This document shows, one piece after another, positions 1 to 64,000 of a stretch of 64,000 nucleotides of DNA. The first letter of the stretch is position 1. The number at the start of each line of letters is the position of its first letter. The position numbers and the translations under genes are program-made. The notes beneath the pieces were generated by a model, which saw only the letters and a program-made list of their open reading frames with translations, was not told where the DNA came from and searched no databases. Origin of the DNA: Fastidiosipila sp. (lineage in GTDB: Bacteria > Bacillota > Clostridia > Saccharofermentanales > DTU023); the NCBI GenBank assembly GCA_012511175.1, contig JAAZGO010000004.1, positions 1 through 64,000 of the forward strand, written 5' to 3'.

Positions 1-2654
1 GAAGCATCGCCCATGAAGGTGACCGTGATGTCCTCTTCATCCAGCTCAACATCGGCGACTCCGCTCGCCGTGATGGCGGCCGCTTCCGCTGCCAGCTTGG
101 CCAAAAAGTCCGCCTTGGCCTTGTCAGATAAGACTCCAACATACACAGGATCTCCCTGTTCGTCCTGAAGTCTAATATTATTATCAATGAAAACATCGTA
201 ATCAGGTAATGTGATATGCAGCTCTCCATACGGAAGACCCGATCCAACTTCACCACTTACTAAAAGCTCTCCATCTTCGTTAGTCGTTCCAACCCAATAT
301 CTCTCGGTATCGTCTCCAACCATTCCTGTTGTTAGTACAAGTTTGCTGCTAGCCCATGGCCATCCAGACGCTCCTGTCCAAATTGGCATGCCTACCCTTA
401 CTTCTTGATTGGGCCTGAGTCCACTGATTGTAAAGCTTAGTGTGTCTCCAGCAGCATAATAATTTTCATCAAGGGCACTAACAGTAATCTGTGGAATTTC
501 AACTGTGACGGTTACAACAGTTTCGTTTCCAAATGAGTCTTTAAATGTTGCTTGTAACTTGTTTCCATCTTGTAATGTTGCTAATGCCAAAGCCTCTGGG
601 TCACTTCCGTCTAACGCTTCGAATGGTGTCATGTCTAGCTCAAATACACCTGAAACGGAATCGTATTTTAGAGTTCCCCAATCAACTTTAGGCTGTCCGT
701 TATAGTCCAGGCGATAAACTGTTACATCTGTTTCATCTAAATTATCGTCTGTGACTTCAATAGAAAGTCTATGAAGTATGTCACGTTGCCAAAATACTAA
801 TGTTGCTTCGTCATTTACAATATTCTCCTCAACCGTGACTAAGGAGCCATAGTTATCTCCACCGATATATGGATTGTATTGATAGTGTAATTTGGAAGCT
901 ACCGGAGGCGTGGTGTCTGCCTTGACCTCGATATCCTCCTCAAGCTCCGTGATCACTGCACCGGTATCAAGATCCTCAAGCCACACGCGGACCGTGTAGT
1001 CGCCTGCCTCGCTGAAGGTCAGGTTGAAGGTATTTGCCATCTCACCTGTGGGAATCTCCGCCGGCAGGGGGAAGCCGCTCAAGGGGCCCCAGTAACCGTC
1101 GTTGTCCTCGTCAATCACCTGTGTGATCTCATGGCCTAAGGAGTCCTTGCCAACAAAGGTCAGCGAACCAGGACCCTCAAGCGAAATCCTGTTCAGCGCA
1201 CGGGCATAGCCCTGCGTACCCACCAGCACGTTCTCGGTCGCAAGGTCAAAATCAAAGCCCACCATCGCAAGGATGTCTTCATCCGGCAACTCATAGACAT
1301 ACTGGTAGGTCGAAACAATTAATTTAAACTCAACGGTCACTTCTACATCAGCAGCTAAATCTGCGACTGTGTAAGTGGTGCCGGCATCCCCAACTACAAC
1401 CCCATCTTTCTTCCACTCTTTGACCTGGTAGCCTGGATCTGGCGTTGCTGTGAAGATAACATCCAAGCCTCCATCAACTTTATCCCCACTAGTAACGTTC
1501 TCCCAGCCAAACGGGTTTTGTATCGCAGCTTCTAATTCACCATTTCCACCCACTACGCTGAAGGTTACAGTGTATTTAGGTGCTGCTGCATCAAACTCAA
1601 TCTCCAGTGTTGCTACAGCAGAGTTTGTATGTCCAGACTTAACTGCGATCGCTTTAAGCACCACAGTTCCACCGTTTGCAGGTTCATCCAAGGCAGATGA
1701 ATCAACGATTATTTCATTGTCATATTTTTCGGAATCCGCTGTCGGTGTTGTTCCATCCAAGGTGTAATAAATCTCGGCACCAGTTGTTGCTGTCTCCAGT
1801 TTGACAGTAACACCTTCATTATTGGGAAGTGAATAATCCGGATTATAAGGATTTCCTGCAACCGTTGCAGTTATTGTAATAGCCTCCACTATCGGTTTCG
1901 GGACGTAGGGCGGTACCACAACCTGGGTTGCAGGGCTTGCTGCGTAACCCGGTTTGGCTTTGTAGCGAACCTCATAGGTCCCTGAAGCCAAGCCTGTGAT
2001 CACAGTTCCCGTAACAGCATTCCATGGGCTGGCTGACTTCAGTTTGTACTCCATGGTGGTGTTAACACCGGTAATCTTTCCGTCGTTATTGGCTCCGGTG
2101 GTCGGCGCCACACCTGTCAAGCCTGTTGGGGCAACTTGAGTTTCAAGCCGGTAGCCATCCGCGTCCAGCCAATAACCATACTGCACAATACGGTCATCGT
2201 TGATCACTTCAACATATTTATTAGCAATCCGGCCGGCATCTGCAGTCCAGCTGTTAAGCCAAGCATAAGTTGGCTTGGCTTTTCGCCGGAGGGCCATGTA
2301 CTTGTCGGCCAGCTTACGGTAGTCAACATGCTGACGGGAGATTGAACTGACATAGGAGATAATGACCTCGTCAACTTTTTTACCCGATGAGGCCGCCGAC
2401 CGAAGCAAGCCCATGTAATATTTGGCTAGGCGCGCTTCATGCCTGTCCGGATTAGATCTGTAGGCAAAATAGGAATTTTTCAAGGCCTCATAGAGAATTA
2501 CATTCAATTTTTCGCCATCTTTTACGACGTATGCGTAGGGCGTCGCTGTTTCAGCATCCTGGGCACGCACCAGTTGAGCAGGCATTCCCCCCCAAACAAT
2601 CCCAAAGGCAAGAATGGCCACCAGTATCCTGACTCCCCACCATTTGCACCTCAT
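1..2654 (-). CDS. Large secreted multi-domain surface protein, 3' end beyond window
   Basis: The minus-strand frame is open without a stop from an ATG at 2654 to the window edge (884 codons), preceded by AAAGGAGA five bases upstream. Residues 1-31 form a signal peptide ending VRA|QD. Residues about 35-150 look helical. Residues about 160-250 form a small beta domain containing TGLASGTYEVRYKAK. Residues about 257-350 resemble the chitobiase/beta-hexosaminidase C-terminal type fold (YYTLDGTTPT). Residues about 358-445 resemble a divergent InlB B-repeat (TATPDPGYQVKEW). The rest is beta-rich with unassigned Ig-like modules. No anchor is visible because the C-terminus is missing. It follows the Thr-rich membrane protein gene after 60 bp, probably in one transcript. 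Role unknown; a cell-surface or adhesion function is inferred. Base composition changes sharply between modules. Confidence 0.85.
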   Translation of the reverse strand, partial: MRCKWWGVRILVAILAFGIVWGGMPAQLVRAQDAETATPYAYVVKDGEKLNVILYEALKNSYFAYRSNPDRHEARLAKYYMGLLRSAASSGKKVDEVIISYVSSISRQHVDYRKLADKYMALRRKAKPTYAWLNSWTADAGRIANKYVEVINDDRIVQYGYWLDADGYRLETQVAPTGLTGVAPTTGANNDGKITGVNTTMEYKLKSASPWNAVTGTVITGLASGTYEVRYKAKPGYAASPATQVVVPPYVPKPIVEAITITATVAGNPYNPDYSLPNNEGVTVKLETATTGAEIYYTLDGTTPTADSEKYDNEIIVDSSALDEPANGGTVVLKAIAVKSGHTNSAVATLEIEFDAAAPKYTVTFSVVGGNGELEAAIQNPFGWENVTSGDKVDGGLDVIFTATPDPGYQVKEWKKDGVVVGDAGTTYTVADLAADVEVTVEFKLIVSTYQYVYELPDEDILAMVGFDFDLATENVLVGTQGYARALNRISLEGPGSLTFVGKDSLGHEITQVIDEDNDGYWGPLSGFPLPAEIPTGEMANTFNLTFSEAGDYTVRVWLEDLDTGAVITELEEDIEVKADTTPPVASKLHYQYNPYIGGDNYGSLVTVEENIVNDEATLVFWQRDILHRLSIEVTDDNLDETDVTVYRLDYNGQPKVDWGTLKYDSVSGVFELDMTPFEALDGSDPEALALATLQDGNKLQATFKDSFGNETVVTVTVEIPQITVSALDENYYAAGDTLSFTISGLRPNQEVRVGMPIWTGASGWPWASSKLVLTTGMVGDDTERYWVGTTNEDGELLVSGEVGSGLPYGELHITLPDYDVFIDNNIRLQDEQGDPVYVGVLSDKAKADFLAKLAAEAAAITASGVADVELDEEDITVTFMGDA

Positions 2655-2714
2655 CTCAATCTCCTTTCACCGTGAAACCCTATCATCAGTTACAGTCATC
2701 GTTATAAGCTGATT

Positions 2715-3320
2715 TTAATTCTTAGTAACCGACACCTTTGCTCTGTGCTGGCTGTCTGACAGCGGTGGACTTTCGTCTACCACCTCGTAGTAGTACTCGT
2801 TGCTGTATTGATCAAATGTCATCTGTTTCCCGGCATAATTGACGGTATAATCGCCTGCCGACTTAGGAGCGGGAGAAATCTTGACAAAAACAAAGGTTGT
2901 CCCCAAAGAAAGCCCTGGTTCCGTGTAAACGCTGTAACTGAAGAGAGTCGTCGGCGTCGCAGTCGTTGCTGCCGTAGTTGTTGTCGTGGTCGTCTTGGCC
3001 GTTGTCTGCTTGGTCGTAGTCGTCGCGGTCGTCGTGGGCGCCTCAGTGGTTGTCGGCTCCTCGGTTGTCGTCGGTTCTGCAGTCGTCGGCTCCTCAGTGG
3101 TTGTGGTTGTCGTCGTCGTCGTCGGAGGTTCCGTCGGAGCCTCGGTTACCTGAGTTGTCTCGGTCGGTTCCGGTTCTTCTTCACGCTTGCAGCACTTAGG
3201 AAGGCAAAGAATTAAAAGAAGCACCAGGATCAGTGCCAGAACAGCGGATACAGCCGCCAGGATATTTCTTTGTTTCTCGGCCTTGGTCAGAACCTTTTTC
3301 TTGTCGTCTCCGTTGCTCAT
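2715..3320 (-). CDS. Thr-rich single-pass membrane protein
   Basis: This 201-residue protein has a short charged N-terminus, one transmembrane helix at about residues 20-40 followed by a Cys-Cys pair, a long Thr/Glu/Pro stalk at about 54-125, and a C-terminal domain of about 75 residues with many Tyr and Ser. The topology suggests a short cytoplasmic tail and an outside domain held off the membrane by a stalk that could be O-glycosylated (inference). The start has a GGAGGAG site. The stalk is encoded by near-repeats of ACG/ACC/ACA-type codons, a likely site of length variation. It is the first gene of a pair with the large secreted protein. I do not recognise a family for the C-terminal domain. 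Confidence 0.8.
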   Translation of the reverse strand: MSNGDDKKKVLTKAEKQRNILAAVSAVLALILVLLLILCLPKCCKREEEPEPTETTQVTEAPTEPPTTTTTTTTTEEPTTAEPTTTEEPTTTEAPTTTATTTTKQTTAKTTTTTTTAATTATPTTLFSYSVYTEPGLSLGTTFVFVKISPAPKSAGDYTVNYAGKQMTFDQYSNEYYYEVVDESPPLSDSQHRAKVSVTKN

Positions 3321-3379
3321 CTTGTCTCCTCCAGCTTTCTATTTGGATTAATTATCTTGGCAATGTACAAAAAGGCATG

Positions 3380-3410
3380 AAAAAGGCGACGCCCCTCAAC
3401 TTGGGTGTCG
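3380..3410 (-). terminator. Terminator-like hairpin in the leader of the Thr-rich gene
   Basis: On the minus strand an eight-pair stem with one mismatch (3403-3410 with 3387-3395, loop 3396-3402) is followed by CC and five T. It lies between a good promoter and the gene start at 3320, so it could act as an attenuator or end a short RNA of about 120 nt. Confidence 0.45.
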
Positions 3411-3504
3411 ACTTCTACTCCCCTAAAACCAAACTTCTGTAACTCTTCGGCCTTGTTCGGTTTAAATCACCCAACACTTCTTCTGCATACATACTCACGC
3501 AAAC

Positions 3505-3534
3505 ATTATCACCAATTTGGGTAATGGCTGTCAA
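3505..3534 (-). promoter_or_regulatory. Sigma-A promoter for the surface protein pair
   Basis: TTGACA (3534-3529) and GATAAT (3510-3505) are separated by 18 bp on the minus strand. The predicted transcript starts near 3498 and reads through a leader of about 180 nt before the Thr-rich gene. Confidence 0.6.
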
Positions 3535-3868
3535 CCGATGACCGGAAAATATTCAAAAAATGGCCTCTTGGATGGATGACAAGGCTTTCCGTTTTTGTTC
3601 ATTCCCCAATGCGCGGGCCAATTTCGTGCGGGGAGCCCGTGCAACAGTAATCTTTCTTGAAATTGCGACTCTCCTTTCATATCACGGGCAGCTGTGTCCT
3701 CAAATTCATCATTTGAATTAATTTTGCATACTGGCCATTCTCTTTTGAAAAAAAGATTAGAGATTGCCTGTAATCCATGGAAAGGCAAGAAGCCGGATGC
3801 AGGAATTATTTTTTTCAGGAATTGAAAGATGCGGGGATCCTTGCTTTTCTCCCCTTATGGAGATCCTC

Positions 3869-3945
3869 TGGTGCGCTAGGAGGGATTCGAACCCCCGGCC
3901 CCTTCCTTAGGAGGGAAGTGCTCTATCCTGCTGAGCTACTAGCGC
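3869..3945 (-). tRNA. tRNA-Arg (anticodon CCT)
   Basis: The minus strand folds into a full cloverleaf. The acceptor stem is GCGCTAG/CTAGCGC, the D stem is GCTC/GAGC, and the anticodon stem is CTTCC/GGAAG around the loop CTCCTAA, giving anticodon CCT (codon AGG). The T loop is TTCGAAT, the discriminator is A, and the 3' CCA is encoded. It lies downstream of the uraA terminator. Confidence 0.95.
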
Positions 3946-3965
3946 ATGACGACCTTTGACAGTAT

Positions 3966-3997
3966 ACCAAAAGCGGCCCCGTTTTGGCGGGGCCGCT
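3966..3997 (-). terminator. Rho-independent terminator after uraA
   Basis: A perfect ten-pair GC-rich stem (3972-3981 with 3988-3997) around a six-base loop is followed by TTTTGG on the minus strand. It closes the uraA transcript 35 bp after its stop codon. Confidence 0.8.
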
Positions 3998-4031
3998 GGT
4001 CAGACAATCAGTCCGTGATCAGGCTGGGATT

Positions 4032-5354
4032 TTACTCTTCGCCTTCTTCCTTGAACTCATAGTCCTTGCCGGGAAGAATGGCATTCAGGAGGATGCCCAG
4101 GATGGCCGCGATGGCCAGGCCTGACAGGTTGATCGAAGTCGCGCCCACCGGGAAGGTCAGGCCGCCGACCACGTCGAAGCCAAGGCCGGACACCAGGATG
4201 ACGGCTGCCACAATCAGGTTGCGGGTGCTGGTCAGGTCGACCCGGTTCTCAACCATGTTGCGGACACCGATGGCGGTGATCATACCATAGAGGATGAAGG
4301 ACACGCCGTTGATGACCACGCCCGGAATGGTTCCGATGGCGCTGCCGACGATGGGCAGGAAGCTGGCAACAATCGCCATGACCGCCGCCACCTGCATCAC
4401 CCGGGGGTCATAGACGCGGGTCAGGACCAGGACGCCGGTATTCTCACCGTAAGTGGTGTTGGCGGGTCCGCCGACGATGGAGGCCAGGCTGGTCGCCACA
4501 CCATCACCGACCAGGGTTCTGTGCAGACCCGGCTTGGAGATGAAGTTTCTGCCGACCGTAGCCGAAATGGCGACGATATCGCCCACATGCTCCATCATGG
4601 TAGCCAGGGCGATGGGCACAATCGTGATGATGGCACTCACATCGAATTTCATGATCTGGGCCGCCGTGACCGGGACGCCGACGATGCCGACACCCTTGAG
4701 CGCGGAGAAGTTAACCACGCCGAAGAGTATGGAGACAACATAGCCCGTAATGACCCCCATCAGGATGGGGATGATCTTCAGCATGCCCCTGCCCCAGAGG
4801 TTGCAGACAATGATGGTCACCATTGAAACCAGGGCGATCAGCCAGTTGACGCCTGCCGGGAGTACCCCTTTCGCCGTCTCAATCGGGGCCATGATGCCGC
4901 CGATGGCGACCGGGGACAGAACCAAACCGATCAGCATGATGACCGGGCCTGTGACAACCGGCGGGAAGAAGCGCATGACGCGTTTGGGACCGACCAGCTT
5001 GATGATGCCGGCAACGATGATGTAAACGAAACCGGCGACAAAGACACCGCCGCACGCATAAGGCAGCTTGGCCGGGTCATTTTGCCCCACATGCAGGTAA
5101 CCTGCGATGAAGGCAAAGGAAGAGCCGAGGAAGGCAGGAACCTTTCCTCCCGTGACCAGGTGGAAAAACAGGGTTCCGGCACCGGCTGTCAGCAGGGCTG
5201 TCGAAACAGGGAGCCCGGTGATAATGGGAACCAGGATGGTAGCGCCGAACATCGCAAACAAATGCTGCACGCCCAGGACCAGAGTTTTGGGAACCCCCAG
5301 CTCTCTTACGTCATAGACGGGCTCAATGCCCAGCTTTGATTTCTCTTTTGCCAT
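4032..5354 (-). CDS. uraA: Uracil permease (NCS2 family)
   Basis: This is a 440-residue nucleobase:cation symporter of the inner membrane. It carries UraA-type signatures: QHLFAMFGAT near the N-terminus, GSSFAFI, EHVGD in the middle and NTTYGENTGVLVLTRVYD, matching uracil rather than xanthine transporters. The frame extends to 5414, but the ATG at 5354 is chosen because AGGAGA lies seven bases upstream. It has its own promoter and a leader of about 165 nt. It sits downstream of, and in the same direction as, a cluster for amide and carbamoyl chemistry, which suggests that uracil is the imported substrate of that pathway (inference). Confidence 0.9.
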   Translation of the reverse strand: MAKEKSKLGIEPVYDVRELGVPKTLVLGVQHLFAMFGATILVPIITGLPVSTALLTAGAGTLFFHLVTGGKVPAFLGSSFAFIAGYLHVGQNDPAKLPYACGGVFVAGFVYIIVAGIIKLVGPKRVMRFFPPVVTGPVIMLIGLVLSPVAIGGIMAPIETAKGVLPAGVNWLIALVSMVTIIVCNLWGRGMLKIIPILMGVITGYVVSILFGVVNFSALKGVGIVGVPVTAAQIMKFDVSAIITIVPIALATMMEHVGDIVAISATVGRNFISKPGLHRTLVGDGVATSLASIVGGPANTTYGENTGVLVLTRVYDPRVMQVAAVMAIVASFLPIVGSAIGTIPGVVINGVSFILYGMITAIGVRNMVENRVDLTSTRNLIVAAVILVSGLGFDVVGGLTFPVGATSINLSGLAIAAILGILLNAILPGKDYEFKEEGEE

Positions 5355-5521
5355 TCGTTCATCTCCTCTCATAATAAGATTTCCTTTTTGATGCGTTCCG
5401 GACGTTTCCCCCAAAAAACTTGAAACACCTGCCGCATACGGGTTCTTATTATTTTACACAAAGCCTACCACAGGGACCCCATGAATGCATTAGCAATCTT
5501 TACAGGATCCGTGGTTCACTG
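5355..5521 (-). promoter_or_regulatory. Structured uraA leader
   Basis: The leader can form a stem in which ACCACGGATCC (near 5514-5504) pairs with GGGGTCC-CT-GTGGT about 40 nt later, with a two-base bulge. No purine riboswitch core and no convincing PyrR anti-antiterminator loop could be identified, and there is no clear terminator before the start codon. Confidence 0.3.
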
Positions 5522-5527
5522 CCACTG

Positions 5528-5555
5528 ATTATAGCCTAAAAGTGTCTTTTAGCAA
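5528..5555 (-). promoter_or_regulatory. Sigma-A promoter of uraA
   Basis: TTGCTA (5555-5550) and a perfect TATAAT (5533-5528) are separated by 16 bp on the minus strand, upstream of uraA and downstream of the AEC permease gene. uraA can therefore be expressed separately from the cluster before it. Confidence 0.7.
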
Positions 5556-5615
5556 GAGAATTTTCACAATGCTTTGTTTACCGGACACAATTGCGCCCGC
5601 TTTCCCTGCTGTTTA

Positions 5616-6554
5616 TCAGAGAAAAGCGCCGGCTCTCAAAAGCAGGATAAAGAAGTGCAAGGTGACAAGCGAAACCAGGGAGGTCACCGCCACTGCCTGG
5701 GAGGCCAGTTCCCCATCCCCGCCCATGTTGTAGGCCATGGCTGGCAGGGGGCTGGCGACCGGGCCGCCGAAGGCGACCAGGAAGGAAAGAAGCAGGATCT
5801 CCCGAAAACCCATCCAGATGGCCAGGGGAACAAAAAGGGCCGGGACGATCAGGGTTCGCATGGCAGTTGCCGCAAGGATGGCTTTCCGGTTGCTTCTCAA
5901 GCCCTCAAAGGTCAGGGCAGCCCCCGCGGCCATGAGGGCCAGGGGCGCGGCAGATGATGCAATCTGGCTGACCGGCAGGTAAACCATGGCAGGCAGCTTC
6001 AGGCCCGTCAGCTTGAAAAAAAGAGCCGCCAGAACAGCCAGGATGATGGGGTTGGTGATCAGCTTTTTCAGGATGGGCCGGATGCCCGTCCTATGATTCA
6101 GCATGAATTCGAAAATCAGAACGGACAGGATATTGTAAAGGGGCACCATGACCGCGATCAGGATGCTGGTCACCCCGATCCTTTCAGCCCCGAAGAGGAG
6201 GGTGCCGTAAATCAGGCCGTGCAGATTGAAATTGGAACGGTAGGCACACTGGGCCACCACCGCCGCCCGGGATCTTTGCCTGACCCATCGGAGGGCGAAA
6301 AGGACACCGCCTGCCGCCTGAACCAGGACGCAGACAATGGCAAAAAGGATGGCCTTGAGGTTGAAGGCTTCCGCCAGGTCGGTGTCATAGGTGCTGACAA
6401 AAAGAGCGGTAGCGATGAAGACAACAAAAACCAGGCGGTTGAGGGACCGGCCCATGGATTCCGGGATGATTTTGGATTTCCTGAGCAGGGCGCCCAAAGC
6501 GATAAAAAAATAAAGCGGGAAAAGGGATTCAAAGGTTTCGAGGAATACAGCCAT
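5616..6554 (-). CDS. AEC-family membrane permease (MdcF-like)
   Basis: This 312-residue polytopic membrane protein has the auxin-efflux-carrier pattern: FFIALGALLRK near the N-terminus, about ten hydrophobic segments, and a central break before the motif LTNPIILA-like ITNPIILAVLAA. The family includes the malonate transporter MdcF of Klebsiella, so carriage of malonate or another small acid is possible. The track frame reaches 6611, but the ATG at 6554 is preferred because the longer version would overlap an intrinsic terminator. Its ribosome binding site is weak. It lies between the cyclase gene and uraA. The substrate is not shown by the sequence. Confidence 0.8.
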   Translation of the reverse strand: MAVFLETFESLFPLYFFIALGALLRKSKIIPESMGRSLNRLVFVVFIATALFVSTYDTDLAEAFNLKAILFAIVCVLVQAAGGVLFALRWVRQRSRAAVVAQCAYRSNFNLHGLIYGTLLFGAERIGVTSILIAVMVPLYNILSVLIFEFMLNHRTGIRPILKKLITNPIILAVLAALFFKLTGLKLPAMVYLPVSQIASSAAPLALMAAGAALTFEGLRSNRKAILAATAMRTLIVPALFVPLAIWMGFREILLLSFLVAFGGPVASPLPAMAYNMGGDGELASQAVAVTSLVSLVTLHFFILLLRAGAFL

Positions 6555-6570
6555 CGGGTCTTCTTTTTTG

Positions 6571-6602
6571 AAAACCCCCCGCGCCGGCAAGAGCGCAGGG
6601 GG
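6571..6602 (-). terminator. Rho-independent terminator after the cyclase-family gene
   Basis: A nearly perfect GC stem (6575-6584 with 6593-6602) is followed by TTTTC on the minus strand. It lies between the cyclase gene stop and the AEC permease start, so it ends or weakens the pucR-led transcript. Confidence 0.75.
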
Positions 6603-6649
6603 CGTCAACAAAGGAGAAAGAATGCCGCCTTGCGGCGGGATCCGTCCGT

Positions 6650-7447
6650 TTAGTCGACTTCTTCAAAGGCGACGCAGCGGCAGAAAGCTGACTCGCCGTA
6701 CTGGAACTTCCAGGGGAAGGTCCCCAGGATCAAGCGCTTGTTGAGCACCTTGTCAATCTCGCCGCCGATGCACTCCACGTGAATGATCTCGTCGGGCTGG
6801 GGGAAGAGCTGAATGTGCATGCCCTGGTAAACATCGGGCCAGGGGTAGATCTCATTCAGACCCTTGCCGTAGCGCTTCCTCATGTAGGCATCGCAGGCCG
6901 CCGCTTCCTGGGGCTCCCAGTCGCGGATCTTGGTGTTCATGGGATGGTCGGCCGAGCCGCAGTCAACGGCGATGTACTTGATCTCCATCTCCTTCAGCCA
7001 GGGGATGAAATCCAGCGAGGGGCCCGGATGGCGGAGCATGTAGCGGCGCTCATCGGCCTCGGGCTGGTCAAAGCCGTACTTGTGGTAGCCGGTGCTGATG
7101 AAGATGATGTCTCCCTTTTTGACCTCCACGCGATCCATGATGTCCTGCGGGGTGTAGATGGACCAGTCCTCGGTGATATCCGACAGGTCAACCACCACGC
7201 CGGGTCCCACCAGCTTGTCCATCTCCAGCGAGGCGATGTCACGGCCGGCCGTGTCAAAATGCAAAGGGCCGTCCAGATGAGTGCCCACGTGGTTGGATGT
7301 GGTGATCAGCATGCCGTTGGCTCCGTTGGGGGCCAGGCGCTTGAAGAATTTGACCTGCAGGGGCTCATAGGTGGGCCAGGGCGGGGTCAGATGGCTTGTG
7401 TTAATCGAAAGGTCGTAGACTTTCACTTTATCCCAGTTCTTAATCAT
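6650..7447 (-). CDS. Cyclase-family metal-dependent hydrolase (kynurenine formamidase fold)
   Basis: This 265-residue enzyme has the PF04199 metal-binding signature HVGTHLDGP, with His53, His57 and Asp59, and a typical length for the family. Known members, such as kynurenine formamidase KynB and isatin hydrolase, hydrolyse amides, including cyclic ones. Cytoplasmic location is expected because there is no signal peptide. The start has GGGAGG seven bases upstream. It is the last gene before a terminator in the pucR-DUF2877-fdrA-DUF1116 operon. From that context I infer ring opening of a cyclic imide such as barbiturate, but the substrate is not known. Confidence 0.85.
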   Translation of the reverse strand: MIKNWDKVKVYDLSINTSHLTPPWPTYEPLQVKFFKRLAPNGANGMLITTSNHVGTHLDGPLHFDTAGRDIASLEMDKLVGPGVVVDLSDITEDWSIYTPQDIMDRVEVKKGDIIFISTGYHKYGFDQPEADERRYMLRHPGPSLDFIPWLKEMEIKYIAVDCGSADHPMNTKIRDWEPQEAAACDAYMRKRYGKGLNEIYPWPDVYQGMHIQLFPQPDEIIHVECIGGEIDKVLNKRLILGTFPWKFQYGESAFCRCVAFEEVD

Positions 7448-7500
7448 GATGTTCCTCCCATTTTCTTGACTGGTTCTGTCCGTAAATTATTATAGCGCTT

Positions 7501-8760
7501 TCAGTCCAGCAGGCCCTCATCATCGAGAAGCCCGACATAGGCCTCAAAAGCGTCTTCAAAACATTTCATGGGCGGGTGGACCACACCGGCCCCTACCTGG
7601 CCGATACCGGCCTCCTTGTGGGCGATCCCCGTATTGATGACCGGCAGGATCTGGGTCTCGATGACCAGGCGGATATCGATGCCCGTCGGCGCGCCCCGGA
7701 AATTCATGGGCGGCAGCTTGTAGCTCTCACTTTCCTCCAGGGTAATCTCATACATCTGGGTGGTGTAGTTGACCGCGTCCTGGGGGGTGCCGCCGACAAA
7801 CTGGACGATGGCCGGGGCCGTCGCCATGGAAAAACCGCCGATGCCCATGGTCTCGGTGATGCAGGAGTCCCCGATGTCGGGATTGGCGTCCTCCATGCTG
7901 TAGCCGGGGAAGTAAAGGCCGTCGATAATCTCGGCCGGGGCCGTAAACCAGCGGTCGCCCAGGGCCGCCACCCGGATGCCGAAATCCGTGCCGTTGCGGG
8001 CCATGGTGTAGACCACCGAGGAATGTTTGACTTTTCCAACCGGGTCCATGGTGGCCTTGGAGGCGGGCATGGACAGGTTCAAGGCAAAGTGGTCATTGGA
8101 GTTGAGGAAGTCAAAGACTTTGGCCTGATCTTCAGGAGTGGCCCGGGTCTTGACAATGCTGGAGGCCATCTCCCGGATAAAGAGCGAGGTGGTGGCCTTG
8201 TTGCGGTTGTGGACCTCATCGCCCATCTGGACCGACTGGGCCATCAGGTTTTTCAGGTCGATGGGGCCATGGATCTCAAGCGCCTCTTTCAGGATGGGAT
8301 AAAGAGTCTTTTCCATCCACCTCAGGTGCTCAATCACCTGGGGGCCGTAGGCGCCGAAGCGCAGGACCTGGCCCAGGCCCTCATTTTGGGTGCAGTAGGC
8401 AAAATTGCCCTCGGTCTTGTTCTCGATGATAAAGACCGGCATGGAGGCCGTCACCACGCCGGCCATGGGACCGACGGCATTGTGGTGGTGGCAGGGATCA
8501 AACTCAATCCGGCCGGACGCGGCCAGCTTCTCTGCCTCCTCCGGCGTTTGAGCCAGCCCCTCATAAATCAGGCCGCCGATGACAGCGCCCCGCAGGGGCC
8601 CCGACATCCGGTCCCAGGTGATGGGCGGGCCCGCGTGCAGGATCAGGTGCTTGTGCATGCCGGGGACCACCTCACCCGCGATGCCCATGCCCACCAGGGT
8701 CGGACGGGCCCCCTGGATCATCTCCAGTGCCTTCTTGTTGGCTTCTTCAATAAAGTCCAT
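7501..8760 (-). CDS. DUF1116 protein (YlbE/AllG-like carbamoyltransferase subunit)
   Basis: This 419-residue protein equals E. coli YlbE (AllG) in length and carries the family's conserved features GPLRGAVIGGLIYEG, FDPCHHHNAVGPMAG and DSCITETMGIGGF. In E. coli this protein works with FdrA and YlbF as the oxamate carbamoyltransferase that phosphorolyses oxalurate to oxamate and carbamoyl phosphate. Here the same three partners are adjacent in one operon. The start has AAGGAG. No allantoin-degrading gene (allantoinase, allantoate hydrolase, ureidoglycolate dehydrogenase) is nearby, so a different carbamoyl-amide substrate is likely (inference). Confidence 0.88.
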   Translation of the reverse strand: MDFIEEANKKALEMIQGARPTLVGMGIAGEVVPGMHKHLILHAGPPITWDRMSGPLRGAVIGGLIYEGLAQTPEEAEKLAASGRIEFDPCHHHNAVGPMAGVVTASMPVFIIENKTEGNFAYCTQNEGLGQVLRFGAYGPQVIEHLRWMEKTLYPILKEALEIHGPIDLKNLMAQSVQMGDEVHNRNKATTSLFIREMASSIVKTRATPEDQAKVFDFLNSNDHFALNLSMPASKATMDPVGKVKHSSVVYTMARNGTDFGIRVAALGDRWFTAPAEIIDGLYFPGYSMEDANPDIGDSCITETMGIGGFSMATAPAIVQFVGGTPQDAVNYTTQMYEITLEESESYKLPPMNFRGAPTGIDIRLVIETQILPVINTGIAHKEAGIGQVGAGVVHPPMKCFEDAFEAYVGLLDDEGLLD

Positions 8761-8791
8761 GATCTCTCCTTCTTTCTATTTCCTGTAATCC

Positions 8792-8968
8792 TTACTTGCT
8801 GCTTTTAAGGCGGCCCAGCAGCGATGCCATTTTCTGGTCACCGCCCGCCGCCGGTTTCCACTGGACCTGGATGGCAGGCACTCCCTGCCGGGTCAAGTCA
8901 TCATAAAAGGACTCAAGGCCCAGGTTGATCACCTTCAGCTCCTGCTTGAACAAATCGTTGACAGACAT
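8792..8968 (-). CDS. 58-residue fdrA-domain small protein
   Basis: This small frame encodes 58 residues beginning MSVNDLFKQELKVINLGLES and including QGVPAIQVQWKPAAGG. AAAGGAG lies eight bases before its ATG. It fits between fdrA (16 bp) and the DUF1116 gene (31 bp) with no other space wasted, so it is a real operon member. It resembles the short proteins annotated as fdrA-domain proteins in clostridial fdrA/DUF1116 clusters. A role as a small subunit or adaptor of the carbamoyltransferase complex is inferred. It has no membrane segment or signal. Confidence 0.82.
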   Translation of the reverse strand: MSVNDLFKQELKVINLGLESFYDDLTRQGVPAIQVQWKPAAGGDQKMASLLGRLKSSK

Positions 8969-8984
8969 CTTCCTGCTCCTTTCA

Positions 8985-10538
8985 TCAGATGCCGGCGGCC
9001 TTCATGATCCGGTCGGCCAGGCGGACCGCCTGGGCGTTGGACGGCATGACCAGGACGCCTGCCTCCTCCAGGACCTTCTTGGATTTTTCCAGATCCTGCG
9101 GGTCCTGGTCCGTTCCCGTGATGGAGGCCACCACGGCCAGATCCCTGCCTGACGCCTGAAGCTTCCGTCGTGCCTTCTCAATTGACTCCGCCACGGCGCT
9201 GGCCGGATCCTCGTGGGAACCGTAGCCCAGGACCACGTCAACCAGGACCAGGGCCGTTGATTGATCCAGCCAGGCATCGAAAAACTCCGTCCGTGTCATG
9301 GGATCGATCATGGGATGGGGCCGGCCCCGGGTAAACTGGTCTTCACCCAGATCCAGGCAGATGTGGCCCGCCCGGCCCTCGAGTTTATCCCAGGCCCGGT
9401 CGGGGGTCAGGGGAATGTTGGAATAGATGAGGTGCTCCGCCCCCAAGTACTTGATGGCCTCATCGGCCAGGGTGCCCCCCGTGTAAAAGGCCCGCAGGTA
9501 TTTTTGATCCGGCTTGAGGCGGGCAAGGGCCTCCCTGACCAGGCGGTCAATTTCCTCAGGGGGCAGATCAAAGCCGTCAAAATCGACGGGCTCCTCTTCT
9601 CGGAGAACCGCCACGGCTTTTCTGGCGGCATCCTCCAGACTCAGGCAGGGAATGGCTCCGGCTTTTTTGACCGATTCGGCCTGGCCGCCGATAAAGTCAA
9701 TGACCACCGGTTTTTCCGCCCCGGCAAGCAAGCCGTAGATCTTCTTTTCAACCGAGGGGGCGGGCGGCTTGGAGACCAGGACGATGACCTCCGTCTCCGG
9801 GTCGGCCAGAAGGGCCTGGATCCCCTGGATCATCATGAGGCCGCCGATCTCTTCCTTCAGGTCGCGGCCGCCGGTGCCGATGACCTGGGAGAGCCCCTCC
9901 CCCAGCTGGTGGATGCGGACCGTGATCTCCTGGGTCCCGGTCCCGGACGCGCCGACCAGGCCGATCCTGCCCCGCCGGACCGCGTTGGCAAAGCAAAGCG
10001 GCACCCCGTTGATGATGGCGGTTCCGCAGTCAGGCCCCATCATGAGCAGACCCTTTTCCACGGCCAGTTTTTTGAGGCGGAGCTCGTCCTCCAGGGCCAC
10101 ATTGTCGGAAAAGAGCATGACATGCAGCCCCTTGCGGAGCGCATTTTCCGCCTCATCCGCCGCATACTGGCCCGGGATGGAAATCTGGGCCAGCCTGGCA
10201 TCCGGCATCAACTTGAGTGCGGAACGCAGGGTGGGCGGCTGGTACTGACCGGCGTGGGCCTCTTTTTTGCTGTTGAGCTGCGCTTCAAAGGAAGCCAGCA
10301 GGTCATCCATGCTGACCTTGGATTCATCAAATTTGGCCGCGATAAACAAATCGTTGGGGGTTACTTTTTCCAGCTCCGGCAAAAACATGTCCAGCATTTT
10401 CACCAGATCCAGGTTCAGGTCGGTCCCCATGCCGGCAAGAACCTCCTCCACCCCCTCCAGCTTCTTCATCTCGCGCGAGATCAGCATGAGGGTGACGGAA
10501 TCGTAATAGGCATTTTCCCTTATGATTGTCTTGATCAT
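8985..10538 (-). CDS. fdrA: FdrA (acyl-CoA synthetase-like carbamoyltransferase subunit)
   Basis: This 517-residue protein has the succinyl-CoA-synthetase-like architecture of FdrA (AllF): a CoA-binding Rossmann domain with GLVGASGTGTQEI, the MMGPDCGTAIINGVPL segment, and a C-terminal ligase half. The E. coli protein is about 555 residues. In that organism FdrA, YlbE and YlbF together form oxamate carbamoyltransferase, a cytoplasmic enzyme. AAGGAG precedes the ATG. The gene is 11 bp after the DUF2877 gene and in the same operon as PucR. Which substrate is used here is inferred from context only. Confidence 0.9.
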   Translation of the reverse strand: MIKTIIRENAYYDSVTLMLISREMKKLEGVEEVLAGMGTDLNLDLVKMLDMFLPELEKVTPNDLFIAAKFDESKVSMDDLLASFEAQLNSKKEAHAGQYQPPTLRSALKLMPDARLAQISIPGQYAADEAENALRKGLHVMLFSDNVALEDELRLKKLAVEKGLLMMGPDCGTAIINGVPLCFANAVRRGRIGLVGASGTGTQEITVRIHQLGEGLSQVIGTGGRDLKEEIGGLMMIQGIQALLADPETEVIVLVSKPPAPSVEKKIYGLLAGAEKPVVIDFIGGQAESVKKAGAIPCLSLEDAARKAVAVLREEEPVDFDGFDLPPEEIDRLVREALARLKPDQKYLRAFYTGGTLADEAIKYLGAEHLIYSNIPLTPDRAWDKLEGRAGHICLDLGEDQFTRGRPHPMIDPMTRTEFFDAWLDQSTALVLVDVVLGYGSHEDPASAVAESIEKARRKLQASGRDLAVVASITGTDQDPQDLEKSKKVLEEAGVLVMPSNAQAVRLADRIMKAAGI

Positions 10539-10549
10539 TGCTATTCTCC

Positions 10550-11542
10550 TTAGCCTGTCATCTTCTCCGTGAAGTCACCAGCCTGCCCCGGAAATTCCTG
10601 ATTAAAAACCGGCCTGTGTACGGCCGCCAGCGGCTTGGGCAGCAGGATCTGGCCGCAATAAAGGCCGTATAAAAAGTCGGCGCCCGATGATGCCCCAAAA
10701 TCCAAAAGCCGGTCAATAACCGGCCCCATCGCCGCCAGATCGCCTGCGCCCGCCGCCCGAAGCGCCTCCAGGTAAAGGAGGCCCGCATGCCCCCGCACAG
10801 CGTGGCGGATCATGTGGTAACTGATCAAGTTGGTCCGCTCCAGGGCCATCTTTTCTATCTGCCCGAAGAAACAGGCAGTCCGGTGTTCTTCGGGACCGCG
10901 GCCGGGAAGGTAGTAAAAACTCAGCAATATCCCCGTCATGAAGTCGTCACAGGAGGGGGTCAGGCCGGGGCCAAAACCGATCAGGGCCCGGGCCAGCCCG
11001 GCCGCCCGGTCCAGATCGTCTTCCTGGCAGGCCTGAAGAAAGCGGCCTAAATCCTTGAGGATAAAGGCGCTGTACATGTTGAGCGGGGCAGGCGGCAGTT
11101 TTTTCTCTTTGCCCGGCAGGACTGTCACAAGGGAGGCGATCCCCCCCTTGTCCGCGGCCGCAAGTTTGTCCCGGATCAGGGCCAGAACCTGATCCTGCCT
11201 GCCCGCCGAAAGCGGGCCCGGCAGCCTTGTGTGGCGCGCCACGGCGCCACGGGTGTCGATGACCCCCTGATTATCGGGCAGGGAAAAGACGCCTTCCGAA
11301 AAGCTGACCCGGCTCCCGCCCGGCAGCAGCAGATTGTGAAGCTTGGGAACCACGGCCCCCATGGGCGTCAGATCGCGGCCCTCCCCGACCAGGGTTACCA
11401 GGACCCGGTCGGACGTGAGGAGATTGACCGCCTTTTTGAAGGCCGAATGGACCTGGAAGACAATGTCTTGCCGGCGTGACAGGAAATCCCTTAATTCAAG
11501 GGCCATCTCCTCTGCGCGAAAGCTCTGCCCCGTCCCGGTCAC
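10550..11542 (-). CDS. DUF2877 protein (YlbF/AllH-like carbamoyltransferase subunit)
   Basis: This 330-residue protein contains the DUF2877 core ALIGFGPGLTPSCDDFMTGIL, the most conserved stretch of YlbF (AllH). E. coli YlbF is shorter, near 271 residues. The GTG start at 11542 overlaps the PucR stop (GTGA) and has AAGGAG eight bases upstream, so translation is coupled to the regulator. It completes the three-protein oxamate-carbamoyltransferase-like set with FdrA and the DUF1116 protein. Confidence 0.85.
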   Translation of the reverse strand: MTGTGQSFRAEEMALELRDFLSRRQDIVFQVHSAFKKAVNLLTSDRVLVTLVGEGRDLTPMGAVVPKLHNLLLPGGSRVSFSEGVFSLPDNQGVIDTRGAVARHTRLPGPLSAGRQDQVLALIRDKLAAADKGGIASLVTVLPGKEKKLPPAPLNMYSAFILKDLGRFLQACQEDDLDRAAGLARALIGFGPGLTPSCDDFMTGILLSFYYLPGRGPEEHRTACFFGQIEKMALERTNLISYHMIRHAVRGHAGLLYLEALRAAGAGDLAAMGPVIDRLLDFGASSGADFLYGLYCGQILLPKPLAAVHRPVFNQEFPGQAGDFTEKMTG

Positions 11543-13221
11543 TGGATCAGCTCCTTGATCTTGAGTGCCAGCTGGAAATTGAAGGCTGTTTCCGGATCCC
11601 GCAGGTCAACGCCATAGACATCGCGGATCCGGTTGATCCGGTAGATGACCGTATTGTAATGGGTGAAGAGCTGTTCGGAAACCCGTTTGAGGTTGCCGCC
11701 CGATTCAAAATAGGCGCGGATGGTCTCGATCAGGTCGCCGCGCTGGCTGGCATCGTGTTCCTCCAAAGCCGCCAGGACCTCCTCCGCGTATGCCAGGGCA
11801 TCTTCGCGAAGAAGCGGGTGGCCCAGCACCCGCAGCAGACCCAGGTCGTCAAAGTAAAGGACTGAGCTTTCCCGGCCGCCCCTGCTCTGCAGGATGCGGA
11901 CGGTCTGCTCAGCCTGCTGGAAGCTGGCAGGCAGCGACCGGTAGGAAGCCACACAGGAACCCACGCCGATGGAAGTATGCTGGGCGATCTCCTTCTCTTC
12001 AGCACAGGCCAAGAGAATGTCGACAAACTGCTCGCTCAGGGCCTGGCGGCCCTCAATGGGGCAGTCCTGGTCAAACTGAAGCAGGAAGACGGCCCGGTCA
12101 CTCTTGCGGGTCGACAGAAAGTAGCCGCTGTAATCCCGCTTGATGCGGTTAGTCAGATTGAGCATGGTGGTATTGAGGTTTTTCACGGTATGGGAATCAT
12201 CGGGGCCTGTCTGGAAACGGCCTTCATGGTTGAGCGCCATCATGATGATCTGGCTCGGCAGGTCGGGGTGGAAGAGATAAAAATCCGCGCTGTCGATGGC
12301 CTTGGCCTGTTCATGGGGATCTTCACTCAAAAGCTGCTCCAGGAAGGTGGTCTGGTGAACATTTTCCCGCTCCACCAGGGTGGTCCGGTTGAGGATGTCA
12401 AGGGCAATCAGGGAGGAGGTCGACTCAATCACAAAAAGATCCTGGGGCCGCAGGCTGCCGTCCACATCCCAGATAAAAATGCTGCCGTAGTGGGTGCTGT
12501 CAAAATAGATGGGGACGGTAAAGCGCCGCAGGCCCTTGCCGCCCGCCGTGACCTCCAGGCCCTTGTCTTTTTCCGCCCGATTCTCGCGCCGAAGGAAAGC
12601 GGCCGAGGTCAGGGCCCGGTAATCCTCTTCGATCCGGCGCTCCTTGACCGGATCCGGACAGTAATAGTAGACCTCATGAAAGATGTCGTCGCTGATGACC
12701 ACCGGGGCCCCGGTGGCCAGGTAAATCTGCTCCGCGATGGCCTGCATGCCCTCATGGCGGAGCATGATCTCCCTCACCGTATGATTGAAATCGTTGATCC
12801 GGGACAGGAGGCGGGTCTGCTCCCCGATGATGTGATTGAAGATCTCCTTGATCAATTCGCCATAGGGTACGTGCTGAGGCACTTTGATAACAGGGAAATC
12901 GATCTGGTCGGCCAGGCGGAGGACAGCTTCCGGCACTTCGCTGATGTAGCGCTGGGTCTTGATGCCCAGCCCGCACACCCCCTTGGCCTTGAGTTCCGGA
13001 ATCAGGCTCTCCAGGGCCGTAATGTCGTGACTGAAGGTGAAGGCCGTCGTCAGCAGGAATTCCCCGGGCCGCACCCAATCGATGATGTCGGGAACCTCCA
13101 TGACATTGACCGAGACAATGCTGTTGCTGAGCCCCTTGTGGCCCGCCAGCACCTCCGCTCCCTGAAGCAAATCCACCTGGAGGATGTCCCGGAGCTGAAT
13201 GGTAAGCTGTTTTTGATCCAT
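11539..13221 (-). CDS. pucR: PucR-family transcriptional regulator
   Basis: This 560-residue regulator has the PucR N-terminal domain (SVNVMEVPDIIDWVRPGEFL) at about residues 30-130, a middle ligand-sensing or GGDEF-like region, and a C-terminal PucR helix-turn-helix (FESGGNLKRVSEQLFTHYNT). The family controls purine, allantoin and related nitrogen-compound catabolism. The ATG at 13221 follows GGAAGG; the longer frame to 13281 lacks a site. It heads the fdrA operon and is divergent from the molybdenum hydroxylase genes, so it is the obvious candidate to control both. Its inducer is unknown. Confidence 0.9.
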   Translation of the reverse strand: MDQKQLTIQLRDILQVDLLQGAEVLAGHKGLSNSIVSVNVMEVPDIIDWVRPGEFLLTTAFTFSHDITALESLIPELKAKGVCGLGIKTQRYISEVPEAVLRLADQIDFPVIKVPQHVPYGELIKEIFNHIIGEQTRLLSRINDFNHTVREIMLRHEGMQAIAEQIYLATGAPVVISDDIFHEVYYYCPDPVKERRIEEDYRALTSAAFLRRENRAEKDKGLEVTAGGKGLRRFTVPIYFDSTHYGSIFIWDVDGSLRPQDLFVIESTSSLIALDILNRTTLVERENVHQTTFLEQLLSEDPHEQAKAIDSADFYLFHPDLPSQIIMMALNHEGRFQTGPDDSHTVKNLNTTMLNLTNRIKRDYSGYFLSTRKSDRAVFLLQFDQDCPIEGRQALSEQFVDILLACAEEKEIAQHTSIGVGSCVASYRSLPASFQQAEQTVRILQSRGGRESSVLYFDDLGLLRVLGHPLLREDALAYAEEVLAALEEHDASQRGDLIETIRAYFESGGNLKRVSEQLFTHYNTVIYRINRIRDVYGVDLRDPETAFNFQLALKIKELIQ

Positions 13222-13637
13222 CTTGCGCTTTCCTTCCTCTACTATTTTACACAAATCCCACTGGACTGCGCTTAGCGTCAATTGACAATATTCGCCGGAT
13301 TTTTCGGATTGTACCTGTCATTTGCATACACACATCTTCCGGTTCCGACGGAACTTCTTTGCATGATTGACACAAAAACCCCTGACCGGGCCGGCAATTG
13401 TCCGGCTCCTTTGCAAGCGGCGGGGAAGCTTGGGTAAACTGACTGACCCTCCCCTTTGGTTCTTGTTGTGTCTTGCCAAATTCAACCGGCTGCTTCTTAT
13501 TATATTGTAAGCAGTCACAAAGTGTTTCTGATTCAATCATGGTAAAATTAAGTTAATCTGCACAATGGGTCCAGGCGTTCTGTCTGGACCGTGGTATTAG
13601 ATGCGAAAGCCATTCGCTTAATAAAAGGAGGTTATCC
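13222..13637. promoter_or_regulatory. Divergent control region between pucR and the Mo-hydroxylase genes
   Basis: About 415 bp without a convincing gene. A plus-strand hairpin GGTCCAG/CTGGACC lies at 13568-13590, and a second smaller one, GCGAA/TTCGC, at about 13602-13618. The AT-rich stretch 13495-13550 should hold the plus promoter, but no near-consensus pair stands out. The hydroxylase GTG start follows AAAGGAGG. Whether the hairpins are part of a molybdenum-cofactor RNA element cannot be judged by eye. Confidence 0.45.
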
Positions 13638-14489
13638 GTGCTAAGTCAATTTGATTATGTCAAACCGCTTGTGCTGGACCAAGCCCTGGATGCACTGTCA
13701 CGCGAGGGGGACACCTACATCCTGGCGGGCGGGACGGATCTTTTGATCAGCCTGCGTCACAACCTGATTGACGCCAAACACATCGTTGACATCAAGGCCA
13801 TCCCCGAACTGGACGTCTTCCATTTCGAAGAGGGAAAGGGACTGGAGATCGGCGCCAATGTGGTCGTCAACCGGCTGATCGATTCGGACCTGATCAAAAC
13901 CAGGTACAAGGCGCTCCATGACGCAGCGTCTGTCCTGGCGTCCTACCAGCTTCGGAACCGCGCCACCCTGGTAGGCAATCTCTGCAACGCGTCGCCCGGG
14001 GCTGATCTGCCGCCCCCGCTCCTGATCTATGACGCCCGGGTCAAGATTGCCAGCAGCGAGGGGGAGCGGACGGTGGACCTGAAGGATTTCTTCACCGGGG
14101 TCAAAAAAACACAGCTGGCCAAAAATGAGCTGGTGGTTTCGGTCCTCCTGCCGGATCCCGGCCAAAATGACAAGAGCTGTTACCACCGTCAGACGCGGCT
14201 CAAGGGCCACGATCTGTCCACGGTCGGGGTCGCCTGCCGCATCGACGGCCAGGGAAAGGCTGCCATCGGCATCAATGCCGTCGCTGTCACCCCTCTCCGC
14301 CTGACCGCTTTGGAAAATGAGCTGAACGCCAGGGGGCTGAATGAGGAATCGATCCTTTGGGCATCGGAGGAAATCAAGAATCACATCAAGCCCATTTCCG
14401 ACGTGCGGTCATCCAGGGAGTACCGGCTGCATATGGCCGGCGTCCTCTTCAGACGCTGCATGAATCAACTGATGGATAAGGAGGCATAG
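13638..14489 (+). CDS. Molybdenum hydroxylase FAD-binding subunit (XDH/CoxM family)
   Basis: This 283-residue protein has the FAD-binding signatures of the xanthine dehydrogenase medium subunit: ILAGGTDLLISLR near residue 30 and YQLRNRATLVGNLCNASPGADLPP near residue 105. It passes electrons from the [2Fe-2S] subunit to an acceptor. The GTG start has a very strong AAAGGAGG site. The next gene starts 3 bp after the stop, so the three subunits form one operon. The acceptor is not clear; no NAD-linked partner or ferredoxin gene is adjacent. Confidence 0.92.
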   Translation: MLSQFDYVKPLVLDQALDALSREGDTYILAGGTDLLISLRHNLIDAKHIVDIKAIPELDVFHFEEGKGLEIGANVVVNRLIDSDLIKTRYKALHDAASVLASYQLRNRATLVGNLCNASPGADLPPPLLIYDARVKIASSEGERTVDLKDFFTGVKKTQLAKNELVVSVLLPDPGQNDKSCYHRQTRLKGHDLSTVGVACRIDGQGKAAIGINAVAVTPLRLTALENELNARGLNEESILWASEEIKNHIKPISDVRSSREYRLHMAGVLFRRCMNQLMDKEA

Positions 14490-14492
14490 AGC

Positions 14493-15041
14493 ATGACCAC
14501 GCATGACGATAAAGATATTTGCGCCATGGAAACCGCCCATGTTGAATCACAGAAAAGACGTGTTATCCTGAGCTGCCGCGTCAACGGGCAGGCTGTGGTG
14601 GAAGAAATCGACCCCACCATGCTGCTGCTCCACTTCCTGCGCGACAAATTGAAGCTGTTCGGCGCCAAGGAAGCCTGCGGCGAAGGCGAATGCGGAGCCT
14701 GTACGGTCATTTTGAACGGCCAGGCGGTCGCTTCCTGCCTGGTTCTGGCTGTGGAAGCCCAGGGCGGCGAAGTCCTGACTGTTGAAGGCCTGGCCAGAGA
14801 CGGCGAACTCAGCATTCTCCAACAGGAATTCGTCTTTGAAGACGCGCTCCAGTGCGGCTTTTGCACACCAGGCATGCTGATGTCAGCCCGGGCCCTGCTT
14901 GACCGCAGCCCCGACCCCACCGATGAAGAGATCATGGAGGGAATGGGGGGCAACCTCTGCCGCTGCACCGGCTACCAGCAGATTTTCAACGCAGTCAAAC
15001 GCGCTGCAAAACGCGAGAGGGAGGAGTTGAAAAGGTCATGA
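14493..15041 (+). CDS. Molybdenum hydroxylase [2Fe-2S] subunit (XDH/CoxS family)
   Basis: This 182-residue protein carries both iron-sulfur sites of the small subunit. Cys62, Cys67, Cys70 and Cys82 (CGEGECGAC motif) form the plant-ferredoxin-like site. Cys121, Cys124, Cys156 and Cys158 (CGFC and CRC) form the second site next to molybdopterin. The N-terminal 22 residues extend beyond the usual start. AAGGAGG precedes the ATG. Its stop overlaps the start of the large subunit by four bases. Confidence 0.93.
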   Translation: MTTHDDKDICAMETAHVESQKRRVILSCRVNGQAVVEEIDPTMLLLHFLRDKLKLFGAKEACGEGECGACTVILNGQAVASCLVLAVEAQGGEVLTVEGLARDGELSILQQEFVFEDALQCGFCTPGMLMSARALLDRSPDPTDEEIMEGMGGNLCRCTGYQQIFNAVKRAAKREREELKRS

Positions 15042-17449
15042 CTCATTCTGAATTAGAACATTGCACCTATCAGGCACACGGCGACTACAAGTCTTCCTAC
15101 AAGCATGTCGGCCAGCCTTATGTCCGCAAGGATGCCGTTGAGAAGGTGACAGGCCAGGCGCGCTACGCCTTTGACCTGGAATTGCCCGGCATGCTCCACG
15201 CCAAGACCTTGCATTCACCCCACGCCCGGGCCCGGATCGTCTCCATCGACACCAGCCGGGCCAAGGCCCTGGTCGGCGTCAAGGCGGTCATCACCGGCGA
15301 AGACTCCGATATCACGGTAGGCCTCTACATGCAGGACAAACTGGCCATCGCCACCGGCGAGACCCGCTATCAGGGCGAGGTGGTTGCGGCTGTCACGGCG
15401 ACTACGGAAGCCATCGCGGAAAAGGCCATCTCCCTGATCGAAGTCGAATACGAGGTCCTGGAACCGGTCCGCAACCTGGACGACGCCCTGGAGGCCAAAA
15501 CCCTGGTCCACGAGGACATCGCCGAAATCAAGCACGTGGAAGGCGTTTTCTTCCCCCAGCCCGACTCCAATATCGCCAGCTTGAACAAGAGCCGCAAAGG
15601 CGACCTGGACAAGGGCATGGCGGAGGCTGATCTGGTGGTCGAGAACGAATTCACCCTGCCTGCGGTGGCCCATGTCCCGCTCGAAACCCACGTCTCCATT
15701 GTCCAGGCTGATCCCTACTCCAACCGGATCCGCATCTGGTCCTCGGCCCAGTCGCCCTTCGCGCTCCGCCAGCTGATGGCCCACAGTTTCGGTGTCAAGG
15801 AATCGGACATTGAAGTCCACATCCCCTTCGTCGGCGGCGCCTTTGGCGGCAAGGCCGGCATCCACCTGGAACCTCTGGTCACCCTGCTCTCCAGAGCCAG
15901 CGGCGGGGCCCCCGTCAAGCTGCGCATGACCCGGGAACAGGAATTCAACTATCTGCCGACCCGGGCCGGCATGCGGGGCCGGATCAAGACAGGCGTCAAA
16001 AAGGATGGCACCATGGTGGCTTCCGATATCGTCTATGACTGGGACAGCGGCGCTTACGCCGACTACGGCGTCAACGTGGGCAAGACGGCCGTTTACGGCG
16101 GCCTGGGCCCCTATGACGTGGACAATGTCTCCATCGTCTCCAAGACCATCTACACCAATAAAGTCTTCAGCACCGCTTACCGCGGCTTCGGACACCTGGA
16201 AACCCTGTGGACCGTTGAGCGCCAGATGGACATCCTGTCCCAGAAACTGGGCATTGATCCCTATGAATTCCGCATGAAAAACATCCTGCGGCCGGGTTCC
16301 ACCACGGTTACCGGCGAACGGGTGACCCGCAGCACCGGCTGCCCGGCCGACTGCCTGTCGGCTGTGGTCAAGGAAATCGGCTGGACAGGCCGCAAGAGCG
16401 AGGAAGAGCGGGCCCGCGAGTGGAAGACCGGCAAGGTCCGCGGCAAGGGCTTCGCCATGATCCAGAAGGCGCCCGCCATGCCGCCCAACACGGCCACCGC
16501 CGTGGTCATGCAGATGGCCGGCGACGGGCATGTCAAGATCATGATCGGCGCCATCGACTACGGCCAGGGCGCCCTGACCTCCATTGCCCAGATCGCGGCC
16601 CAGGAGCTGGATCTGCCCATGGACATGATCGAGGTCATCAAGGAAACCAATACCGAGACCAACCCCTACGACTGGAACACGGTGGCTTCCAAGTACACCT
16701 TCATGGGCGGCAATGCCACTATCCAGGCCAGCCGCAGGATGCTGGACCAGATGAAGGACATCGCCGGCCAGGCCCTGCGCTGCTCGCCTGAGGTCCTGAC
16801 CCACGGGGACGGCTACATCTACAACAAGCACCGGCCTGAGCGGCGGATTGCCTACAAGGACATGGCCCTGGGCTATGCCTACCCCGACGGCAATGGCATC
16901 GGCGGTCCCCTGATCGCCCACGGCATCTGCATGGCGGACGGGCTGACCAACCTGGATCCCGAAACCGGGCAGGGCCTGCCGGCCCTTGCCTGGACCTTCG
17001 GCGCCCATGCCGTCGACATCGAAGTCGACGTGGAGTCGGGCGACATCACGGTCCTGAAAGTGGCCTCCGCCTTCGACCTGGGCCAGGTCATCAACGAACG
17101 CATGGTCTACGGCCAGGTCATGGGCGGCGTCATGCAAGGCATCGGCTCGGCCATTTTGGAAGGCTACAAGTTCAGCGATGACAATGTACTCCTGAACCCT
17201 TCCTTCACCGACAACAAGATCCCCACCTTCAAGGATATGCCGGTCGAAGTGGTTCCCATCTACATCGAGAACCCGCAGCTCAACGGCCCCTACGGCGCCA
17301 GAGGTGTTGCGGAGCACACCATGATTTCCATCCCGTCGGCCATCGGCAACGCCCTTTACGACGCCCTGGGAATCAATTTCTACCACCTGCCCCTGACGCC
17401 TGAAAACGTTGCTTTGGGCATCGCCAGCGGCAAAAAAGACGTCAAGTAA
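15038..17449 (+). CDS. Molybdenum hydroxylase molybdopterin-binding subunit (XDH/CoxL family)
   Basis: This 803-residue catalytic subunit contains GGAFGGK near residue 266, the TAYRGFG active-site loop with Arg382, and a C-terminal GARGVAE motif with the likely general base Glu759. These match xanthine-dehydrogenase-type enzymes that hydroxylate a ring carbon using water. After RGFG the sequence is HLE instead of the usual GPQ, so the substrate pocket probably differs from true xanthine dehydrogenase. The operon has no XdhC-type maturation gene. Given the neighbouring uracil permease and malonate genes, uracil or another pyrimidine is a candidate substrate; xanthine, hypoxanthine and nicotinate remain possible. 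Confidence 0.9.
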   Translation: MTHSELEHCTYQAHGDYKSSYKHVGQPYVRKDAVEKVTGQARYAFDLELPGMLHAKTLHSPHARARIVSIDTSRAKALVGVKAVITGEDSDITVGLYMQDKLAIATGETRYQGEVVAAVTATTEAIAEKAISLIEVEYEVLEPVRNLDDALEAKTLVHEDIAEIKHVEGVFFPQPDSNIASLNKSRKGDLDKGMAEADLVVENEFTLPAVAHVPLETHVSIVQADPYSNRIRIWSSAQSPFALRQLMAHSFGVKESDIEVHIPFVGGAFGGKAGIHLEPLVTLLSRASGGAPVKLRMTREQEFNYLPTRAGMRGRIKTGVKKDGTMVASDIVYDWDSGAYADYGVNVGKTAVYGGLGPYDVDNVSIVSKTIYTNKVFSTAYRGFGHLETLWTVERQMDILSQKLGIDPYEFRMKNILRPGSTTVTGERVTRSTGCPADCLSAVVKEIGWTGRKSEEERAREWKTGKVRGKGFAMIQKAPAMPPNTATAVVMQMAGDGHVKIMIGAIDYGQGALTSIAQIAAQELDLPMDMIEVIKETNTETNPYDWNTVASKYTFMGGNATIQASRRMLDQMKDIAGQALRCSPEVLTHGDGYIYNKHRPERRIAYKDMALGYAYPDGNGIGGPLIAHGICMADGLTNLDPETGQGLPALAWTFGAHAVDIEVDVESGDITVLKVASAFDLGQVINERMVYGQVMGGVMQGIGSAILEGYKFSDDNVLLNPSFTDNKIPTFKDMPVEVVPIYIENPQLNGPYGARGVAEHTMISIPSAIGNALYDALGINFYHLPLTPENVALGIASGKKDVK

Positions 17450-17487
17450 CGAGATCGTCCGGCCGGACGGGCCGGACAGGACACAGG

Positions 17488-17519
17488 AAATCCGCTCCCT
17501 GACCGGGGGCGGATTTTTT
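17488..17519 (+). terminator. Rho-independent terminator after the Mo-hydroxylase operon
   Basis: AAATCCGC (17488-17495) pairs with GCGGATTT (17509-17516) and is followed by a T run. It also overlaps the end of the convergent bioY gene and can work in both directions. Confidence 0.8.
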
Positions 17520-18033
17520 ATGTCTCCAGCAAGGGGCGGATCCGGCCAGCCATCAGGAGGGCCAGGCCGGCCTTGATCAGATCACCTGGCAGGAAGACCA
17601 GCATGCCTGTCTTCAAGAGCCAGACCGGGTCAATCGAATTCATGCCGCCGGCGACATGAAGGATGACCGCCAGGTAGGGCAGGCCGATGAGATAAAGGAG
17701 CAGGGAAGCCGCCGTCACATGGATGAGGCCGGCCGCAGTCCCCGGCCCCCGCCGCTTCGTCAGCCAGGCAAGCAGGGCCGCTGACGGGATAAAGGCCAGG
17801 ACGAAACCAAAGGATGGCGCCAGGAAAAGGCCGGTGCCGCCCAGGAGCAGCTTGAGGATGAGGTGCAGGCACATGGCGTAAAAGGCCTGGGCCGGAGTCA
17901 GCAAAAGACCAGCCAGCAGGACTGCCAGGGTCTGCAGGGTCACAGGGAGCGGGCCCGCCGGGAGGCGGATCAGGCCGGCGGCAAAGGTGACAACGGCCAT
18001 GAGGGAAATCCGCGTGAGGGCGCGGCTGGTCAT
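17518..18033 (-). CDS. bioY: Biotin transporter BioY (ECF S component)
   Basis: This 171-residue integral membrane protein has about six hydrophobic segments and BioY signatures: PLPVTLQTLAVLLAG near residue 28 and APSFGFVLAFIPSA in the middle. BioY binds and imports biotin, with or without the shared ECF energizing module, which is not in this window. Its start overlaps the end of birA by four bases, so the two are co-translated. Uptake of biotin fits the biotin-dependent decarboxylase encoded 3 kb away. Confidence 0.92.
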   Translation of the reverse strand: MTSRALTRISLMAVVTFAAGLIRLPAGPLPVTLQTLAVLLAGLLLTPAQAFYAMCLHLILKLLLGGTGLFLAPSFGFVLAFIPSAALLAWLTKRRGPGTAAGLIHVTAASLLLYLIGLPYLAVILHVAGGMNSIDPVWLLKTGMLVFLPGDLIKAGLALLMAGRIRPLLET

Positions 18034-18977
18034 AGGAGAATGGAAACCTCCCCCGTCGCCAGTGACCGTACCTGACCCCCTTCCCGGTAAAGCAGGGCGC
18101 CTTCATCGGAGATGGCGTGGGGAATAATGATTTGGCCCGTATCCAGCCTGACCTTGTGGCCCAGAATGAAGCAGCGGTCCCGGTAAAAATCCAGCCAGGA
18201 ACGGTCGGGCAGCTGCTGGATCAATTGGCCCTGCTCGTTGGCAATCAGGGCGATCAGGCGGTTCCTGTCCACCCTGGCCCCCGCTTGCAGGAGCGGGCCC
18301 GCCGTCCGGCTGAGACGGCCGGGATAGCCGCCCTCCGGTTCCGTCAGGTTGAGGCCGATCCCCGTCACAAGTGAGGTGGTAAGCCCCGACTCAAGGCCGG
18401 TGACGGCCTCCGTCAGGATGCCGCCTATCTTCTTTCCCTGCCAGTAAAGATCGTTGACCCACTTGATCCCCGCTTGGACCTCCAGCTCACGCTCCAGAAC
18501 CCGGGCAACCGCGACGGCTGCCATGGTGGTGACGAGGACCGGGGGTTCCTCCCGTTCCCAGGCCATGGCCATCGAAAAATAAAGGCCTGATCCGGGCGGA
18601 GAAAAAAAAGACCGGCCCCTTCTGCCGCGGCCCGCCGTCTGTGAATTGGCGGCAAGGATCAGCTTTCCCCTCCCGGTCAGCATGCCCTTGGCCAGGGTGT
18701 TGGTGGAAGTCAATGCTTCCCGGACACGGATGTCCGCCCCCTCCCACCAGCCCGAGAGCCGGCTCCCGATGGCCGGCGCTGAAAGCCGGTCCGTTTCGCC
18801 AAGCAGGGTATAGCCCTGGTTTGGCACCCCCTGGATGTCAAAGCCCTGATCCCTCAGTGATTGGACGGCTTTCCAGACGGCAGCCCGGGTCAGGCCCAGC
18901 CGGGAGGCCATCCGGCCGCCCGAAACCGGCCCCGCTCCTTCCCGCAGCATTTTCAATATCCCGGCCGCTGTGCGCAC
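18030..18977 (-). CDS. birA: Bifunctional biotin ligase / biotin repressor BirA
   Basis: This 315-residue protein has an N-terminal winged helix (MASRLGLTRAAVWKAVQSLR) at about residues 18-45, the ligase core with QTAGRGRRGRSFFSPPGSG, KWVNDLYWQGKKIGGIL, and a small C-terminal SH3-like domain. It attaches biotin to carrier lysines and, with biotinyl-AMP, represses transcription. The GTG at 18977 is chosen because AAGGAGG precedes it; the longer frame starts inside the promoter. A matching operator lies on its own promoter. Its expected client is Lys90 of the carrier protein at 22641-23024. Confidence 0.92.
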   Translation of the reverse strand: MRTAAGILKMLREGAGPVSGGRMASRLGLTRAAVWKAVQSLRDQGFDIQGVPNQGYTLLGETDRLSAPAIGSRLSGWWEGADIRVREALTSTNTLAKGMLTGRGKLILAANSQTAGRGRRGRSFFSPPGSGLYFSMAMAWEREEPPVLVTTMAAVAVARVLERELEVQAGIKWVNDLYWQGKKIGGILTEAVTGLESGLTTSLVTGIGLNLTEPEGGYPGRLSRTAGPLLQAGARVDRNRLIALIANEQGQLIQQLPDRSWLDFYRDRCFILGHKVRLDTGQIIIPHAISDEGALLYREGGQVRSLATGEVSILL

Positions 18978-19004
18978 CTTGTCTCCTCCTTGTGGTTCCC
19001 GGCC

Positions 19005-19056
19005 ATTATGGTAGGCCCGGTCCGGATTGTCAACCAGTTTGATTTGATGTTTACAT
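19005..19056. promoter_or_regulatory. birA promoter with BirA operator, shared with the divergent lysR gene
   Basis: On the minus strand TTGACA (19033-19028) and CATAAT (19010-19005) are 17 bp apart. An inverted repeat TTGTCAAC (19027-19034) N14 GTTTACAT (19049-19056) matches the Bacillota BirA box pattern. Its left half covers the birA -35. Its right half touches a possible plus-strand promoter for lysR (TTTACA 19050-19055, TATAGT 19071-19076, 15 bp spacer). Confidence 0.72.
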
Positions 19057-19112
19057 TCCTGTCCGCCCTTTATAGTATCCTTTAAAAAACAGGGACAGGG
19101 AGGGCGGGCCCC

Positions 19113-20048
19113 ATGACCTTTCACCAGCTCAATCTCTTCCGGCATGTGGTCGACTTCGGCAGCATCACCCGGGCCAGCAGCCATCTGGGCATCCCCCAAC
19201 CTGCCGTAACCCGGGCCGTGCGCTCACTGGAGCAGGAACTGGGAGTATCCTTGCTGGACCGCACCGGCCGGGGCATCCGGGTCAATGAAAACGGCCGCCT
19301 TCTCTACGACTACGCCAGGCAGGTACTCCGGCTCACGGCCAGTCTGGAAACAGCCATGACCGAACGAAAGGTGCGGGAGGAAACCACTGTTTCCATTCTG
19401 GTGGAGGCAGCCTCCCACCTCTTCCCCTCCATCTGCACTGCCTTCGCCCAAAAGTTCAGCGACGCCAAATTCCGGGCCCTCCACCAGGACGCGCCGGATG
19501 AGGCGGACCTGCCTGACTATCCCCTGCGCCTCTACTCTTCCAGGGAAGGGCCGGACAGGACCGGCAGCCTGGTTCTGGCCGAGGAGGAGATCCTGCTGGC
19601 TGTCCAGCCGGATGGCCCTTTTGGCCAGCGGGACCGGATCGCCCTGGCTGAGGTCAGTGGCATGGGCTTTGTCAGCCTCTTCAAGACCCGCGGCCTGCGC
19701 CGGATCACGGACTATTACTGCCAGCTGGCCGGTTTTGAGCCCCAGGTCATTTTTGAAACAGACAATACCTCAACGGTCATGCGCTACGTCAGTTCAGGCC
19801 ACGGCATTGCCTTCATCCCCGCCCTGACCTGGCCCAGAGAGAGGGAGGACGGCACCAGGGTCCACCTGCTCTCCATCACCGAGCCCCTTTGCAGGCGCTT
19901 CATCAAGCTGGCCGTGGCGGACGGCCGGCTCAATCCTTACGAAAAACATTTCAGGGATTTCCTGGTTGACTACTTCCTTGAGCAAGCCTCCAGAGACGGG
20001 CAGGACGAGGGCGGACGCCTCAGCCCCGACACGCGCTCGAAAGCGTAG
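19113..20048 (+). CDS. LysR-family transcriptional regulator
   Basis: This 311-residue regulator has the LysR winged helix at residues 1-60 (MTFHQLNLFRHVVDFGSITRAS; LGIPQPAVTRAVRSLEQELG) and a substrate-binding domain after about residue 90. GGAGG precedes the ATG. It is divergent from birA and convergent with the malonate-decarboxylase/amidase operon; the two overlap by 79 bp at their 3' ends. In Klebsiella the malonate decarboxylase genes are also controlled by a LysR protein (MdcR), so control of the neighbouring operon is the likely role (inference). Confidence 0.9.
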   Translation: MTFHQLNLFRHVVDFGSITRASSHLGIPQPAVTRAVRSLEQELGVSLLDRTGRGIRVNENGRLLYDYARQVLRLTASLETAMTERKVREETTVSILVEAASHLFPSICTAFAQKFSDAKFRALHQDAPDEADLPDYPLRLYSSREGPDRTGSLVLAEEEILLAVQPDGPFGQRDRIALAEVSGMGFVSLFKTRGLRRITDYYCQLAGFEPQVIFETDNTSTVMRYVSSGHGIAFIPALTWPREREDGTRVHLLSITEPLCRRFIKLAVADGRLNPYEKHFRDFLVDYFLEQASRDGQDEGGRLSPDTRSKA

Positions 20049-21463
20049 GCCATCCCGATCAGGGCCGGCTCACTGTAAGGGGGCCCCGCCATCTCCATGC
20101 CAACCGGCACGCCCAGGGGGGCGGAGGGGTCGGGAGCAAACCCCGCGGGCACCGCGATCGAGGGGAAACCCGTCGCTGAGCACAGGACTCCATTGCGCTG
20201 TTTCTGGCTCCCGCCCGTCTTGCAGACCAGCTGCTGCTGGTGAGGATAGATGAGGGCATCCAGCTCATGGCCGGCCATGATCTTCATGATCTGTGTCCCA
20301 AGGGCCAGCTGGCGGAGCCTTTTCTCGTTGTAGCGGGGCGTTCCGGGCGCAAGTTCCATGGCTGTCTTCAGGTTGTCCCCGATCCCCGGATGAAACTTGC
20401 CGCTGTCCATGATCTCCCGGACCGAACTGACGGGCGGCTGCGGCCGGGCATGGGCCAGGAAGGCGTCCAGGTGGCTGCGCAAGTCATCCAGGTGGACACT
20501 GACCTCCCGGATCATCCAGTCGGAATCCAGCCGATCTTCAATGTCGATCAGGGTGGCGCCGCCCGCTTCAAGCAGGCCCATGGCTTCCTCCATGACCCGG
20601 TTGACCGGTTGGTTGATTTTTTCCCTGCCAAAAAAACTTGTGAGGACGCCCAGCCGTTTTCCCCTCAGGCCCTCTTCATTCAGAAAAGACAGGTAGCTTT
20701 CCGGGATCCGGCCCCGGCTCCAGGCCGTGGCCTCATCATCCGGGTCGTAGCCCGCCATGACCTCCAGGGTGCGGACGCAATCCTCCACCGTCCGGCAAAG
20801 GGGCCCGGCGGTATCCTGGGTCAGGCTGTACGGGACGATGCCCGACCGGCTGACCAGGCCGACGGTGGGCCGGATGCCCACCAGATTACAGGCCGAGGCG
20901 GGGCTGCGGATGGAGTTGATGGTATCGGTTCCGATACCGATGATGCCGAAATTGCAGGCAATGGCCGCGCCGGTTCCCCCGGATGAGCCGCCCGGCGTCC
21001 GGGTCAGGTCATAGGGGTTGAGGGTCTGGCCCAGCATGGAGCTGAGGGTTTCCCCCCAGATGGCGAATTCATGGAGGTTGGTCTTGGCCAGGATCAGGGC
21101 GCCGGCCGACCGCAGCCGCTTGGTGATGAAGGCATCCTCTTGCGGGATCCAGCCTTCCAGCGACCTGGAGCCGGCCGTGGTCGGCATGTCCCGGGTGTTG
21201 ACGTTGTCCTTGAGCAGGACCGGGATGCCATGAAGGGGCCCCTTGAAGCCCCCGGTCTCATCATGGAGGCGGTCCAGCTCCCGGGCCTCTTCCAGGGCCC
21301 GGGGATTGACCAGAATAATGGAGTTGATGGCAGGCCCCTGCCGGTCATAGGCCGCAATCCGGTCCAGGAAGGCCTCTGCCAGTTTTTCAGCCGTCAGCCT
21401 CTTGTCCCGGAAGGCCTGGTGGACCTCCCTGATTGTCAATTCCAAAAAATCAAAGTCCGGCAT
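19970..21463 (-). CDS. Amidase signature enzyme, candidate malonamidase
   Basis: This 497-residue cytoplasmic hydrolase has the amidase signature: Lys85 in VLLKDNVNT, cis-Ser160 in TPGGSSGG, and nucleophile Ser184 in GTDTINSIRSPAS. It follows the decarboxylase beta-subunit gene by 12 bp with AAAGGAGG just before the ATG, so it is the last gene of the malonate operon. Malonamidase E2 of Bradyrhizobium is in this family and releases malonate from malonamate; the operon context supports that role here, but other amides or ureidomalonate itself are possible. The 3' end overlaps the convergent lysR gene by 79 bp. Confidence 0.85.
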   Translation of the reverse strand: MPDFDFLELTIREVHQAFRDKRLTAEKLAEAFLDRIAAYDRQGPAINSIILVNPRALEEARELDRLHDETGGFKGPLHGIPVLLKDNVNTRDMPTTAGSRSLEGWIPQEDAFITKRLRSAGALILAKTNLHEFAIWGETLSSMLGQTLNPYDLTRTPGGSSGGTGAAIACNFGIIGIGTDTINSIRSPASACNLVGIRPTVGLVSRSGIVPYSLTQDTAGPLCRTVEDCVRTLEVMAGYDPDDEATAWSRGRIPESYLSFLNEEGLRGKRLGVLTSFFGREKINQPVNRVMEEAMGLLEAGGATLIDIEDRLDSDWMIREVSVHLDDLRSHLDAFLAHARPQPPVSSVREIMDSGKFHPGIGDNLKTAMELAPGTPRYNEKRLRQLALGTQIMKIMAGHELDALIYPHQQQLVCKTGGSQKQRNGVLCSATGFPSIAVPAGFAPDPSAPLGVPVGMEMAGPPYSEPALIGMAYAFERVSGLRRPPSSCPSLEACSRK

Positions 21464-21475
21464 GACAAGCCTCCT

Positions 21476-22639
21476 TTAGCCAAAGAAGCTGAGCAAAAGG
21501 CCGGCTGCCACAGCTGAGCCGATGACCCCCGCCACATTGGGGCCCATGGCATGCATGAGCAGGAAATTGGAAGGATTGTATTTCTGTCCCTCCTTTTGGA
21601 CCACCCGGGCCGCCATGGGAACCGCTGAGACTCCGGCCGCCCCGATCAGAGGATTGATTTTGCCCCGGGACAGGACGTACATGAGCTTGCCCAAAAGCAC
21701 CCCGCCCGCCGTTCCGAAGGCAAAGGCGGCCAGGCCCAGGCCGATGATTTTCAGGGTGCCCGGCGTCAGGAAGACCTCAGCTGACGCCGTGGCCCCCACG
21801 GATACCCCCAGCAGGATGGAGACGATGTACATGAGCGAATCCTTGATGGCGTTGACCAGGAGGGGCACCTTGCCCGACTCTTTCAGCAGGTTGCCGAACA
21901 TGAGCATGCCGATCAGGGCGCCTGCCGATGGCAAAAGGACGATGGTGAAAATGGTGACCACCACCGGGAAGAGGATCTTTTCCTGCTGCGAGACCTCCCG
22001 CAGCTGCTCCATTTTGACCTCCCGCTCCTTTTGTGTGGTCAGAAGCTTCATGATGGGGGGCTGGATAATGGGCACCAGGGCCATGTAGGAATAGGCGGCA
22101 ATGGCGATGGGGCCCAGAAGCTCCGGCGCCAGCCTGCTGGTCAAAAAGAGGGCCGTCGGCCCGTCAGCGCCTCCAACAATACCGATGGAGGCGGCCTGTT
22201 TGGCAGAAAAATCCAGAGCCAGGGCCCCCAAAAAGGTGGCGAAAATGCCAAGCTGGGCGGCCGCGCCCAGCAGAAGGCTCTTGGGGTTGGCGATCAGGGG
22301 GCCGAAATCCGTCCCGGCTCCGATGCAAAGAAAGATCAGGGGCGGGTAAATCCCCAGGGCCGTCCCCTGGTAAAGATAGTAAAGCAGGCCGCCCGGCTGG
22401 GTCCCCAGGGGACCGTCCATCATGCCGGTCAGGGGCAGATTGACCAGCAGCATGCCGAAGGCGATGGGAATCAAAAGGTAGGGCTCATAGCCTTTTTTGA
22501 CCGCCAGGTAGATAAAAAGGCAGGCGATGCCGATCATGATCAGCTTGCCGGGCACCGGGACGCCGAAGAGTTCCGTGTCAAGGCGGAAGAGTTCGGTCAC
22601 CCCGCTGTGCTCGAGGAAGTCCAGGAGGATTTTCAGCAT
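21476..22639 (-). CDS. mmdB: Na+-translocating decarboxylase beta subunit (OadB/MmdB/GcdB family)
   Basis: This 387-residue polytopic membrane protein has the family's signatures GGLLYYLYQGTALGIYPPLI, IGIVGGADGPTALFLTSRLAP and SAVPMAARVVQKEGQKYNPSNF. It decarboxylates carboxybiotin and couples that to Na+ export. The ATG at 22639 is chosen over the frame start at 22726, because AGGAG lies upstream and it begins directly after the biotin-carrier stop. Together with the carboxyltransferase, the single-helix subunit and the carrier it makes a complete decarboxylase complex. Confidence 0.92.
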   Translation of the reverse strand: MLKILLDFLEHSGVTELFRLDTELFGVPVPGKLIMIGIACLFIYLAVKKGYEPYLLIPIAFGMLLVNLPLTGMMDGPLGTQPGGLLYYLYQGTALGIYPPLIFLCIGAGTDFGPLIANPKSLLLGAAAQLGIFATFLGALALDFSAKQAASIGIVGGADGPTALFLTSRLAPELLGPIAIAAYSYMALVPIIQPPIMKLLTTQKEREVKMEQLREVSQQEKILFPVVVTIFTIVLLPSAGALIGMLMFGNLLKESGKVPLLVNAIKDSLMYIVSILLGVSVGATASAEVFLTPGTLKIIGLGLAAFAFGTAGGVLLGKLMYVLSRGKINPLIGAAGVSAVPMAARVVQKEGQKYNPSNFLLMHAMGPNVAGVIGSAVAAGLLLSFFG

Positions 22640-22640
22640 G

Positions 22641-23024
22641 TCAGGACTCCTGGCTGAAAGAAATGAGCGGGTCGCCCGCGGCGACCACATCGCCCTTGCT
22701 GACATGGATCCTGTCAATGACGGCATCCCCGGGCGCCAGGATTTCGTTTTCCATTTTCATGGCTTCGATGATCAGCAGGGTCTGGCCGGCCTTGACCTCC
22801 TGGCCCGCCTTGACGGCAAGTTCCAGCACGGTGCCCTGGAGGGGGGCCTTGAGGTCCTGGCCATCAGCCCGGGCCGCGGGCGCTGCCGGGGCCGCCGGGG
22901 GTGCCGGGACTGCGGGCCGCGGGTTTTTGGAAGTCAGAGGCTCCGGGGCCTCTTCGCCGATCTCCTCGACCTCGACCAGGTAGGCCTGGCCGTCAACGAC
23001 AACACGGAATTTCTTGACTGACAT
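22641..23024 (-). CDS. Biotin carboxyl carrier protein of the decarboxylase
   Basis: This 127-residue protein has an N-terminal region, an Ala/Pro-rich hinge at about residues 38-51, and a biotinyl domain containing EAMKMENEI with Lys90 as the biotinylation site. The layout matches the gamma subunit of methylmalonyl-CoA and glutaconyl-CoA decarboxylases. Carboxybiotin formed at the carboxyltransferase is carried by the flexible hinge to the membrane beta subunit. It ends one base before the beta-subunit ATG. Confidence 0.92.
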   Translation of the reverse strand: MSVKKFRVVVDGQAYLVEVEEIGEEAPEPLTSKNPRPAVPAPPAAPAAPAARADGQDLKAPLQGTVLELAVKAGQEVKAGQTLLIIEAMKMENEILAPGDAVIDRIHVSKGDVVAAGDPLISFSQES

Positions 23025-23039
23025 GGATGGAGTTCCTTT

Positions 23040-23378
23040 CTATTGGGGGCGCCTTAAGCCGTCCTGCAATCCCGCTGTTTCCCAGCCGGACAACCCGCCT
23101 GCCGGGCGCCTGATTTTTCGGATGACCAGGCGGCTGCCCTCCGCCGCGTAAGCGGAAAGGGCTCCCGTAATCAGGGCAAGGGTCCTGGCGTCCAGTTGGG
23201 AACCGGTGTTCTCCGCCTCCGGGCTGCCCGACCTTTCGGGCTCTTTTTCTTTTTTCCTGGTAACAAAAGCCGTGGCATCGATCAGGTAGGAGATGATCAG
23301 GAGGACGGCAAAGACGATCAGCATGCTGAAAAGTGAAACGAGGAGGCCGTTGGCAAAAGAGAGATGATTGAAGTCCAT
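23040..23378 (-). CDS. Decarboxylase delta/gamma subunit (OadG/MmdD-like)
   Basis: This 112-residue protein has one N-terminal transmembrane helix (NGLLVSLFSMLIVFAVLLII) followed by a charged linker and a C-terminal tail (LITGALSAYAAEG), the usual plan of the small assembly subunit that holds carboxyltransferase and beta subunit together. A TTG at 23393 overlaps the carboxyltransferase stop, but the ATG at 23378 has GAGGAG seven bases upstream and is preferred. Confidence 0.8.
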   Translation of the reverse strand: MDFNHLSFANGLLVSLFSMLIVFAVLLIISYLIDATAFVTRKKEKEPERSGSPEAENTGSQLDARTLALITGALSAYAAEGSRLVIRKIRRPAGGLSGWETAGLQDGLRRPQ

Positions 23379-23389
23379 GGCTGCGCTCC

Positions 23390-24931
23390 TCAAAGGGGGA
23401 TGTTGCCGTGTTTTTTCGGGATGGCTTGGCTGCGCTTGCCTGCCAGGGCCGAAAAAGAAGAAATCAGACGCTGCCGCGTCTCCTCCGGCAGGATGACATC
23501 ATCCAGATAGCCGCGGGCCGCGGCCAGGTAGGGATTCATCATGGCCCCGGTGTATTCCTCAATCTTTTCCCGGCGTTTGGCGTCGGGATCCTCCGCCTGG
23601 CGGATTTCCCGCGAAAAGATGATGTTGGCAGCGCCCTCGGCCCCCATGACGGCGATCTCGGCCTGGGGCCAGGCCAGCACCAGGTCGGCCCCCAGGTGCC
23701 TGGAACACATGCCGATGTAAGCGCCGCCGTAGGCCTTGCGCACGATCAGGGTCACCTTGGGAACCGTGGCCTCGCTGTAGGCGTAAAGCAGCTTGGCCCC
23801 GTGGCGGATGATGCCGCCGTATTCCTGCTGGGTACCGGGCAGAAAGCCCGGCACGTCGACCAGGGTCAGCAGCGGAATATTGAAGGCATCACAGGTCCGG
23901 ACGAAGCGGGAGGCCTTGTCGGAGGCATCAATATCCAGGCAGCCTGCCATAACGCGCGGCTGGCTGGCGATGACCCCGATGCTCTGCCCGTCCAGGCGCA
24001 GGAAGCCGGTAATAATGTTGCGGGCATAGTCGGCCTGGACTTCAAAGAAATCGCCCTGGTCCGCGACCGCCGTGATCAGTTCTTTCATCTCGTAGGCCAG
24101 GCGGGGATCCTCCGGGACCAGGTGCCTGAGCGACTCCACCAGCCGGTTGGGATCCTGGTCACAGTCAAAGACCTGCGGTTTTTCGGCATTGTTCTGCGGC
24201 AGGAAACTTAAGAGCCTGCGGATCTGCAGGAGGCATTCCTCCTCATCCGCCGCCCGGAAATGGGCGACGCCGCTGATGCTGTTGTGTGTCAGGGCACCTC
24301 CCAGTGCCTGGGCCGATACCTCTTCACCTGTCACCGCCTTGATCACCTGGGGGCCTGTGATGAACATCTCGCTGGTCCCCTCGACCATGAAGACAAAATC
24401 GGTCAGGGCGGGCGAGTAAACGGCCCCGCCGGCACAGGGCCCCATGATGACGGAAAGCTGGGGGATGACCCCCGACGCCCGGGTGTTGTTGAAAAAGATC
24501 CGGCCGTAGCCTGCCAGGGAATCGACCCCTTCCTGGATGCGGGCACCCCCCGAGTCGTTGATGGCGATCATGGGCGCCCCGATCTTCATGGCCAGTTCCT
24601 GGGTGCGGACAATCTTGTCGGCATGCATCTCACCCAGCGACCCGCCCATAACGGTGAAGTCCTGGGCAGCCACACAGACCAGGCGGCCGTCAATGGTCCC
24701 GTAGCCGGTCAGCACCCCGTCGCCGGGGGCTTCCTTTTCATCCATGCCGAACTGGCTGGCCCGGTGCTTGACCAGGAGGCCCGTCTCAACAAAACTCTTG
24801 TCATCCAGCAATTTTTCGATACGTTCGCGGGCCGTCATCTTGCCGCGGGCGTGCTGGCGCCGGCCCGCTTCAGTGCCGCCCCCAGCCCGGAGCGCCTCCT
24901 TGATTTCCTTCAATTGATCTGCCTGATCCAT
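23390..24931 (-). CDS. mmdA: Acyl-CoA carboxyltransferase (MmdA-like decarboxylase alpha subunit)
   Basis: This protein of about 513 residues belongs to the propionyl-CoA carboxylase beta / MmdA family. SGGARIQEGVDSLAGYG, GPCAGGAVYSPAL and the C-terminal DVPGFLPGTQQEYGGIIRHG are clear. It moves the carboxyl group from malonyl- or methylmalonyl-CoA to biotin. Its length fits MmdA rather than the longer GcdA. It is not related to the MadC/MadD carboxyltransferase of the classic Na+ malonate decarboxylase. Next to an MdcA-like gene, malonyl-CoA is the likely substrate (inference). The ATG at 24931 is preferred over the TTG at 24937. Confidence 0.9.
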   Translation of the reverse strand: MDQADQLKEIKEALRAGGGTEAGRRQHARGKMTARERIEKLLDDKSFVETGLLVKHRASQFGMDEKEAPGDGVLTGYGTIDGRLVCVAAQDFTVMGGSLGEMHADKIVRTQELAMKIGAPMIAINDSGGARIQEGVDSLAGYGRIFFNNTRASGVIPQLSVIMGPCAGGAVYSPALTDFVFMVEGTSEMFITGPQVIKAVTGEEVSAQALGGALTHNSISGVAHFRAADEEECLLQIRRLLSFLPQNNAEKPQVFDCDQDPNRLVESLRHLVPEDPRLAYEMKELITAVADQGDFFEVQADYARNIITGFLRLDGQSIGVIASQPRVMAGCLDIDASDKASRFVRTCDAFNIPLLTLVDVPGFLPGTQQEYGGIIRHGAKLLYAYSEATVPKVTLIVRKAYGGAYIGMCSRHLGADLVLAWPQAEIAVMGAEGAANIIFSREIRQAEDPDAKRREKIEEYTGAMMNPYLAAARGYLDDVILPEETRQRLISSFSALAGKRSQAIPKKHGNIPL

Positions 24932-24956
24932 AAGCAATGATTACCCCCCCTGCCCC

Positions 24957-26588
24957 TTACTTGCGGAATTTTTCCGGAATCTCATAAAGTCCCCCTGACC
25001 AGTCAACCAGCTCCTCCAGGGACCGGGCCGCCAAGAGACTCTGGTCCGCCCTGGCAGGATCGATGCCCAGATCCTCCGGCAGGGCCACCTTGCCGGCCTT
25101 GCGGAAGGCTTCGATGGCCGGTGTCTTGACCTGGTCCCCCAGGGGGATGCCCTGGGTGACGGCCGCCAGCAGCTGTGTTTTCTCCTTCAGGCTTTGTGCC
25201 AGGTAGAGGTAGGCAATGCCCTGCTCGGTCACCACATGGGTCACATCCTCCCCGTAGATCATGACGGGCGTTGTGGGCAGGCCCGCCTCCCGGCCAATCC
25301 GGACGGCATCCAGCTCGGGTACAAAATTGGCGCCGAACCTGCCCTGGCTGGCCAGCATTTGGACCACCAGTTTTTTGCCTCCGATATAGGAGGCGCCCCG
25401 GTCAGGCATCATGTCCAGCCAGGCCGGTGTGGCGTGGCGCCTGCCCCGGGTATCGTGCCCCATGTTGGGCGCGCCCCCGAACCCGGTCAGGCGGCCGCTT
25501 GTCACTGTGGATGAGTTGGCCAGATAGTCCATCTGCAAGGTGGCACCCAGGAAGAGATCAATCCCGTAAAGTCCGGCCAGCTGGGCCAGTGCCCGGTTGG
25601 AGCGCATGGTACCGTCGGGGCCGATGGGGAATAGATTGCTTCTGGCCCGGGTGTAGCGATCCATGCCCAGCTCGCCTCCGAAGGTGAACATGGTCTCCAC
25701 CCAGCCGCGCTCGATGGCGGGAATCATGGTGGGATGCGGATTCAGGGCCCAGTACCTGCAGATTTTGCCCTTGAGCCCCAGTTCCTCCCCGTAGGTCGGC
25801 AGGAGCAGCTCGATGGCCGCGCCGTTGTATCCGATGCCGTGGTTGAGGGAGAGGACGCCGTGTTTGGCGTAGATGCCCTTGATGGTCATCATGGCCATGA
25901 GGATATGCTGGCCGCGGATCTTTCGGGGATCCCGGGTGAAAAGGGGTTCCACCTGGAAGGGCTGGTCGGGCTCCACCACAAAATCCACCCAGTCGCCCGG
26001 TATGTCGACCCGGGGCAGCTCGCCCCGGCCAACCATCTCATTGGCCTGGGCGATCACCAGCCCCTGCTGGAAGGCCGCCGCTTCGGCCAGGATAGGCGTG
26101 TCCTCCGTGCTGTATCCCGTGTAAAGGTTGCCGTCGGGATCGGCCTTGAGGGCCGCGATCAGGCAGACATCGGGCTTGAGATCCACAAAAAGGCGGGAAT
26201 AGAGTTCCATGTAGGTATGGATGGCGCCGACCCGGAGCTTGTTTTCGGCCAGCATGTCCGCCAGGCGGACACTTTGAACCCCCGCGTAGGCGAAATTGAT
26301 TTCGCTGGCAATCCCCTTGTCAAACACGTCAAGATGCTCGTCAAGGGAGACGGAGGAAATAATCATGGTCAGATCGTGCACCTTGCCGGGGTCGACCCGG
26401 GTCAGGGCCTTGGCCAGGAAGGTGGCCTGTTTTTGATTGTCCCCCTCGATGATGACCCGGTCGCCGGGCCGAAGGGCCGCTTCAAGGGCCCTGTCAATGG
26501 CGGCCGCATCAATCTGCTTGCCATCCGCGTAGGGGGCCGCGCCCGCCAGGCGCGCCTCTTTGGTCTCCCGTCTGCTCTGCCAATTCAT
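24957..26588 (-). CDS. mdcA: Malonate CoA-transferase / malonate decarboxylase alpha subunit (MdcA-like)
   Basis: This 543-residue protein matches MdcA along its length: MNWQSRRETKEARLAG at the start, EGDNQKQATFLAKAL, the VHDLTMIISSVSLDEHLDVF segment, SLNHGIGYNGAAIELLLPTY, GFGGAPNMGHDTRGRRHATP and the end VDWSGGLYEIPEKF. MdcA exchanges acetate for malonate on the ACP of malonate decarboxylase; the isolated alpha subunit is known to act with acetyl-CoA too. No ACP gene is present in this operon, so transfer on free CoA is likely. It is the first gene of the operon, with AAAGGAGG before the ATG. Confidence 0.92.
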   Translation of the reverse strand: MNWQSRRETKEARLAGAAPYADGKQIDAAAIDRALEAALRPGDRVIIEGDNQKQATFLAKALTRVDPGKVHDLTMIISSVSLDEHLDVFDKGIASEINFAYAGVQSVRLADMLAENKLRVGAIHTYMELYSRLFVDLKPDVCLIAALKADPDGNLYTGYSTEDTPILAEAAAFQQGLVIAQANEMVGRGELPRVDIPGDWVDFVVEPDQPFQVEPLFTRDPRKIRGQHILMAMMTIKGIYAKHGVLSLNHGIGYNGAAIELLLPTYGEELGLKGKICRYWALNPHPTMIPAIERGWVETMFTFGGELGMDRYTRARSNLFPIGPDGTMRSNRALAQLAGLYGIDLFLGATLQMDYLANSSTVTSGRLTGFGGAPNMGHDTRGRRHATPAWLDMMPDRGASYIGGKKLVVQMLASQGRFGANFVPELDAVRIGREAGLPTTPVMIYGEDVTHVVTEQGIAYLYLAQSLKEKTQLLAAVTQGIPLGDQVKTPAIEAFRKAGKVALPEDLGIDPARADQSLLAARSLEELVDWSGGLYEIPEKFRK

Positions 26589-26728
26589 GGAGGCCTCCTT
26601 TGATCAAAAAAACTGAAAGACGAAACAACTCTTTAACTTCGGGTGAAGGCCGGTTTCAGGGCCTGGATCTTCTTGTTCAAAGCTATCACTTGCGCCAGGG
26701 GGCGTCAAATACAAAAAGACCTGGTCAG

Positions 26729-26746
26729 TATAGCATTATTGTTATA
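26729..26746. promoter_or_regulatory. Imperfect palindrome upstream of mdcA
   Basis: TATAGCA (26729-26735) and TGTTATA (26740-26746) form an inverted repeat with one mismatch, in an AT-rich island between the divergent mdcA and zincin genes. It could be a regulator site or part of the promoters; no firm -35/-10 pair was found. Confidence 0.35.
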
Positions 26747-26803
26747 TAAACGGGAATATTCGGCGGGCCGGACAGCCCTTGCCTCTTGTGCTAAGGTGGA
26801 AAC

Positions 26804-27193
26804 ATGCTGACACTGGAAGAGACCGAACTGGCACTTGCCGACATGGTGGAGGCCCTCCCTCCTGAGATCTTTATTGAGCTCAACGGCGGCGTCCTCCTCA
26901 AGGAGGAGGTCAAGCTTCACCCGGCCAGGCGGGCCGACGATCTTTATATCCTGGGCGAGTACTACGCGGACCGGATCTTCGGCCGCTACATTGTTATCTA
27001 CTACGGTTCCATGAGGCGGGTCTTCGGACACGTCTCCGACCGGGACTTTCACCGGGAACTTGAACAGGTCCTCAAGCACGAGCTGACCCACCATCTGGAA
27101 AACAGGGCCGGTGAACGGGAACTCGAATTCGAGGACCAAAGGCAGCTCCTCCACTATTATGCCCGCCACCGCCAAAATCAGGAATCCGGCTGA
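26804..27193 (+). CDS. Zincin-like metallopeptidase family protein
   Basis: This 129-residue protein has the HELTHHLE zinc-binding motif (HExxH) near residue 90 and the acidic N-terminal and FGRYIVIYYGS segments of the short minimal zincin family (PF06262). It has no signal peptide. AAGGTGG precedes the ATG. The function of the family is poorly known. Its end overlaps the convergent hydrolase gene by 16 bp. Confidence 0.82.
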   Translation: MLTLEETELALADMVEALPPEIFIELNGGVLLKEEVKLHPARRADDLYILGEYYADRIFGRYIVIYYGSMRRVFGHVSDRDFHRELEQVLKHELTHHLENRAGERELEFEDQRQLLHYYARHRQNQESG

Positions 27194-28212
27194 AATCGCT
27201 CCAGAGCTTTTTCGATGAAGGCCCGCTTCCGCTCACGGTAGCTGTCCCCTGCCAGCGCCTGTGACATGGCATGCCCGGCACCCTCTACGTACCAGAGTTC
27301 CTTGAGTTCCGAATGACAGGCCTGCCAGAGCTCCTCCGCCATGAAGGCCGGGACGAAAACATCCTTGCTGCCGTGGATAATCATGACCGGGACCCGGGCC
27401 CGGGCGACCCCGGTCAGGGGGGTCGGATCCTTCCTGCTGTAACCCATGAACAGAAAGAAGAAGACGGTGGCAAAAAAGAAAGCCGGGCAGCGGAGCAGGG
27501 GCTTCATGCCCCGGATCATCCATTGGCCCTGGGCCTTGAGGGAAGTATAACCGCAGTCGGCGATGACGGCGGCCACATCCCCCGGCAGGTCAGGGTCACC
27601 TGAGGCCGTCAGGACATTGGCCGCGCCCATGGACAAACCGTCCAGGACAAAGAAGGAGGGTGTCTTGTCTCCTGACCGTTTCCTGATCTCCTCCATCCAG
27701 GCGAAAAGGTCCCTGCTGTGCTTGCAGCCGATGTCAATCCGCTTGCCGCCGCTGGGCTCATGGCCGCGCAGGAAGGGCAGGAAGACATCATAGCCTTGCT
27801 CCAGATACATCTGGACATCCGGGGCACGCGACAGGCGGACATCGCGCCAGCCGTGCACCAGGAGGGCACAGCCTTTCCCGGCCGGAGAACCGGATGCCCC
27901 CTCCCGGGCGGGGAAGTAGATGCCGCGCAGGACCAGGCCATCACGGACCATCTCCCAATCCTGGTGAGGCCGCAGGAGGAGCCGCTCCCTGGCCAGGGCA
28001 GCCGTCTTGTACCATTCCAGGGTTTCCGGCGGAATGTCCGCGGGCGGGGTAAAATCCCGGCTGTCCGCCCGCCGGCTGGCATAGCGGAAAAGTGCCCAGC
28101 CCAGCTGGATGACGAAGGCTGCAAAGGCCAGCCCCAGGGCCAGCATGAGGTAGAGGGCAATGACGAGCCCCCGGGGCAGGACGGCTGCCAGGAAGACGGT
28201 ACTTACAGCCAC
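27178..28212 (-). CDS. Alpha/beta-fold hydrolase, membrane-anchored
   Basis: This 344-residue protein has an N-terminal transmembrane segment (residues about 10-42) and a serine hydrolase domain. The nucleophile elbow is DGLSMGAAN, the acid lies in HGSKDVFVP, and the catalytic His is in EGAGHAMSQ. The GTG start at 28212 follows AGGAAGGAG. Similar YqkD-like hydrolases are of unknown substrate. It follows the MATE gene by 13 bp and is probably co-transcribed. Confidence 0.85.
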   Translation of the reverse strand: MAVSTVFLAAVLPRGLVIALYLMLALGLAFAAFVIQLGWALFRYASRRADSRDFTPPADIPPETLEWYKTAALARERLLLRPHQDWEMVRDGLVLRGIYFPAREGASGSPAGKGCALLVHGWRDVRLSRAPDVQMYLEQGYDVFLPFLRGHEPSGGKRIDIGCKHSRDLFAWMEEIRKRSGDKTPSFFVLDGLSMGAANVLTASGDPDLPGDVAAVIADCGYTSLKAQGQWMIRGMKPLLRCPAFFFATVFFFLFMGYSRKDPTPLTGVARARVPVMIIHGSKDVFVPAFMAEELWQACHSELKELWYVEGAGHAMSQALAGDSYRERKRAFIEKALERFQPDS

Positions 28213-28225
28213 GGATCACTCCTTC

Positions 28226-29626
28226 CTAATGGTCAACCCGGGGGCTCTCGATCCATTTACCCCTCATATAAAGGATGACGGCATAGACGATGATAAGGAT
28301 ATTGGATGACAGGAACGAGATCCAGACACCAAGCGGGCCCAAATCCGTAAACCTGCGCAGGATCCAGATCATGGGAAGCCGGATGCCCCAGAGCCTCAGG
28401 ATGGACATGTAGGCCGCGTACCTGGGATAGCCGGCACCGCTGAAAATGCCGGTGAAGGCGTCGAAATACCCCATGGCAGGCGTCATGAAGACACTGAAGA
28501 GGGTGTATTCGATGGCCAGCTTCCAGACCAGGTCCGCCTGGGCCCCCTTCTCCGTGATAAAAAGCGAGAGCAGCGGGAAGCGGACGAACCAGAGAACCAG
28601 GCTGCCGCCGATCGCGATCAGGGTGATGACCCGGAAAGCCGCCCGGTTGAACTGCCTGACCCGGTCCAATTTGCCGGCCCCGATGTTCTGGCCCACGATG
28701 GCAGTCAGAGACCCCCCGATGCCGCCTGTCGGCTGCATGACAAAGCTGCCGATCCGGTTGACGGCGGCGTAGGCCGCGATGGTCGCGTCTCCGTAGGCCG
28801 CAATCTCGGCATTCAGCAGGGTGAAGCCGAGCGCGGCGCTGGCCTGGCCCATGGCGGTCGGAAAGCCCATCCGTATCAGTTCCTTGAATTGGAGCCAGGT
28901 CAGCTGAACCTTGCGGATGCGAAGGCGGATCTCATTGGCCGGCGAGTATATGACGTAGGCACCCAAAATAACCCGGATCACCTGGGAGAGCACGGTCGCA
29001 AGGGCAGCCCCCGTGATACCCATCCCCAGGCCGCGGATGCCCAGGAAAGGCAGGCGGTCGAAAATAAAGAAGGGATCGAGGATGGCGTTGAGGCCGGCCG
29101 CGCAGGCGCTGATGATAGTGGTCACCTTGGTCTTTCCCTGGGCGCCCAGGATGGCAAAGAAGGTCAGGTAAAGCATCTCGAAGATGAAACCCGCCATCAG
29201 GATGCTCAGATAGAGGGAGGCGTTGCGCCCCAGTTCCCCCCTGCCACCCATCCAGCTCACGATGGAGGGTGACAGCAGGTAGCCGGCTATAGAGAAGAAG
29301 GCTCCCAGGATCAGGCAGAAATAGAAGATGTGCGAGGCGTAGGATTCGGCCCGCGGCTTGTCGCCGCTGCCGATCAGCTGTGAGATGATGGTGGTTCCCG
29401 CAATGGCAACCCCTATTCCCAGAGCGACGAAGAGGTAATGCGGCGGCCAGACAAAGCTGGTCGCTGCGAATTCAACCAGGGAAAGCTGGGCCACCCAAAG
29501 GCCGTCGGCCAGGTTGTAGAGGGAGTTGATCAAGTTGTTGATCATGAGGGGGAGGGCGACGGAAAAAAGGACCGGTGTTACGGGTCCATCGAGAATGCGC
29601 CTGTCTTTAATTGCGTGTGCTGTCAA
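28226..29626 (-). CDS. MATE-family efflux transporter
   Basis: This 466-residue protein has twelve hydrophobic segments in two repeated halves, with the MATE opening PVLFSVALPLMINNLINSLY and GMGITGAALATVLSQ at the middle. It would export cationic or toxic organics using Na+ or H+. The start is TTG at 29626 with GGAGGGGG upstream. The substrate cannot be told from sequence. Confidence 0.9.
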   Translation of the reverse strand: MTAHAIKDRRILDGPVTPVLFSVALPLMINNLINSLYNLADGLWVAQLSLVEFAATSFVWPPHYLFVALGIGVAIAGTTIISQLIGSGDKPRAESYASHIFYFCLILGAFFSIAGYLLSPSIVSWMGGRGELGRNASLYLSILMAGFIFEMLYLTFFAILGAQGKTKVTTIISACAAGLNAILDPFFIFDRLPFLGIRGLGMGITGAALATVLSQVIRVILGAYVIYSPANEIRLRIRKVQLTWLQFKELIRMGFPTAMGQASAALGFTLLNAEIAAYGDATIAAYAAVNRIGSFVMQPTGGIGGSLTAIVGQNIGAGKLDRVRQFNRAAFRVITLIAIGGSLVLWFVRFPLLSLFITEKGAQADLVWKLAIEYTLFSVFMTPAMGYFDAFTGIFSGAGYPRYAAYMSILRLWGIRLPMIWILRRFTDLGPLGVWISFLSSNILIIVYAVILYMRGKWIESPRVDH

Positions 29627-29711
29627 TGCCCCCTCCGTTCAGCCGGCCGCAAGCGCTTCCGATCTGCCAATCTTCAAACACAATCTCACGGCACGAAGAA
29701 AAATCATCCGC

Positions 29712-29729
29712 CCGGGCATCCATGCCCGG
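29712..29729. terminator. Perfect inverted repeat after the small membrane protein gene
   Basis: CCGGGCAT and ATGCCCGG are separated by two bases. On the minus strand a run of five T comes about ten bases later, so this may be a terminator for the gene at 29781-29990. Confidence 0.4.
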
Positions 29730-29780
29730 TCCTTTGGCGGAACTTTCAAGCGGCGACCCGACCGGTCACCAGGGAAAGCC

Positions 29781-29990
29781 TCAGGTCGAGCCCGATTTGA
29801 ATCGGACGATCAGGACCGCGATCAGCAGGACGGCCAGAACCGCAATGATATACCACCAGGTATCAACCCGTTTTCTATGTGATCCGCAGCCGCTGCAGCC
29901 TGCCGGATCCTCATCACAGGCCGCACAGGGGTTTGGGGTCGGCTGTTTGGGATCCTCTTCCCCGTTTCTTTTTTCTTCTTGATCTTCCAT
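29781..29990 (-). CDS. Cys-rich tail-anchored small membrane protein
   Basis: This 69-residue protein has an acidic N-terminus, five cysteines in CAACDEDPAGCSGCG, and one C-terminal transmembrane helix (WYIIAVLAVLLIAVLIV). GGAAGG lies before its ATG. The CxxC pairs could bind a metal. I do not recognise a family; the clear start signal and the sensible topology support a real gene. Confidence 0.6.
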   Translation of the reverse strand: MEDQEEKRNGEEDPKQPTPNPCAACDEDPAGCSGCGSHRKRVDTWWYIIAVLAVLLIAVLIVRFKSGST

Positions 29991-30106
29991 GGTAATCCTT
30001 CCGTGCCGTCAGTCCACAAGGCCTGATCGGCACCGGGTCCTTTTCAATGCATACACTATAGCACGAAGCTTTCTTCTTTCCCCATCCGTCATTGTTCATA
30101 ATTTGT

Positions 30107-30135
30107 TTGTGAAAAAAGGCCTGATTTGTTGTAAT
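30107..30135 (+). promoter_or_regulatory. Promoter of the CBS-domain gene
   Basis: TTGTGA (30107-30112) and TGTAAT (30130-30135) are 17 bp apart. The AGGGAGG ribosome binding site and ATG at 30167 follow at the expected distance. Confidence 0.55.
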
Positions 30136-30166
30136 CTGTACTCAACAAGAACAGGGAGGTACTTTC

Positions 30167-30691
30167 ATGATAGGAAAGCATATCGGCCCTTTTCTGATGC
30201 GGGGGGATGACCCCCTGATGATCGACGCGGAGCATTGCGCGACGGTCCGCACGGAAAACACACTCATGCACGCCATGCTGCTTCTCTCCAGTGTCGGATT
30301 TACTTCAGTACCCGTTTTAGATGAATCTTCCCGCCTTGCCGGCGTGATCAGCATGCCCGCCATCTTCAAAGGCATCCTGGGCGATGACAACTATCACTGG
30401 GAGCAGCTGGATCTCCGCAAGGTCAAGGAGGTGATGGAGCGCAACGTTTTCGTGGTCTATGACGACTCGCCCCTGGAAGATATTCTGCACCTGCTTGTCA
30501 ACGCCAACTACCTCTGCGTGACTGATCATGACGGTCTTTTTCTGGGCATCATCGCCCGCAAACAGATCCTGAAACGCCTCAACCGTTTCGTCCATGAATT
30601 TGAGAGCCATTACCGGGTGACCCCCAGGGAAGGAAGCGCAGGCATCTCCTCACACGAGGCTCTGGCAGCCAAACATAATCACCGGCCCTAA
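30167..30691 (+). CDS. cbpB: CBS-domain protein, CbpB/DarB-like (c-di-AMP-binding family)
   Basis: This 174-residue protein has two CBS domains (SSVGFTSVPVLDESSRLAGV and LVNANYLCVTDHDGLFLGI) and the same order and spacing as B. subtilis DarB (YkuL). DarB binds cyclic di-AMP and, when free, activates Rel and pyruvate carboxylase. The C-terminal 25 residues are an extra tail rich in Ser, Ala and His. It has its own promoter and a strong terminator, and converges on rplL. Confidence 0.82.
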   Translation: MIGKHIGPFLMRGDDPLMIDAEHCATVRTENTLMHAMLLLSSVGFTSVPVLDESSRLAGVISMPAIFKGILGDDNYHWEQLDLRKVKEVMERNVFVVYDDSPLEDILHLLVNANYLCVTDHDGLFLGIIARKQILKRLNRFVHEFESHYRVTPREGSAGISSHEALAAKHNHRP

Positions 30692-30696
30692 ACAAG

Positions 30697-30733
30697 CCGG
30701 GGGCGCCGTCATGCCGATGGCGCCCCCGGTTTT
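30697..30733. terminator. Strong bidirectional terminator between cbpB and rplL
   Basis: An eleven-pair stem (30697-30707 with 30719-30729) is followed by TTTT on the plus strand. The same hairpin also stands 20 bp after the rplL stop on the other strand, so the ribosomal operon probably ends here. Confidence 0.88.
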
Positions 30734-30752
30734 CCCCTGTTAATGACTCCGC

Positions 30753-31133
30753 TTACTCGACTTCCACTTCCGCGCCTGCTTCACGAAGCACTTTGGCGGC
30801 GTCCTCGGCGTCCTCTTTGCTGACCTTCTCCTTGACGGGCTTGGGAGCCTCGTCAACCAGCGCCTTGGCTTCCTTGAGGCCCAGACCGGTCAGTTCCCTG
30901 ACCGCCTTGATGACAGCCAGTTTTGCCTGGCCCGCACCCTTCAGGATGACGTCAAATTCGGTCTTCTCAACCTCTTCGTCCCCGGCATTGTTGCCGGCAG
31001 CAGGTGCCGCAACGGCCATGGCAGCGGCCGAGACACCGAACTCTTCCTCCATGGCTTTGACCAGGTCGTTGAGTTCCAAAATAGTCAGATTTTTCACAGC
31101 CTCCAGGATGTCGGCGATTTTTTCCTTACTCAT
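30753..31133 (-). CDS. rplL: 50S ribosomal protein L7/L12
   Basis: This 126-residue protein has the helical dimer domain ([19 protein letters not shown]), an Ala-rich hinge and the C-terminal factor-binding domain ([20 protein letters not shown]). The second ATG at 31133 is chosen because GGAGG ends nine bases before it. It forms the ribosomal stalk with L10. rpoB, the usual next gene, is absent. Confidence 0.97.
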
Positions 31134-31150
31134 GATTTTCATCCTCCAGA

Positions 31151-31726
31151 TTATTCTTCTTTGTTTTCTTCTGCGGTTTCTTCAAGCGCGGCCTCTTTGG
31201 CGGCTGCTTCATCTTCTGTTCCGGCTGGCTCTTCCGCGGACTTTTCGGCGATCTGCGCCGTTACCTGCGCAAAGGCAGTCAGCGGGTAGAGCATCATGAA
31301 GAGCAGTTTTCCATAAAGATTCTCACGGGACTCGACGCGCGACAGCGCCATGATGTAGTCAAGGGGATGAACTTCCCCGCCGACGATGCCGCCCTTGATT
31401 CTCATCTTGCGGAATTTTTCGGAAAATTCCCGTATCAGCCTGGGCGCCAGAACCACATCTTCATTGCTGTAGGCAATAGCGGTCGGCCCGATCAGGGTGT
31501 CGTCGAGACCCTTGATCCCGAGCTTTTCAAAAGCCCGCGACGAGATCGAATTCTTGACAACCCTGTAAGTCAGGTCCTGCTCCCGGAAGGCAGCCCGCAT
31601 CTGGGTATCCTGCTCAACCGTCAGGCCTTTGTAGTCGGCAAAGACGATCGATTCGGCCTTTTCCAGCTCTTTGGCCAGGGCGTCAACCCGTTTCTTCTTC
31701 ATCTCCAGTATTTTCTTACTGGGCAT
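31151..31726 (-). CDS. rplJ: 50S ribosomal protein L10
   Basis: This 191-residue protein has the L10 N-terminal rRNA-binding domain ([35 protein letters not shown]). Its C-terminus ends in an acidic Glu/Ala tail of about 25 residues, longer than usual. AAAGGAGG precedes the ATG. It anchors L7/L12 dimers on the ribosome, and its gene is followed by rplL after 17 bp. Confidence 0.97.
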
Positions 31727-31744
31727 GTGACCTTTCCTCCTTTT

Positions 31745-31900
31745 AGAATGTAAACACCCCTCCGCGGAAGGCGAAGGGGCGCACCATCAAGTCCGTCCTT
31801 CCGCCTCGGCGGGACAGCGCAACCTGTTTACGTCCTGTCGGACTCCAGCTTTCTACGGCGTCGTAGGTATTTCTTTTTTCACGCCCGCCAAGGCGGGCAG
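31745..31900 (-). promoter_or_regulatory. Probable L10 autoregulatory leader
   Basis: The 178 bp between rplA and rplJ contain several stems on the minus strand: GCCCGCC/GGCGGGC just after rplA and CCCCT...AGGGG before rplJ. Position and structure fit the L10 leader that binds the L10-L12 complex in many Bacillota. The detailed motif was not matched. Confidence 0.5.
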
Positions 31901-31904
31901 CAGC

Positions 31905-32597
31905 TCACTTGGAGAGCCTGGGATTGGTGCGGACACCGGGGCCCATGGTACTGGTCAGGGTACAGCGCTGAATGTACTGACCCTTTGCTGCAGCAGGCTT
32001 GGCCCGTATGACAGCGTCCAGCAGGGCGTCATAGTTGTCCAGCAGTTTCTCCGGCCCGAAAGAGGCCTTGCCGATGGCACAGTGGATAATGTTCTGCTTC
32101 TCCAGCCTGTACTCGATCCTTCCGGCCTTTGCCTCCGTGACTGCCCGGCCCACATCCGTGGTGACAGTCCCGGACTTGGGGTTTGGCATGAGGCCGCGCG
32201 GGCCCAGCACTTTCCCCAGACGGCCGACCACACCCATCATGTCGGGGGTGGCGATTGCCACATCAAAGTCCAGCCATCCTTCTTTTTGAATCTTTTCCGC
32301 CAGTTCCTCGGCCCCGACAAAATCGGCGCCCGCTTCCCTGGCTTCCTCTGCAGCCGGACCTTTGGCGAACACGGCCACCCGCATGGTCTTGCCCGTTCCG
32401 TGGGGCAGTATCACCGTCCCGCGGATTTGCTGGTCGGCCCGCCGTGAGTCGACTCCCATCTTCAAATGGATTTCGATGGTTTCATCAAATTTGGCCGTCG
32501 CGCCCTGGATCACCAGATCCAGCGCTTCCTCCGGCTCGTAAATCGTGCTGGGATCGACGAGTTTGGCGGCTTCCTTATAGCGTTTACCACGTTTCAT
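31905..32597 (-). CDS. rplA: 50S ribosomal protein L1
   Basis: This 230-residue protein has the L1 signatures [38 protein letters not shown] and the end SKA-like [13 protein letters not shown]. It binds 23S rRNA at the mobile stalk. GGGAGG precedes the ATG. It follows rplK by 12 bp. Confidence 0.97.
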
Positions 32598-32609
32598 GCC
32601 GGTCCCTCC

Positions 32610-33041
32610 CTAATTGTCGTAATCGACTGTGATGCCCATGCTGCGGGCTGTCCCTGCGACCATCCGGGCACCGGCTTCAATGTCTGCGGCATTGATGTCA
32701 TCCAGCTTGATCCCGGCGATGCGCTTGCATTCGGACCAGGTGACGGTCGCCACCTTGTCCCTGTTTGGTGTTCCTGAAGCTTTGTCCAGGTTGCAAGCTT
32801 TTTTCAAGAGCACGGACGCCGGCGGAGTTTTGGTAATAAACGAATAGGTGCGGTCCTGGTAAACCGTGATGACCACGGGGATCACCAGGCCCATGTCCTT
32901 TTGTGTCCGTTCATTAAATTCCCGGACAAACTGGGCGATATTAAGCCCGTGCTGTCCGAGAGCTGGTCCAACCGGCGGCGCCGGCGTTGCCTGGCCCGCA
33001 GGAATCTGTAACTTCACATATGCGGTTACTGGCTTGGCCAT
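32610..33041 (-). CDS. rplK: 50S ribosomal protein L11
   Basis: This 143-residue protein shows the L11 pattern: [20 protein letters not shown] at the N-terminus, [15 protein letters not shown] in the middle, and [10 protein letters not shown] near the end. The ATG at 33041 has GGGAGG eight bases upstream. It binds the GTPase-associated rRNA region. Confidence 0.97.
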
Positions 33042-33107
33042 TTTGCCACCTCCCAAATTATTCGGATCTTGCGATCTTTATTTGCATGACAGTTTCCTGT
33101 CGGATGC

Positions 33108-33650
33108 CTAATCCTGTTTCATGACCTGGGTCAGTTCCAGCTCGACCGGCGTTTCGCGCCCGAACATGGAAACCAGCACGGTCACTTTTTTCTTTTCCAG
33201 ATTGATCTCTTCAACTCTGCCTTCAAAGCCTTCCAGGGGACCGCTGATGACGCGGACATCATCGCCGGTGCCATAGTCCATGACCGGTTCCCAATCCGAA
33301 TCCAGTCCCATGAGCCCAAGCTCGTCCTCGGTCAGCGGAACCGGATTGGTGCTGGAAGGGCCGACAAAACTCGTCACCCCCCGCGTGTTGCGGACGATGT
33401 ACCAGATCTCGTCGGTCAGAATCATTTTAACCAGGACGTAGCCCGGATAGATCTTGCGCTCAACATTGCGCCTTTTGCCGTCCTTGATCTCAATCACCGT
33501 TTCAGTCGGTACCAGTACCTCCTGGATCATCTCCTGGAGCCCCCGGTTCTCGATGATCAGGTCAAGGGTCGCCTTGACCCGGTTTTCATAACCGGAATAA
33601 GTATGGATGACGTACCAGAGCGCCTCATTTTTATCCGGGCCTTCGCTCAT
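33108..33650 (-). CDS. nusG: Transcription elongation/antitermination factor NusG
   Basis: This 180-residue protein has the NGN domain (WYVIHTYSGYENRVK; RKIYPGYVLVKM; RNTRGVTSFVGP) and a C-terminal KOW domain (ISGPLEGFEGRVEEINLEKK). It binds RNA polymerase. It starts 3 bp after the secE stop, using a GAGGG site in the secE end. Confidence 0.96.
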   Translation of the reverse strand: MSEGPDKNEALWYVIHTYSGYENRVKATLDLIIENRGLQEMIQEVLVPTETVIEIKDGKRRNVERKIYPGYVLVKMILTDEIWYIVRNTRGVTSFVGPSSTNPVPLTEDELGLMGLDSDWEPVMDYGTGDDVRVISGPLEGFEGRVEEINLEKKKVTVLVSMFGRETPVELELTQVMKQD

Positions 33651-33653
33651 CCC

Positions 33654-34037
33654 TCAGCCCTCAAAAACAAACCGCACACCGTGGGCCGCCAGTCTGGCAG
33701 CAGGCAGTTCACGGCCGTTCCAGGTCTCTTCCTGCCCGGTCGGCAGCGGCACTGATTCGGCCGGCTTTTCCTTGGTGGAATAGATGCCTGTGGTCCGCAT
33801 GATAAAGGTGATCAGGGTGTCAAAGACAAGAATGATGACGACCGAAATCGCGATGATGAGCAGGACTGTCAGGGTGCTTTGTTTCAGTTTTTTTCTGTCG
33901 GGCCAGATCACCCGCTTCAACTCGGTGATGATGTTGACAAACCATTTCCTGAGACGGCCGCCCAGCGAGAGCCTGCCATCCTTTTTCACCGGTTTTTTGC
34001 CACGCGCGCCCGCAGTCTTTGTTTTCTTATTGGCCAT
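33654..34037 (-). CDS. secE: Protein translocase subunit SecE with C-terminal extension
   Basis: This 127-residue protein has a basic N-terminus, the conserved amphipathic segment ELKRVIWPDRKKL, and one transmembrane helix (TVLLIIAISVVIILVFDTLI) that clamps SecY. After the helix come about 47 further residues ending in GVRFVFEG, where SecE normally stops within about ten. ATG at 34037 with GGGAG upstream is chosen. Confidence 0.92.
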   Translation of the reverse strand: MANKKTKTAGARGKKPVKKDGRLSLGGRLRKWFVNIITELKRVIWPDRKKLKQSTLTVLLIIAISVVIILVFDTLITFIMRTTGIYSTKEKPAESVPLPTGQEETWNGRELPAARLAAHGVRFVFEG

Positions 34038-34062
34038 TCCGTTCACTCCCGTGAATCATCAA

Positions 34063-34227
34063 CTACTTGGTTTCGCGGTGAACCGTGTGTTTGTTGCAGA
34101 ACCGGCAGAACTTTTTCAGCTCAAGTTTGTCCGGTGTATGCATCTTATTCTTTTTGGTGTCGTAATTGCGCTGTTTGCATTCCGAACACGCCAGCGTAAT
34201 CCGTTCACGCGCACCTGGCTTAGCCAT
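34063..34227 (-). CDS. rpmG: 50S ribosomal protein L33
   Basis: This 54-residue protein has two CxxC pairs (CSECKQRNY and [12 protein letters not shown]), the zinc-ribbon form of L33. GGAGG lies seven bases before the ATG at 34227. It begins the rpmG-secE-nusG operon, the standard order in Bacillota. Confidence 0.95.
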
Positions 34228-34303
34228 ATCGGGACCTCCAACAATCCAGTCAAAACACTTGTCCGCGCAAAAAAAAAGACCCGCGCGTCTGACAAGCAGA
34301 AGT

Positions 34304-34332
34304 ATAGTAGCACAGCCGGTAAGCGCTGTCAA
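34304..34332 (-). promoter_or_regulatory. Promoter of the rpmG-secE-nusG operon
   Basis: TTGACA (34332-34327) and TACTAT (34309-34304) are 17 bp apart on the minus strand. The following leader folds as CTTGTC/GACAAG (34296-34258) enclosing GCGC/GCGC and a run of nine T. Confidence 0.75.
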
Positions 34333-34344
34333 ACGCCGTACCGG

Positions 34345-34584
34345 TCAGCGCCGCAGCGGCACACCCACATTGTCGCGGAAAGAGCCCGTGAAGATTTTGT
34401 AGAGATCGAAGAACCAGCCGATACCGAAGAAGCCAAAAGTGAAGAGGTAGAGAACCGCCCTGCCGACTCTGCCGACATAAAAGAGATGGGCGCCCAGGGG
34501 CCCGAGAAAGAGGCAGAGCCAAAAGGCCGTCCAGCGGCTTCTGTCTGAGGAGGGAGTGACATAAAAAGTTTGCGGCGCGTGCAT
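34345..34584 (-). CDS. TM2-domain membrane protein
   Basis: This 79-residue protein is almost entirely a TM2 domain (PF05154): two helices joined by a short turn, with FLGPLGAHLFYVGR and GWFFDLYKIFTG. The family is widespread and its role is unclear. AAGGAGG precedes the ATG, 12 bp after the flavoprotein gene, so it ends the nucleoside operon. Confidence 0.88.
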   Translation of the reverse strand: MHAPQTFYVTPSSDRSRWTAFWLCLFLGPLGAHLFYVGRVGRAVLYLFTFGFFGIGWFFDLYKIFTGSFRDNVGVPLRR

Positions 34585-34596
34585 GTTTCTTCCTCC

Positions 34597-35205
34597 TTAC
34601 CAGCTGACAGCCAGTTGCCGCGCCTGCTCCATGGCCCTTGCAAGAATCTCCCCAGGCGGTTCCAAGAGCAGGTCCAGGCCGTCGGCCGCGATGTAATCAA
34701 ATTCAGCAATCCCAAAAAACCCGGCCAGGTTCCGCATCATGGGCAGGCCCGTCTCCAGGGGCGAATCCCGGTAGTCGCCGCCCCGGGTGGTCAAAAAGAG
34801 GAGCTTGCCGGCCCGGCAGATGCCGTAAAGCAGGTTATTGTCAGGATCGATCTCAAAGGTAATGCCCTGGACGCTGACATTTTCAATGTAGATTTTCAGA
34901 AGGGCCGGAACACTCAGATCCCAGAAGGGGGCCGCGATTACGATCCGGTCCGCCCGGGCAAAGCGGTGGGCGTAGCGGAAGCGGGGATGATGGAGATGGC
35001 CTGCTTCCAAAAGGCGCTCGCGCTGCTGGAAGAAGTCGCCTGCCAGGGGCATAAGCGGCTCTTCAGTTAAAACCAGCCGCTCAACTGAAAAGCCGCCCCT
35101 TTTGTCCAGTTGATCCAGGAAAGCCTCCGCCAGCTTGCGGGTCCGGGACTCCCCGCCCCGGATGCAGCAGTCGATGTAAAGCAGGTCCAGTTCCCTATTT
35201 CCCAT
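34597..35205 (-). CDS. Flavodoxin-fold NAD(P)H-dependent oxidoreductase
   Basis: This 202-residue protein has the flavodoxin-like quinone reductase pattern: a first strand LDLLYIDCCIRGGESRTRKL for the FMN phosphate, RIVIAAPFWDLSVPALLKIY, and a second flavin-contact segment LLFLTTRGGDY. It probably reduces quinones or azo compounds with FMN. It overlaps the upstream nucleoside hydrolase gene by 11 bp. Confidence 0.85.
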   Translation of the reverse strand: MGNRELDLLYIDCCIRGGESRTRKLAEAFLDQLDKRGGFSVERLVLTEEPLMPLAGDFFQQRERLLEAGHLHHPRFRYAHRFARADRIVIAAPFWDLSVPALLKIYIENVSVQGITFEIDPDNNLLYGICRAGKLLFLTTRGGDYRDSPLETGLPMMRNLAGFFGIAEFDYIAADGLDLLLEPPGEILARAMEQARQLAVSW

Positions 35206-36223
35206 AGCGCCCCATCAGGTAGAAGAACCTGGCCTTGAACTTTTCGCGGTCGACGCCGATGACCACGGTGTGGCGTCTTTCGGCCATTTTTTTATCGGAG
35301 AAGAGGTCGGTCACCGTTTTGCCATAACTCACCCCGCCTTTGGTCTCGACCCGGATCCAGGCGGGATATGCCTCGAAGATGGAGTCGTCTGCGGCGCAAA
35401 GGACCGCGGCCGGATCGTGGAGAGCCACGCCGGGCTGACCGAGGGAAAGTGAATAGCGAAGGGTATTCTGCAGGCAGTCGCGGGCGAATTTGGCCTGGGG
35501 AGATCCGAGCCGGCCCAGCTCCTCCAGCTCCTCCCGGGTCAAATAGGCCTGAAGGGTCATGTCCAGGCCGCACATGACAACCGGGATGCCGGCATTGAAG
35601 AGCATGTCAGCTGCTTCGGGATCGGCCAGGACATTGAATTCAGCTGCCGGGGTCGTGTTGCCGCCCCGGGCCCCGCCTCCCATAATGACCACGCGCCCCA
35701 GTAGCGGCGCCAGATCCTTATGTTTGGCCAGGGCCAGCCCGATATTGGTCAGAGGGCCGACAGCGATCAGCACCAGCCGGCCGGGTTGGGCTCTTGCCGC
35801 CTGGTAGAGCGCATCCCAGGCCTTTTCTTTTTCCAGCTCTTTGGAGGGTTCCGGCAGAATGACGTCCCCCAGGCCGTTCTTGCCGTGCACCTCGGGCGCC
35901 GTAATCTGGTCGCGGAAGAGTGGCTTTGCCGCCCCCTTGTATATGGGCACATCCGATCCCGCAAGCTCCAGAACACAGCGTGTATTGTAAGCAGTCTTTT
36001 CCAGGTCCACATTGCCCGCCACCGTCGAAACACCGACCAGGTCAAAGCAGGGGAGCTGGCAGAGCAGGAGGAGGGCGTTGGCGTCGTCCACGCCCGTGTC
36101 ACAATCGAACCAGACCGGCGTCCGGGCGCCGCCTGAAAAACAGTTTGCCTCAAAGGAATCGCGGGAGACATGAAAAGGAGTTTTTCTTGACGGAATTTTT
36201 CTTTTCTCTATTTCAGTCTTCAT
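35195..36223 (-). CDS. Nucleoside hydrolase (inosine/uridine-preferring family), copy 1
   Basis: This 342-residue enzyme has the Ca2+-binding signature FDCDTGVDDANALLLL near residue 40, after an extra N-terminal stretch of about 35 residues, and AEFNVLADPEAADMLFNAG in the middle. It splits nucleosides into base and ribose in the cytoplasm. Its ATG overlaps the stop of the second hydrolase (ATGA). It belongs to the BMP/ABC nucleoside import operon. Confidence 0.9.
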   Translation of the reverse strand: MKTEIEKRKIPSRKTPFHVSRDSFEANCFSGGARTPVWFDCDTGVDDANALLLLCQLPCFDLVGVSTVAGNVDLEKTAYNTRCVLELAGSDVPIYKGAAKPLFRDQITAPEVHGKNGLGDVILPEPSKELEKEKAWDALYQAARAQPGRLVLIAVGPLTNIGLALAKHKDLAPLLGRVVIMGGGARGGNTTPAAEFNVLADPEAADMLFNAGIPVVMCGLDMTLQAYLTREELEELGRLGSPQAKFARDCLQNTLRYSLSLGQPGVALHDPAAVLCAADDSIFEAYPAWIRVETKGGVSYGKTVTDLFSDKKMAERRHTVVIGVDREKFKARFFYLMGRYGK

Positions 36224-37164
36224 ACCCCTTCCCCCTTTCCGTAGCGCGACACGGCATCGACCAAGAGATCGACGAAACCCTGACGGTCAATGTCCGTGAT
36301 GCACCGCACATTGGGCTCTTTCCCCGAAATCCCGTAATAGTCACCGATCGTGGCACCTCGGCAGTAGTCGCCGCCGGTCTCGACCTCAACGAAAAGGTCC
36401 CGCGTCACAAGCAGATCCGGCCGGACCAGGGCCGTCACCGCGACGGCATCATGGACGGGCGCGCCGGCATAGCCCAGTCCCCGGTGGAAGCCATAGAAAA
36501 AGTCCAGCCATTCAGCCGTCACCCGGGCCACTTCATTGCCCACCGCCCGGATCCGTTCAAAATCCCCCGGAAAGACCAGGGCCTTCTCCGTGACATCCAG
36601 GCCCGCCATGGTAAGGGGGATGCCCGAGCGGAAGACCAGGTCAGCTGCCTCGGGATCAACCAGGATGTTGAACTCGGCGGCCGGCGTCCAGTTGCCGTGG
36701 GCGATACCGCCGCCCATCAGATAGATGTGGCGGATTTTCGCTTTCAGTTCCGGGTCAAGCAGCAGGAGGGCCGCGATATTGGTCAGGGGGCCCGTGGGGA
36801 TCAGGACGACCGGCTCTTCACAGCCGCGGATCAGGCGTCCCATCAGCTCAGCCGCCTCTTCGGCCACCGGCTGGCGGTCAGGCTCCGGCAGGACAGGTCC
36901 GTCCAGGCCTGTAACCCCGTGAACCGTCGGCGCGATGATGGCCTCCGCCAGGAGCGGTTTCTCCCTGCCGGCAGCCAGCGGGGCGTCCAAACCGATCAGG
37001 GTCATGATCCGGGCCGCATTGTAGGTCGTTTTCTCCAGGGTCTGGTTGCCGCAGCAGGTGGTGACCGCCAGGATATCGAGTTCCGGCCTGGCTGCTGCCA
37101 GCACCCAGGCGATGGCGTCGTCGTGACCGGGATCGCCATCCAAAATGACAGGTATCTTTTTCAT
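36220..37164 (-). CDS. Nucleoside hydrolase (inosine/uridine-preferring family), copy 2
   Basis: This 314-residue enzyme begins with the classic VILDGDPGHDDAIAW motif and has AEFNILVDPEAADLVFRSG and the APVHDAVAV region with the catalytic His. It is of normal length for RihA/RihB-type enzymes. It differs enough from the adjacent copy to suggest a different base preference. AAGGGGG precedes the ATG, 13 bp after the permease gene. Confidence 0.92.
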   Translation of the reverse strand: MKKIPVILDGDPGHDDAIAWVLAAARPELDILAVTTCCGNQTLEKTTYNAARIMTLIGLDAPLAAGREKPLLAEAIIAPTVHGVTGLDGPVLPEPDRQPVAEEAAELMGRLIRGCEEPVVLIPTGPLTNIAALLLLDPELKAKIRHIYLMGGGIAHGNWTPAAEFNILVDPEAADLVFRSGIPLTMAGLDVTEKALVFPGDFERIRAVGNEVARVTAEWLDFFYGFHRGLGYAGAPVHDAVAVTALVRPDLLVTRDLFVEVETGGDYCRGATIGDYYGISGKEPNVRCITDIDRQGFVDLLVDAVSRYGKGEGV

Positions 37165-37177
37165 GCCTGCCCCCTTT

Positions 37178-38122
37178 TCAGACCCTCTTGATGGAGTGCT
37201 TGCGGGCCTTGCGCTTGAGACTGATGGAATAGATGACCAGGCCCAGCAGGGTGGTTACGTAGGGAATCAGGGAGACCAGGTAGCTGGAAACCCCCTGCAG
37301 CCCTGAGACCTTGGTCCTGAGCGCCTGGGCCAGGCCGAAAAGGAGTGAGGACAGCATACCGCCAACCGGCTCCCCCCGGCCCATGGCCTGGGCGGCCAGG
37401 GCGATGAAACCGCGGCCCGCAACAAAACCCGAGTTCCAGCCCTGCGAATAGTACATGGACATGAAAGCCCCGCCAAAGCCCGCCAGAGCGCCCGACAGGC
37501 CGATGGCAACATACTTGATCTTCAGGACGCTGACTCCGACACTTGATGCCGCATCCGGATTCTCCCCCACTGCCCGGATCTTGAGGCCAACCGGGGTTTT
37601 GTAGAGGAAGAGCCAGATCAGGAAAACGAAGAAGAAGGCCAGGTAGGTGAGCACCGCGTGACCCGATATGACTTCACCCAGAACGGGAATCTTGTCGATC
37701 AGGGGAATTTTAACAGTGGGGATCAGGATGTTGGGAGTAACCAGATTTCCCGTATTCCCCCGCAAGCCCGTGAACATGTTGAGCAGGAAAATGGTTCCCC
37801 CCGCACCCAACATATTGACGGCGATACCCACCAGGATGATATCCGTTTTCAATTTCAGGGCGAAAAAACCCATCATGAGTCCCAAAAGCATCCCCACAAT
37901 GACTGCCCCCAGGACTCCGACCAGCCAGTTTTGAGTCCAGTAGGCAAAGAGGAAACCGAAAAGAGCCGTGATCATCATCGTGCCCTCAAGGCCAATGTTG
38001 ACCACACCTGCCTTCTCAGCGACCACCGCTCCCAGGGTCGCAAAGAGAATGGGAGCCGTGATGCGGAGAATAGCAAAAAGAAAGTCTGCCTTAAAAATCG
38101 CCTGGAAGAGTTGCTCAAACAT
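37178..38122 (-). CDS. Nucleoside ABC transporter permease (NupQ-like)
   Basis: This 314-residue membrane protein belongs to the BPD_transp_2 permeases of BMP-type nucleoside importers: ATLGAVVAEKAGVVNIGLEGTM at the N-terminus and GRGFIALAAQAMGRGEPVGG near the C-terminus. The ATG at 38122 has GGAGG upstream and overlaps the preceding permease gene by 8 bp. It pairs with the other permease. Confidence 0.9.
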   Translation of the reverse strand: MFEQLFQAIFKADFLFAILRITAPILFATLGAVVAEKAGVVNIGLEGTMMITALFGFLFAYWTQNWLVGVLGAVIVGMLLGLMMGFFALKLKTDIILVGIAVNMLGAGGTIFLLNMFTGLRGNTGNLVTPNILIPTVKIPLIDKIPVLGEVISGHAVLTYLAFFFVFLIWLFLYKTPVGLKIRAVGENPDAASSVGVSVLKIKYVAIGLSGALAGFGGAFMSMYYSQGWNSGFVAGRGFIALAAQAMGRGEPVGGMLSSLLFGLAQALRTKVSGLQGVSSYLVSLIPYVTTLLGLVIYSISLKRKARKHSIKRV

Positions 38123-39248
38123 GGTTCTTGCCTCCGCCTGCATATTTCGAAGCGTCAAGCCTCATCAAGTCTTCCTGGGTGGTTTTGACCACGATTTTCT
38201 GTCTGTAACCCGACAGGAACTGCTCGGCGGCAAAGAAAAGGAAAATGGCCGCTTGGATAATGTCGATCATTTCGACAGGGACATCACAGTAGGTGGACAT
38301 GAGCAGGCAGCCCTTATTCAGGTAGGCGATGAAAAAAGCCGCCAGGGGCACATAGGCGGGATTGTTCTTGGCCAGGATGGCGATGGTGATCCCCACCCAA
38401 CCGTAGCCGGGCAGATCGCGCCACAAGTAGGTCGTGTAGCGGCCCAGGACTTCAAGGCTGCCACCCATGCCAGACAATAAACCGCCGATGACCTGGGCCA
38501 GCACAATGGTTCCACCCACATTCATACCTGAATAAAGTGAAAAGGACTCGTTGATACCGATCATACGGATGGCGTAACCCCACCGCGTACGGTAGAGGAA
38601 AAAAGTCACCAGAACGGTAGCGACAAGGGCAATGATGAATCCGACCGTAAGCTTGCTGTTGCCGGGTACCAGGGAGGGAATGACGGCTGTGGGCTTGAAT
38701 TCCTTGGTCATGGTCGCCCCCTTGGTCCGGTCGGCGAAATGGAAATTCAGGTAGTGCAGCACGATATAGAGGAGAATAAAGTTAAGCATCAGGCTGGTCA
38801 CCATCTCACTGGCTCCCAGTTTGACCTTGAGCAGGGCCGGAATCAGCATAATCAAGCCACAAGCGATGGTTGCGATCAGAACGCTGACGACCCAGTGCCA
38901 GCCTGAATTGATATTGAGGTAAACGCCCAGGATACCGCCAATGAAGCCGCCAGCGAGCACACAGCCTTCACCCGCCAGGTTGAACTGGTTGGCTGAGAAC
39001 ATAATCGTGACCGCAAGTCCCGTGAAAATGATGGGAATAGTCGCGGCCAGGACCTGGTAAATATACTGAATATTGAAAATGACGGATCCTTCGTTAAAGC
39101 TGACTAGTGGTCCGATGAGAAGATACCTCATGGCCGTGAAAGGTGTCTTGGACGTTATTAAAATAAGAATCATGGCAACCAGGAGCGCGATGCTGATGGC
39201 CGCCGCACCTCGTGTCACATTAAACAGTGTCATTCGCTTGTCACGCAT
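38115..39248 (-). CDS. Nucleoside ABC transporter permease (NupP-like)
   Basis: This 377-residue membrane protein has about ten helices and the family segments FSANQFNLAGEGCVLAGGFIG and LPGYGWVGITIAILAKNNPA. It is the second half of the membrane channel. Its ATG overlaps the ATPase gene by 8 bp, which shows tight co-translation. Confidence 0.9.
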   Translation of the reverse strand: MRDKRMTLFNVTRGAAAISIALLVAMILILITSKTPFTAMRYLLIGPLVSFNEGSVIFNIQYIYQVLAATIPIIFTGLAVTIMFSANQFNLAGEGCVLAGGFIGGILGVYLNINSGWHWVVSVLIATIACGLIMLIPALLKVKLGASEMVTSLMLNFILLYIVLHYLNFHFADRTKGATMTKEFKPTAVIPSLVPGNSKLTVGFIIALVATVLVTFFLYRTRWGYAIRMIGINESFSLYSGMNVGGTIVLAQVIGGLLSGMGGSLEVLGRYTTYLWRDLPGYGWVGITIAILAKNNPAYVPLAAFFIAYLNKGCLLMSTYCDVPVEMIDIIQAAIFLFFAAEQFLSGYRQKIVVKTTQEDLMRLDASKYAGGGKNHV

Positions 39249-40800
39249 GGGAAGCCCTCCCGATCTCCTCCTGGCTTTGGCGTTTCAGCCCGAGCATGTA
39301 TTCACCCATCATGAGGTCGTCCCATTGGCCGTCATCAAAATAGCCGGCAATCCTCCCCTCATAGAGAACAATCAAGCTGTCGGACAGCTCCATGACCTCG
39401 TTCAGATCAGCGGATACCAGCAGAACTGCGGCGCCCGCCCTCGAAAGATCAACCAGTTTCTTGCGGATCAGTTCGGTGGCCCCCACATCGATACCCCGGG
39501 TGGGCTGGTCGGCAATGATCAGGATGGGATCGCTTGAAAATTCACGGGCAACGACGACCTTCTGGATGTTACCGCCGGACAACATGCCCACTTCCTGGCT
39601 CCTGGTTTTGCAAAGCACTGAATAGTCGGCGATCAGCCGGTCGCTTTCCTTGTTCAGCTCTTTCACCCGAAAAAGAGGTCCCCGGTTGAACCGCTTCTGG
39701 CGAAACCGGTCAGAGATTACGTTCTCCTCAACGCTGGCCGACTGGGCAACACCAAAGGTCATCCGATCCTCCGGCACATAGGAGACGCCGAGTGAACGGA
39801 TTCTACCCTGGGGCTGTCCTATCAGATTTTCACCTCCGACAGTGACCGTCCCCTTTTCCGGCAGCCTCAGGCCAAAAAGAATATCGACCAGTTCCCGTTG
39901 GCCGTTGCCCTCAACACCCGCGATCCCCACAATCTCACCGCTGCGCACTGAAAAAGTTACCCCATCGAGGGCGTTTTTCCCCCACTCATTGATGTAGTGG
40001 AGGCCCTCAACATGCAAAACCAATTCGCCAGGCTCCGCTTTCTCCTTGTCCATCTGCAGGATGACGTCCCGCCCTACCATGAGCCGGGAAATTTCTTTTT
40101 CACTGATGGAACCGGTCTCGTGGACGCCCATCGATTTCCCAGCCCGCATGATGGTGATACGGTCCGTCAGTTCTTTGACTTCATTCAGTTTGTGCGATAT
40201 GAAGATGATGGTGAAGCCCTGCTCCCGCAAATGGTTCAATTCTTCAAATAGAGTGGCCGTTTCCTGTGTCGTCAAAACAGCTGTCGGCTCATCCAGAATG
40301 AGGACGCGGGCGCCGCGTACCAAGGCTTTCAGTATTTCAACCTTTTGCTTCATGCCAGCTGTGATATCGGCAACGCGGGCAGTCGGCTCCACATGGAGAT
40401 TGTATTTTTTCGCGTTTTCCACCGTCAGGGCAACCGCCTGTTTGTAATCAATAAAAAACCCGGTTTTTTTTGGCTCCATGCCCAGTACGATGTTTTCCGC
40501 CACGGTCAGGCTGGGAACCAGCATAAAATGCTGATGAACCATGCCGATGCCCATACCGATGGCGTCCGTCGGGCTTGAAAAATGAACCTGCTCCTCCCCG
40601 ACGAAAATCTCCCCGCCGGTCGGTTTCTCCAAGCCAAAAAGGATCTTCATCAGGGTGGATTTGCCCGCCCCATTTTCACCGATTAAGGCATGGATTTCAC
40701 CCGCCTTAACTGAAAAATCAACCTCCCGGTTGGCGGCAATACCGTTGGGATATATTTTTGTGATCCCCTTCATCCGGACAACGAGTTGGTCCTGATCCAT
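39241..40800 (-). CDS. Nucleoside ABC transporter ATP-binding protein (NupO-like)
   Basis: This 519-residue protein contains two ATPase domains, as in sugar and nucleoside importers. The first has Walker A GENGAGKSTLMK and VLILDEPTAVLT; the second has a degenerate Walker A (GVEGNGQRELVD) and LSGGNIQKVVVAREF. It powers the two permeases. AGGAG precedes the ATG. It is separated from the binding-protein gene by a terminator-like hairpin. Confidence 0.93.
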   Translation of the reverse strand: MDQDQLVVRMKGITKIYPNGIAANREVDFSVKAGEIHALIGENGAGKSTLMKILFGLEKPTGGEIFVGEEQVHFSSPTDAIGMGIGMVHQHFMLVPSLTVAENIVLGMEPKKTGFFIDYKQAVALTVENAKKYNLHVEPTARVADITAGMKQKVEILKALVRGARVLILDEPTAVLTTQETATLFEELNHLREQGFTIIFISHKLNEVKELTDRITIMRAGKSMGVHETGSISEKEISRLMVGRDVILQMDKEKAEPGELVLHVEGLHYINEWGKNALDGVTFSVRSGEIVGIAGVEGNGQRELVDILFGLRLPEKGTVTVGGENLIGQPQGRIRSLGVSYVPEDRMTFGVAQSASVEENVISDRFRQKRFNRGPLFRVKELNKESDRLIADYSVLCKTRSQEVGMLSGGNIQKVVVAREFSSDPILIIADQPTRGIDVGATELIRKKLVDLSRAGAAVLLVSADLNEVMELSDSLIVLYEGRIAGYFDDGQWDDLMMGEYMLGLKRQSQEEIGRASHA

Positions 40801-40853
40801 TCGCTTGCTTCTCCTGTCTCCCTCAAGATGCGTCCTCCGGAACGCAAATCGAC

Positions 40854-40879
40854 AAAAGGGGGCCTGCCTTCAGGCCCCC
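40854..40879 (-). terminator. Terminator between the binding lipoprotein and ABC ATPase genes
   Basis: A perfect nine-pair stem (40858-40866 with 40871-40879) and TTTT on the minus strand. It would end most transcripts after the lipoprotein gene and let a minority continue, giving more binding protein than transporter. Confidence 0.75.
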
Positions 40880-40924
40880 TTCCGGTTCTGATCCGATTGC
40901 CAATGCTATCGTCAATGGTGCCCG

Positions 40925-42067
40925 CTAGGGCTGCATTTCGTCGCGCAACTTGACAACACTCATGGATTCATCGCCAATGGCAGAGGAAACCTTGATGGTT
41001 CCTTCCCGCACTGCCTTTTCGGCCGCGAACACCTTGTCCTGGACTTCCTGGGGCGCGTATTTGACGAAGTTCTTGTCAGAGACAAAGCCAACACCGCCCT
41101 CAACCAGGCCCAGGTTTACTTCCTTGCCCCAGTAGGTGCGGCCGGCATCCCACTCGTCGAAGATCCAGATGATGGAATCGCCAACGTTCTTGAGGCCGGA
41201 GGTCAGGGTGATTGCCGCAAGCTCGGCTGACAGGGTCAGCTCCTGGTCGGAGTCAACGCCAATGAACCAGGCCTTGCCCGTCTCGAGTGCAGCTTCCGCA
41301 CCGCCATTGCCTGAAAGACCCGCGACGCCCCAGATGATATCAGCCTTGTTGTCATTGATCATGGCAAGGCCCATCTCCTTGGCTGTCGCTGTGTCAACGT
41401 AGCTGTTGACGTAGCGGGTGTCGACTTTAACCTCCGGATCAGTTGCCTTGGCGCCTTCCAGGAAGCCGAAAAGGAAGTCGTTAATGACCGGGCTGTCAAT
41501 GCCGCCGATGAATCCGACAACCTTCTCAGGATTGATGTTTTCAACCGAGGTCTGCGAGGTCATGGCCGCGGCAAAAACACCGATCAGATAGCCCATGTCG
41601 TTCTGGCGATAGCTCAGGTTGACCACATTATCGTTCTCGCCGACATGGGTGGTGTCGTCGTAGATGAGAAACTTCTGGTCGGGATAGGCATCGGCCGCTT
41701 CTTTCAGGTACTCCGGCATCTGGTAGGTGCCGCAGATGACAAGATCGTACGTGCCCATGGCCGCCACGTCCGCGATTGTCTGCTGCCATTTGGGCTGGTC
41801 GGCATCCGTGCCGCCCATCTCCTTGGTTTCATAGGTGATGCGGCCGGCGTCGGCCAGTTTCTTCAGGCCGGCTTCAGCCGAGTCAAAGAAGGACTTGTCA
41901 CCCAGATTACCGTTGACCAGATTGACCACCTTGTAGACTTTGCCGGCAGGCTCCGTTGCTTCCGTTTTCGCAGGCTCAGTTTTACCCGGCTCCACAGGCT
42001 TCTTGTCGCAGGCTGCCATAGAGATGGCCAGGACGGCGACCAGAAGGAAAACAAGCATTTTTTTCAT
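40925..42067 (-). CDS. BMP-family nucleoside-binding lipoprotein (NupN-like)
   Basis: This 380-residue protein starts at MKKMLVFLLV with AAGGAG upstream and has the lipobox LAISMAAC, so it is a lipid-anchored binding protein. The BMP domain has NLGDKSFFDSAEAGLKKLAD, GFIGGIDSPVINDFLFGF and WGVAGLSGNGGAEAAL. It delivers purine or pyrimidine nucleosides to the ABC transporter encoded next. The downstream nucleoside hydrolases support nucleosides as cargo. Confidence 0.93.
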   Translation of the reverse strand: MKKMLVFLLVAVLAISMAACDKKPVEPGKTEPAKTEATEPAGKVYKVVNLVNGNLGDKSFFDSAEAGLKKLADAGRITYETKEMGGTDADQPKWQQTIADVAAMGTYDLVICGTYQMPEYLKEAADAYPDQKFLIYDDTTHVGENDNVVNLSYRQNDMGYLIGVFAAAMTSQTSVENINPEKVVGFIGGIDSPVINDFLFGFLEGAKATDPEVKVDTRYVNSYVDTATAKEMGLAMINDNKADIIWGVAGLSGNGGAEAALETGKAWFIGVDSDQELTLSAELAAITLTSGLKNVGDSIIWIFDEWDAGRTYWGKEVNLGLVEGGVGFVSDKNFVKYAPQEVQDKVFAAEKAVREGTIKVSSAIGDESMSVVKLRDEMQP

Positions 42068-42079
42068 GTTTTTCTCCTT

Positions 42080-42113
42080 AAAAAATGATCTGTCCTCATA
42101 TGAATATGAGGAC
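42080..42113 (-). terminator. Attenuator-like hairpin before the lipoprotein start
   Basis: GTCCTCATAT and ATATGAGGAC pair perfectly around a two-base loop on the minus strand and are followed after six bases by six T. It stands just upstream of the ribosome binding site, so it could switch expression of the nucleoside operon. Confidence 0.55.
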
Positions 42114-42250
42114 GCTGTCTCTCCCCCCCTTGGACAGGATCGACATTTTCGATTTGTGTTATGAACGTCTTGCAAGACGAACCGTTTGGACAGGCACTGT
42201 TATCTGGTATGCAACACCATTCGGAACGCCCCGGACGAACACCATAGTGC

Positions 42251-42279
42251 ATTGTACACATATAAGCGACGGCGGTCAA
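42251..42279 (-). promoter_or_regulatory. Promoter of the nucleoside uptake operon
   Basis: TTGACC (42279-42274) and TACAAT (42256-42251) are 17 bp apart on the minus strand. A leader of about 175 nt follows, containing the 14-base palindrome CGTCTTGCAAGACG and the attenuator-like hairpin. No known purine riboswitch core was recognised. Confidence 0.75.
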
Positions 42280-42320
42280 TCATTAAACGGTCACAAATTC
42301 AACAGTTTGCGGGACTCCGA

Positions 42321-43478
42321 TCAGCTTTCAGGCGCATAGCGCCTGACTCCCTTGATCCGCTTCACAAGCTCCCGCGCGCCGGACGATTCGATGTCCAGCA
42401 GGCGCAGGGTGGATCGGCCCGGAAGTCCTATCAACAGCTGATCATCCGCTACCCTCATGCCCACAGTTACCAGGGAATCCGGATCTGATTTTGAATGGAA
42501 GAAAACCACGTCCCCTTCCTCCATGGACTTCAAATCGGGTTCCCCCTCCTCAGTTTTCGCCAGCTCCACCGGCAGGCCCTCCCCGAAGAGCGTGCCGCGG
42601 TCGCGGGACAAATTCAGGCCATTCAAAAGACCGGCTACGTGGATGGCGCCTTCGGGGCTGATGCCGCGCGCTGTCACGCCCCCGGGGATGACAGGACTGT
42701 TGTAAAAGGTCATCATGGTCGCCGCCAGGAGCTGCTGGACATTTTCTTCCGGGACCAGGGCCGACAAAGGCGGGACCAGCATGACACCCGAAGTGTTGAT
42801 CCAGCCTGTCTTCAGATCAGGCAGCTTGACCCGGAGCAGGTCGCCGTTGCGGTAATCGGCGTAGAGGATGGTCCCCATGGGTGCCTCCACCAGCAGCGAA
42901 CCCGAGCGGGCATGGCTCATGACCCGCTTGAAAGGCACGCGCACCATGACTCTGGCCACACTGCCCTCTGGTGAGATGGACCAGGTATCAGCTGAAAGAT
43001 GGGATCGCCTGATGTAGCCCTCCACTCCGTCATCCAGGCGGACCCGGATAAAAGCCCTGTCCCGGGTATCCAGCATGGTCACGTGCTCGTTGAGGAGGGC
43101 CTCGGTCACCCGCAGGCTGGCAACGTCCGGCAAAGAGAAGACGGGCGCCGCGGATGCGCTTACCACGGCCGTATCCCTGGCGTGCAGGTATTGGTCCCAG
43201 CCTGGCGGCAGCGTTTCCTGGGCCGGGGGCGTGACATCAAAGTCGAAGGTCTTTTCAGAGATTTGCGGGACAACAAAAAACAGGCCTGCCATGATGAGGG
43301 TAAAGACCAGGCCGGCAATCAGCCAGGGAGGAATCCGCCGTTTCCTTTTGCTGAGAAAAACCTGCCGGCTTTTCTTTTTTTCCTCCAGGGGGGATTGCGA
43401 CGCCCCCTGATCCGGGGGGATGCCCCGCCTGATTTCAATCTTTGGCGGCCCGGCACGCTTGTTTTCCCCGTCAGTCAT
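42321..43478 (-). CDS. Membrane-anchored SH3 / inactive NlpC-P60-like protein
   Basis: This 385-residue protein has a basic N-terminus, one transmembrane helix at about residues 54-72, two SH3-like regions (about 115-160 and 195-235), and a C-terminal region laid out like NlpC/P60 (GGVTARGISPEGAIHVAGLL ... EEGDVVFF ... TVGMRV). The catalytic Cys expected in a GIDCSG motif is replaced (GISPEG), and the His of HVGI is Thr. It may bind peptidoglycan without cutting it. GGAGG precedes the ATG. It overlaps acpS by 8 bp. Confidence 0.75.
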   Translation of the reverse strand: MTDGENKRAGPPKIEIRRGIPPDQGASQSPLEEKKKSRQVFLSKRKRRIPPWLIAGLVFTLIMAGLFFVVPQISEKTFDFDVTPPAQETLPPGWDQYLHARDTAVVSASAAPVFSLPDVASLRVTEALLNEHVTMLDTRDRAFIRVRLDDGVEGYIRRSHLSADTWSISPEGSVARVMVRVPFKRVMSHARSGSLLVEAPMGTILYADYRNGDLLRVKLPDLKTGWINTSGVMLVPPLSALVPEENVQQLLAATMMTFYNSPVIPGGVTARGISPEGAIHVAGLLNGLNLSRDRGTLFGEGLPVELAKTEEGEPDLKSMEEGDVVFFHSKSDPDSLVTVGMRVADDQLLIGLPGRSTLRLLDIESSGARELVKRIKGVRRYAPES

Positions 43479-43869
43479 CTTCCGCCTCCCCTTTCAGGCC
43501 AGGAACTGTATCCAAGATACAGAAGGCGAGGGCGTACTCATTTTCATGTGAGATGCTGAGTGACAGCGACCGGCCGCCCCTCTTTTGATAGAGCGCCCGG
43601 GCGGCGCTGTGCAGGGTTACTTCCGGTGCGCCGTCCCTGCCGCTCCGGATCTCGATATCCCGAAAGCGGACTCCTTCCCGGCCAATACCGGTTCCCAGTG
43701 CCTTGGAGACGGCTTCCTTGGCAGCAAAACGGCCCGCCAGCCTCCGCGGGTCACCACAACAGACAGCTAATTCCTCTTCCGTGAAGATGCGGCCGAGAAA
43801 GCGGCTACCATGCTTTGCCATGACCCGTTCGAAACGTTTGACCGAAATGAGATCAACTCCGGTGCGCAT
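43471..43869 (-). CDS. acpS: Holo-[acyl-carrier-protein] synthase
   Basis: This 132-residue enzyme transfers phosphopantetheine from CoA to acyl carrier proteins. It has the AcpS signature GVDLISVKRFERVM with the metal-binding Asp, RFAAKEAVSKALGTGI, and SLSISHENEYALA. It lies 9 bp after dnaI. It is shorter than, and unrelated to, the CitX transferase found in this window. Confidence 0.95.
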   Translation of the reverse strand: MRTGVDLISVKRFERVMAKHGSRFLGRIFTEEELAVCCGDPRRLAGRFAAKEAVSKALGTGIGREGVRFRDIEIRSGRDGAPEVTLHSAARALYQKRGGRSLSLSISHENEYALAFCILDTVPGLKGEAEDD

Positions 43870-43878
43870 AAGATTCCA

Positions 43879-44898
43879 TTAAGGTATCTGGTGTTTTTTC
43901 CGCAGCCGCAAATCATCGCCGATGAAGGCATACTTGAGGAAGTTGCCGTTGAGACGGCTGGCGATGCGGCGGTCATAAAGGCGGGAAAAATCGGCCACCT
44001 CGATGTTGGAGGCGATGATGGTGGCAAGTTTGCGGTGCTGGCGCGCGTCAAGCAGGAGGATCAGCTGGGCATAGGTGTCGGGCGTTACCGGCTCCGTTCC
44101 CAGGTCATCAATCAGCAAAAGCTCCCAGGTCTGGAGGGCCTTGAAAAGCAGGGAGGTCTCTTCCAGGAGCTCAGGGTCGGGCCGGTAGGAGGCTTTTTGC
44201 CTTTTGTGCCGGGTGATCAAATCGAAAAGATTGGGGGCTGTCATGTAGACAACCGATTTGCCCTCATCCATCAGCCGGTGGCCAATGCACTGCATGAGGA
44301 AGGTCTTGCCGGTTCCCGGCGCTCCCGAGAAGAACAGGTTCCGGTCACGCAGGCGGTTGAAATGACCCGTGTAGAGCTGGGCCATCTGCAGGTAATCCGC
44401 CATCTGTTCCCGGGCCGAAACCCGGGTATCGCCGCACTTGAGCTTCTCATTGCTGAAGAGGTTGAGGTTGAAGCTGGCGAAGGTGTGGCTTTCGTCCATG
44501 ACATCGGGGAAATAGGCGGGCAGAATCTCCTGGATAATCTGCCTGCGGCACCGGCACCAGTCCCCGTCCGCCCGGCCGGTATCATTGCAGGCACGGCAGA
44601 CATAAGCCGGCTGATCGTAACCGTCGGCAATGCTGTGCCGCTTTAAAAAAGAAAGCCGCTCTTTTTCGAGGAGGGCAAAAGCCTCTGCTCCCGATCCGGC
44701 CGGTCCCCGCTCCTGACCCACCACAGCCAGGAGCTGATTCAGCCCGGCCTCCCTGAGCTGCCTGTCAAGCTCCTCCAGCCGGGGAAAACGGGCATAGAGC
44801 TGCTCCACCCGCTCATCCCGTACCTTGAAAGCCTCATTGCGCCTCCGCTCATAGATACGGATCACGTCATCGTTGATTCTCTGGGTCAGGCTTTTCAT
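43879..44898 (-). CDS. dnaI: Helicase-loading ATPase DnaI/DnaC
   Basis: This 339-residue AAA+ protein has an N-terminal coiled region, a four-Cys zinc site (CRACNDTGRADGDWCRC) near residue 125, Walker A FSGAPGTGKTFLMQC and Walker B LLLIDDLGTEP. It loads the replicative helicase. Its ATG overlaps the DnaD-domain gene stop (ATGA). Confidence 0.93.
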   Translation of the reverse strand: MKSLTQRINDDVIRIYERRRNEAFKVRDERVEQLYARFPRLEELDRQLREAGLNQLLAVVGQERGPAGSGAEAFALLEKERLSFLKRHSIADGYDQPAYVCRACNDTGRADGDWCRCRRQIIQEILPAYFPDVMDESHTFASFNLNLFSNEKLKCGDTRVSAREQMADYLQMAQLYTGHFNRLRDRNLFFSGAPGTGKTFLMQCIGHRLMDEGKSVVYMTAPNLFDLITRHKRQKASYRPDPELLEETSLLFKALQTWELLLIDDLGTEPVTPDTYAQLILLLDARQHRKLATIIASNIEVADFSRLYDRRIASRLNGNFLKYAFIGDDLRLRKKHQIP

Positions 44899-45953
44899 GC
44901 TTCCAATCCGTCTTCCGGCTCCTCCGGGTTGATGCGGGGCATCCGCGTATCATAGCCCGCCTCGCTGCCCAAAGCGCGTTCTTCGCCCTCCCTGAAATTG
45001 CCGCGGTTATCCCTGACCGGTACCTGTTTGCTCCTGGCCCGCGCTGCATCGCTTTGCCGGTCTTTCTCATGCTTTCTGACTTCATCAAGGGTGGTCAGCC
45101 CGGACTCATGCCAATCTTTCAGGACGGCCGTCACAAAACGGATACTGGGTTTGGATGCCCCCCGCGTCTTCGAGAGCGCCTCGTCAATGATCTCCCGGTC
45201 ATAGCCGAATTCATCGATCCACATATCAATGTCTTTCAGGTCGTATTCCGTCAAGAGGCGGCGCAGCTTCTTGCCCACGTAGGCCTTGATCTTGTTTTTC
45301 TCGAGAAAGCGGGCGTAGTAGACAGACAACTGGTCATAGGTGCGGACCCCTGCCGCCGCCCAGTCCTCAGCGATCCGGTTGGCATAGCCGGGACCGTCCA
45401 GCCTGTTGTTGTTGGCGGCCTCCTGAAAGAGGGCGTAGACCACTTCCGGTTCAAAGCCATAGGCCTCAAACCATCGGTCAATCTGGTCATACCACATAAA
45501 GGTCATGATCCCCTGGAAAAAGGTCATTTTGATCAGGTTAACCATCCGTTCCCGCTCCTGGTTCAGGTTCTCACGTTCAGTGATCTCACTGGGCAGGGAG
45601 GAGGCGATGGGCCGGTATCTTTTTTGCAATTCAAGCATCTTGAGATCGGTGATTGAAATATCGGTATCCCCGACAATAATCAGATGCATGCGCTGGAGTT
45701 CAAGCAGGGATTCATCAACGGCCTCTTCCGAGATCCCCAGCCGGTCGGCGATGTCAGCCCGGGTGGCATCACGCGATCCGTAGGCGGATACGCTGTTCAG
45801 AAAGAGATAGCACTTGACCGCGTTGCCGCTCAATTTCGGCATCATGTCATGAATGAATAAATCAGGGACAGGCGTGTCGCTGAACATGATCGAATGATCT
45901 TCCTTGATACGCAAAGCAGGCACCCCTCTCTTACGACCGTCGTGCCTTCTCAT
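44895..45953 (-). CDS. DnaD-domain replication initiation protein
   Basis: This 352-residue protein has an N-terminal winged helix (ATRADIADRLGISEEAVDESL) and two DnaD-type helical domains at about residues 150-225 and 235-300 (WIDEFGYDREIIDEALSKT). It fits the DnaB/DnaD primosome proteins of Bacillota that act with DnaI. The ATG at 45953 has GGAG nine bases upstream; an ATG at 45887 is an alternative. It is translationally coupled to dnaI. Confidence 0.88.
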   Translation of the reverse strand: MRRHDGRKRGVPALRIKEDHSIMFSDTPVPDLFIHDMMPKLSGNAVKCYLFLNSVSAYGSRDATRADIADRLGISEEAVDESLLELQRMHLIIVGDTDISITDLKMLELQKRYRPIASSLPSEITERENLNQERERMVNLIKMTFFQGIMTFMWYDQIDRWFEAYGFEPEVVYALFQEAANNNRLDGPGYANRIAEDWAAAGVRTYDQLSVYYARFLEKNKIKAYVGKKLRRLLTEYDLKDIDMWIDEFGYDREIIDEALSKTRGASKPSIRFVTAVLKDWHESGLTTLDEVRKHEKDRQSDAARARSKQVPVRDNRGNFREGEERALGSEAGYDTRMPRINPEEPEDGLEA

Positions 45954-45978
45954 CTTAGCAGACTCCGGTCAAGTGACA

Positions 45979-46004
45979 GGGGGAGAACCTGCAGGTTCCC
46001 CCCC
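45979..46004. terminator. Hairpin between nifJ and the dnaD operon
   Basis: GGGGGAGAACC pairs with GGTTCCCCCC (one-base bulge). It has no T run, so termination after nifJ is possible but not certain. Confidence 0.45.
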
Positions 46005-46027
46005 GACTTGCCATGAATTACGGACAG

Positions 46028-49000
46028 CTAGTCCGCCTCTGCCATGCGAAGATAGGCCTGGTAGCGCTCATCCGCGGCCTGGCGGGCGCGCTCGAAGATC
46101 TCATTCACCTTATCTTCAGAATACTTTTTGTAAAGTGATGTGTAGCGGACCTCCCGCTCCAGGAATTCTCTGTAATCCCGGGTCGGCGGCTTGGAGTCCA
46201 GGACGAAGGGATTCTTGACCGGATCCTCGGCCCTGAGCGCCGGGTTATAGCGCCACAGATGCCAGTATCCCGTCTCGACCGCGTCCTTTTCCCGTTGCTG
46301 TGACAGGGCCAGGCCGCCCCGGATCCCGTGATTGATGCAGGGCGAGTAGGCGATGACCAGGGAGGGGCCATTCCAGGCCTCCGCTTCGCGGAGCGCCCGC
46401 AGGGTCTGCGCCTGGCTGGCGCCCATGGCAATCTGGGCGACATAGACATAGCCGTAGGCAACGGCCATCATGCCCAGATCTTTTTTCTTGAGCGGTTTGC
46501 CGCCCGCGGCGAACTGTGCGACCGCGCCCAGCTGGGTCGCCTTGGAAGCCTGCCCGCCCGTATTGGAATAGACTTCCGTATCCAGAACCAGGACATTGAC
46601 ATCCTCGCCGGAAGCCAGGACATGATCCAGGCCGCCGTAGCCGATGTCGTAGGCCCAGCCGTCACCCCCGATAATCCAGGTGGAGCGCAGCATGAGATAG
46701 TCCTTGAGCTCCAGGATCCGGTCGCGAAGCGCTGCACTTTTTCCGGACAATTCGGCTTCAGTCAGGGCGAAGATCAGCTTGGCAGCAATGCCCCGGGCCC
46801 CGTCCTTGACGTCCTTATTCTCGAACCAGTCTTCCAGGGACTGGCGCAAACCCGCGGGGAGATCCTTGCTTCCCAGCAAAGTCTCCAGGTAGCCGGTCAC
46901 CCGGTCGCGGATCTGCTTGACGCCCAGGTGCATGCCCATACCGTATTCCGCATTGTCCTCAAAAAGCGAGTTGGCCCAGGAGGGCCCGAAGCCCTCGTCA
47001 TTGACGCAGTAGGGCATGGAGGGGGCGGAACCTCCCCATATGGAGGAACAGCCGGTCGCGTTGGCGATCATCATGCGGTCGCCGAAGAGCTGGGTTGTCA
47101 GGCGGACGTAAGGCGTCTCACCGCAGCCGGCGCAGGCGCCGGAGAACTCCAGAAGCGGCCTTTCAAACTGGCTGCCCTTGACGGTCATCTTGTTCAGGGG
47201 ATTGGGCTTCCTGGAAAGTGACTGTGCGTACTCCCAGTGTTCCGCTTCCAGCATGTGCTCTTCCAGGGGTTCCATGACCAGGGCTTTTTCCTTGGCCGGG
47301 CAGACCTGGGCACAGGATCCGCAGCCGGTGCAGTCGAGTGCGGAAATCTGAATCCTGAAGCCGTACTGGTCGTAAGGCTTCATGCCTTTGACGGTTTTAA
47401 AGGTGTCCGGCGCCTTGGCCTCCTCTTCTTCCGTCAGCAGGAAGGGCCGGATGACGGCGTGGGGGCAAACGTAGGCGCACTGATTGCACTGAATGCAGTT
47501 TTCAGGAATCCAGCGGGGCACATTGATGGCAATTCCGCGTTTCTCGTATTGGGCGGTCGCCTGAGGCATGGTCCCGTCCACGTGATCCATGAAGACGGAG
47601 ACAGGCAGGCTGTCGCCTTCCTGACGGTTCATGACATCGGCAATATTGAGCACGAAAGCAGGGGCCTCCCGGAACCGGACCGGGGTATCCGCCGCGTCGC
47701 GCCAATGGGCAGGAACCTTGACCTCCCGGACCTGTTCAATGCCGGCATCGACGGCCTGGTAGTTCATCCTGACCACATCCTCGCCCTTGTCGCCGTAAGA
47801 CCGGACAATGGCCTCCTTCATGTGCCGGACGGCTTCTTCGACCGGGATGACCTGGCTGATCTGGAAAAAGGCCGCCTGGCAGATGGTGTTGATCCGGCTC
47901 CCAAGGCCCAGTTCCTGTGCGATGGCGACCGCATCGATGATGTAGAAGCGGATGTCATTTTGCGCCAGGTAGCGCTTGACATGACCGGGGAGGAAGCCGT
48001 CGAGTTCCTCTTCTGTCCGTGTTGTATTGAGCAGGAAGGATCCGCCCTTTTTGAGCGCCTTCAGCATGTCGTATTTATCGATATAGGCCTGGTTGTGGCA
48101 GGCGACAAAATCGGCATTTTCAACCAGGTAGGGTGCCCGGATGGGAGAGTTGCCGAAACGGAGGTCCGAGATAGTCACGCCCCCCGACTTCTTTGAGTCA
48201 TAGGAGAAGTAGGCCTGGGCGTACATGGGCGTGTTGTCGCCGATGATCTTGATGGAGTTCTGGTTGGCCCCCACGGTCCCGTCTGAGCCCAGTCCCCAGA
48301 AACGCGCCGCGAAGGTTCCTTCGGGCGAAACTTCCAGCGGTTCGGTGACAGGCAGCGAAAGGTGGGTGACATCGTCCTCGATGCCGATGGTGAACTCCGT
48401 CCTGGGCGCATCTTCCGCCAGCATGTCAAAGACGGCCTTGATCTGTGAGGGCGCGGTATCCTTGGAACCCAGCCCGTAGCGGCCGCCTGAGACCAGGATG
48501 GGGCTGTTGGCGCAGGAGAGGGCCGATACCACGTCGAGATAGAGGGCCTCGCCGGGCGCCCCCGGCTCCTTGGAGCGGTCCAGGACCGCCAGTTTCTTCA
48601 CGGTCGGCGGGATGGCCTCCAGCAACCTGTCAGCGCTGAAGGGCCGGAAGAGATGAACATGGATGACGCCTGTCTTTCTTCCGCGGCAGTTCAGATAATC
48701 GGCCGTTTCACAGATGGTGTCATAGACGGACCCCATGCAGATGATGATCTCCTCCGCCTCCGGATCCCCGTGGTAGACAAAAGGTTTATACGTCCGGCCC
48801 GTCAGTTTGCTGATTTCCTCCATGTAGTGCTCGACCACCTGGGGAACCTGATCGTAAAACTGGTTGGGGGCCTCCTTCATCTGGAAGAAAATGTCCGGAT
48901 TCTGCGCCGTGCCCCGGATGCAGGGATCGTTGGGGGTCAGACCGCGTTTCCTGAAAGCATCCAGGGCCTCCATGTCGACCAGCCCTGCCAGGTCTTCATA

Positions 49001-49567
49001 GTCCAGCTGCTCGATCTTCTGGATCTCATGCGAGGTCCGGAAACCGTCGAAAAAGTGCAGGAAGGGCACCCGGCTTTTGATGGCAGAAAGGTGGGCGATG
49101 ACGCCCAGATCCATGGCTGCCTGGACGCCGTGCGAGGCCAGGATGGCAAAACCTGTCTGCCTGGCGGCCATGACATCGCTGTGGTCGCCGAAGATGGAGA
49201 GGGCGTGGCCGGCGATGGCCCGGGCCGACACGTGGAAAACGGCGGGCAAAAGCTCACCGGATATCTTGTACATGTTGGGAATCATGAGAAGCAGGCCCTG
49301 GGAAGCCGTATAGGTGGTGGTCAGGGCACCGGTGGCAAGCGATCCGTGAACGAAGCCGGCAGCTCCCCCTTCGGACTGCATTTCAATCACTTTCACGGTC
49401 TGCCCGAAGATGTTCTTTCGCCCCTGCTGGGACCATTGGTCCACACTGTCCGCCATTCCGGATGAGGGCGTAATCGGGTAGATTCCGGCGACTTCAGTAA
49501 AAGCATACGACGCGTAAGCAGCCGCCGTATTTCCGTCCATTGTCACGTAGTTTTTCTTTTTAGACAT
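46028..49567 (-). CDS. nifJ: Pyruvate:ferredoxin (flavodoxin) oxidoreductase
   Basis: This 1179-residue enzyme converts pyruvate and CoA to acetyl-CoA, CO2 and reduced ferredoxin. All domains are fused in one chain. The N-terminal domain has EVAGIYPITPSSGMAD, two [4Fe-4S] motifs follow (CIQCNQCAYVCPHA, CTGCGSCAQVCP), and the thiamine-binding half contains GCGETPYVRL, IANATGCSSIWG and GGDGWAYDIGYGGLDH. The ATG at 49567 begins the true N-terminus (MSKKKNYVTMDGNTAAA). An extended -10 promoter lies just upstream. Confidence 0.97.
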   Translation of the reverse strand: MSKKKNYVTMDGNTAAAYASYAFTEVAGIYPITPSSGMADSVDQWSQQGRKNIFGQTVKVIEMQSEGGAAGFVHGSLATGALTTTYTASQGLLLMIPNMYKISGELLPAVFHVSARAIAGHALSIFGDHSDVMAARQTGFAILASHGVQAAMDLGVIAHLSAIKSRVPFLHFFDGFRTSHEIQKIEQLDYEDLAGLVDMEALDAFRKRGLTPNDPCIRGTAQNPDIFFQMKEAPNQFYDQVPQVVEHYMEEISKLTGRTYKPFVYHGDPEAEEIIICMGSVYDTICETADYLNCRGRKTGVIHVHLFRPFSADRLLEAIPPTVKKLAVLDRSKEPGAPGEALYLDVVSALSCANSPILVSGGRYGLGSKDTAPSQIKAVFDMLAEDAPRTEFTIGIEDDVTHLSLPVTEPLEVSPEGTFAARFWGLGSDGTVGANQNSIKIIGDNTPMYAQAYFSYDSKKSGGVTISDLRFGNSPIRAPYLVENADFVACHNQAYIDKYDMLKALKKGGSFLLNTTRTEEELDGFLPGHVKRYLAQNDIRFYIIDAVAIAQELGLGSRINTICQAAFFQISQVIPVEEAVRHMKEAIVRSYGDKGEDVVRMNYQAVDAGIEQVREVKVPAHWRDAADTPVRFREAPAFVLNIADVMNRQEGDSLPVSVFMDHVDGTMPQATAQYEKRGIAINVPRWIPENCIQCNQCAYVCPHAVIRPFLLTEEEEAKAPDTFKTVKGMKPYDQYGFRIQISALDCTGCGSCAQVCPAKEKALVMEPLEEHMLEAEHWEYAQSLSRKPNPLNKMTVKGSQFERPLLEFSGACAGCGETPYVRLTTQLFGDRMMIANATGCSSIWGGSAPSMPYCVNDEGFGPSWANSLFEDNAEYGMGMHLGVKQIRDRVTGYLETLLGSKDLPAGLRQSLEDWFENKDVKDGARGIAAKLIFALTEAELSGKSAALRDRILELKDYLMLRSTWIIGGDGWAYDIGYGGLDHVLASGEDVNVLVLDTEVYSNTGGQASKATQLGAVAQFAAGGKPLKKKDLGMMAVAYGYVYVAQIAMGASQAQTLRALREAEAWNGPSLVIAYSPCINHGIRGGLALSQQREKDAVETGYWHLWRYNPALRAEDPVKNPFVLDSKPPTRDYREFLEREVRYTSLYKKYSEDKVNEIFERARQAADERYQAYLRMAEAD

Positions 49568-49610
49568 TCCATTTCCCCTATCGTATTCAAAGCCTGTTAA
49601 AACCCGAACC

Positions 49611-49619
49611 ATTATAGCA
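49611..49619 (-). promoter_or_regulatory. Extended -10 promoter of nifJ
   Basis: TGC-TATAAT on the minus strand ends at 49611 and overlaps the gpmI stop codon. The -35 (GAGGCG) is weak, as is common when an extended -10 is present. Confidence 0.5.
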
Positions 49620-51192
49620 CGCCAGCCGCCGGCCGCCTCCACAAGGAGCGGCCCGTCATCTCCCTGGGGATCTCAATCCCCAGAAGATCCAGCATGGTCG
49701 GCGCCAGATCCGCCAGCCGGCCGTCATCCAGCGTCCCTTGACGGAGCCCGGCCCCGATCAGCTTGACCGGGTTGGTCGTGTGGGCGGTAAAAGAACCGCC
49801 ATTGACCGGATCGATCATCTCCTCCAGGTTGCCGTGGTCGGCCGTGACAAAGGCGACACCGCCCCGGTCCAGGATGGCCGGGACGATCCTCGACATACAC
49901 TGGTCGACCGTCTCCAGCGCGCGGACCGCCGCTTCAAAGATCCCTGTATGACCGATCATGTCGCCGTTTGCAAAATTCAGGATGATAACGTCGGGCGCAT
50001 CTTCCTCCATGGCTTCCAAAAGGCGGTCCGTTACCTCAATGGCGCTCATCTCCGGCTGCAGGTCGTAAGTGGGAACCTGGGGGGACGGCACCAGGATACG
50101 CCGTTCACCCGCGAAGGGCTCTTCCCTGCCTCCGTTGAAAAAGAAGGTCACGTGGGCGTATTTTTCCGTTTCGGCAATCCGAAGCTGGGTCAGGCCGGCA
50201 TCCGAGACGGCCTGGCCGAAAATGCCCGTCAGCTTTTCGGGTGGAAAAGCCGTTTTAAAATCCTTGAAGGACTCAAAATCAGCGCTGTACTCCGCCATGC
50301 CGACATATGCCAGTCCCAGAGGTGAAGCCAGGACCGGGAATTCCTTGAAACCGGGCTGGCAGAAAGCCCGGGTCAGCTCCCTTGCCCGGTCGGGCCTGAA
50401 ATTGAAGAATATGAAGCTGTCCCCGCCCCTGATGGGGGCCACCGGTTGCCCGTCCGGCTTGATCATGAGGACGGGCAGGATGAACTCATCGGTCACCCCG
50501 CGTGCGTAGGAAGCCCGGATAGCGGCCACCGGATCGGTCGCCCGCTCCCCGTCGAAATCGACAGCTGTCAGGGCCCGGTAAGCTTTTTCCACCCGGTCCC
50601 AGCGGTTGTCGCGATCCATGGCATAGTAGCGGCCGCCCAGCGTCGCCACCCGGCCCAGACCGGCCTGCCGGATATGATCCAGCAGGGCTTCCATGTAACC
50701 GGCGCCGGATTCAGGCGGGGTGTCACGGCCGTCAAAGAAAGCGTGAATGGCCAGATCGCGCACACCGTTTTCCCTGGCCATGTCAATCAGGGCAAAAAGA
50801 TGTTTGATATGACTGTGGACGCCGCCGTCCGAGAGCAGGCCGGCCAGATGGAGGGTGGACCCCATCTGGACTGCCCGTCGCATGGCCCACAAAAGGGCTT
50901 CATTTTTGAAGAAACTTCCGTCATCGACGGCGTTGCTGATCCGCAGGAGATCCTGGTAGACAATCCGGCCGGCCCCGATGTTGGTGTGCCCCACTTCCGA
51001 GTTGCCCATCTGTCCTTCAGGCAGGCCGACATCACGGCCGCTTGTCTGAATCACTGACTCGGGCCATCTGGCGGACAGGCTGTCAAGATAAGGCGTTCTG
51101 GCCGCCAGGACCGCATTGCCTTCAATTTTTTGCGACAGGCCCCAGCCGTCCAGGATCAGGAGGGCAACGGGGCCTTCAGGTTTTTGGGTCAT
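49612..51192 (-). CDS. gpmI: 2,3-bisphosphoglycerate-independent phosphoglycerate mutase
   Basis: This 526-residue enzyme interconverts 3- and 2-phosphoglycerate using Mn2+. It has [10 protein letters not shown] with the metal Asp, [17 protein letters not shown] with the phosphoserine, and the C-terminal [12 protein letters not shown] and [11 protein letters not shown] metal ligands. The ATG at 51192 starts 4 bp after the pgk-tpi stop; the longer frame to 51363 lies inside pgk-tpi. Confidence 0.95.
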
Positions 51193-51196
51193 GGCC

Positions 51197-53140
51197 TTAC
51201 CCCTTGGCGATGGCGCCGAATTCGGCAGCATCAAGGGAGGCACCCCCGACCAGCCCGCCGTCAACGTGCGGCTGGGCGAAGAGCCCGGCAGCGTTCTGGC
51301 TGTTGATGGAACCGCCATAGAGAATTTTGGCCATCGTTGCGGCCGCCTCTCCATAGAGGTCATTCAGCAGAGCCCGGATGTGGGCACAGGCCTCTTCAGC
51401 TTGCGCATCAGTCGCCGTATCCCCTGTACCAATGGCCCAGACCGGCTCATAGGCAATCATGATCTGACAGAGCGAATCAGGCGCAATCCCGTCGAAGGCG
51501 GCTTTGACCTGCCTTGAGAGTACGGTTTCCGTTTCCCCCTTCTGTCTCTCCTCTTTCAACTCGCCCACACAGATAATGGGGCGGACACCCCAGCCAAGCG
51601 CTGCCTTGACTTTGGCATTGACCGTCTGGTCGGTTTCACCAAAGTATGCGCGCCGCTCGGAATGCCCGATAACGACGTAGGACACATGCATTTCAGCCAG
51701 CATCTTCATGGATACTTCACCCGTAAAGGCGCCCTTGTCATCCTGATGACCATTTTGTGCCGCCACCCGCACCGGCGTCCCCGCGGCATGGGAAACAGCC
51801 GCATCAAGGGCTGTAAAGGGTACGGCCACGATCACTTTGGAAGGGGCCGCGGCTGCATAGGGCATGAGCTGATCGATGAAGGAAAGCGCTTCGGATGGCA
51901 CACCGTAATTCATCTTCCAGTTGCCTGCGGAGACGAGTCCGCGCGGGTCGCGGTCAAGCAGGCAGTCGATCCCGGGGAGTACCTTGCCTTCCAGAAATTC
52001 CAGCGAAGCCCCCCCGCCTGTCGAAATATGGGTGACCCTGGAGGCAAAACCCAGCTGCTCCATGGCGGCGGCTGAGTCGCCGCCCCCGATGATGGAGACG
52101 ATGCCCGCATCGGCGATGGCCTGGGCAACTTTTCGCGTCCCCCGGCTGAAGGCTTCAAATTCAAAGACGCCGACCGGCCCGTTCCATACAACGGTGCCGG
52201 ATTTGGAAATGATGTCACCGAAGAGTTCAGCTGTTTTGGGACCGATGTCAAGCCCCATCATGTCGTCCGGAATCTGGTTGGAAGGCACAATGACGGGGGT
52301 GGCATCTGCCGCGTAGCGGTCCGAAACCGTGGTGTCAACCGGCAGAACCAGATTGACGCCCTTTTCTTCGGCAAGCGCCATCAATTCCCTGGCCAGATCG
52401 AGCTTATCGGCTTCACAGATGGAGCTGCCTACCGGCCAGCCCTTGGCGGCCTGGAAGGTATAGGCCATGCCGCCTCCGATCAGGAGATTGTCCACATTAT
52501 CGATCAGGTTGCGGATGACGCCGATTTTGTCAAAGACCTTGGCCCCGCCCAAAATAGCGGTCAATGGCCGCTTGGGTTCGCTGACCGCCCGGCCCAGCAT
52601 CTCGAGCTCGCGGTTGATGGTATAGCCTGCAACCGCTGGCAGGAAAGAGGCGACACCTGCTGTCGAGGCATGTGCCCGGTGCACGGCGCCAAAGGCGTCG
52701 CTGGCGTAAAGCTCGGCCATGGAGGCCAATTTTTTTGCGAATTCGGGCCTGTTTTTTGTCTCCTCTTTATGGTAGCGGACGTTTTCCAGAAGCAGAATTT
52801 CCCCTTCGCCGACTTCCTTGGCTTTGGCCATGGCATCCGGCCCGATCACGTCTTTGGCCAGGGTGACGGGAAGGCCCGTCAGTTCTGCCAGACGGGCGGC
52901 CACCGGCTCCAGGGAGAGGGCAGGGTCAAAGCCTTTGGGCCTCCCCAGGTGTGAGACAATAATCAGGCGAGCCCCGCGCTCAACAAGGGAGCGGATGGTC
53001 GGGATGGCCGCCCTGATCCTCCGGTCATCGGTGATCTTGCCCGTTTCGGGGTCCAGTGGCACGTTGAATTCGGCGCGAAGCAGAACCCGCTTGCCCTTGA
53101 CGTCCACATCATCAATTGTTTTTTTGTCGTAGCTAATCAT
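51197..53140 (-). CDS. pgk-tpi: Fused phosphoglycerate kinase / triosephosphate isomerase
   Basis: A single 647-residue chain with PGK at residues 1-398 ([53 protein letters not shown]) and TIM at about 404-647 (SAGNWKMN, catalytic His in [11 protein letters not shown], catalytic Glu in [20 protein letters not shown]). The same fusion is known from Thermotoga maritima. In the PGK substrate motif DFNVP the Asp is replaced by Glu (AEFNVP). GAGG precedes the ATG. It forms a glycolysis pair with gpmI. Confidence 0.96.
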
Positions 53141-53298
53141 TTTTCCCTCACTTATTCTCATGCACACCGGCGGCGCCGGCCTGCCATAATAATCCCGGGC
53201 AACACGAAGCGGCCCCTGTCCAGTTTAACGCCCGCTCGAAAATTCCGCAGTTGGCATTTCTCCGAATATTTTAACCCAAATCGGGCTGGATCACGACT

Positions 53299-54186
53299 TC
53301 AAGACGAGTCCCGCGGGAAAAAAGAACTTTCCAGCCGGTACATGGCCGCATGCTGATCTTCCCTGCCGTGACTGTCGGAGCCGGCTATGCAGAAGAGGCC
53401 CAGCCGGGATGCAGCCGCCTGTATCATGGCGGATTCTTCCGGCCCGGCCTTGCCGTGAAAACACTCAACCCCGAGGATACCCTGGTCCCGGATCAGGGAG
53501 AAGCGGCAGTCGAGCGTCCGGCTGCCGGGGAGCGGCCGGTCACACCAGCCATATTGCTGGGGATGGGCCAGAACGGCCACCCCTCCCCCCTTCCTGATCA
53601 CTTCAGCCACCTGCCCCAGCTCTCTTTTTTTTCTGGCAACGTAGGCCGGCCTTCCTTCATTCAGGAGTTTCTGAAAAGCACTGGCAATGGATGGGAAACC
53701 GGCGTGTTCCACCAGCCAGAGCGCCATATGGACCCGCCCGCGGATCTCATCATCTTCCCCAGTCCCGGCAAGGTCGGCCTCGCTGATGGCGTAACCGAGT
53801 TGGTTGAGCCGGGCGATCATGCGGCGGTTTCGCTCCTGCCGCTCTAAAACGACTTCCTCCAGGTAGTCCAGCATGGCTTGGGGCTGGTCCTCCGTGAAAT
53901 AGCCCAGGACGTGGACTTCCTGTCCTTCGAAACGGCAGCTGCATTCAACACCGGGAATAAAACGGACTTGCGCGTCCAGGTCCCGGAGGGCAGCCCGGAC
54001 AGGGAGAACCCCCGCCATGGAATCATGGTCTGTCAGGGAAAAAGCCCGCAACCTCTTGGCCAGGACTTCATCAACCAGTTCCCGGGGCGACTGAGCGCCG
54101 TCCGAATAGCGGGAGTGAAGGTGGAAATCGACACCTCCGAGACGGGTGGCCTCTTCCAGGTACCGGGCGAGTGGAATCTCAGTCAT
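53299..54186 (-). CDS. PHP-domain phosphoesterase (TrpH/YciV-like)
   Basis: This 295-residue enzyme has the metal-binding motifs of PHP-family nucleotide phosphatases: DFHLHSRYSDGAQSP, SLTDHDSMAGV, PGVECS, AHPQQYG and AGSDSHGRED. Relatives hydrolyse 3',5'-bisphosphonucleotides or act as 5'-3' exoribonucleases. The ATG at 54186 overlaps the glycosyltransferase stop (ATGACTGA), so its translation is coupled. Confidence 0.88.
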   Translation of the reverse strand: MTEIPLARYLEEATRLGGVDFHLHSRYSDGAQSPRELVDEVLAKRLRAFSLTDHDSMAGVLPVRAALRDLDAQVRFIPGVECSCRFEGQEVHVLGYFTEDQPQAMLDYLEEVVLERQERNRRMIARLNQLGYAISEADLAGTGEDDEIRGRVHMALWLVEHAGFPSIASAFQKLLNEGRPAYVARKKRELGQVAEVIRKGGGVAVLAHPQQYGWCDRPLPGSRTLDCRFSLIRDQGILGVECFHGKAGPEESAMIQAAASRLGLFCIAGSDSHGREDQHAAMYRLESSFFPRDSS

Positions 54187-55150
54187 GGCCCATATTTTCA
54201 GCCGGATTCGCGGCCTCCGCAATTTCCGAGATGAAATAGCGGGGTCTTGCCTTGACTTCGCGGAAAAGCGAATCGATATATATCCCGATCAGGCCCAGGC
54301 TGATCAGGATAATGCTCCCGATCAGAAGCTGGAGCAGGATGACGGTGGTAAAACCGGTAGCTGCACGGCCGCGAAAATACATGACCAGGGTCTGGATGGA
54401 CAGGCCCAGGAATACCAGGAGGAAGAAAGTGCCCATGCTGCTGATGAGCAGGAGAGGCCGCGATGAAAAACCGGTCAGGGCGCTGATGGACAATTTCAGC
54501 AGCTTGCGCAGGCCCCACTTGCTCTTGCCTGATGCCCGCTCTCCCACGACAAAGGGGAGGGAGACACGCTTGAAACCCATCCAGGCCGAAAGGGCCCGGA
54601 AAAAAGTGTCTTTTTCAGGCAGGGTCTTCCAGCAGTCGACGACCTTGCGGTCAATCAGCTTGAAATCCGACGCATTCTTCAGCTGGATGCCCGACATTCG
54701 CTTAAAAATTGCGTAAAAAAGGTTGGACGCCAGTCGGTTCCCCCTGCAGTTCCCGTCGGCCGTCCTGACCCCTTCGACGACTTCATAACCCTCCTGCCAG
54801 AGCCTGACCATATCGGGAATGTATTGGGGGGGGTGCTGAAGATCCCCGTCCATGACAATGACGGCCTGGCCCCTGGCCTTGTCCAGTCCTGCACAAATGG
54901 CTGCCTCTTTGCCAAAGTTGCGGGAGAGCCGAAAGGCCCTGATTTTCTGATTGAGCCGGCTCCTGGCAGCCAGCCTGTCCCAGGTCAGGTCTTTTGACCC
55001 GTCATCAACAGCGATGATTTCATAGTGTAAATCCGCAGCCTGAAGCACCTCTTCTGTTGCTTCCATGGTGCGGTCAACCTGATCCGCTTCGTTGTAAAAA
55101 GGGATGACCACGGAGATCAATGCCGGATTATCTTGCTGCATGGCCTGCAT
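54179..55150 (-). CDS. Family 2 glycosyltransferase, membrane-bound (GtrB/ArnC-like)
   Basis: This protein of about 323 residues has a GT-A catalytic domain with VVIPFYNEADQV, the DXD-type IVMDGDLQHPP and RNFGKEAAICAGLDKARG, followed by two transmembrane helices near residues 230-290. Such enzymes load a sugar onto undecaprenyl phosphate for later transfer outside the cell. ATG at 55150 or 55141 are both possible; ribosome binding sites are weak. Confidence 0.9.
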   Translation of the reverse strand: MQAMQQDNPALISVVIPFYNEADQVDRTMEATEEVLQAADLHYEIIAVDDGSKDLTWDRLAARSRLNQKIRAFRLSRNFGKEAAICAGLDKARGQAVIVMDGDLQHPPQYIPDMVRLWQEGYEVVEGVRTADGNCRGNRLASNLFYAIFKRMSGIQLKNASDFKLIDRKVVDCWKTLPEKDTFFRALSAWMGFKRVSLPFVVGERASGKSKWGLRKLLKLSISALTGFSSRPLLLISSMGTFFLLVFLGLSIQTLVMYFRGRAATGFTTVILLQLLIGSIILISLGLIGIYIDSLFREVKARPRYFISEIAEAANPAENMGHD

Positions 55151-55165
55151 CACTTTCTTTTATCG

Positions 55166-55193
55166 AAAATGGACGCGATCAGCTGACGCGTCC
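55166..55193 (-). terminator. Probable terminator after the NlpC/P60 gene
   Basis: GGACGCG pairs with CGCGTCC around a nine-base loop and is followed by ATTTTC on the minus strand, 30 bp after the gene stop. Confidence 0.5.
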
Positions 55194-55222
55194 ACCTTGC
55201 CCCAAAACCCGGCCCCGGCCGG

Positions 55223-57157
55223 TCAGTCGACGACGCGGTTGACCCGGGCTGCCGCCACGTAGTTCTGCAGGTCGGTAATCACCACGCCCCCGTGCGAGCT
55301 GCTGGCGTGAATCATCTGATTATTGCCGATGTAAATGCCCACATGGTGGTAGCCGCTCCCCCTGCTGAAGAAGAGCAGGTCGCCCGGCAGCAGGGCGGAA
55401 TAGTCTTTGCCCGAAACTTCGATCCGGGAGCCCAGCTGCCTGGCCTGGGGGTCGGCGCCGTGGGGAATGTTCTTGTAGCCGATGGCTTCGAAAGTATATT
55501 TAACCAGACCGGAACAGTCGAAGGCGCTCATGGTCCTGCCGCTGTATCGGTAAGGCACGCCAAGCGCGGACCTCGCGATGTCGACGATACGCTGCCGTGA
55601 GTCTTCGTTGGCGCTGCTGCCCGGACTGACGCTACTGCCCGGACTGTCGCTGCTACCCGGACTGCCGCTGCTGCCGGCGCTGCCGCTGGATGAATCGGGC
55701 GGAGAGGGCTTGTTCTTCGAGATCAAGTCATTCGAAATATAGCCTGCATTCCCGGCCTGGGTCTGAATCATGGTCCATGAAGGGCCTGTTGCCTTGACAT
55801 CCAGCTTATCCCCGTGCCGGACCACCACAACAATGGCGCAATTGGTGTTGGGCTCCGACCGGATGTTGGCAGCCCCCGTCGTGACATAAACCGAACCGGT
55901 TGTTTTCGTGAAGCCGGCGGGCGGCGGCTCGATATGGGTCAGCAGATCACTTCGCACAAAACCGATGGTTCCGTTTGCCAGCTTGACTTTCGACCAGGTA
56001 TCGTTGGCCTCAAGCTCTGTGACCGCCTGGTCCAGGGTCAAGCGGCTGAGGACCGTGGAACCGGTGGTCGGGGAGCTGCGGACATTGACAGAAGCGGAGG
56101 CAGCGTAGAGCCTGCGGTTGGTCTTGATGAAGGGATTGGCAGGCGGTTTGTCACGGAGCAGGTGGTTGAAAACATAGGCGATTACTCCGCCTTCCGTCCT
56201 GACCTTGGACCAGCCGCCATTATCTGAAATCTGGAAAATCCGGTCGTCCATGAAAGCCGCCCCGATGATTTCGGAATCGGTGGAAGGTTCCTCGCGCAGG
56301 TTGGCCACTTCCGTATCCACATACTTGTAACAGCCGGTTTCGAGCTCAGCTATTTCGTCAGCCGGTTTGTCAGGGCCGAATAATTCGTTGAACATGTAGC
56401 CGTTCAAACCGTGCTCTGTTCTGATCCTGGACCAATCATCCCCCGCCTCCAGGACCGTGAGAGTCATGCCGCGCAAGCCGAAACCCTCGATCGGATAATT
56501 GGTTCCGGGCCCCCCCCTGACATAAACCTGGCGGTTTTGCACGTAATAGGTTCCGCCTGTTTGAGGGATGAAAACAGGCGTCTCGCTGACATGGCTGCTC
56601 AAAATGAAGCCCTGGACACGCCCCTCCAGAAGAACAGACGTCCAGGCGTCCGCTTCATCGGTTTGCACCAGCCTGTCGTTGAGATGGACAGTGGCAAGGA
56701 GCTCGGAAGATTTATCGGGCGCTGAATAGACACCGGCTGACTCGATGATTACATAAAGAAAGGGGAGGGTCTCCTCGACAGGCGGTTCCTCGGTGGGTTC
56801 CGGCTGGTCGACAATCACAATGACCGGCTCAATTTCTCCCTCAGTTTCTTCAGGGCCGGTATCGGCCGGTTCAATTGGAATGGGATGATCGCGGTCAATC
56901 AGGCCCCCCGGCGGCTCCAGGTGGCCATAGTCCTCAAGAGGGACTTCGACCTGTTTTGAGGAGGCAACGGCAACAATAAAGAGGGTAATAATTAAAACAA
57001 AAGCCAGGGCGGGAAGGCTGAAAAACAACAAGCGCCCGCCTGCGCCCGCGGGGGTCTGCCGACGCCTTCCAAGATTGGGGCGGCCGCGCCCGGCAACCCT
57101 TCGGGGTTTTATTGGACAGACTTTTTCACTTCCCCGGGCCGGGGTTTCGTCGGACAT
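55223..57157 (-). CDS. SH3-repeat NlpC/P60 peptidoglycan hydrolase
   Basis: This 644-residue protein has a basic cytoplasmic start, one transmembrane helix at about residues 43-64, and an acidic Pro-rich segment. Five SH3-type repeats follow between about residues 130 and 505 (QVYVRGGPGTNYPIE, ASVNVRSSPTTGSTVL and others), then a Ser/Gly/Pro repeat linker at about 510-540, and a C-terminal NlpC/P60 domain with catalytic Cys in AFDCSGLVKY and His in YHHVGIYIG. It is expected to cut cell-wall peptides outside the cell. The ATG at 57157 follows GGAAGG. Confidence 0.92.
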   Translation of the reverse strand: MSDETPARGSEKVCPIKPRRVAGRGRPNLGRRRQTPAGAGGRLLFFSLPALAFVLIITLFIVAVASSKQVEVPLEDYGHLEPPGGLIDRDHPIPIEPADTGPEETEGEIEPVIVIVDQPEPTEEPPVEETLPFLYVIIESAGVYSAPDKSSELLATVHLNDRLVQTDEADAWTSVLLEGRVQGFILSSHVSETPVFIPQTGGTYYVQNRQVYVRGGPGTNYPIEGFGLRGMTLTVLEAGDDWSRIRTEHGLNGYMFNELFGPDKPADEIAELETGCYKYVDTEVANLREEPSTDSEIIGAAFMDDRIFQISDNGGWSKVRTEGGVIAYVFNHLLRDKPPANPFIKTNRRLYAASASVNVRSSPTTGSTVLSRLTLDQAVTELEANDTWSKVKLANGTIGFVRSDLLTHIEPPPAGFTKTTGSVYVTTGAANIRSEPNTNCAIVVVVRHGDKLDVKATGPSWTMIQTQAGNAGYISNDLISKNKPSPPDSSSGSAGSSGSPGSSDSPGSSVSPGSSANEDSRQRIVDIARSALGVPYRYSGRTMSAFDCSGLVKYTFEAIGYKNIPHGADPQARQLGSRIEVSGKDYSALLPGDLLFFSRGSGYHHVGIYIGNNQMIHASSSHGGVVITDLQNYVAAARVNRVVD

Positions 57158-57212
57158 GAATGGTTTCCTTCCACGACAAACAGACACCGAATCCAGATTC
57201 CGGCTCCTGGCC

Positions 57213-57241
57213 ATTATAGCATCGCGATAAGCGTCCTTCAA
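57213..57241 (-). promoter_or_regulatory. Promoter of the NlpC/P60 gene
   Basis: TTGAAG (57241-57236), a 17 bp spacer ending in TGC, and TATAAT (57218-57213) on the minus strand. Confidence 0.7.
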
Positions 57242-57278
57242 TCACGGTTCAATTACAGATTGATAACGCCGGACCCGG

Positions 57279-58754
57279 TCACTGCGCAGCTCCGGTACAA
57301 GCCCGCAGAAAGCGGTCCGCCAGCCTGCTCCCGGCCAACAGATCGGCTGCGCCTCCGCAGCTCAGTCCCTTGTCTTTAAACAAGCCGGCGGTTTCCTCCG
57401 CCAAAGAGGCAAGCCGGACAGCCGGCAGCGCCAGTGCCGCTGAAACAAGCCCTGCCGGATTGGCATCACCGCCATCAAGCCCCAAGGCCTTGCGGATTGT
57501 TTCCCTGACCTTCTCGGCCCTGGCGGCACCGCCGCGCTTGCGGAGGGTGGAGTCATCGGCGTGAGCAAGAAGGGCCAGGAGGGTCCGTATTCCCGCCGTA
57601 TTTTCGTCTTCGCCTCCGGCCAGGGCGCCCGATAGGACGGGAAGCCCCAGATTAAAGAGGGAGGGAAATCCCCGCGCTGCTTCCCCCCTGATGCCCCGGA
57701 CTTGGTTCTCAGTACCCAGTCGGGCCGAAAGACCATCAAAACAGGAGCTTTTCTCCAGACTTTCCTCCAGGTCCAGAGCCAGCTCCGCCGCCAGGGCCAT
57801 GAGGTCCCCTGCCACCTGATCCCGTCCGGCTTTATTTTCTTTCCCCCGGGGAGAAAAGAGTGCCGCACAGTAAGTTCCGGCGACCGCAAGCAGGATACCC
57901 GAAAGATAAATCCAACCGCGGTGGGTGTTGATGCCTCCTGTCTCCTCTGCCATGGCCGCCTCGGCCCGGATCCCTTCCAGCCTGAGCCGCAGGGCCTGAT
58001 CCTTGCCGGGCATCCAGCCAATCCGGAAGGCATGCCGGTAATAAGGGGCCAGGACCGCCTGACTTTTGATGAAGGTGAAACGGTCCATGTCATGGTGGGA
58101 GCCAGAGCAGAAAGGAGTCACCAATCCCGGTTTGGGTGCTACCATCAATTCGTAGGAGGAGGCCTCCAGGGCCAGGCTGGCCGTCATATCCGCCAGGGTT
58201 TCCTCGGCGTAAGCGGCCAGCAGGCTTTCTACTTGCTCCTGTAAGAGATTGGCCGGATGGGCCCCCGATGCCGCGCACAGGTAAGCTGGCTGGCCGCATA
58301 TCAGGCACTGTCTGGCAGAAAGCCCCAGGGAAGGGCGTTCAAGCGGCCGTCCATCCCGGTCCATCACATCAAGGTCCAGCAGACGGCCCCAGGGGGATCC
58401 CTCCTCCAGGGCCAGGGTCAATGTCTTCAGCGCCATGGCAGAAAGTCCACATACGGCCAACAGCCATTGGTCGCCCGTATCCCCGCCGCTTGACTCTTCC
58501 GCCGCAAACTTGCCGCCCAAGGCTTCCAGGCTGGCTGTCAGCCTGGCTTTCTCACGGTCGAAAAAGAAGGCGGACAGGGCCGTCCGCTTCACGCTCCCGG
58601 GCATATTCAGGGTCATGGTAAGGACGGGGCACCGGGTTCCGGCCAGAAGTTTTTCCTGCAAAGCGGCGCGTTCATCCCGCGCTGCGAGCACCTCTTCCAG
58701 GGAAACAGGCCGGCTGGATACGGCAGGAAAATCGTGGAGAGGTCGAACGGGCAT
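57279..58754 (-). CDS. citXG: CitXG bifunctional prosthetic-group enzyme
   Basis: This 491-residue fusion has a CitX half (residues about 20-170: MTLNMPGSVKRTALSAFFF, DLDVMDRDGRPLERPSLG, ARQCLICG) that attaches the phosphoribosyl-dephospho-CoA group to an ACP. Its CitG half (about 200-480: APKPGLVTPFCSGSHHDMD, GGINTHRGWIYLSGILLAVAG) makes that precursor from ATP and dephospho-CoA. The product is used by citrate lyase or malonate-decarboxylase ACP. No citrate lyase or such ACP is in the window. The start lies 2 bp after the next gene's stop, so the pair is co-translated. Confidence 0.92.
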   Translation of the reverse strand: MPVRPLHDFPAVSSRPVSLEEVLAARDERAALQEKLLAGTRCPVLTMTLNMPGSVKRTALSAFFFDREKARLTASLEALGGKFAAEESSGGDTGDQWLLAVCGLSAMALKTLTLALEEGSPWGRLLDLDVMDRDGRPLERPSLGLSARQCLICGQPAYLCAASGAHPANLLQEQVESLLAAYAEETLADMTASLALEASSYELMVAPKPGLVTPFCSGSHHDMDRFTFIKSQAVLAPYYRHAFRIGWMPGKDQALRLRLEGIRAEAAMAEETGGINTHRGWIYLSGILLAVAGTYCAALFSPRGKENKAGRDQVAGDLMALAAELALDLEESLEKSSCFDGLSARLGTENQVRGIRGEAARGFPSLFNLGLPVLSGALAGGEDENTAGIRTLLALLAHADDSTLRKRGGAARAEKVRETIRKALGLDGGDANPAGLVSAALALPAVRLASLAEETAGLFKDKGLSCGGAADLLAGSRLADRFLRACTGAAQ

Positions 58755-58756
58755 GG

Positions 58757-59710
58757 TCAGGCTTCATTGTCGGGTTCTGCAAAGGTCATCAGCCGAAGTG
58801 AATTCAGGTCGGATAATCTGTAGTCGGAGGGGATATTGACCAAGCCCAGGATTTGCGAGTTTTTTGTGATGGGATGAATCAGAAATTCCTGGTAGAGCTG
58901 GAAATCCTTGATTTTCCCCGTCGACTTGACATGCATGCGGGGGCCGGTGCAGTAATGACGCTGGCTGCCGATCAGGATGTGATTGGCGTCCAGGAAGGAA
59001 ATGGGAAGGTCTTCGTCAATCAGCTTCTTGACATCTATTTCCAGGTCTTTGAGATTGATGTCCGGCCGGTCATGGAAGGAGAGGATGAAGCCTGAGCGGA
59101 CGTCGTAGTGCTCGAAGTGGTAAACACGCCGGTCGATCAGGCAGTGTTCGACCAGATCCTCCGCTGTGTGCGCCATACGGCGGTTGTTGATTGAGGCGAA
59201 GACAACCTTCTTGATGTCATCCGGTTCAGGGCCGAAAACGCTGGGCCGGGTGACAATGATCTCCTCACCGATGCCGATCAGGAGGTGGGCATTGATCCCC
59301 AGCTGTTCGTAGATCAGGTCGAAGTGCTCGACAACCACGCGCTTTCCCCGCTCCAGGGCCAGTCGGATGGCATCGGCCAATTCGTGAAGCTGGTGAAAAG
59401 CCATTTCAAAGCGGATATCGAGATGGTAGGTGTGGGGCTCAAAAAAACCGGTATCATCCTGATTCATGATGGGCAAAGGACGAACATTGACCCCCTCATC
59501 ATCATTGGTCAGCTCGAGGCCAGGGAACATGCCCTGCAATAGGATGCTCTTTCCCGATCCGCTGTCGCCGATCAGACCGATCAGTGAGTCGAAGGGTGAC
59601 AGGAATTGCTGGGCAATCTGCTTACCCTGATCCACCATACGGGGCGCTCCCCGCGGGGAAAGAAGCACGCTGTAAAGATGGTTTCGCTGCATTCGATCCG
59701 AATAGGACAT
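58757..59710 (-). CDS. P-loop protein with aminoacyl-tRNA-synthetase additional-domain-like region
   Basis: This 317-residue protein has a Walker A motif GLIGDSGSGKSILLQG near residue 45, an ELTNDDEGVNVRPLP segment, and a C-terminal part with HTAEDLVEHCLIDRRVYHFEH. It resembles clostridial proteins annotated as carrying the alanyl-tRNA synthetase second additional domain. The true activity is unknown. AAGGAG precedes the ATG. It is tightly coupled to citXG, so a link to ACP prosthetic-group metabolism or citrate use is inferred. Confidence 0.75.
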   Translation of the reverse strand: MSYSDRMQRNHLYSVLLSPRGAPRMVDQGKQIAQQFLSPFDSLIGLIGDSGSGKSILLQGMFPGLELTNDDEGVNVRPLPIMNQDDTGFFEPHTYHLDIRFEMAFHQLHELADAIRLALERGKRVVVEHFDLIYEQLGINAHLLIGIGEEIIVTRPSVFGPEPDDIKKVVFASINNRRMAHTAEDLVEHCLIDRRVYHFEHYDVRSGFILSFHDRPDINLKDLEIDVKKLIDEDLPISFLDANHILIGSQRHYCTGPRMHVKSTGKIKDFQLYQEFLIHPITKNSQILGLVNIPSDYRLSDLNSLRLMTFAEPDNEA

Positions 59711-59857
59711 AGGCTAAGCTCCTTCATTGCAGGACCGGCCTGGCACGGGCGGCAGATCTTCCTGGACGCCCTCATCTTCTCATAAAAGGGATCCGCCTGT
59801 CATCATGGGGGAATCTTTTTCCCCCTCTTGTTCACAGGCCGGACTCGAAAATTCCTT

Positions 59858-59885
59858 TTGACGATTTCCCCTTTCAAGCTAGAAT
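59858..59885 (+). promoter_or_regulatory. Promoter of the P-type ATPase gene
   Basis: TTGACG (59858-59863) and TAGAAT (59880-59885) are 16 bp apart. The leader is only about 25 nt, so there is no room for an Mg2+ riboswitch. Confidence 0.65.
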
Positions 59886-59916
59886 GGAAAGCAAAGATGC
59901 GAAATGAGGCTTTCCC

Positions 59917-62658
59917 ATGCTGACAGAGTCCCATGTCCGGACAAAAGAAATTTTAACCCGGGCCGCCCTGAACCGGCCGGCCGAGCCGCCTGCCGTCGCC
60001 CAGCAGCGGCTTAGCGACTGTGCCCGCCTGCCGGCGGAAGAAGTCCTGGGGAAAATGAATACCCGGATGGAAGGGCTGTCGGACAAGGAGGTCGAGATCA
60101 GCCGCAAACAGTATGGCGACAACGTGGTCACCTCCGGTCACCGGATCAGCCTTGCCTCGCGTCTGCTGTCCGCCTTCGTCAATCCCTTTACCCTGATCCT
60201 GATCGCACTTGCGGTCATCTCCTTTTTAACCGATATCACCTTCGCACCGCCCGGAGAGCGGAGCCTGGTGACGGTCGTCATCATCAGTGCCATGGTCTTC
60301 ATGTCGGGGGCCCTCCGTTTTGTCCAGGAACTGCGCTCAGGCAACGCGGCGGAGCGGCTGACCAACATGATCGTCAACACCGCCGCCATCATCCGCCTGG
60401 AGGACGGCGAAGAGGAACGGGTCATGGAGGAGGCCGTGGTCGGTGATATTGTCAGGCTGGCCGCCGGGGACATGATCCCCGCCGACATGCGAATCCTTTC
60501 GGCCAAGGATCTCTTCCTAAGTGAAAGTGCCCTGACCGGGGAGTCGGCCCACGCGGAAAAGTTCAGCCACCCCTCAACAAGTGATTCCGGCAATGTCCTG
60601 GATCATGACAACCTGGCCTTCCTGGGTACCAACGTGGTCTCGGGCAGCGGCACGGGGGTGGTCCTGGCCACAGGCCAGGATACCCTTTTCGGCCAGATCG
60701 CCAAAACCCTCAAGGAAAAGCCGGCGCCGACTTCTTTTGAAAAGGGCGTCAATCACGTTTCGGCTGTCCTGATCCGTTTCATGCTGGTCATGGTTCCCAT
60801 CGTTTTCCTAATCTCCGGCCTGACCAAGGGCAACTGGCTGCAGGCAGGCCTTCTGGCCATCTCGCTGGCCGTGGGTCTGACCCCTGAGATGCTGCCCATG
60901 ATCGTGACCACCAGCCTGGCCAAGGGCGCTGTCAACATGTCCAAGCACAAGGTCATCATCAAGAACCTCAATTCCATCCAGAACCTGGGCTCCATTGACA
61001 TCCTTTGCACCGACAAGACGGGCACCATTACCCAGGATCGGGTGGCCCTGGAATACCACCTGGATCTGAAAGGCCAGGAAAGTGTCCGAGTTCTCAGGCA
61101 TGCCTATCTCAATTCCTTTTTCCAGACGGGCCTGCGCAACCTGATGGACCGGGCCATCGTGGAAAAGACCCATGAGGAGGAGGACAGGAATCCGGACGCT
61201 CTGGGCAGGCTCAAGGACCGTTATGAGAAGATCGACGAGATTCCCTTCGACTTCGAGCGGCGGCGGATGAGTGTGGTGGTCAAGGATAAAAACCAGAAAA
61301 CCCAGATGATCACCAAGGGAGCTTTAGAGGAGATGCTGTCCGTCTGCACCTACGCCCAGATTGATGAAAACCGGGTGGTCCCGCTCGACCGGGAGCTGGT
61401 CGAACACGTCCGCCTGGACGTCGACGGCTACAACGAGAAAGGGCTCCGGGTCCTCCTGGTCGCCCAGCGGACCAATCCGCCGCCGGCGGGAACCTTCTGT
61501 GTCGAGGACGAAAAAGACATGGTCCTGATCGGCTACCTGGCCTTCCTGGACCCCCCCAAACTGTCGACCCGGGACGCCATCGCCGCCCTTCATGAACATG
61601 GAGTGGAAGTGAAAATCCTGACCGGCGACAATGAAAAAGTCTCCAAAACCATCTGCAAAATGGTCGGACTCGATGTCAGCCGGGTGGTGACCGGCGATCA
61701 GGTTGAAGACATGGATGACGAAAGTCTGGCACGGACGGCGGAGACAACAACTGTTTTCGCCAGGCTGGCGCCCACCCAAAAATCCCGGATCGTTTCCCTG
61801 CTCAGGCAAAAGGGCCACAGCGTGGGCTACATGGGCGATGGCATCAATGACGTCACCGCCCTGAAGGATGCCGACGTCGGCATTTCCGTTGACACCGGAG
61901 TCGACATCGCCAAGGAGTCCGCTGACGTCATCCTCCTGGAAAAGGATCTGATGGTGCTGGAAGAAGGCATTGTCGAGGGCAGAAGAACCTACGCCAATAT
62001 GATCAAGTACATCAAGATGACTGCCTCGTCCAACTTCGGCAACGTACTCTCCATGCTGATCGCCGCGGCCTTCCTCCCCTTCCTGCCCATGACGGCCATC
62101 CAGATCCTGATCCTCAACCTGATCTACGACATCTCCTGCGCCTCCCTGCCCTGGGATCATGTCGACCTCGACTACCTCAAGCAGCCCCGTACCTGGGACG
62201 CCGCCTCCATCAGCCGCTTCATGATCTGGATCGGCCCCACCTCCTCTGTCTTTGACATCATCTCCTACGCGCCCCTCTTCTTCTGGATCGCCCCGGCTGT
62301 GGCGGGAGCCCCTTTCAACCAGCTGACCGACCCCGGTCAAACCGCGCTTTTTATCGCTGTCTTCCAGGCCGGCTGGATGGTCATCTCCATGTGGACCCAG
62401 ACCCTGGTCATCCACATGATACGGACCGCCAAAGTTCCCTTCATCGAGTCGAGGGCCTCGGCCCCGGTCATGCTGCTGACCGCCCTGGGCATCGCCATCC
62501 TGACCGCCCTCCCCTTTTCACCCCTGGCGGGAATCCTGAACCTGGCCCCCCTCCCGGGCCGCTTCTTCCTGCTGCTGGGCGCTGTGGTCGTAGCCTACAT
62601 GCTCCTGGTGTCAGTTGCCAAATACGCTTTCATCAAGCGGTACAAGGTCTGGCTCTAG
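59917..62658 (+). CDS. mgtA: MgtA-type Mg2+-importing P-type ATPase
   Basis: This 913-residue P-type ATPase has the actuator motif [10 protein letters not shown], phosphorylation motif DKTGTITQD with Asp366, the nucleotide-binding region, and [21 protein letters not shown]. The [11 protein letters not shown]-like membrane motif [11 protein letters not shown] matches P3B Mg2+ importers. About ten transmembrane helices are visible. GAGG lies seven bases before the ATG. It is divergent from the P-loop protein gene. Confidence 0.92.
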
Positions 62659-62791
62659 CCGGCTTGCGTGTAAACCGCCACATAATCGCTCAATTATTTT
62701 CACATGCTGTCGGAAATTCGCTGTTCATAAATTGTTAATATAAATGGGGATGGGGGCTCTTCCCCCGAAAAACTGACAGGAAGCAGTGATT

Positions 62792-63856
62792 ATGACGGCA
62801 AGGAAAACGGAAAAGGAAAGAATCTGGCTGGTCACCGGTGCCTCGGGGCATCTGGGCAACACCGTGGTGCGCAAGCTGCTTAGCCAGGGCGAAGAGGTCC
62901 GCGCCTTCATTTTGGAAAAAGAGCGGCCTGTGGCTCTGCAAGGCCTCAAATGTGAAGTGGTCTCGGGCGATGTGACAGATGCGGCCAGCATCGAACCTCT
63001 GTTTGCCGGCCTGGAAGACAGGGAAATCTATCTCCTCCACCTGGCCAGCCTGATTACCATTTACGCCAAGGCCGGCCCCTGGGTCTACCGGGTCAATCCC
63101 GGCGGCACCCGGCATATGCTGGAAGCAGCAAAACGGCATGGAGTCAAACGCTTCCTCTATTGCGGAACAGTCCATACCCTGCCACTGCCCGAAGATTTTA
63201 ATCAGGAAATCAGGGAAGTGGACCACTATGACCCTGACCTGGTCCACGGTGACTACGCCAAATCGAAAGCCATGGCCTCCCAGCTGGTTCTGGATGCAGC
63301 CAGGGACGGTCTGGATGCGGTCATCGTTCAGCCTTCAGGCATCATCGGTCCCAACGATTACCTGGACGGCAACTTCACCAGGCTTTTCGAAAAACTGGTC
63401 GACAGAAAACTCCCCGCCATGATCCAGGGATCCTACAACTTTGTCGACGTCAACGATGTGGCCGAAGGCCTGATCGCGGCTGCCAAACACGGAAGGACAG
63501 GCGAAAGCTACAATCTGACCGGCCATAATGTCAGTGTTTTGGAAATCATGAACAGGGCTGCAGAAATGACAGGCCGCAAACCCTTCAAGTCAACGGCTCC
63601 CCTTTGGCTGGCCAAACTGGCAGCCCTCCCCGCTGAATGGTGGTCAAAAAGGACAGGCAAAACGCCGGTCCTCACCGGCTACTCTCTCTTCACCATGAGC
63701 AGCCCTCACCGTTTTTCCCATGAAAAGGCATCAAGGGAACTTGGCTACACCATCCGGCCCCTGGACGAGACCATCGGCAATACCCTCCGTTTCATGATTG
63801 AACAGAAACGTTTCAAAAAAGCGGTCGATCTCCGCTACGCGCCGGACAGCTTGTAA
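62792..63856 (+). CDS. NAD-dependent epimerase/dehydratase (extended SDR)
   Basis: This 354-residue protein has the Rossmann motif VTGASGHLGNTVV at the N-terminus and the active-site Tyr/Lys pair in VHGDYAKSKAMA, and a C-terminal substrate domain. It resembles dihydroflavonol-reductase-like and sugar epimerase proteins. The ATG at 62792 is chosen over GTG at 62786 by spacing from AGGAAG. The substrate is unknown. Confidence 0.88.
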   Translation: MTARKTEKERIWLVTGASGHLGNTVVRKLLSQGEEVRAFILEKERPVALQGLKCEVVSGDVTDAASIEPLFAGLEDREIYLLHLASLITIYAKAGPWVYRVNPGGTRHMLEAAKRHGVKRFLYCGTVHTLPLPEDFNQEIREVDHYDPDLVHGDYAKSKAMASQLVLDAARDGLDAVIVQPSGIIGPNDYLDGNFTRLFEKLVDRKLPAMIQGSYNFVDVNDVAEGLIAAAKHGRTGESYNLTGHNVSVLEIMNRAAEMTGRKPFKSTAPLWLAKLAALPAEWWSKRTGKTPVLTGYSLFTMSSPHRFSHEKASRELGYTIRPLDETIGNTLRFMIEQKRFKKAVDLRYAPDSL

Positions 63857-63880
63857 TCTTTGCAGTTTCCTGTGCGAAAG

Positions 63881-63902
63881 CCCCGGCGTGCCGGGGTTTT
63901 TA
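63881..63902 (+). terminator. Terminator after the SDR gene
   Basis: CCCCGG CGTG CCGGGG followed by TTTTTAT on the plus strand, 24 bp after the stop. Confidence 0.85.
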
Positions 63903-63917
63903 TTTGAAGCGATCCGC

Positions 63918-64000
63918 TCAGGAAACTGCCCGGATCAGGTCGAGCAACTCCCCGTCACGGCTGATGACCCGGGCCACCGTCCGGCCCTCCGTCTTTCTTC
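63918..64000 (-). CDS. C-terminal end of a gene running off the window
   Basis: A minus-strand frame enters from the right edge and ends with RVISRDGELLDLIRAVS and a TGA at 63920-63918, convergent with the SDR gene and sharing its terminator region. Only 27 codons are visible and the family cannot be told. Confidence 0.4.
   Translation of the reverse strand, partial: RKTEGRTVARVISRDGELLDLIRAVS

Follow-up and report, generated by a model that had tools for sequence, protein, structure and literature searches.

The window (the whole stretch of 64,000 nucleotides from Fastidiosipila sp. that was analysed) carries an operon encoding an AllFGH-family carbamoyltransferase, which probably has a catabolic role and acts on an acylurea that stems from the oxidation of pyrimidines and not from allantoin. 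So far, allantoin breakdown in E. coli is the only process from which a three-part enzyme of this type is known; its activity there is established (PMC11326118). What was observed here are the genes with their family assignments, their arrangement in operons and a conserved linkage; the features are listed in Table 1.

Table 1. Carbamoyltransferase operon and surrounding genes in the window, with the evidence for each assignment
Feature	Position	Strand	Evidence
NCS2 nucleobase:cation symporter	4032..5414	-	TIGR00801 327 bits, cut-off 291.8
AEC-type membrane transporter, possibly for organic acids	5616..6611	-	PF03547 7.7e-19
PF04199 metal-dependent ring-opening amidase, predicted barbiturate hydrolase	6650..7447	-	PF04199 3.3e-32
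AllG (DUF1116) carbamoyltransferase subunit	7501..8760	-	PF06545 2.1e-99; homologue of PDB 3clq
58-aa protein, FdrA/AllF C-terminal segment as separate gene	8792..8968	-	NF004760 residues 508-555, 1.2e-11; 45% identity to E. coli FdrA C-terminus
FdrA/AllF subunit, CoA-binding and CoA-ligase domains	8985..10538	-	NF004760 501 bits, above cut-off; PDB 3dmy
AllH (DUF2877) subunit	10550..11542	-	PF11392 3.3e-21
PucR-type regulator, operon leader	11539..13281	-	PF07905 1.1e-34, PF13556 1.6e-22
Molybdenum hydroxylase FAD subunit (XdhB-like), divergent from PucR	13638..14489	+	PF00941 1.5e-48
Molybdenum hydroxylase 2Fe-2S subunit (XdhC-like)	14493..15041	+	PF01799 6.7e-31
Molybdenum hydroxylase Mo subunit (XdhA-like), predicted uracil hydroxylase	15038..17449	+	NF043082; 30% identity to E. 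coli XdhA
BioY biotin transporter	17518..18033	-	PF02632 3.5e-22
BirA biotin ligase	18030..19199	-	TIGR00121 above cut-off
LysR-type regulator	19113..20048	+	NCBIfam LysR family matches
Amidase-signature amidase at the end of the malonate operon, predicted malonamate amidase	19970..21463	-	PF01425 5.1e-95
Na+-pumping carboxybiotin decarboxylase beta subunit (MadB/OadB)	21476..22726	-	TIGR01109 476 bits, cut-off 191
Biotin carrier protein	22641..23024	-	Reading frame with biotin-attachment motif EAMKME
Small OadG-like membrane subunit	23040..23393	-	Position, hydrophobic N-terminus; conserved in relatives
Carboxyltransferase (MmdA-like)	23390..24937	-	PF01039 5.8e-201; TIGR01117 858 bits, cut-off 999
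MdcA, malonate:ACP/CoA transferase	24957..26588	-	TIGR01110 793 bits, cut-off 789

An earlier note on this DNA had described DUF2877, FdrA, a 58-residue protein and DUF1116 in one operon led by PucR, which is borne out by the coordinates and profile scores. The regulator gene overlaps the start of the AllH gene by 4 nt, and a Shine-Dalgarno-like sequence lies upstream of each of the genes for AllH, FdrA, the 58-residue product, AllG and the PF04199 cyclase. All three AllFGH subunits scored above their curated cut-offs and well outside the range of chance matches (AllG 331.8 bits against 27, AllH 76.4 against 25 and FdrA 501 against 433 with NF004760). Identity to the E. coli proteins amounts to 48% for AllG and 37% for FdrA, and the sequence searches returned single-subunit structures only (3dmy and 3clq). 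The 58-residue product, which had been taken for a separate protein, is the split-off C-terminus of FdrA and no fourth family: it matches the last segment of the FdrA model (residues 508-555 of 555), and its gene is likewise separate in the relatives checked, e.g., at loci L018 and L063.

Homologues of E. coli AllB, AllC, AllD and AllK were not found in the 64 kb window, in agreement with the previous statement that no allB, allC, allD or carbamate kinase gene lies nearby. The placement of the complex outside allantoin metabolism also held for the genome (97.7% complete), in which AllC and AllD (PF02615) gave no match in family searches, the basis of all genome-wide absences reported here. A genome search for allantoinase and carbamate kinase, as proposed in the earlier note, gave a different answer for each enzyme: no allantoinase match came above 243 bits, the cut-off being 358, and a carbamate kinase was detected on contig C33 (398 bits), beside an arginine deiminase and an ornithine-carbamoyltransferase-like gene.

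Like the oxamic transcarbamylase AllFGH of E. coli (Kim and Kim, 2024, PMC11326118), the window encodes the same three subunits, and formation of carbamoyl phosphate by acylurea phosphorolysis would be expected here as well. It differs from the E. coli system in the absence of allantoin genes, in the division of FdrA into two genes and in the neighbouring genes, with no adjacent AllK, and its AllG lies outside the E. coli/allantoin clade. In a quick tree the AllG proteins of loci with a PF04199 gene (cyclase-type loci) formed part of a different, large clade with an SH-aLRT value of 89, which is below the star threshold. At positions 96 and 188 the AllG of the window carries H and N, whereas the allantoin-type set has V or A and Q or M, respectively; this residue analysis left out L046 and L159, with extremely long branches and apparently mis-extracted, and the very divergent L186.

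The proposed route would lead from uracil via barbiturate to ureidomalonate, from there to carbamoyl phosphate and malonamate, and finally via malonate to acetate, with all substrates and reactions deduced from gene family and genomic context. Uracil would be imported by the NCS2 permease and converted to barbiturate by the molybdenum hydroxylase, and the PF04199 amidase would open the barbiturate ring to yield ureidomalonate. FdrA with its C-terminal piece, AllG and AllH would then form carbamoyl phosphate and malonamate from ureidomalonate and phosphate, a step modelled on E. coli AllFGH, which converts oxalurate to carbamoyl phosphate and oxamate. Carbamate kinase would use the carbamoyl phosphate for ATP formation with release of CO2 and ammonia, the amidase would hydrolyse malonamate to malonate, and MdcA together with the biotin-dependent Na+-pumping decarboxylase would convert malonate to acetate and CO2. 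Ureidomalonate had been named as the best candidate substrate before, on the strength of the malonate genes alone and with the upstream enzymes unnamed. That choice is now well supported, the evidence being of genomic context throughout: the adjacent ring-opening amidase in most relatives, the molybdenum hydroxylase, permeases for nucleobases, genes resembling cytosine deaminase and, in lineages independent of one another, an amidase or nitrilase together with a CoA-transferase or malonyl-CoA decarboxylase.

In the putative barbiturate hydrolase, the metal-binding motif HxGTHxDxxxHF is invariant across 21 relatives, and the predicted fold (model pLDDT 78.5) most resembles that of isatin hydrolases (Z 18.5, 199 residues, 2.7 Å), enzymes which open a cyclic amide. 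Fold and metal-site motif are common to the PF04199 isatin hydrolases and kynurenine formamidases, whereas sequence identity is about 20-25% and the amidase of the window falls into a separate group tied to AllG. For the NCS2 symporter, uracil permease and RutG were the best subfamily matches, both below their cut-offs. The Mo subunit scored 471.8 bits with NF043082 against an XDH cut-off of 780, which makes it a family member that is not called an XDH. Hydroxylases of the clusters are diverse (29-87% identity to that of the window), and their active sites did not point clearly to uracil in a comparison of the positions that we take to be substrate contacts, following bovine xanthine oxidase numbering; even E. 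coli XdhA does not conserve all of these positions.

A comparative survey showed that 98 of 141 AllG loci examined contain a PF04199 gene, located within 300 bp of AllG in 79 of these 98. Within the phylum of the window, AllG was detected in 60 of 398 sampled genomes, and 32 of the 59 AllG loci read from them carried the cyclase gene. Enrichment was determined for loci flanked by 8 kb or more on each side, comprising 53 cyclase-type loci and 23 others. XdhA was present in 39 of the former and four of the latter (p 8e-6), an amidase or nitrilase in 25 and none (p 1e-5), and CoA/decarboxylase genes in 32 and four (p 9e-4); an NCS2 permease was encoded in 29 of the 53. Along with the PF04199 gene, the hydroxylase, an amidase or nitrilase and genes for CoA activation or decarboxylation are found repeatedly across many phyla. 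Amide hydrolysis is represented by two unrelated families (PF01425 or PF00795) and acid activation by CoA-transferase III or MdcA, and such alternative families at the same steps fit a single conserved pathway. Malonate genes were not significantly enriched in the same set (8/53 against 2/23, p 0.71); the argument from them relies instead on complete sets of neighbouring genes in distinct lineages, and ten further cyclase-type loci, which belong to separate families and phyla, have malonyl-CoA-decarboxylase-type genes in the vicinity of AllG. Matches to AllB near AllG were rejected as allantoinases, those in L018, L028, L063 and L069 being cytosine-deaminase-like and that in L066 an adenine deaminase; further cytosine-deaminase-like genes occur near AllG in L059 and L068, so that several clusters contain them. 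In relatives, a 248-residue family adjoining thiolase and DUF35 genes has a GNAT fold; it was considered as a possible GNAT-type malonyl-CoA decarboxylase, the matches listed being generic acetyltransferases.

The CoA-transferases bear on another reading, according to which the enzyme is an ordinary oxamate carbamoyltransferase: hydroxylase and PF04199 amidase would start from a five-membered ring and convert hydantoin via parabanate to oxalurate, the substrate of E. coli AllFGH (PMC11326118), and oxamate would be hydrolysed to give oxalate for activation by the CoA-transferase. CoA-transferase III of the relatives does score highest against CoA:oxalate CoA-transferase, but every such match is below the curated cut-offs. 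Furthermore, the decarboxylases found are of the malonyl/methylmalonyl type, no Gcl/Oxc-type TPP enzyme was detected near AllG in cyclase-type loci except for a weak Gcl-like match at the edge of L153, and the AllG clade and positions 96 and 188 differ from the allantoin set. We consider this reading unlikely.

The malonate operon of the window resembles the biotin- and Na+-dependent malonate and methylmalonyl-CoA decarboxylases (Mad, Mmd) in its MdcA, MmdA-like carboxyltransferase, biotin carrier and MadB/OadB, and differs from them in the amidase at its end and the missing acyl carrier protein. The amidase occupies the same place in the malonate operon of four relatives. Both MdcA and the carboxybiotin decarboxylase subunit of Na+-translocating malonate decarboxylase exceed their cut-offs (TIGR01110, TIGR01109). 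No acyl carrier protein for MdcA is encoded in the operon, and the only PF06857 match lies about 40 kb away (contig C4, 66231-66470); a CoA-dependent variant of malonate decarboxylase without a dedicated acyl carrier protein is possible. By eye, the frame at 26804-27193 (+) appears protein-like, which probably makes the reading frame on the other strand, 26705-27175 (-), a shadow. Thymine, or both bases, could be degraded by otherwise identical chemistry, through 5-methylbarbiturate and a methylated ureidomalonate to methylmalonate and propionate, and the best match of the carboxyltransferase is indeed the alpha subunit of methylmalonyl-CoA decarboxylase, below the cut-off of TIGR01117. The MdcA score above the cut-off for the malonate decarboxylase alpha subunit and the cytosine-deaminase-like genes, which point to uracil, make this very improbable.

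Several observations were counted against the uracil route: carbamate kinase is encoded outside the cluster of the window, the GNAT, thiolase and DUF35 set has no place in the scheme, the hydroxylases are diverse, the CoA-transferase matches best to the CoA:oxalate type, malonate genes occur in only some cyclase-type loci and the sole acyl carrier protein match that could serve MdcA is distant.

The oxidative pyrimidine pathway of Rhodococcus employs an AtzD-family barbiturase and a ureidomalonase that hydrolyses ureidomalonate to urea and malonate (Soong et al., as cited in PMC3758960). Barbiturate, ureidomalonate and the malonate end point would be common to the uracil route proposed here, which differs in the predicted ring opening by a PF04199 enzyme and in the phosphorolysis of ureidomalonate, by which the carbamoyl group would be saved as carbamoyl phosphate. 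An AtzD-family barbiturase (PF09663) is absent from the genome, whereas six other genomes matched in the same search. There is very little probability that hydroxylase and cyclase act on another N-heterocycle and AllFGH on a different acylurea, such as 1-carboxybiuret from cyanurate: a gene of the AtzD/TrzD cyanuric acid hydrolase family adjoins AllG in genomes G013, G112, G237 and G368 and lies within about 3 kb of it in G209, the G013 copy differing very little from a cyanuric acid amidohydrolase of solved structure, but the family is absent from the genome of the window and all 19 cyclase-type genomes tested, and cyanurate would neither need a hydroxylase nor give rise to malonate. Carbamoyl phosphate is likewise formed from a ureido compound by the YgeW-type carbamoyltransferase of anaerobic purine/urate degradation, which acts on diureidopropanoate and, in contrast to AllFGH, belongs to the ornithine/aspartate transcarbamylase family (PMC12990295). 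On another contig of the genome, C24, a purine cluster is suggested by genes for amidohydrolases and for a carbamoyltransferase of the OTC-like kind.

Our search covered the open-licence literature, and no description of the route was found there; an anaerobic uracil-to-malonate route via barbiturate which conserves energy as carbamoyl phosphate is apparently undescribed. The third context, AllFGH with a cyanuric acid hydrolase, suggests that acylurea carboxylates in general may be substrates of the family. We tentatively put forward, with slightly less than even confidence, that AllFGH is a general family of acylurea-carboxylate phosphorolases with at least three natural contexts (oxalurate/allantoin, ureidomalonate/pyrimidines and 1-carboxybiuret/cyanurate), and that the pyrimidine type, the most frequent one among the examined loci, underlies an undescribed, energy-conserving anaerobic fermentation of uracil via barbiturate in many phyla. 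A named gene is available for every predicted step, also in a cultured bacterium, Acetomicrobium hydrogeniformans ATCC BAA-1850, whose cluster is locus L063, and the idea is therefore directly testable. The oxidative pyrimidine route has been deemed rare because it was counted by AtzD-type barbiturases, AtzD/Bar homologues occurring in 3% of surveyed genomes (PMC3758960). If the proposal is true, a variant with another ring-opening enzyme and a step saving carbamoyl phosphate would be widespread in anaerobes, and many AllFGH genes labelled as oxamate carbamoyltransferase would be misnamed.

The window (G000:C4:1-64000, from a genome of 1.7 Mb in 42 contigs) carries on the minus strand, in this order, genes for PucR, AllH (DUF2877), FdrA, a 58-aa protein, AllG (DUF1116), a PF04199 'cyclase' (a metal-dependent ring-opening amidase), an AEC-type transporter and an NCS2 permease. 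The PucR and AllH genes overlap by 4 nt and Shine-Dalgarno-like sequences occur at AllH, FdrA, the 58-aa gene, AllG and the cyclase, which fits a single operon. The 58-aa protein represents the C-terminal segment of FdrA (model residues 508-555). Three molybdenum-hydroxylase subunit genes are divergent from PucR, and past them lie BioY, BirA, a LysR regulator and a malonate operon encoding MdcA, an MmdA-like carboxyltransferase, an OadG-like protein, a biotin carrier, MadB and, as last gene, an amidase. Judged from this gene content, uracil degradation via barbiturate is probably the most economical reading of the cluster, and is based on the malonate genes at its end and the nucleobase permease and hydroxylase at its start. 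The carbamoyltransferase AllFGH would convert ureidomalonate and phosphate to carbamoyl phosphate, with malonamate as the other product. A single CH2 group distinguishes ureidomalonate from oxalurate. The weakest link is the substrate of the hydroxylase; thymine-type substrates, or another acylurea for the carbamoyltransferase, appear equally and very improbable. The nucleoside hydrolases and nucleoside transporter listed in the table are a possible nucleobase source. Farther along, the CitX-CitG protein and the acyl carrier protein possibly mark a citrate lyase region.

Coordinates of features in the window, its source genome (G000) and related loci (L-numbers)
Location	Strand	Feature
Window 1-2700	minus	Long secreted-looking protein, signal-like start, repeat-like domains; runs off window start
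Window 13281-11539	minus	PucR
Window 35195-42175		Adjacent pair of inosine-uridine nucleoside hydrolases, and PnrA/Bmp-type nucleoside ABC transporter
Window 51197-53167	minus	Fusion of phosphoglycerate kinase with triosephosphate isomerase in a single 656-aa frame
Window 57279-58754		Fused CitX-CitG protein
G000:C4:66231-66470		Sole PF06857 acyl carrier protein found in genome, just beyond window
L053:4414-6687		GNAT-fold protein without Pfam match, thiolase-like protein, DUF35 (ChsH2-type OB-fold) protein
L073:11262-12899		Cyclase as 545-aa tandem duplication, metal motif of first half degraded (SVGTHLVGE)
L091:8379-10016		Cyclase as 545-aa tandem duplication
L160:8194-9297		PF09663 gene beside AllFGH
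L170:8226-9329		PF09663 gene beside AllFGH
L213		PF09663 gene beside AllFGH

The AllFGH enzyme, predicted earlier (PMC3364942), interconverts in E. coli oxalurate plus phosphate and oxamate plus carbamoyl phosphate (PMC11326118). Oxalurate as substrate is improbable here, if slightly less so than the two options named before. That the complex stands outside allantoin metabolism, as the earlier note had claimed, was borne out within the limit of a 97.7% complete genome: E. coli AllB, AllC, AllD and AllK had no match within the window, AllC and the AllD family had none in that genome, and its best allantoinase match reached 243 bits against a cut-off of 358. The claim that no carbamate kinase lies nearby held for the window; one over the cut-off is encoded on another contig (C33), adjoining arginine deiminase and an ornithine-carbamoyltransferase-like gene. 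On contig C24 (L102-L104), several amidohydrolases of dihydropyrimidinase-like and cytosine-deaminase-like type, an XdhA-like protein and an OTC-like carbamoyltransferase are encoded together, probably as a purine degradation cluster. An AllG tree built on 138 sequences placed the cyclase-type genes in a single large group (96 of 108 rows; SH-aLRT 89). E. coli AllG lies outside this group and clusters with AllC-carrying loci (8 rows, SH-aLRT 97). At position 188 (window numbering), 95 of 95 cyclase-type sequences have Asn and the four available allantoin-type sequences have Gln or Met; at position 96 the former have His (90) or Tyr (5) and the latter Val or Ala. Both positions adjoin residues invariant across all contexts.

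For comparison, 141 AllG loci were used: 80 from genomes of many phyla, close relatives by choice, 59 from 398 evenly drawn genomes of the window's phylum (AllG in 60), the window and E. coli. Neighbor genes were located by tblastn. A PF04199 gene was present in 98 loci, at most 300 bp from AllG in 79 of these, and in 32 of the 59 evenly drawn loci, including L186 weakly. Among loci flanked by 8 kb or more at either end, cyclase-type loci (n = 53) exceeded the others (n = 23) in XdhA, the molybdenum subunit of the hydroxylase (39 vs. 4, p 8e-6), amidase or nitrilase (25 vs. 0, p 1e-5), CoA-transferase III (18 vs. 2, p 0.02) and a GNAT-like gene (13 vs. 0, p 0.007), p-values which overstate the evidence because related loci are not independent. 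AllC occurred in none of these 53 loci; carbamate kinase was close by in 13 (e.g., L136, L137, L139). A conserved trio beside the cluster (L053, see table) has counterparts in some 12 further loci.

An amide is the expected product after carbamoyl transfer, and two unrelated amide hydrolases occur, PF01425 in the window and Chloroflexota and PF00795 in, e.g., L035, L059, L063 and L139. The acid so formed is expected to require activation as well as decarboxylation, and genes for CoA-transferase III, MdcA and Mmd/Mad-type decarboxylases are found. L139 combines in one stretch hydroxylase subunits, MadB, biotin carrier, MmdA, nitrilase, carbamate kinase, cyclase, CoA-transferase, AllG, a small gene, FdrA, AllH and PucR. 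Besides the window, ten cyclase-type loci carry malonyl-CoA-type decarboxylase genes within 12 kb of AllG. As in the window, the amidase is the last gene of the malonate operon in four close relatives, and BioY and BirA link this operon to the hydroxylase genes in L196, which is located at the coordinates expected on a contig equal in size to that of L015. In L205, from a Caldisericota genome, a second cyclase-FdrA-AllH set is adjoined by MmdA, biotin carrier and MadB. For the upstream part of the pathway, NCS2 permeases and cytosine-deaminase-like genes recur across the relatives' loci. The aerobic oxidative pyrimidine route is described (PMC3758960); in the open-licence literature nothing was found linking AllFGH to pyrimidines.

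For the PF04199 protein, the metal-site motif HxGTHxDxxxHF is invariant in 21 relatives. The window's protein was modelled (pLDDT 78.5), and its best structural matches are isatin hydrolases (5nmp with Z 18.5 over 199 residues at 2.7 A, tied with 4m8d and 4j0n), followed by kynurenine formamidases. Opening of a cyclic amide, the reaction of isatin hydrolase, is what barbiturate would require, though the fold is no proof of substrate. The idea of ring opening by the PF04199 protein is also supported by a third context, in which some cyclase-less loci have an AtzD/TrzD-family gene (PF09663) near AllFGH, adjacent in four genomes (G013, G112, G237, G368) and within about 3 kb in G209. Of the genomes tested, 0 of 19 with cyclase-type loci had PF09663, against 6 of the 16 others carrying AllG (p 0.005); the family member from G013 is almost identical to the solved cyanuric acid amidohydrolase 6bum. 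The loci of the table with this cyanuric-acid-hydrolase-family gene (L160, L170, L213) also have an NCS2 permease and, in several loci, a carbamate kinase, possibly a cyanurate route saving carbamoyl phosphate. Cyanurate hydrolysis yields 1-carboxybiuret (PMC3758960), like ureidomalonate an acylurea with a terminal carboxylate. As an extrapolation beyond the present finding, this suggests that AllFGH enzymes accept acylurea carboxylates from several ring-opening enzymes.
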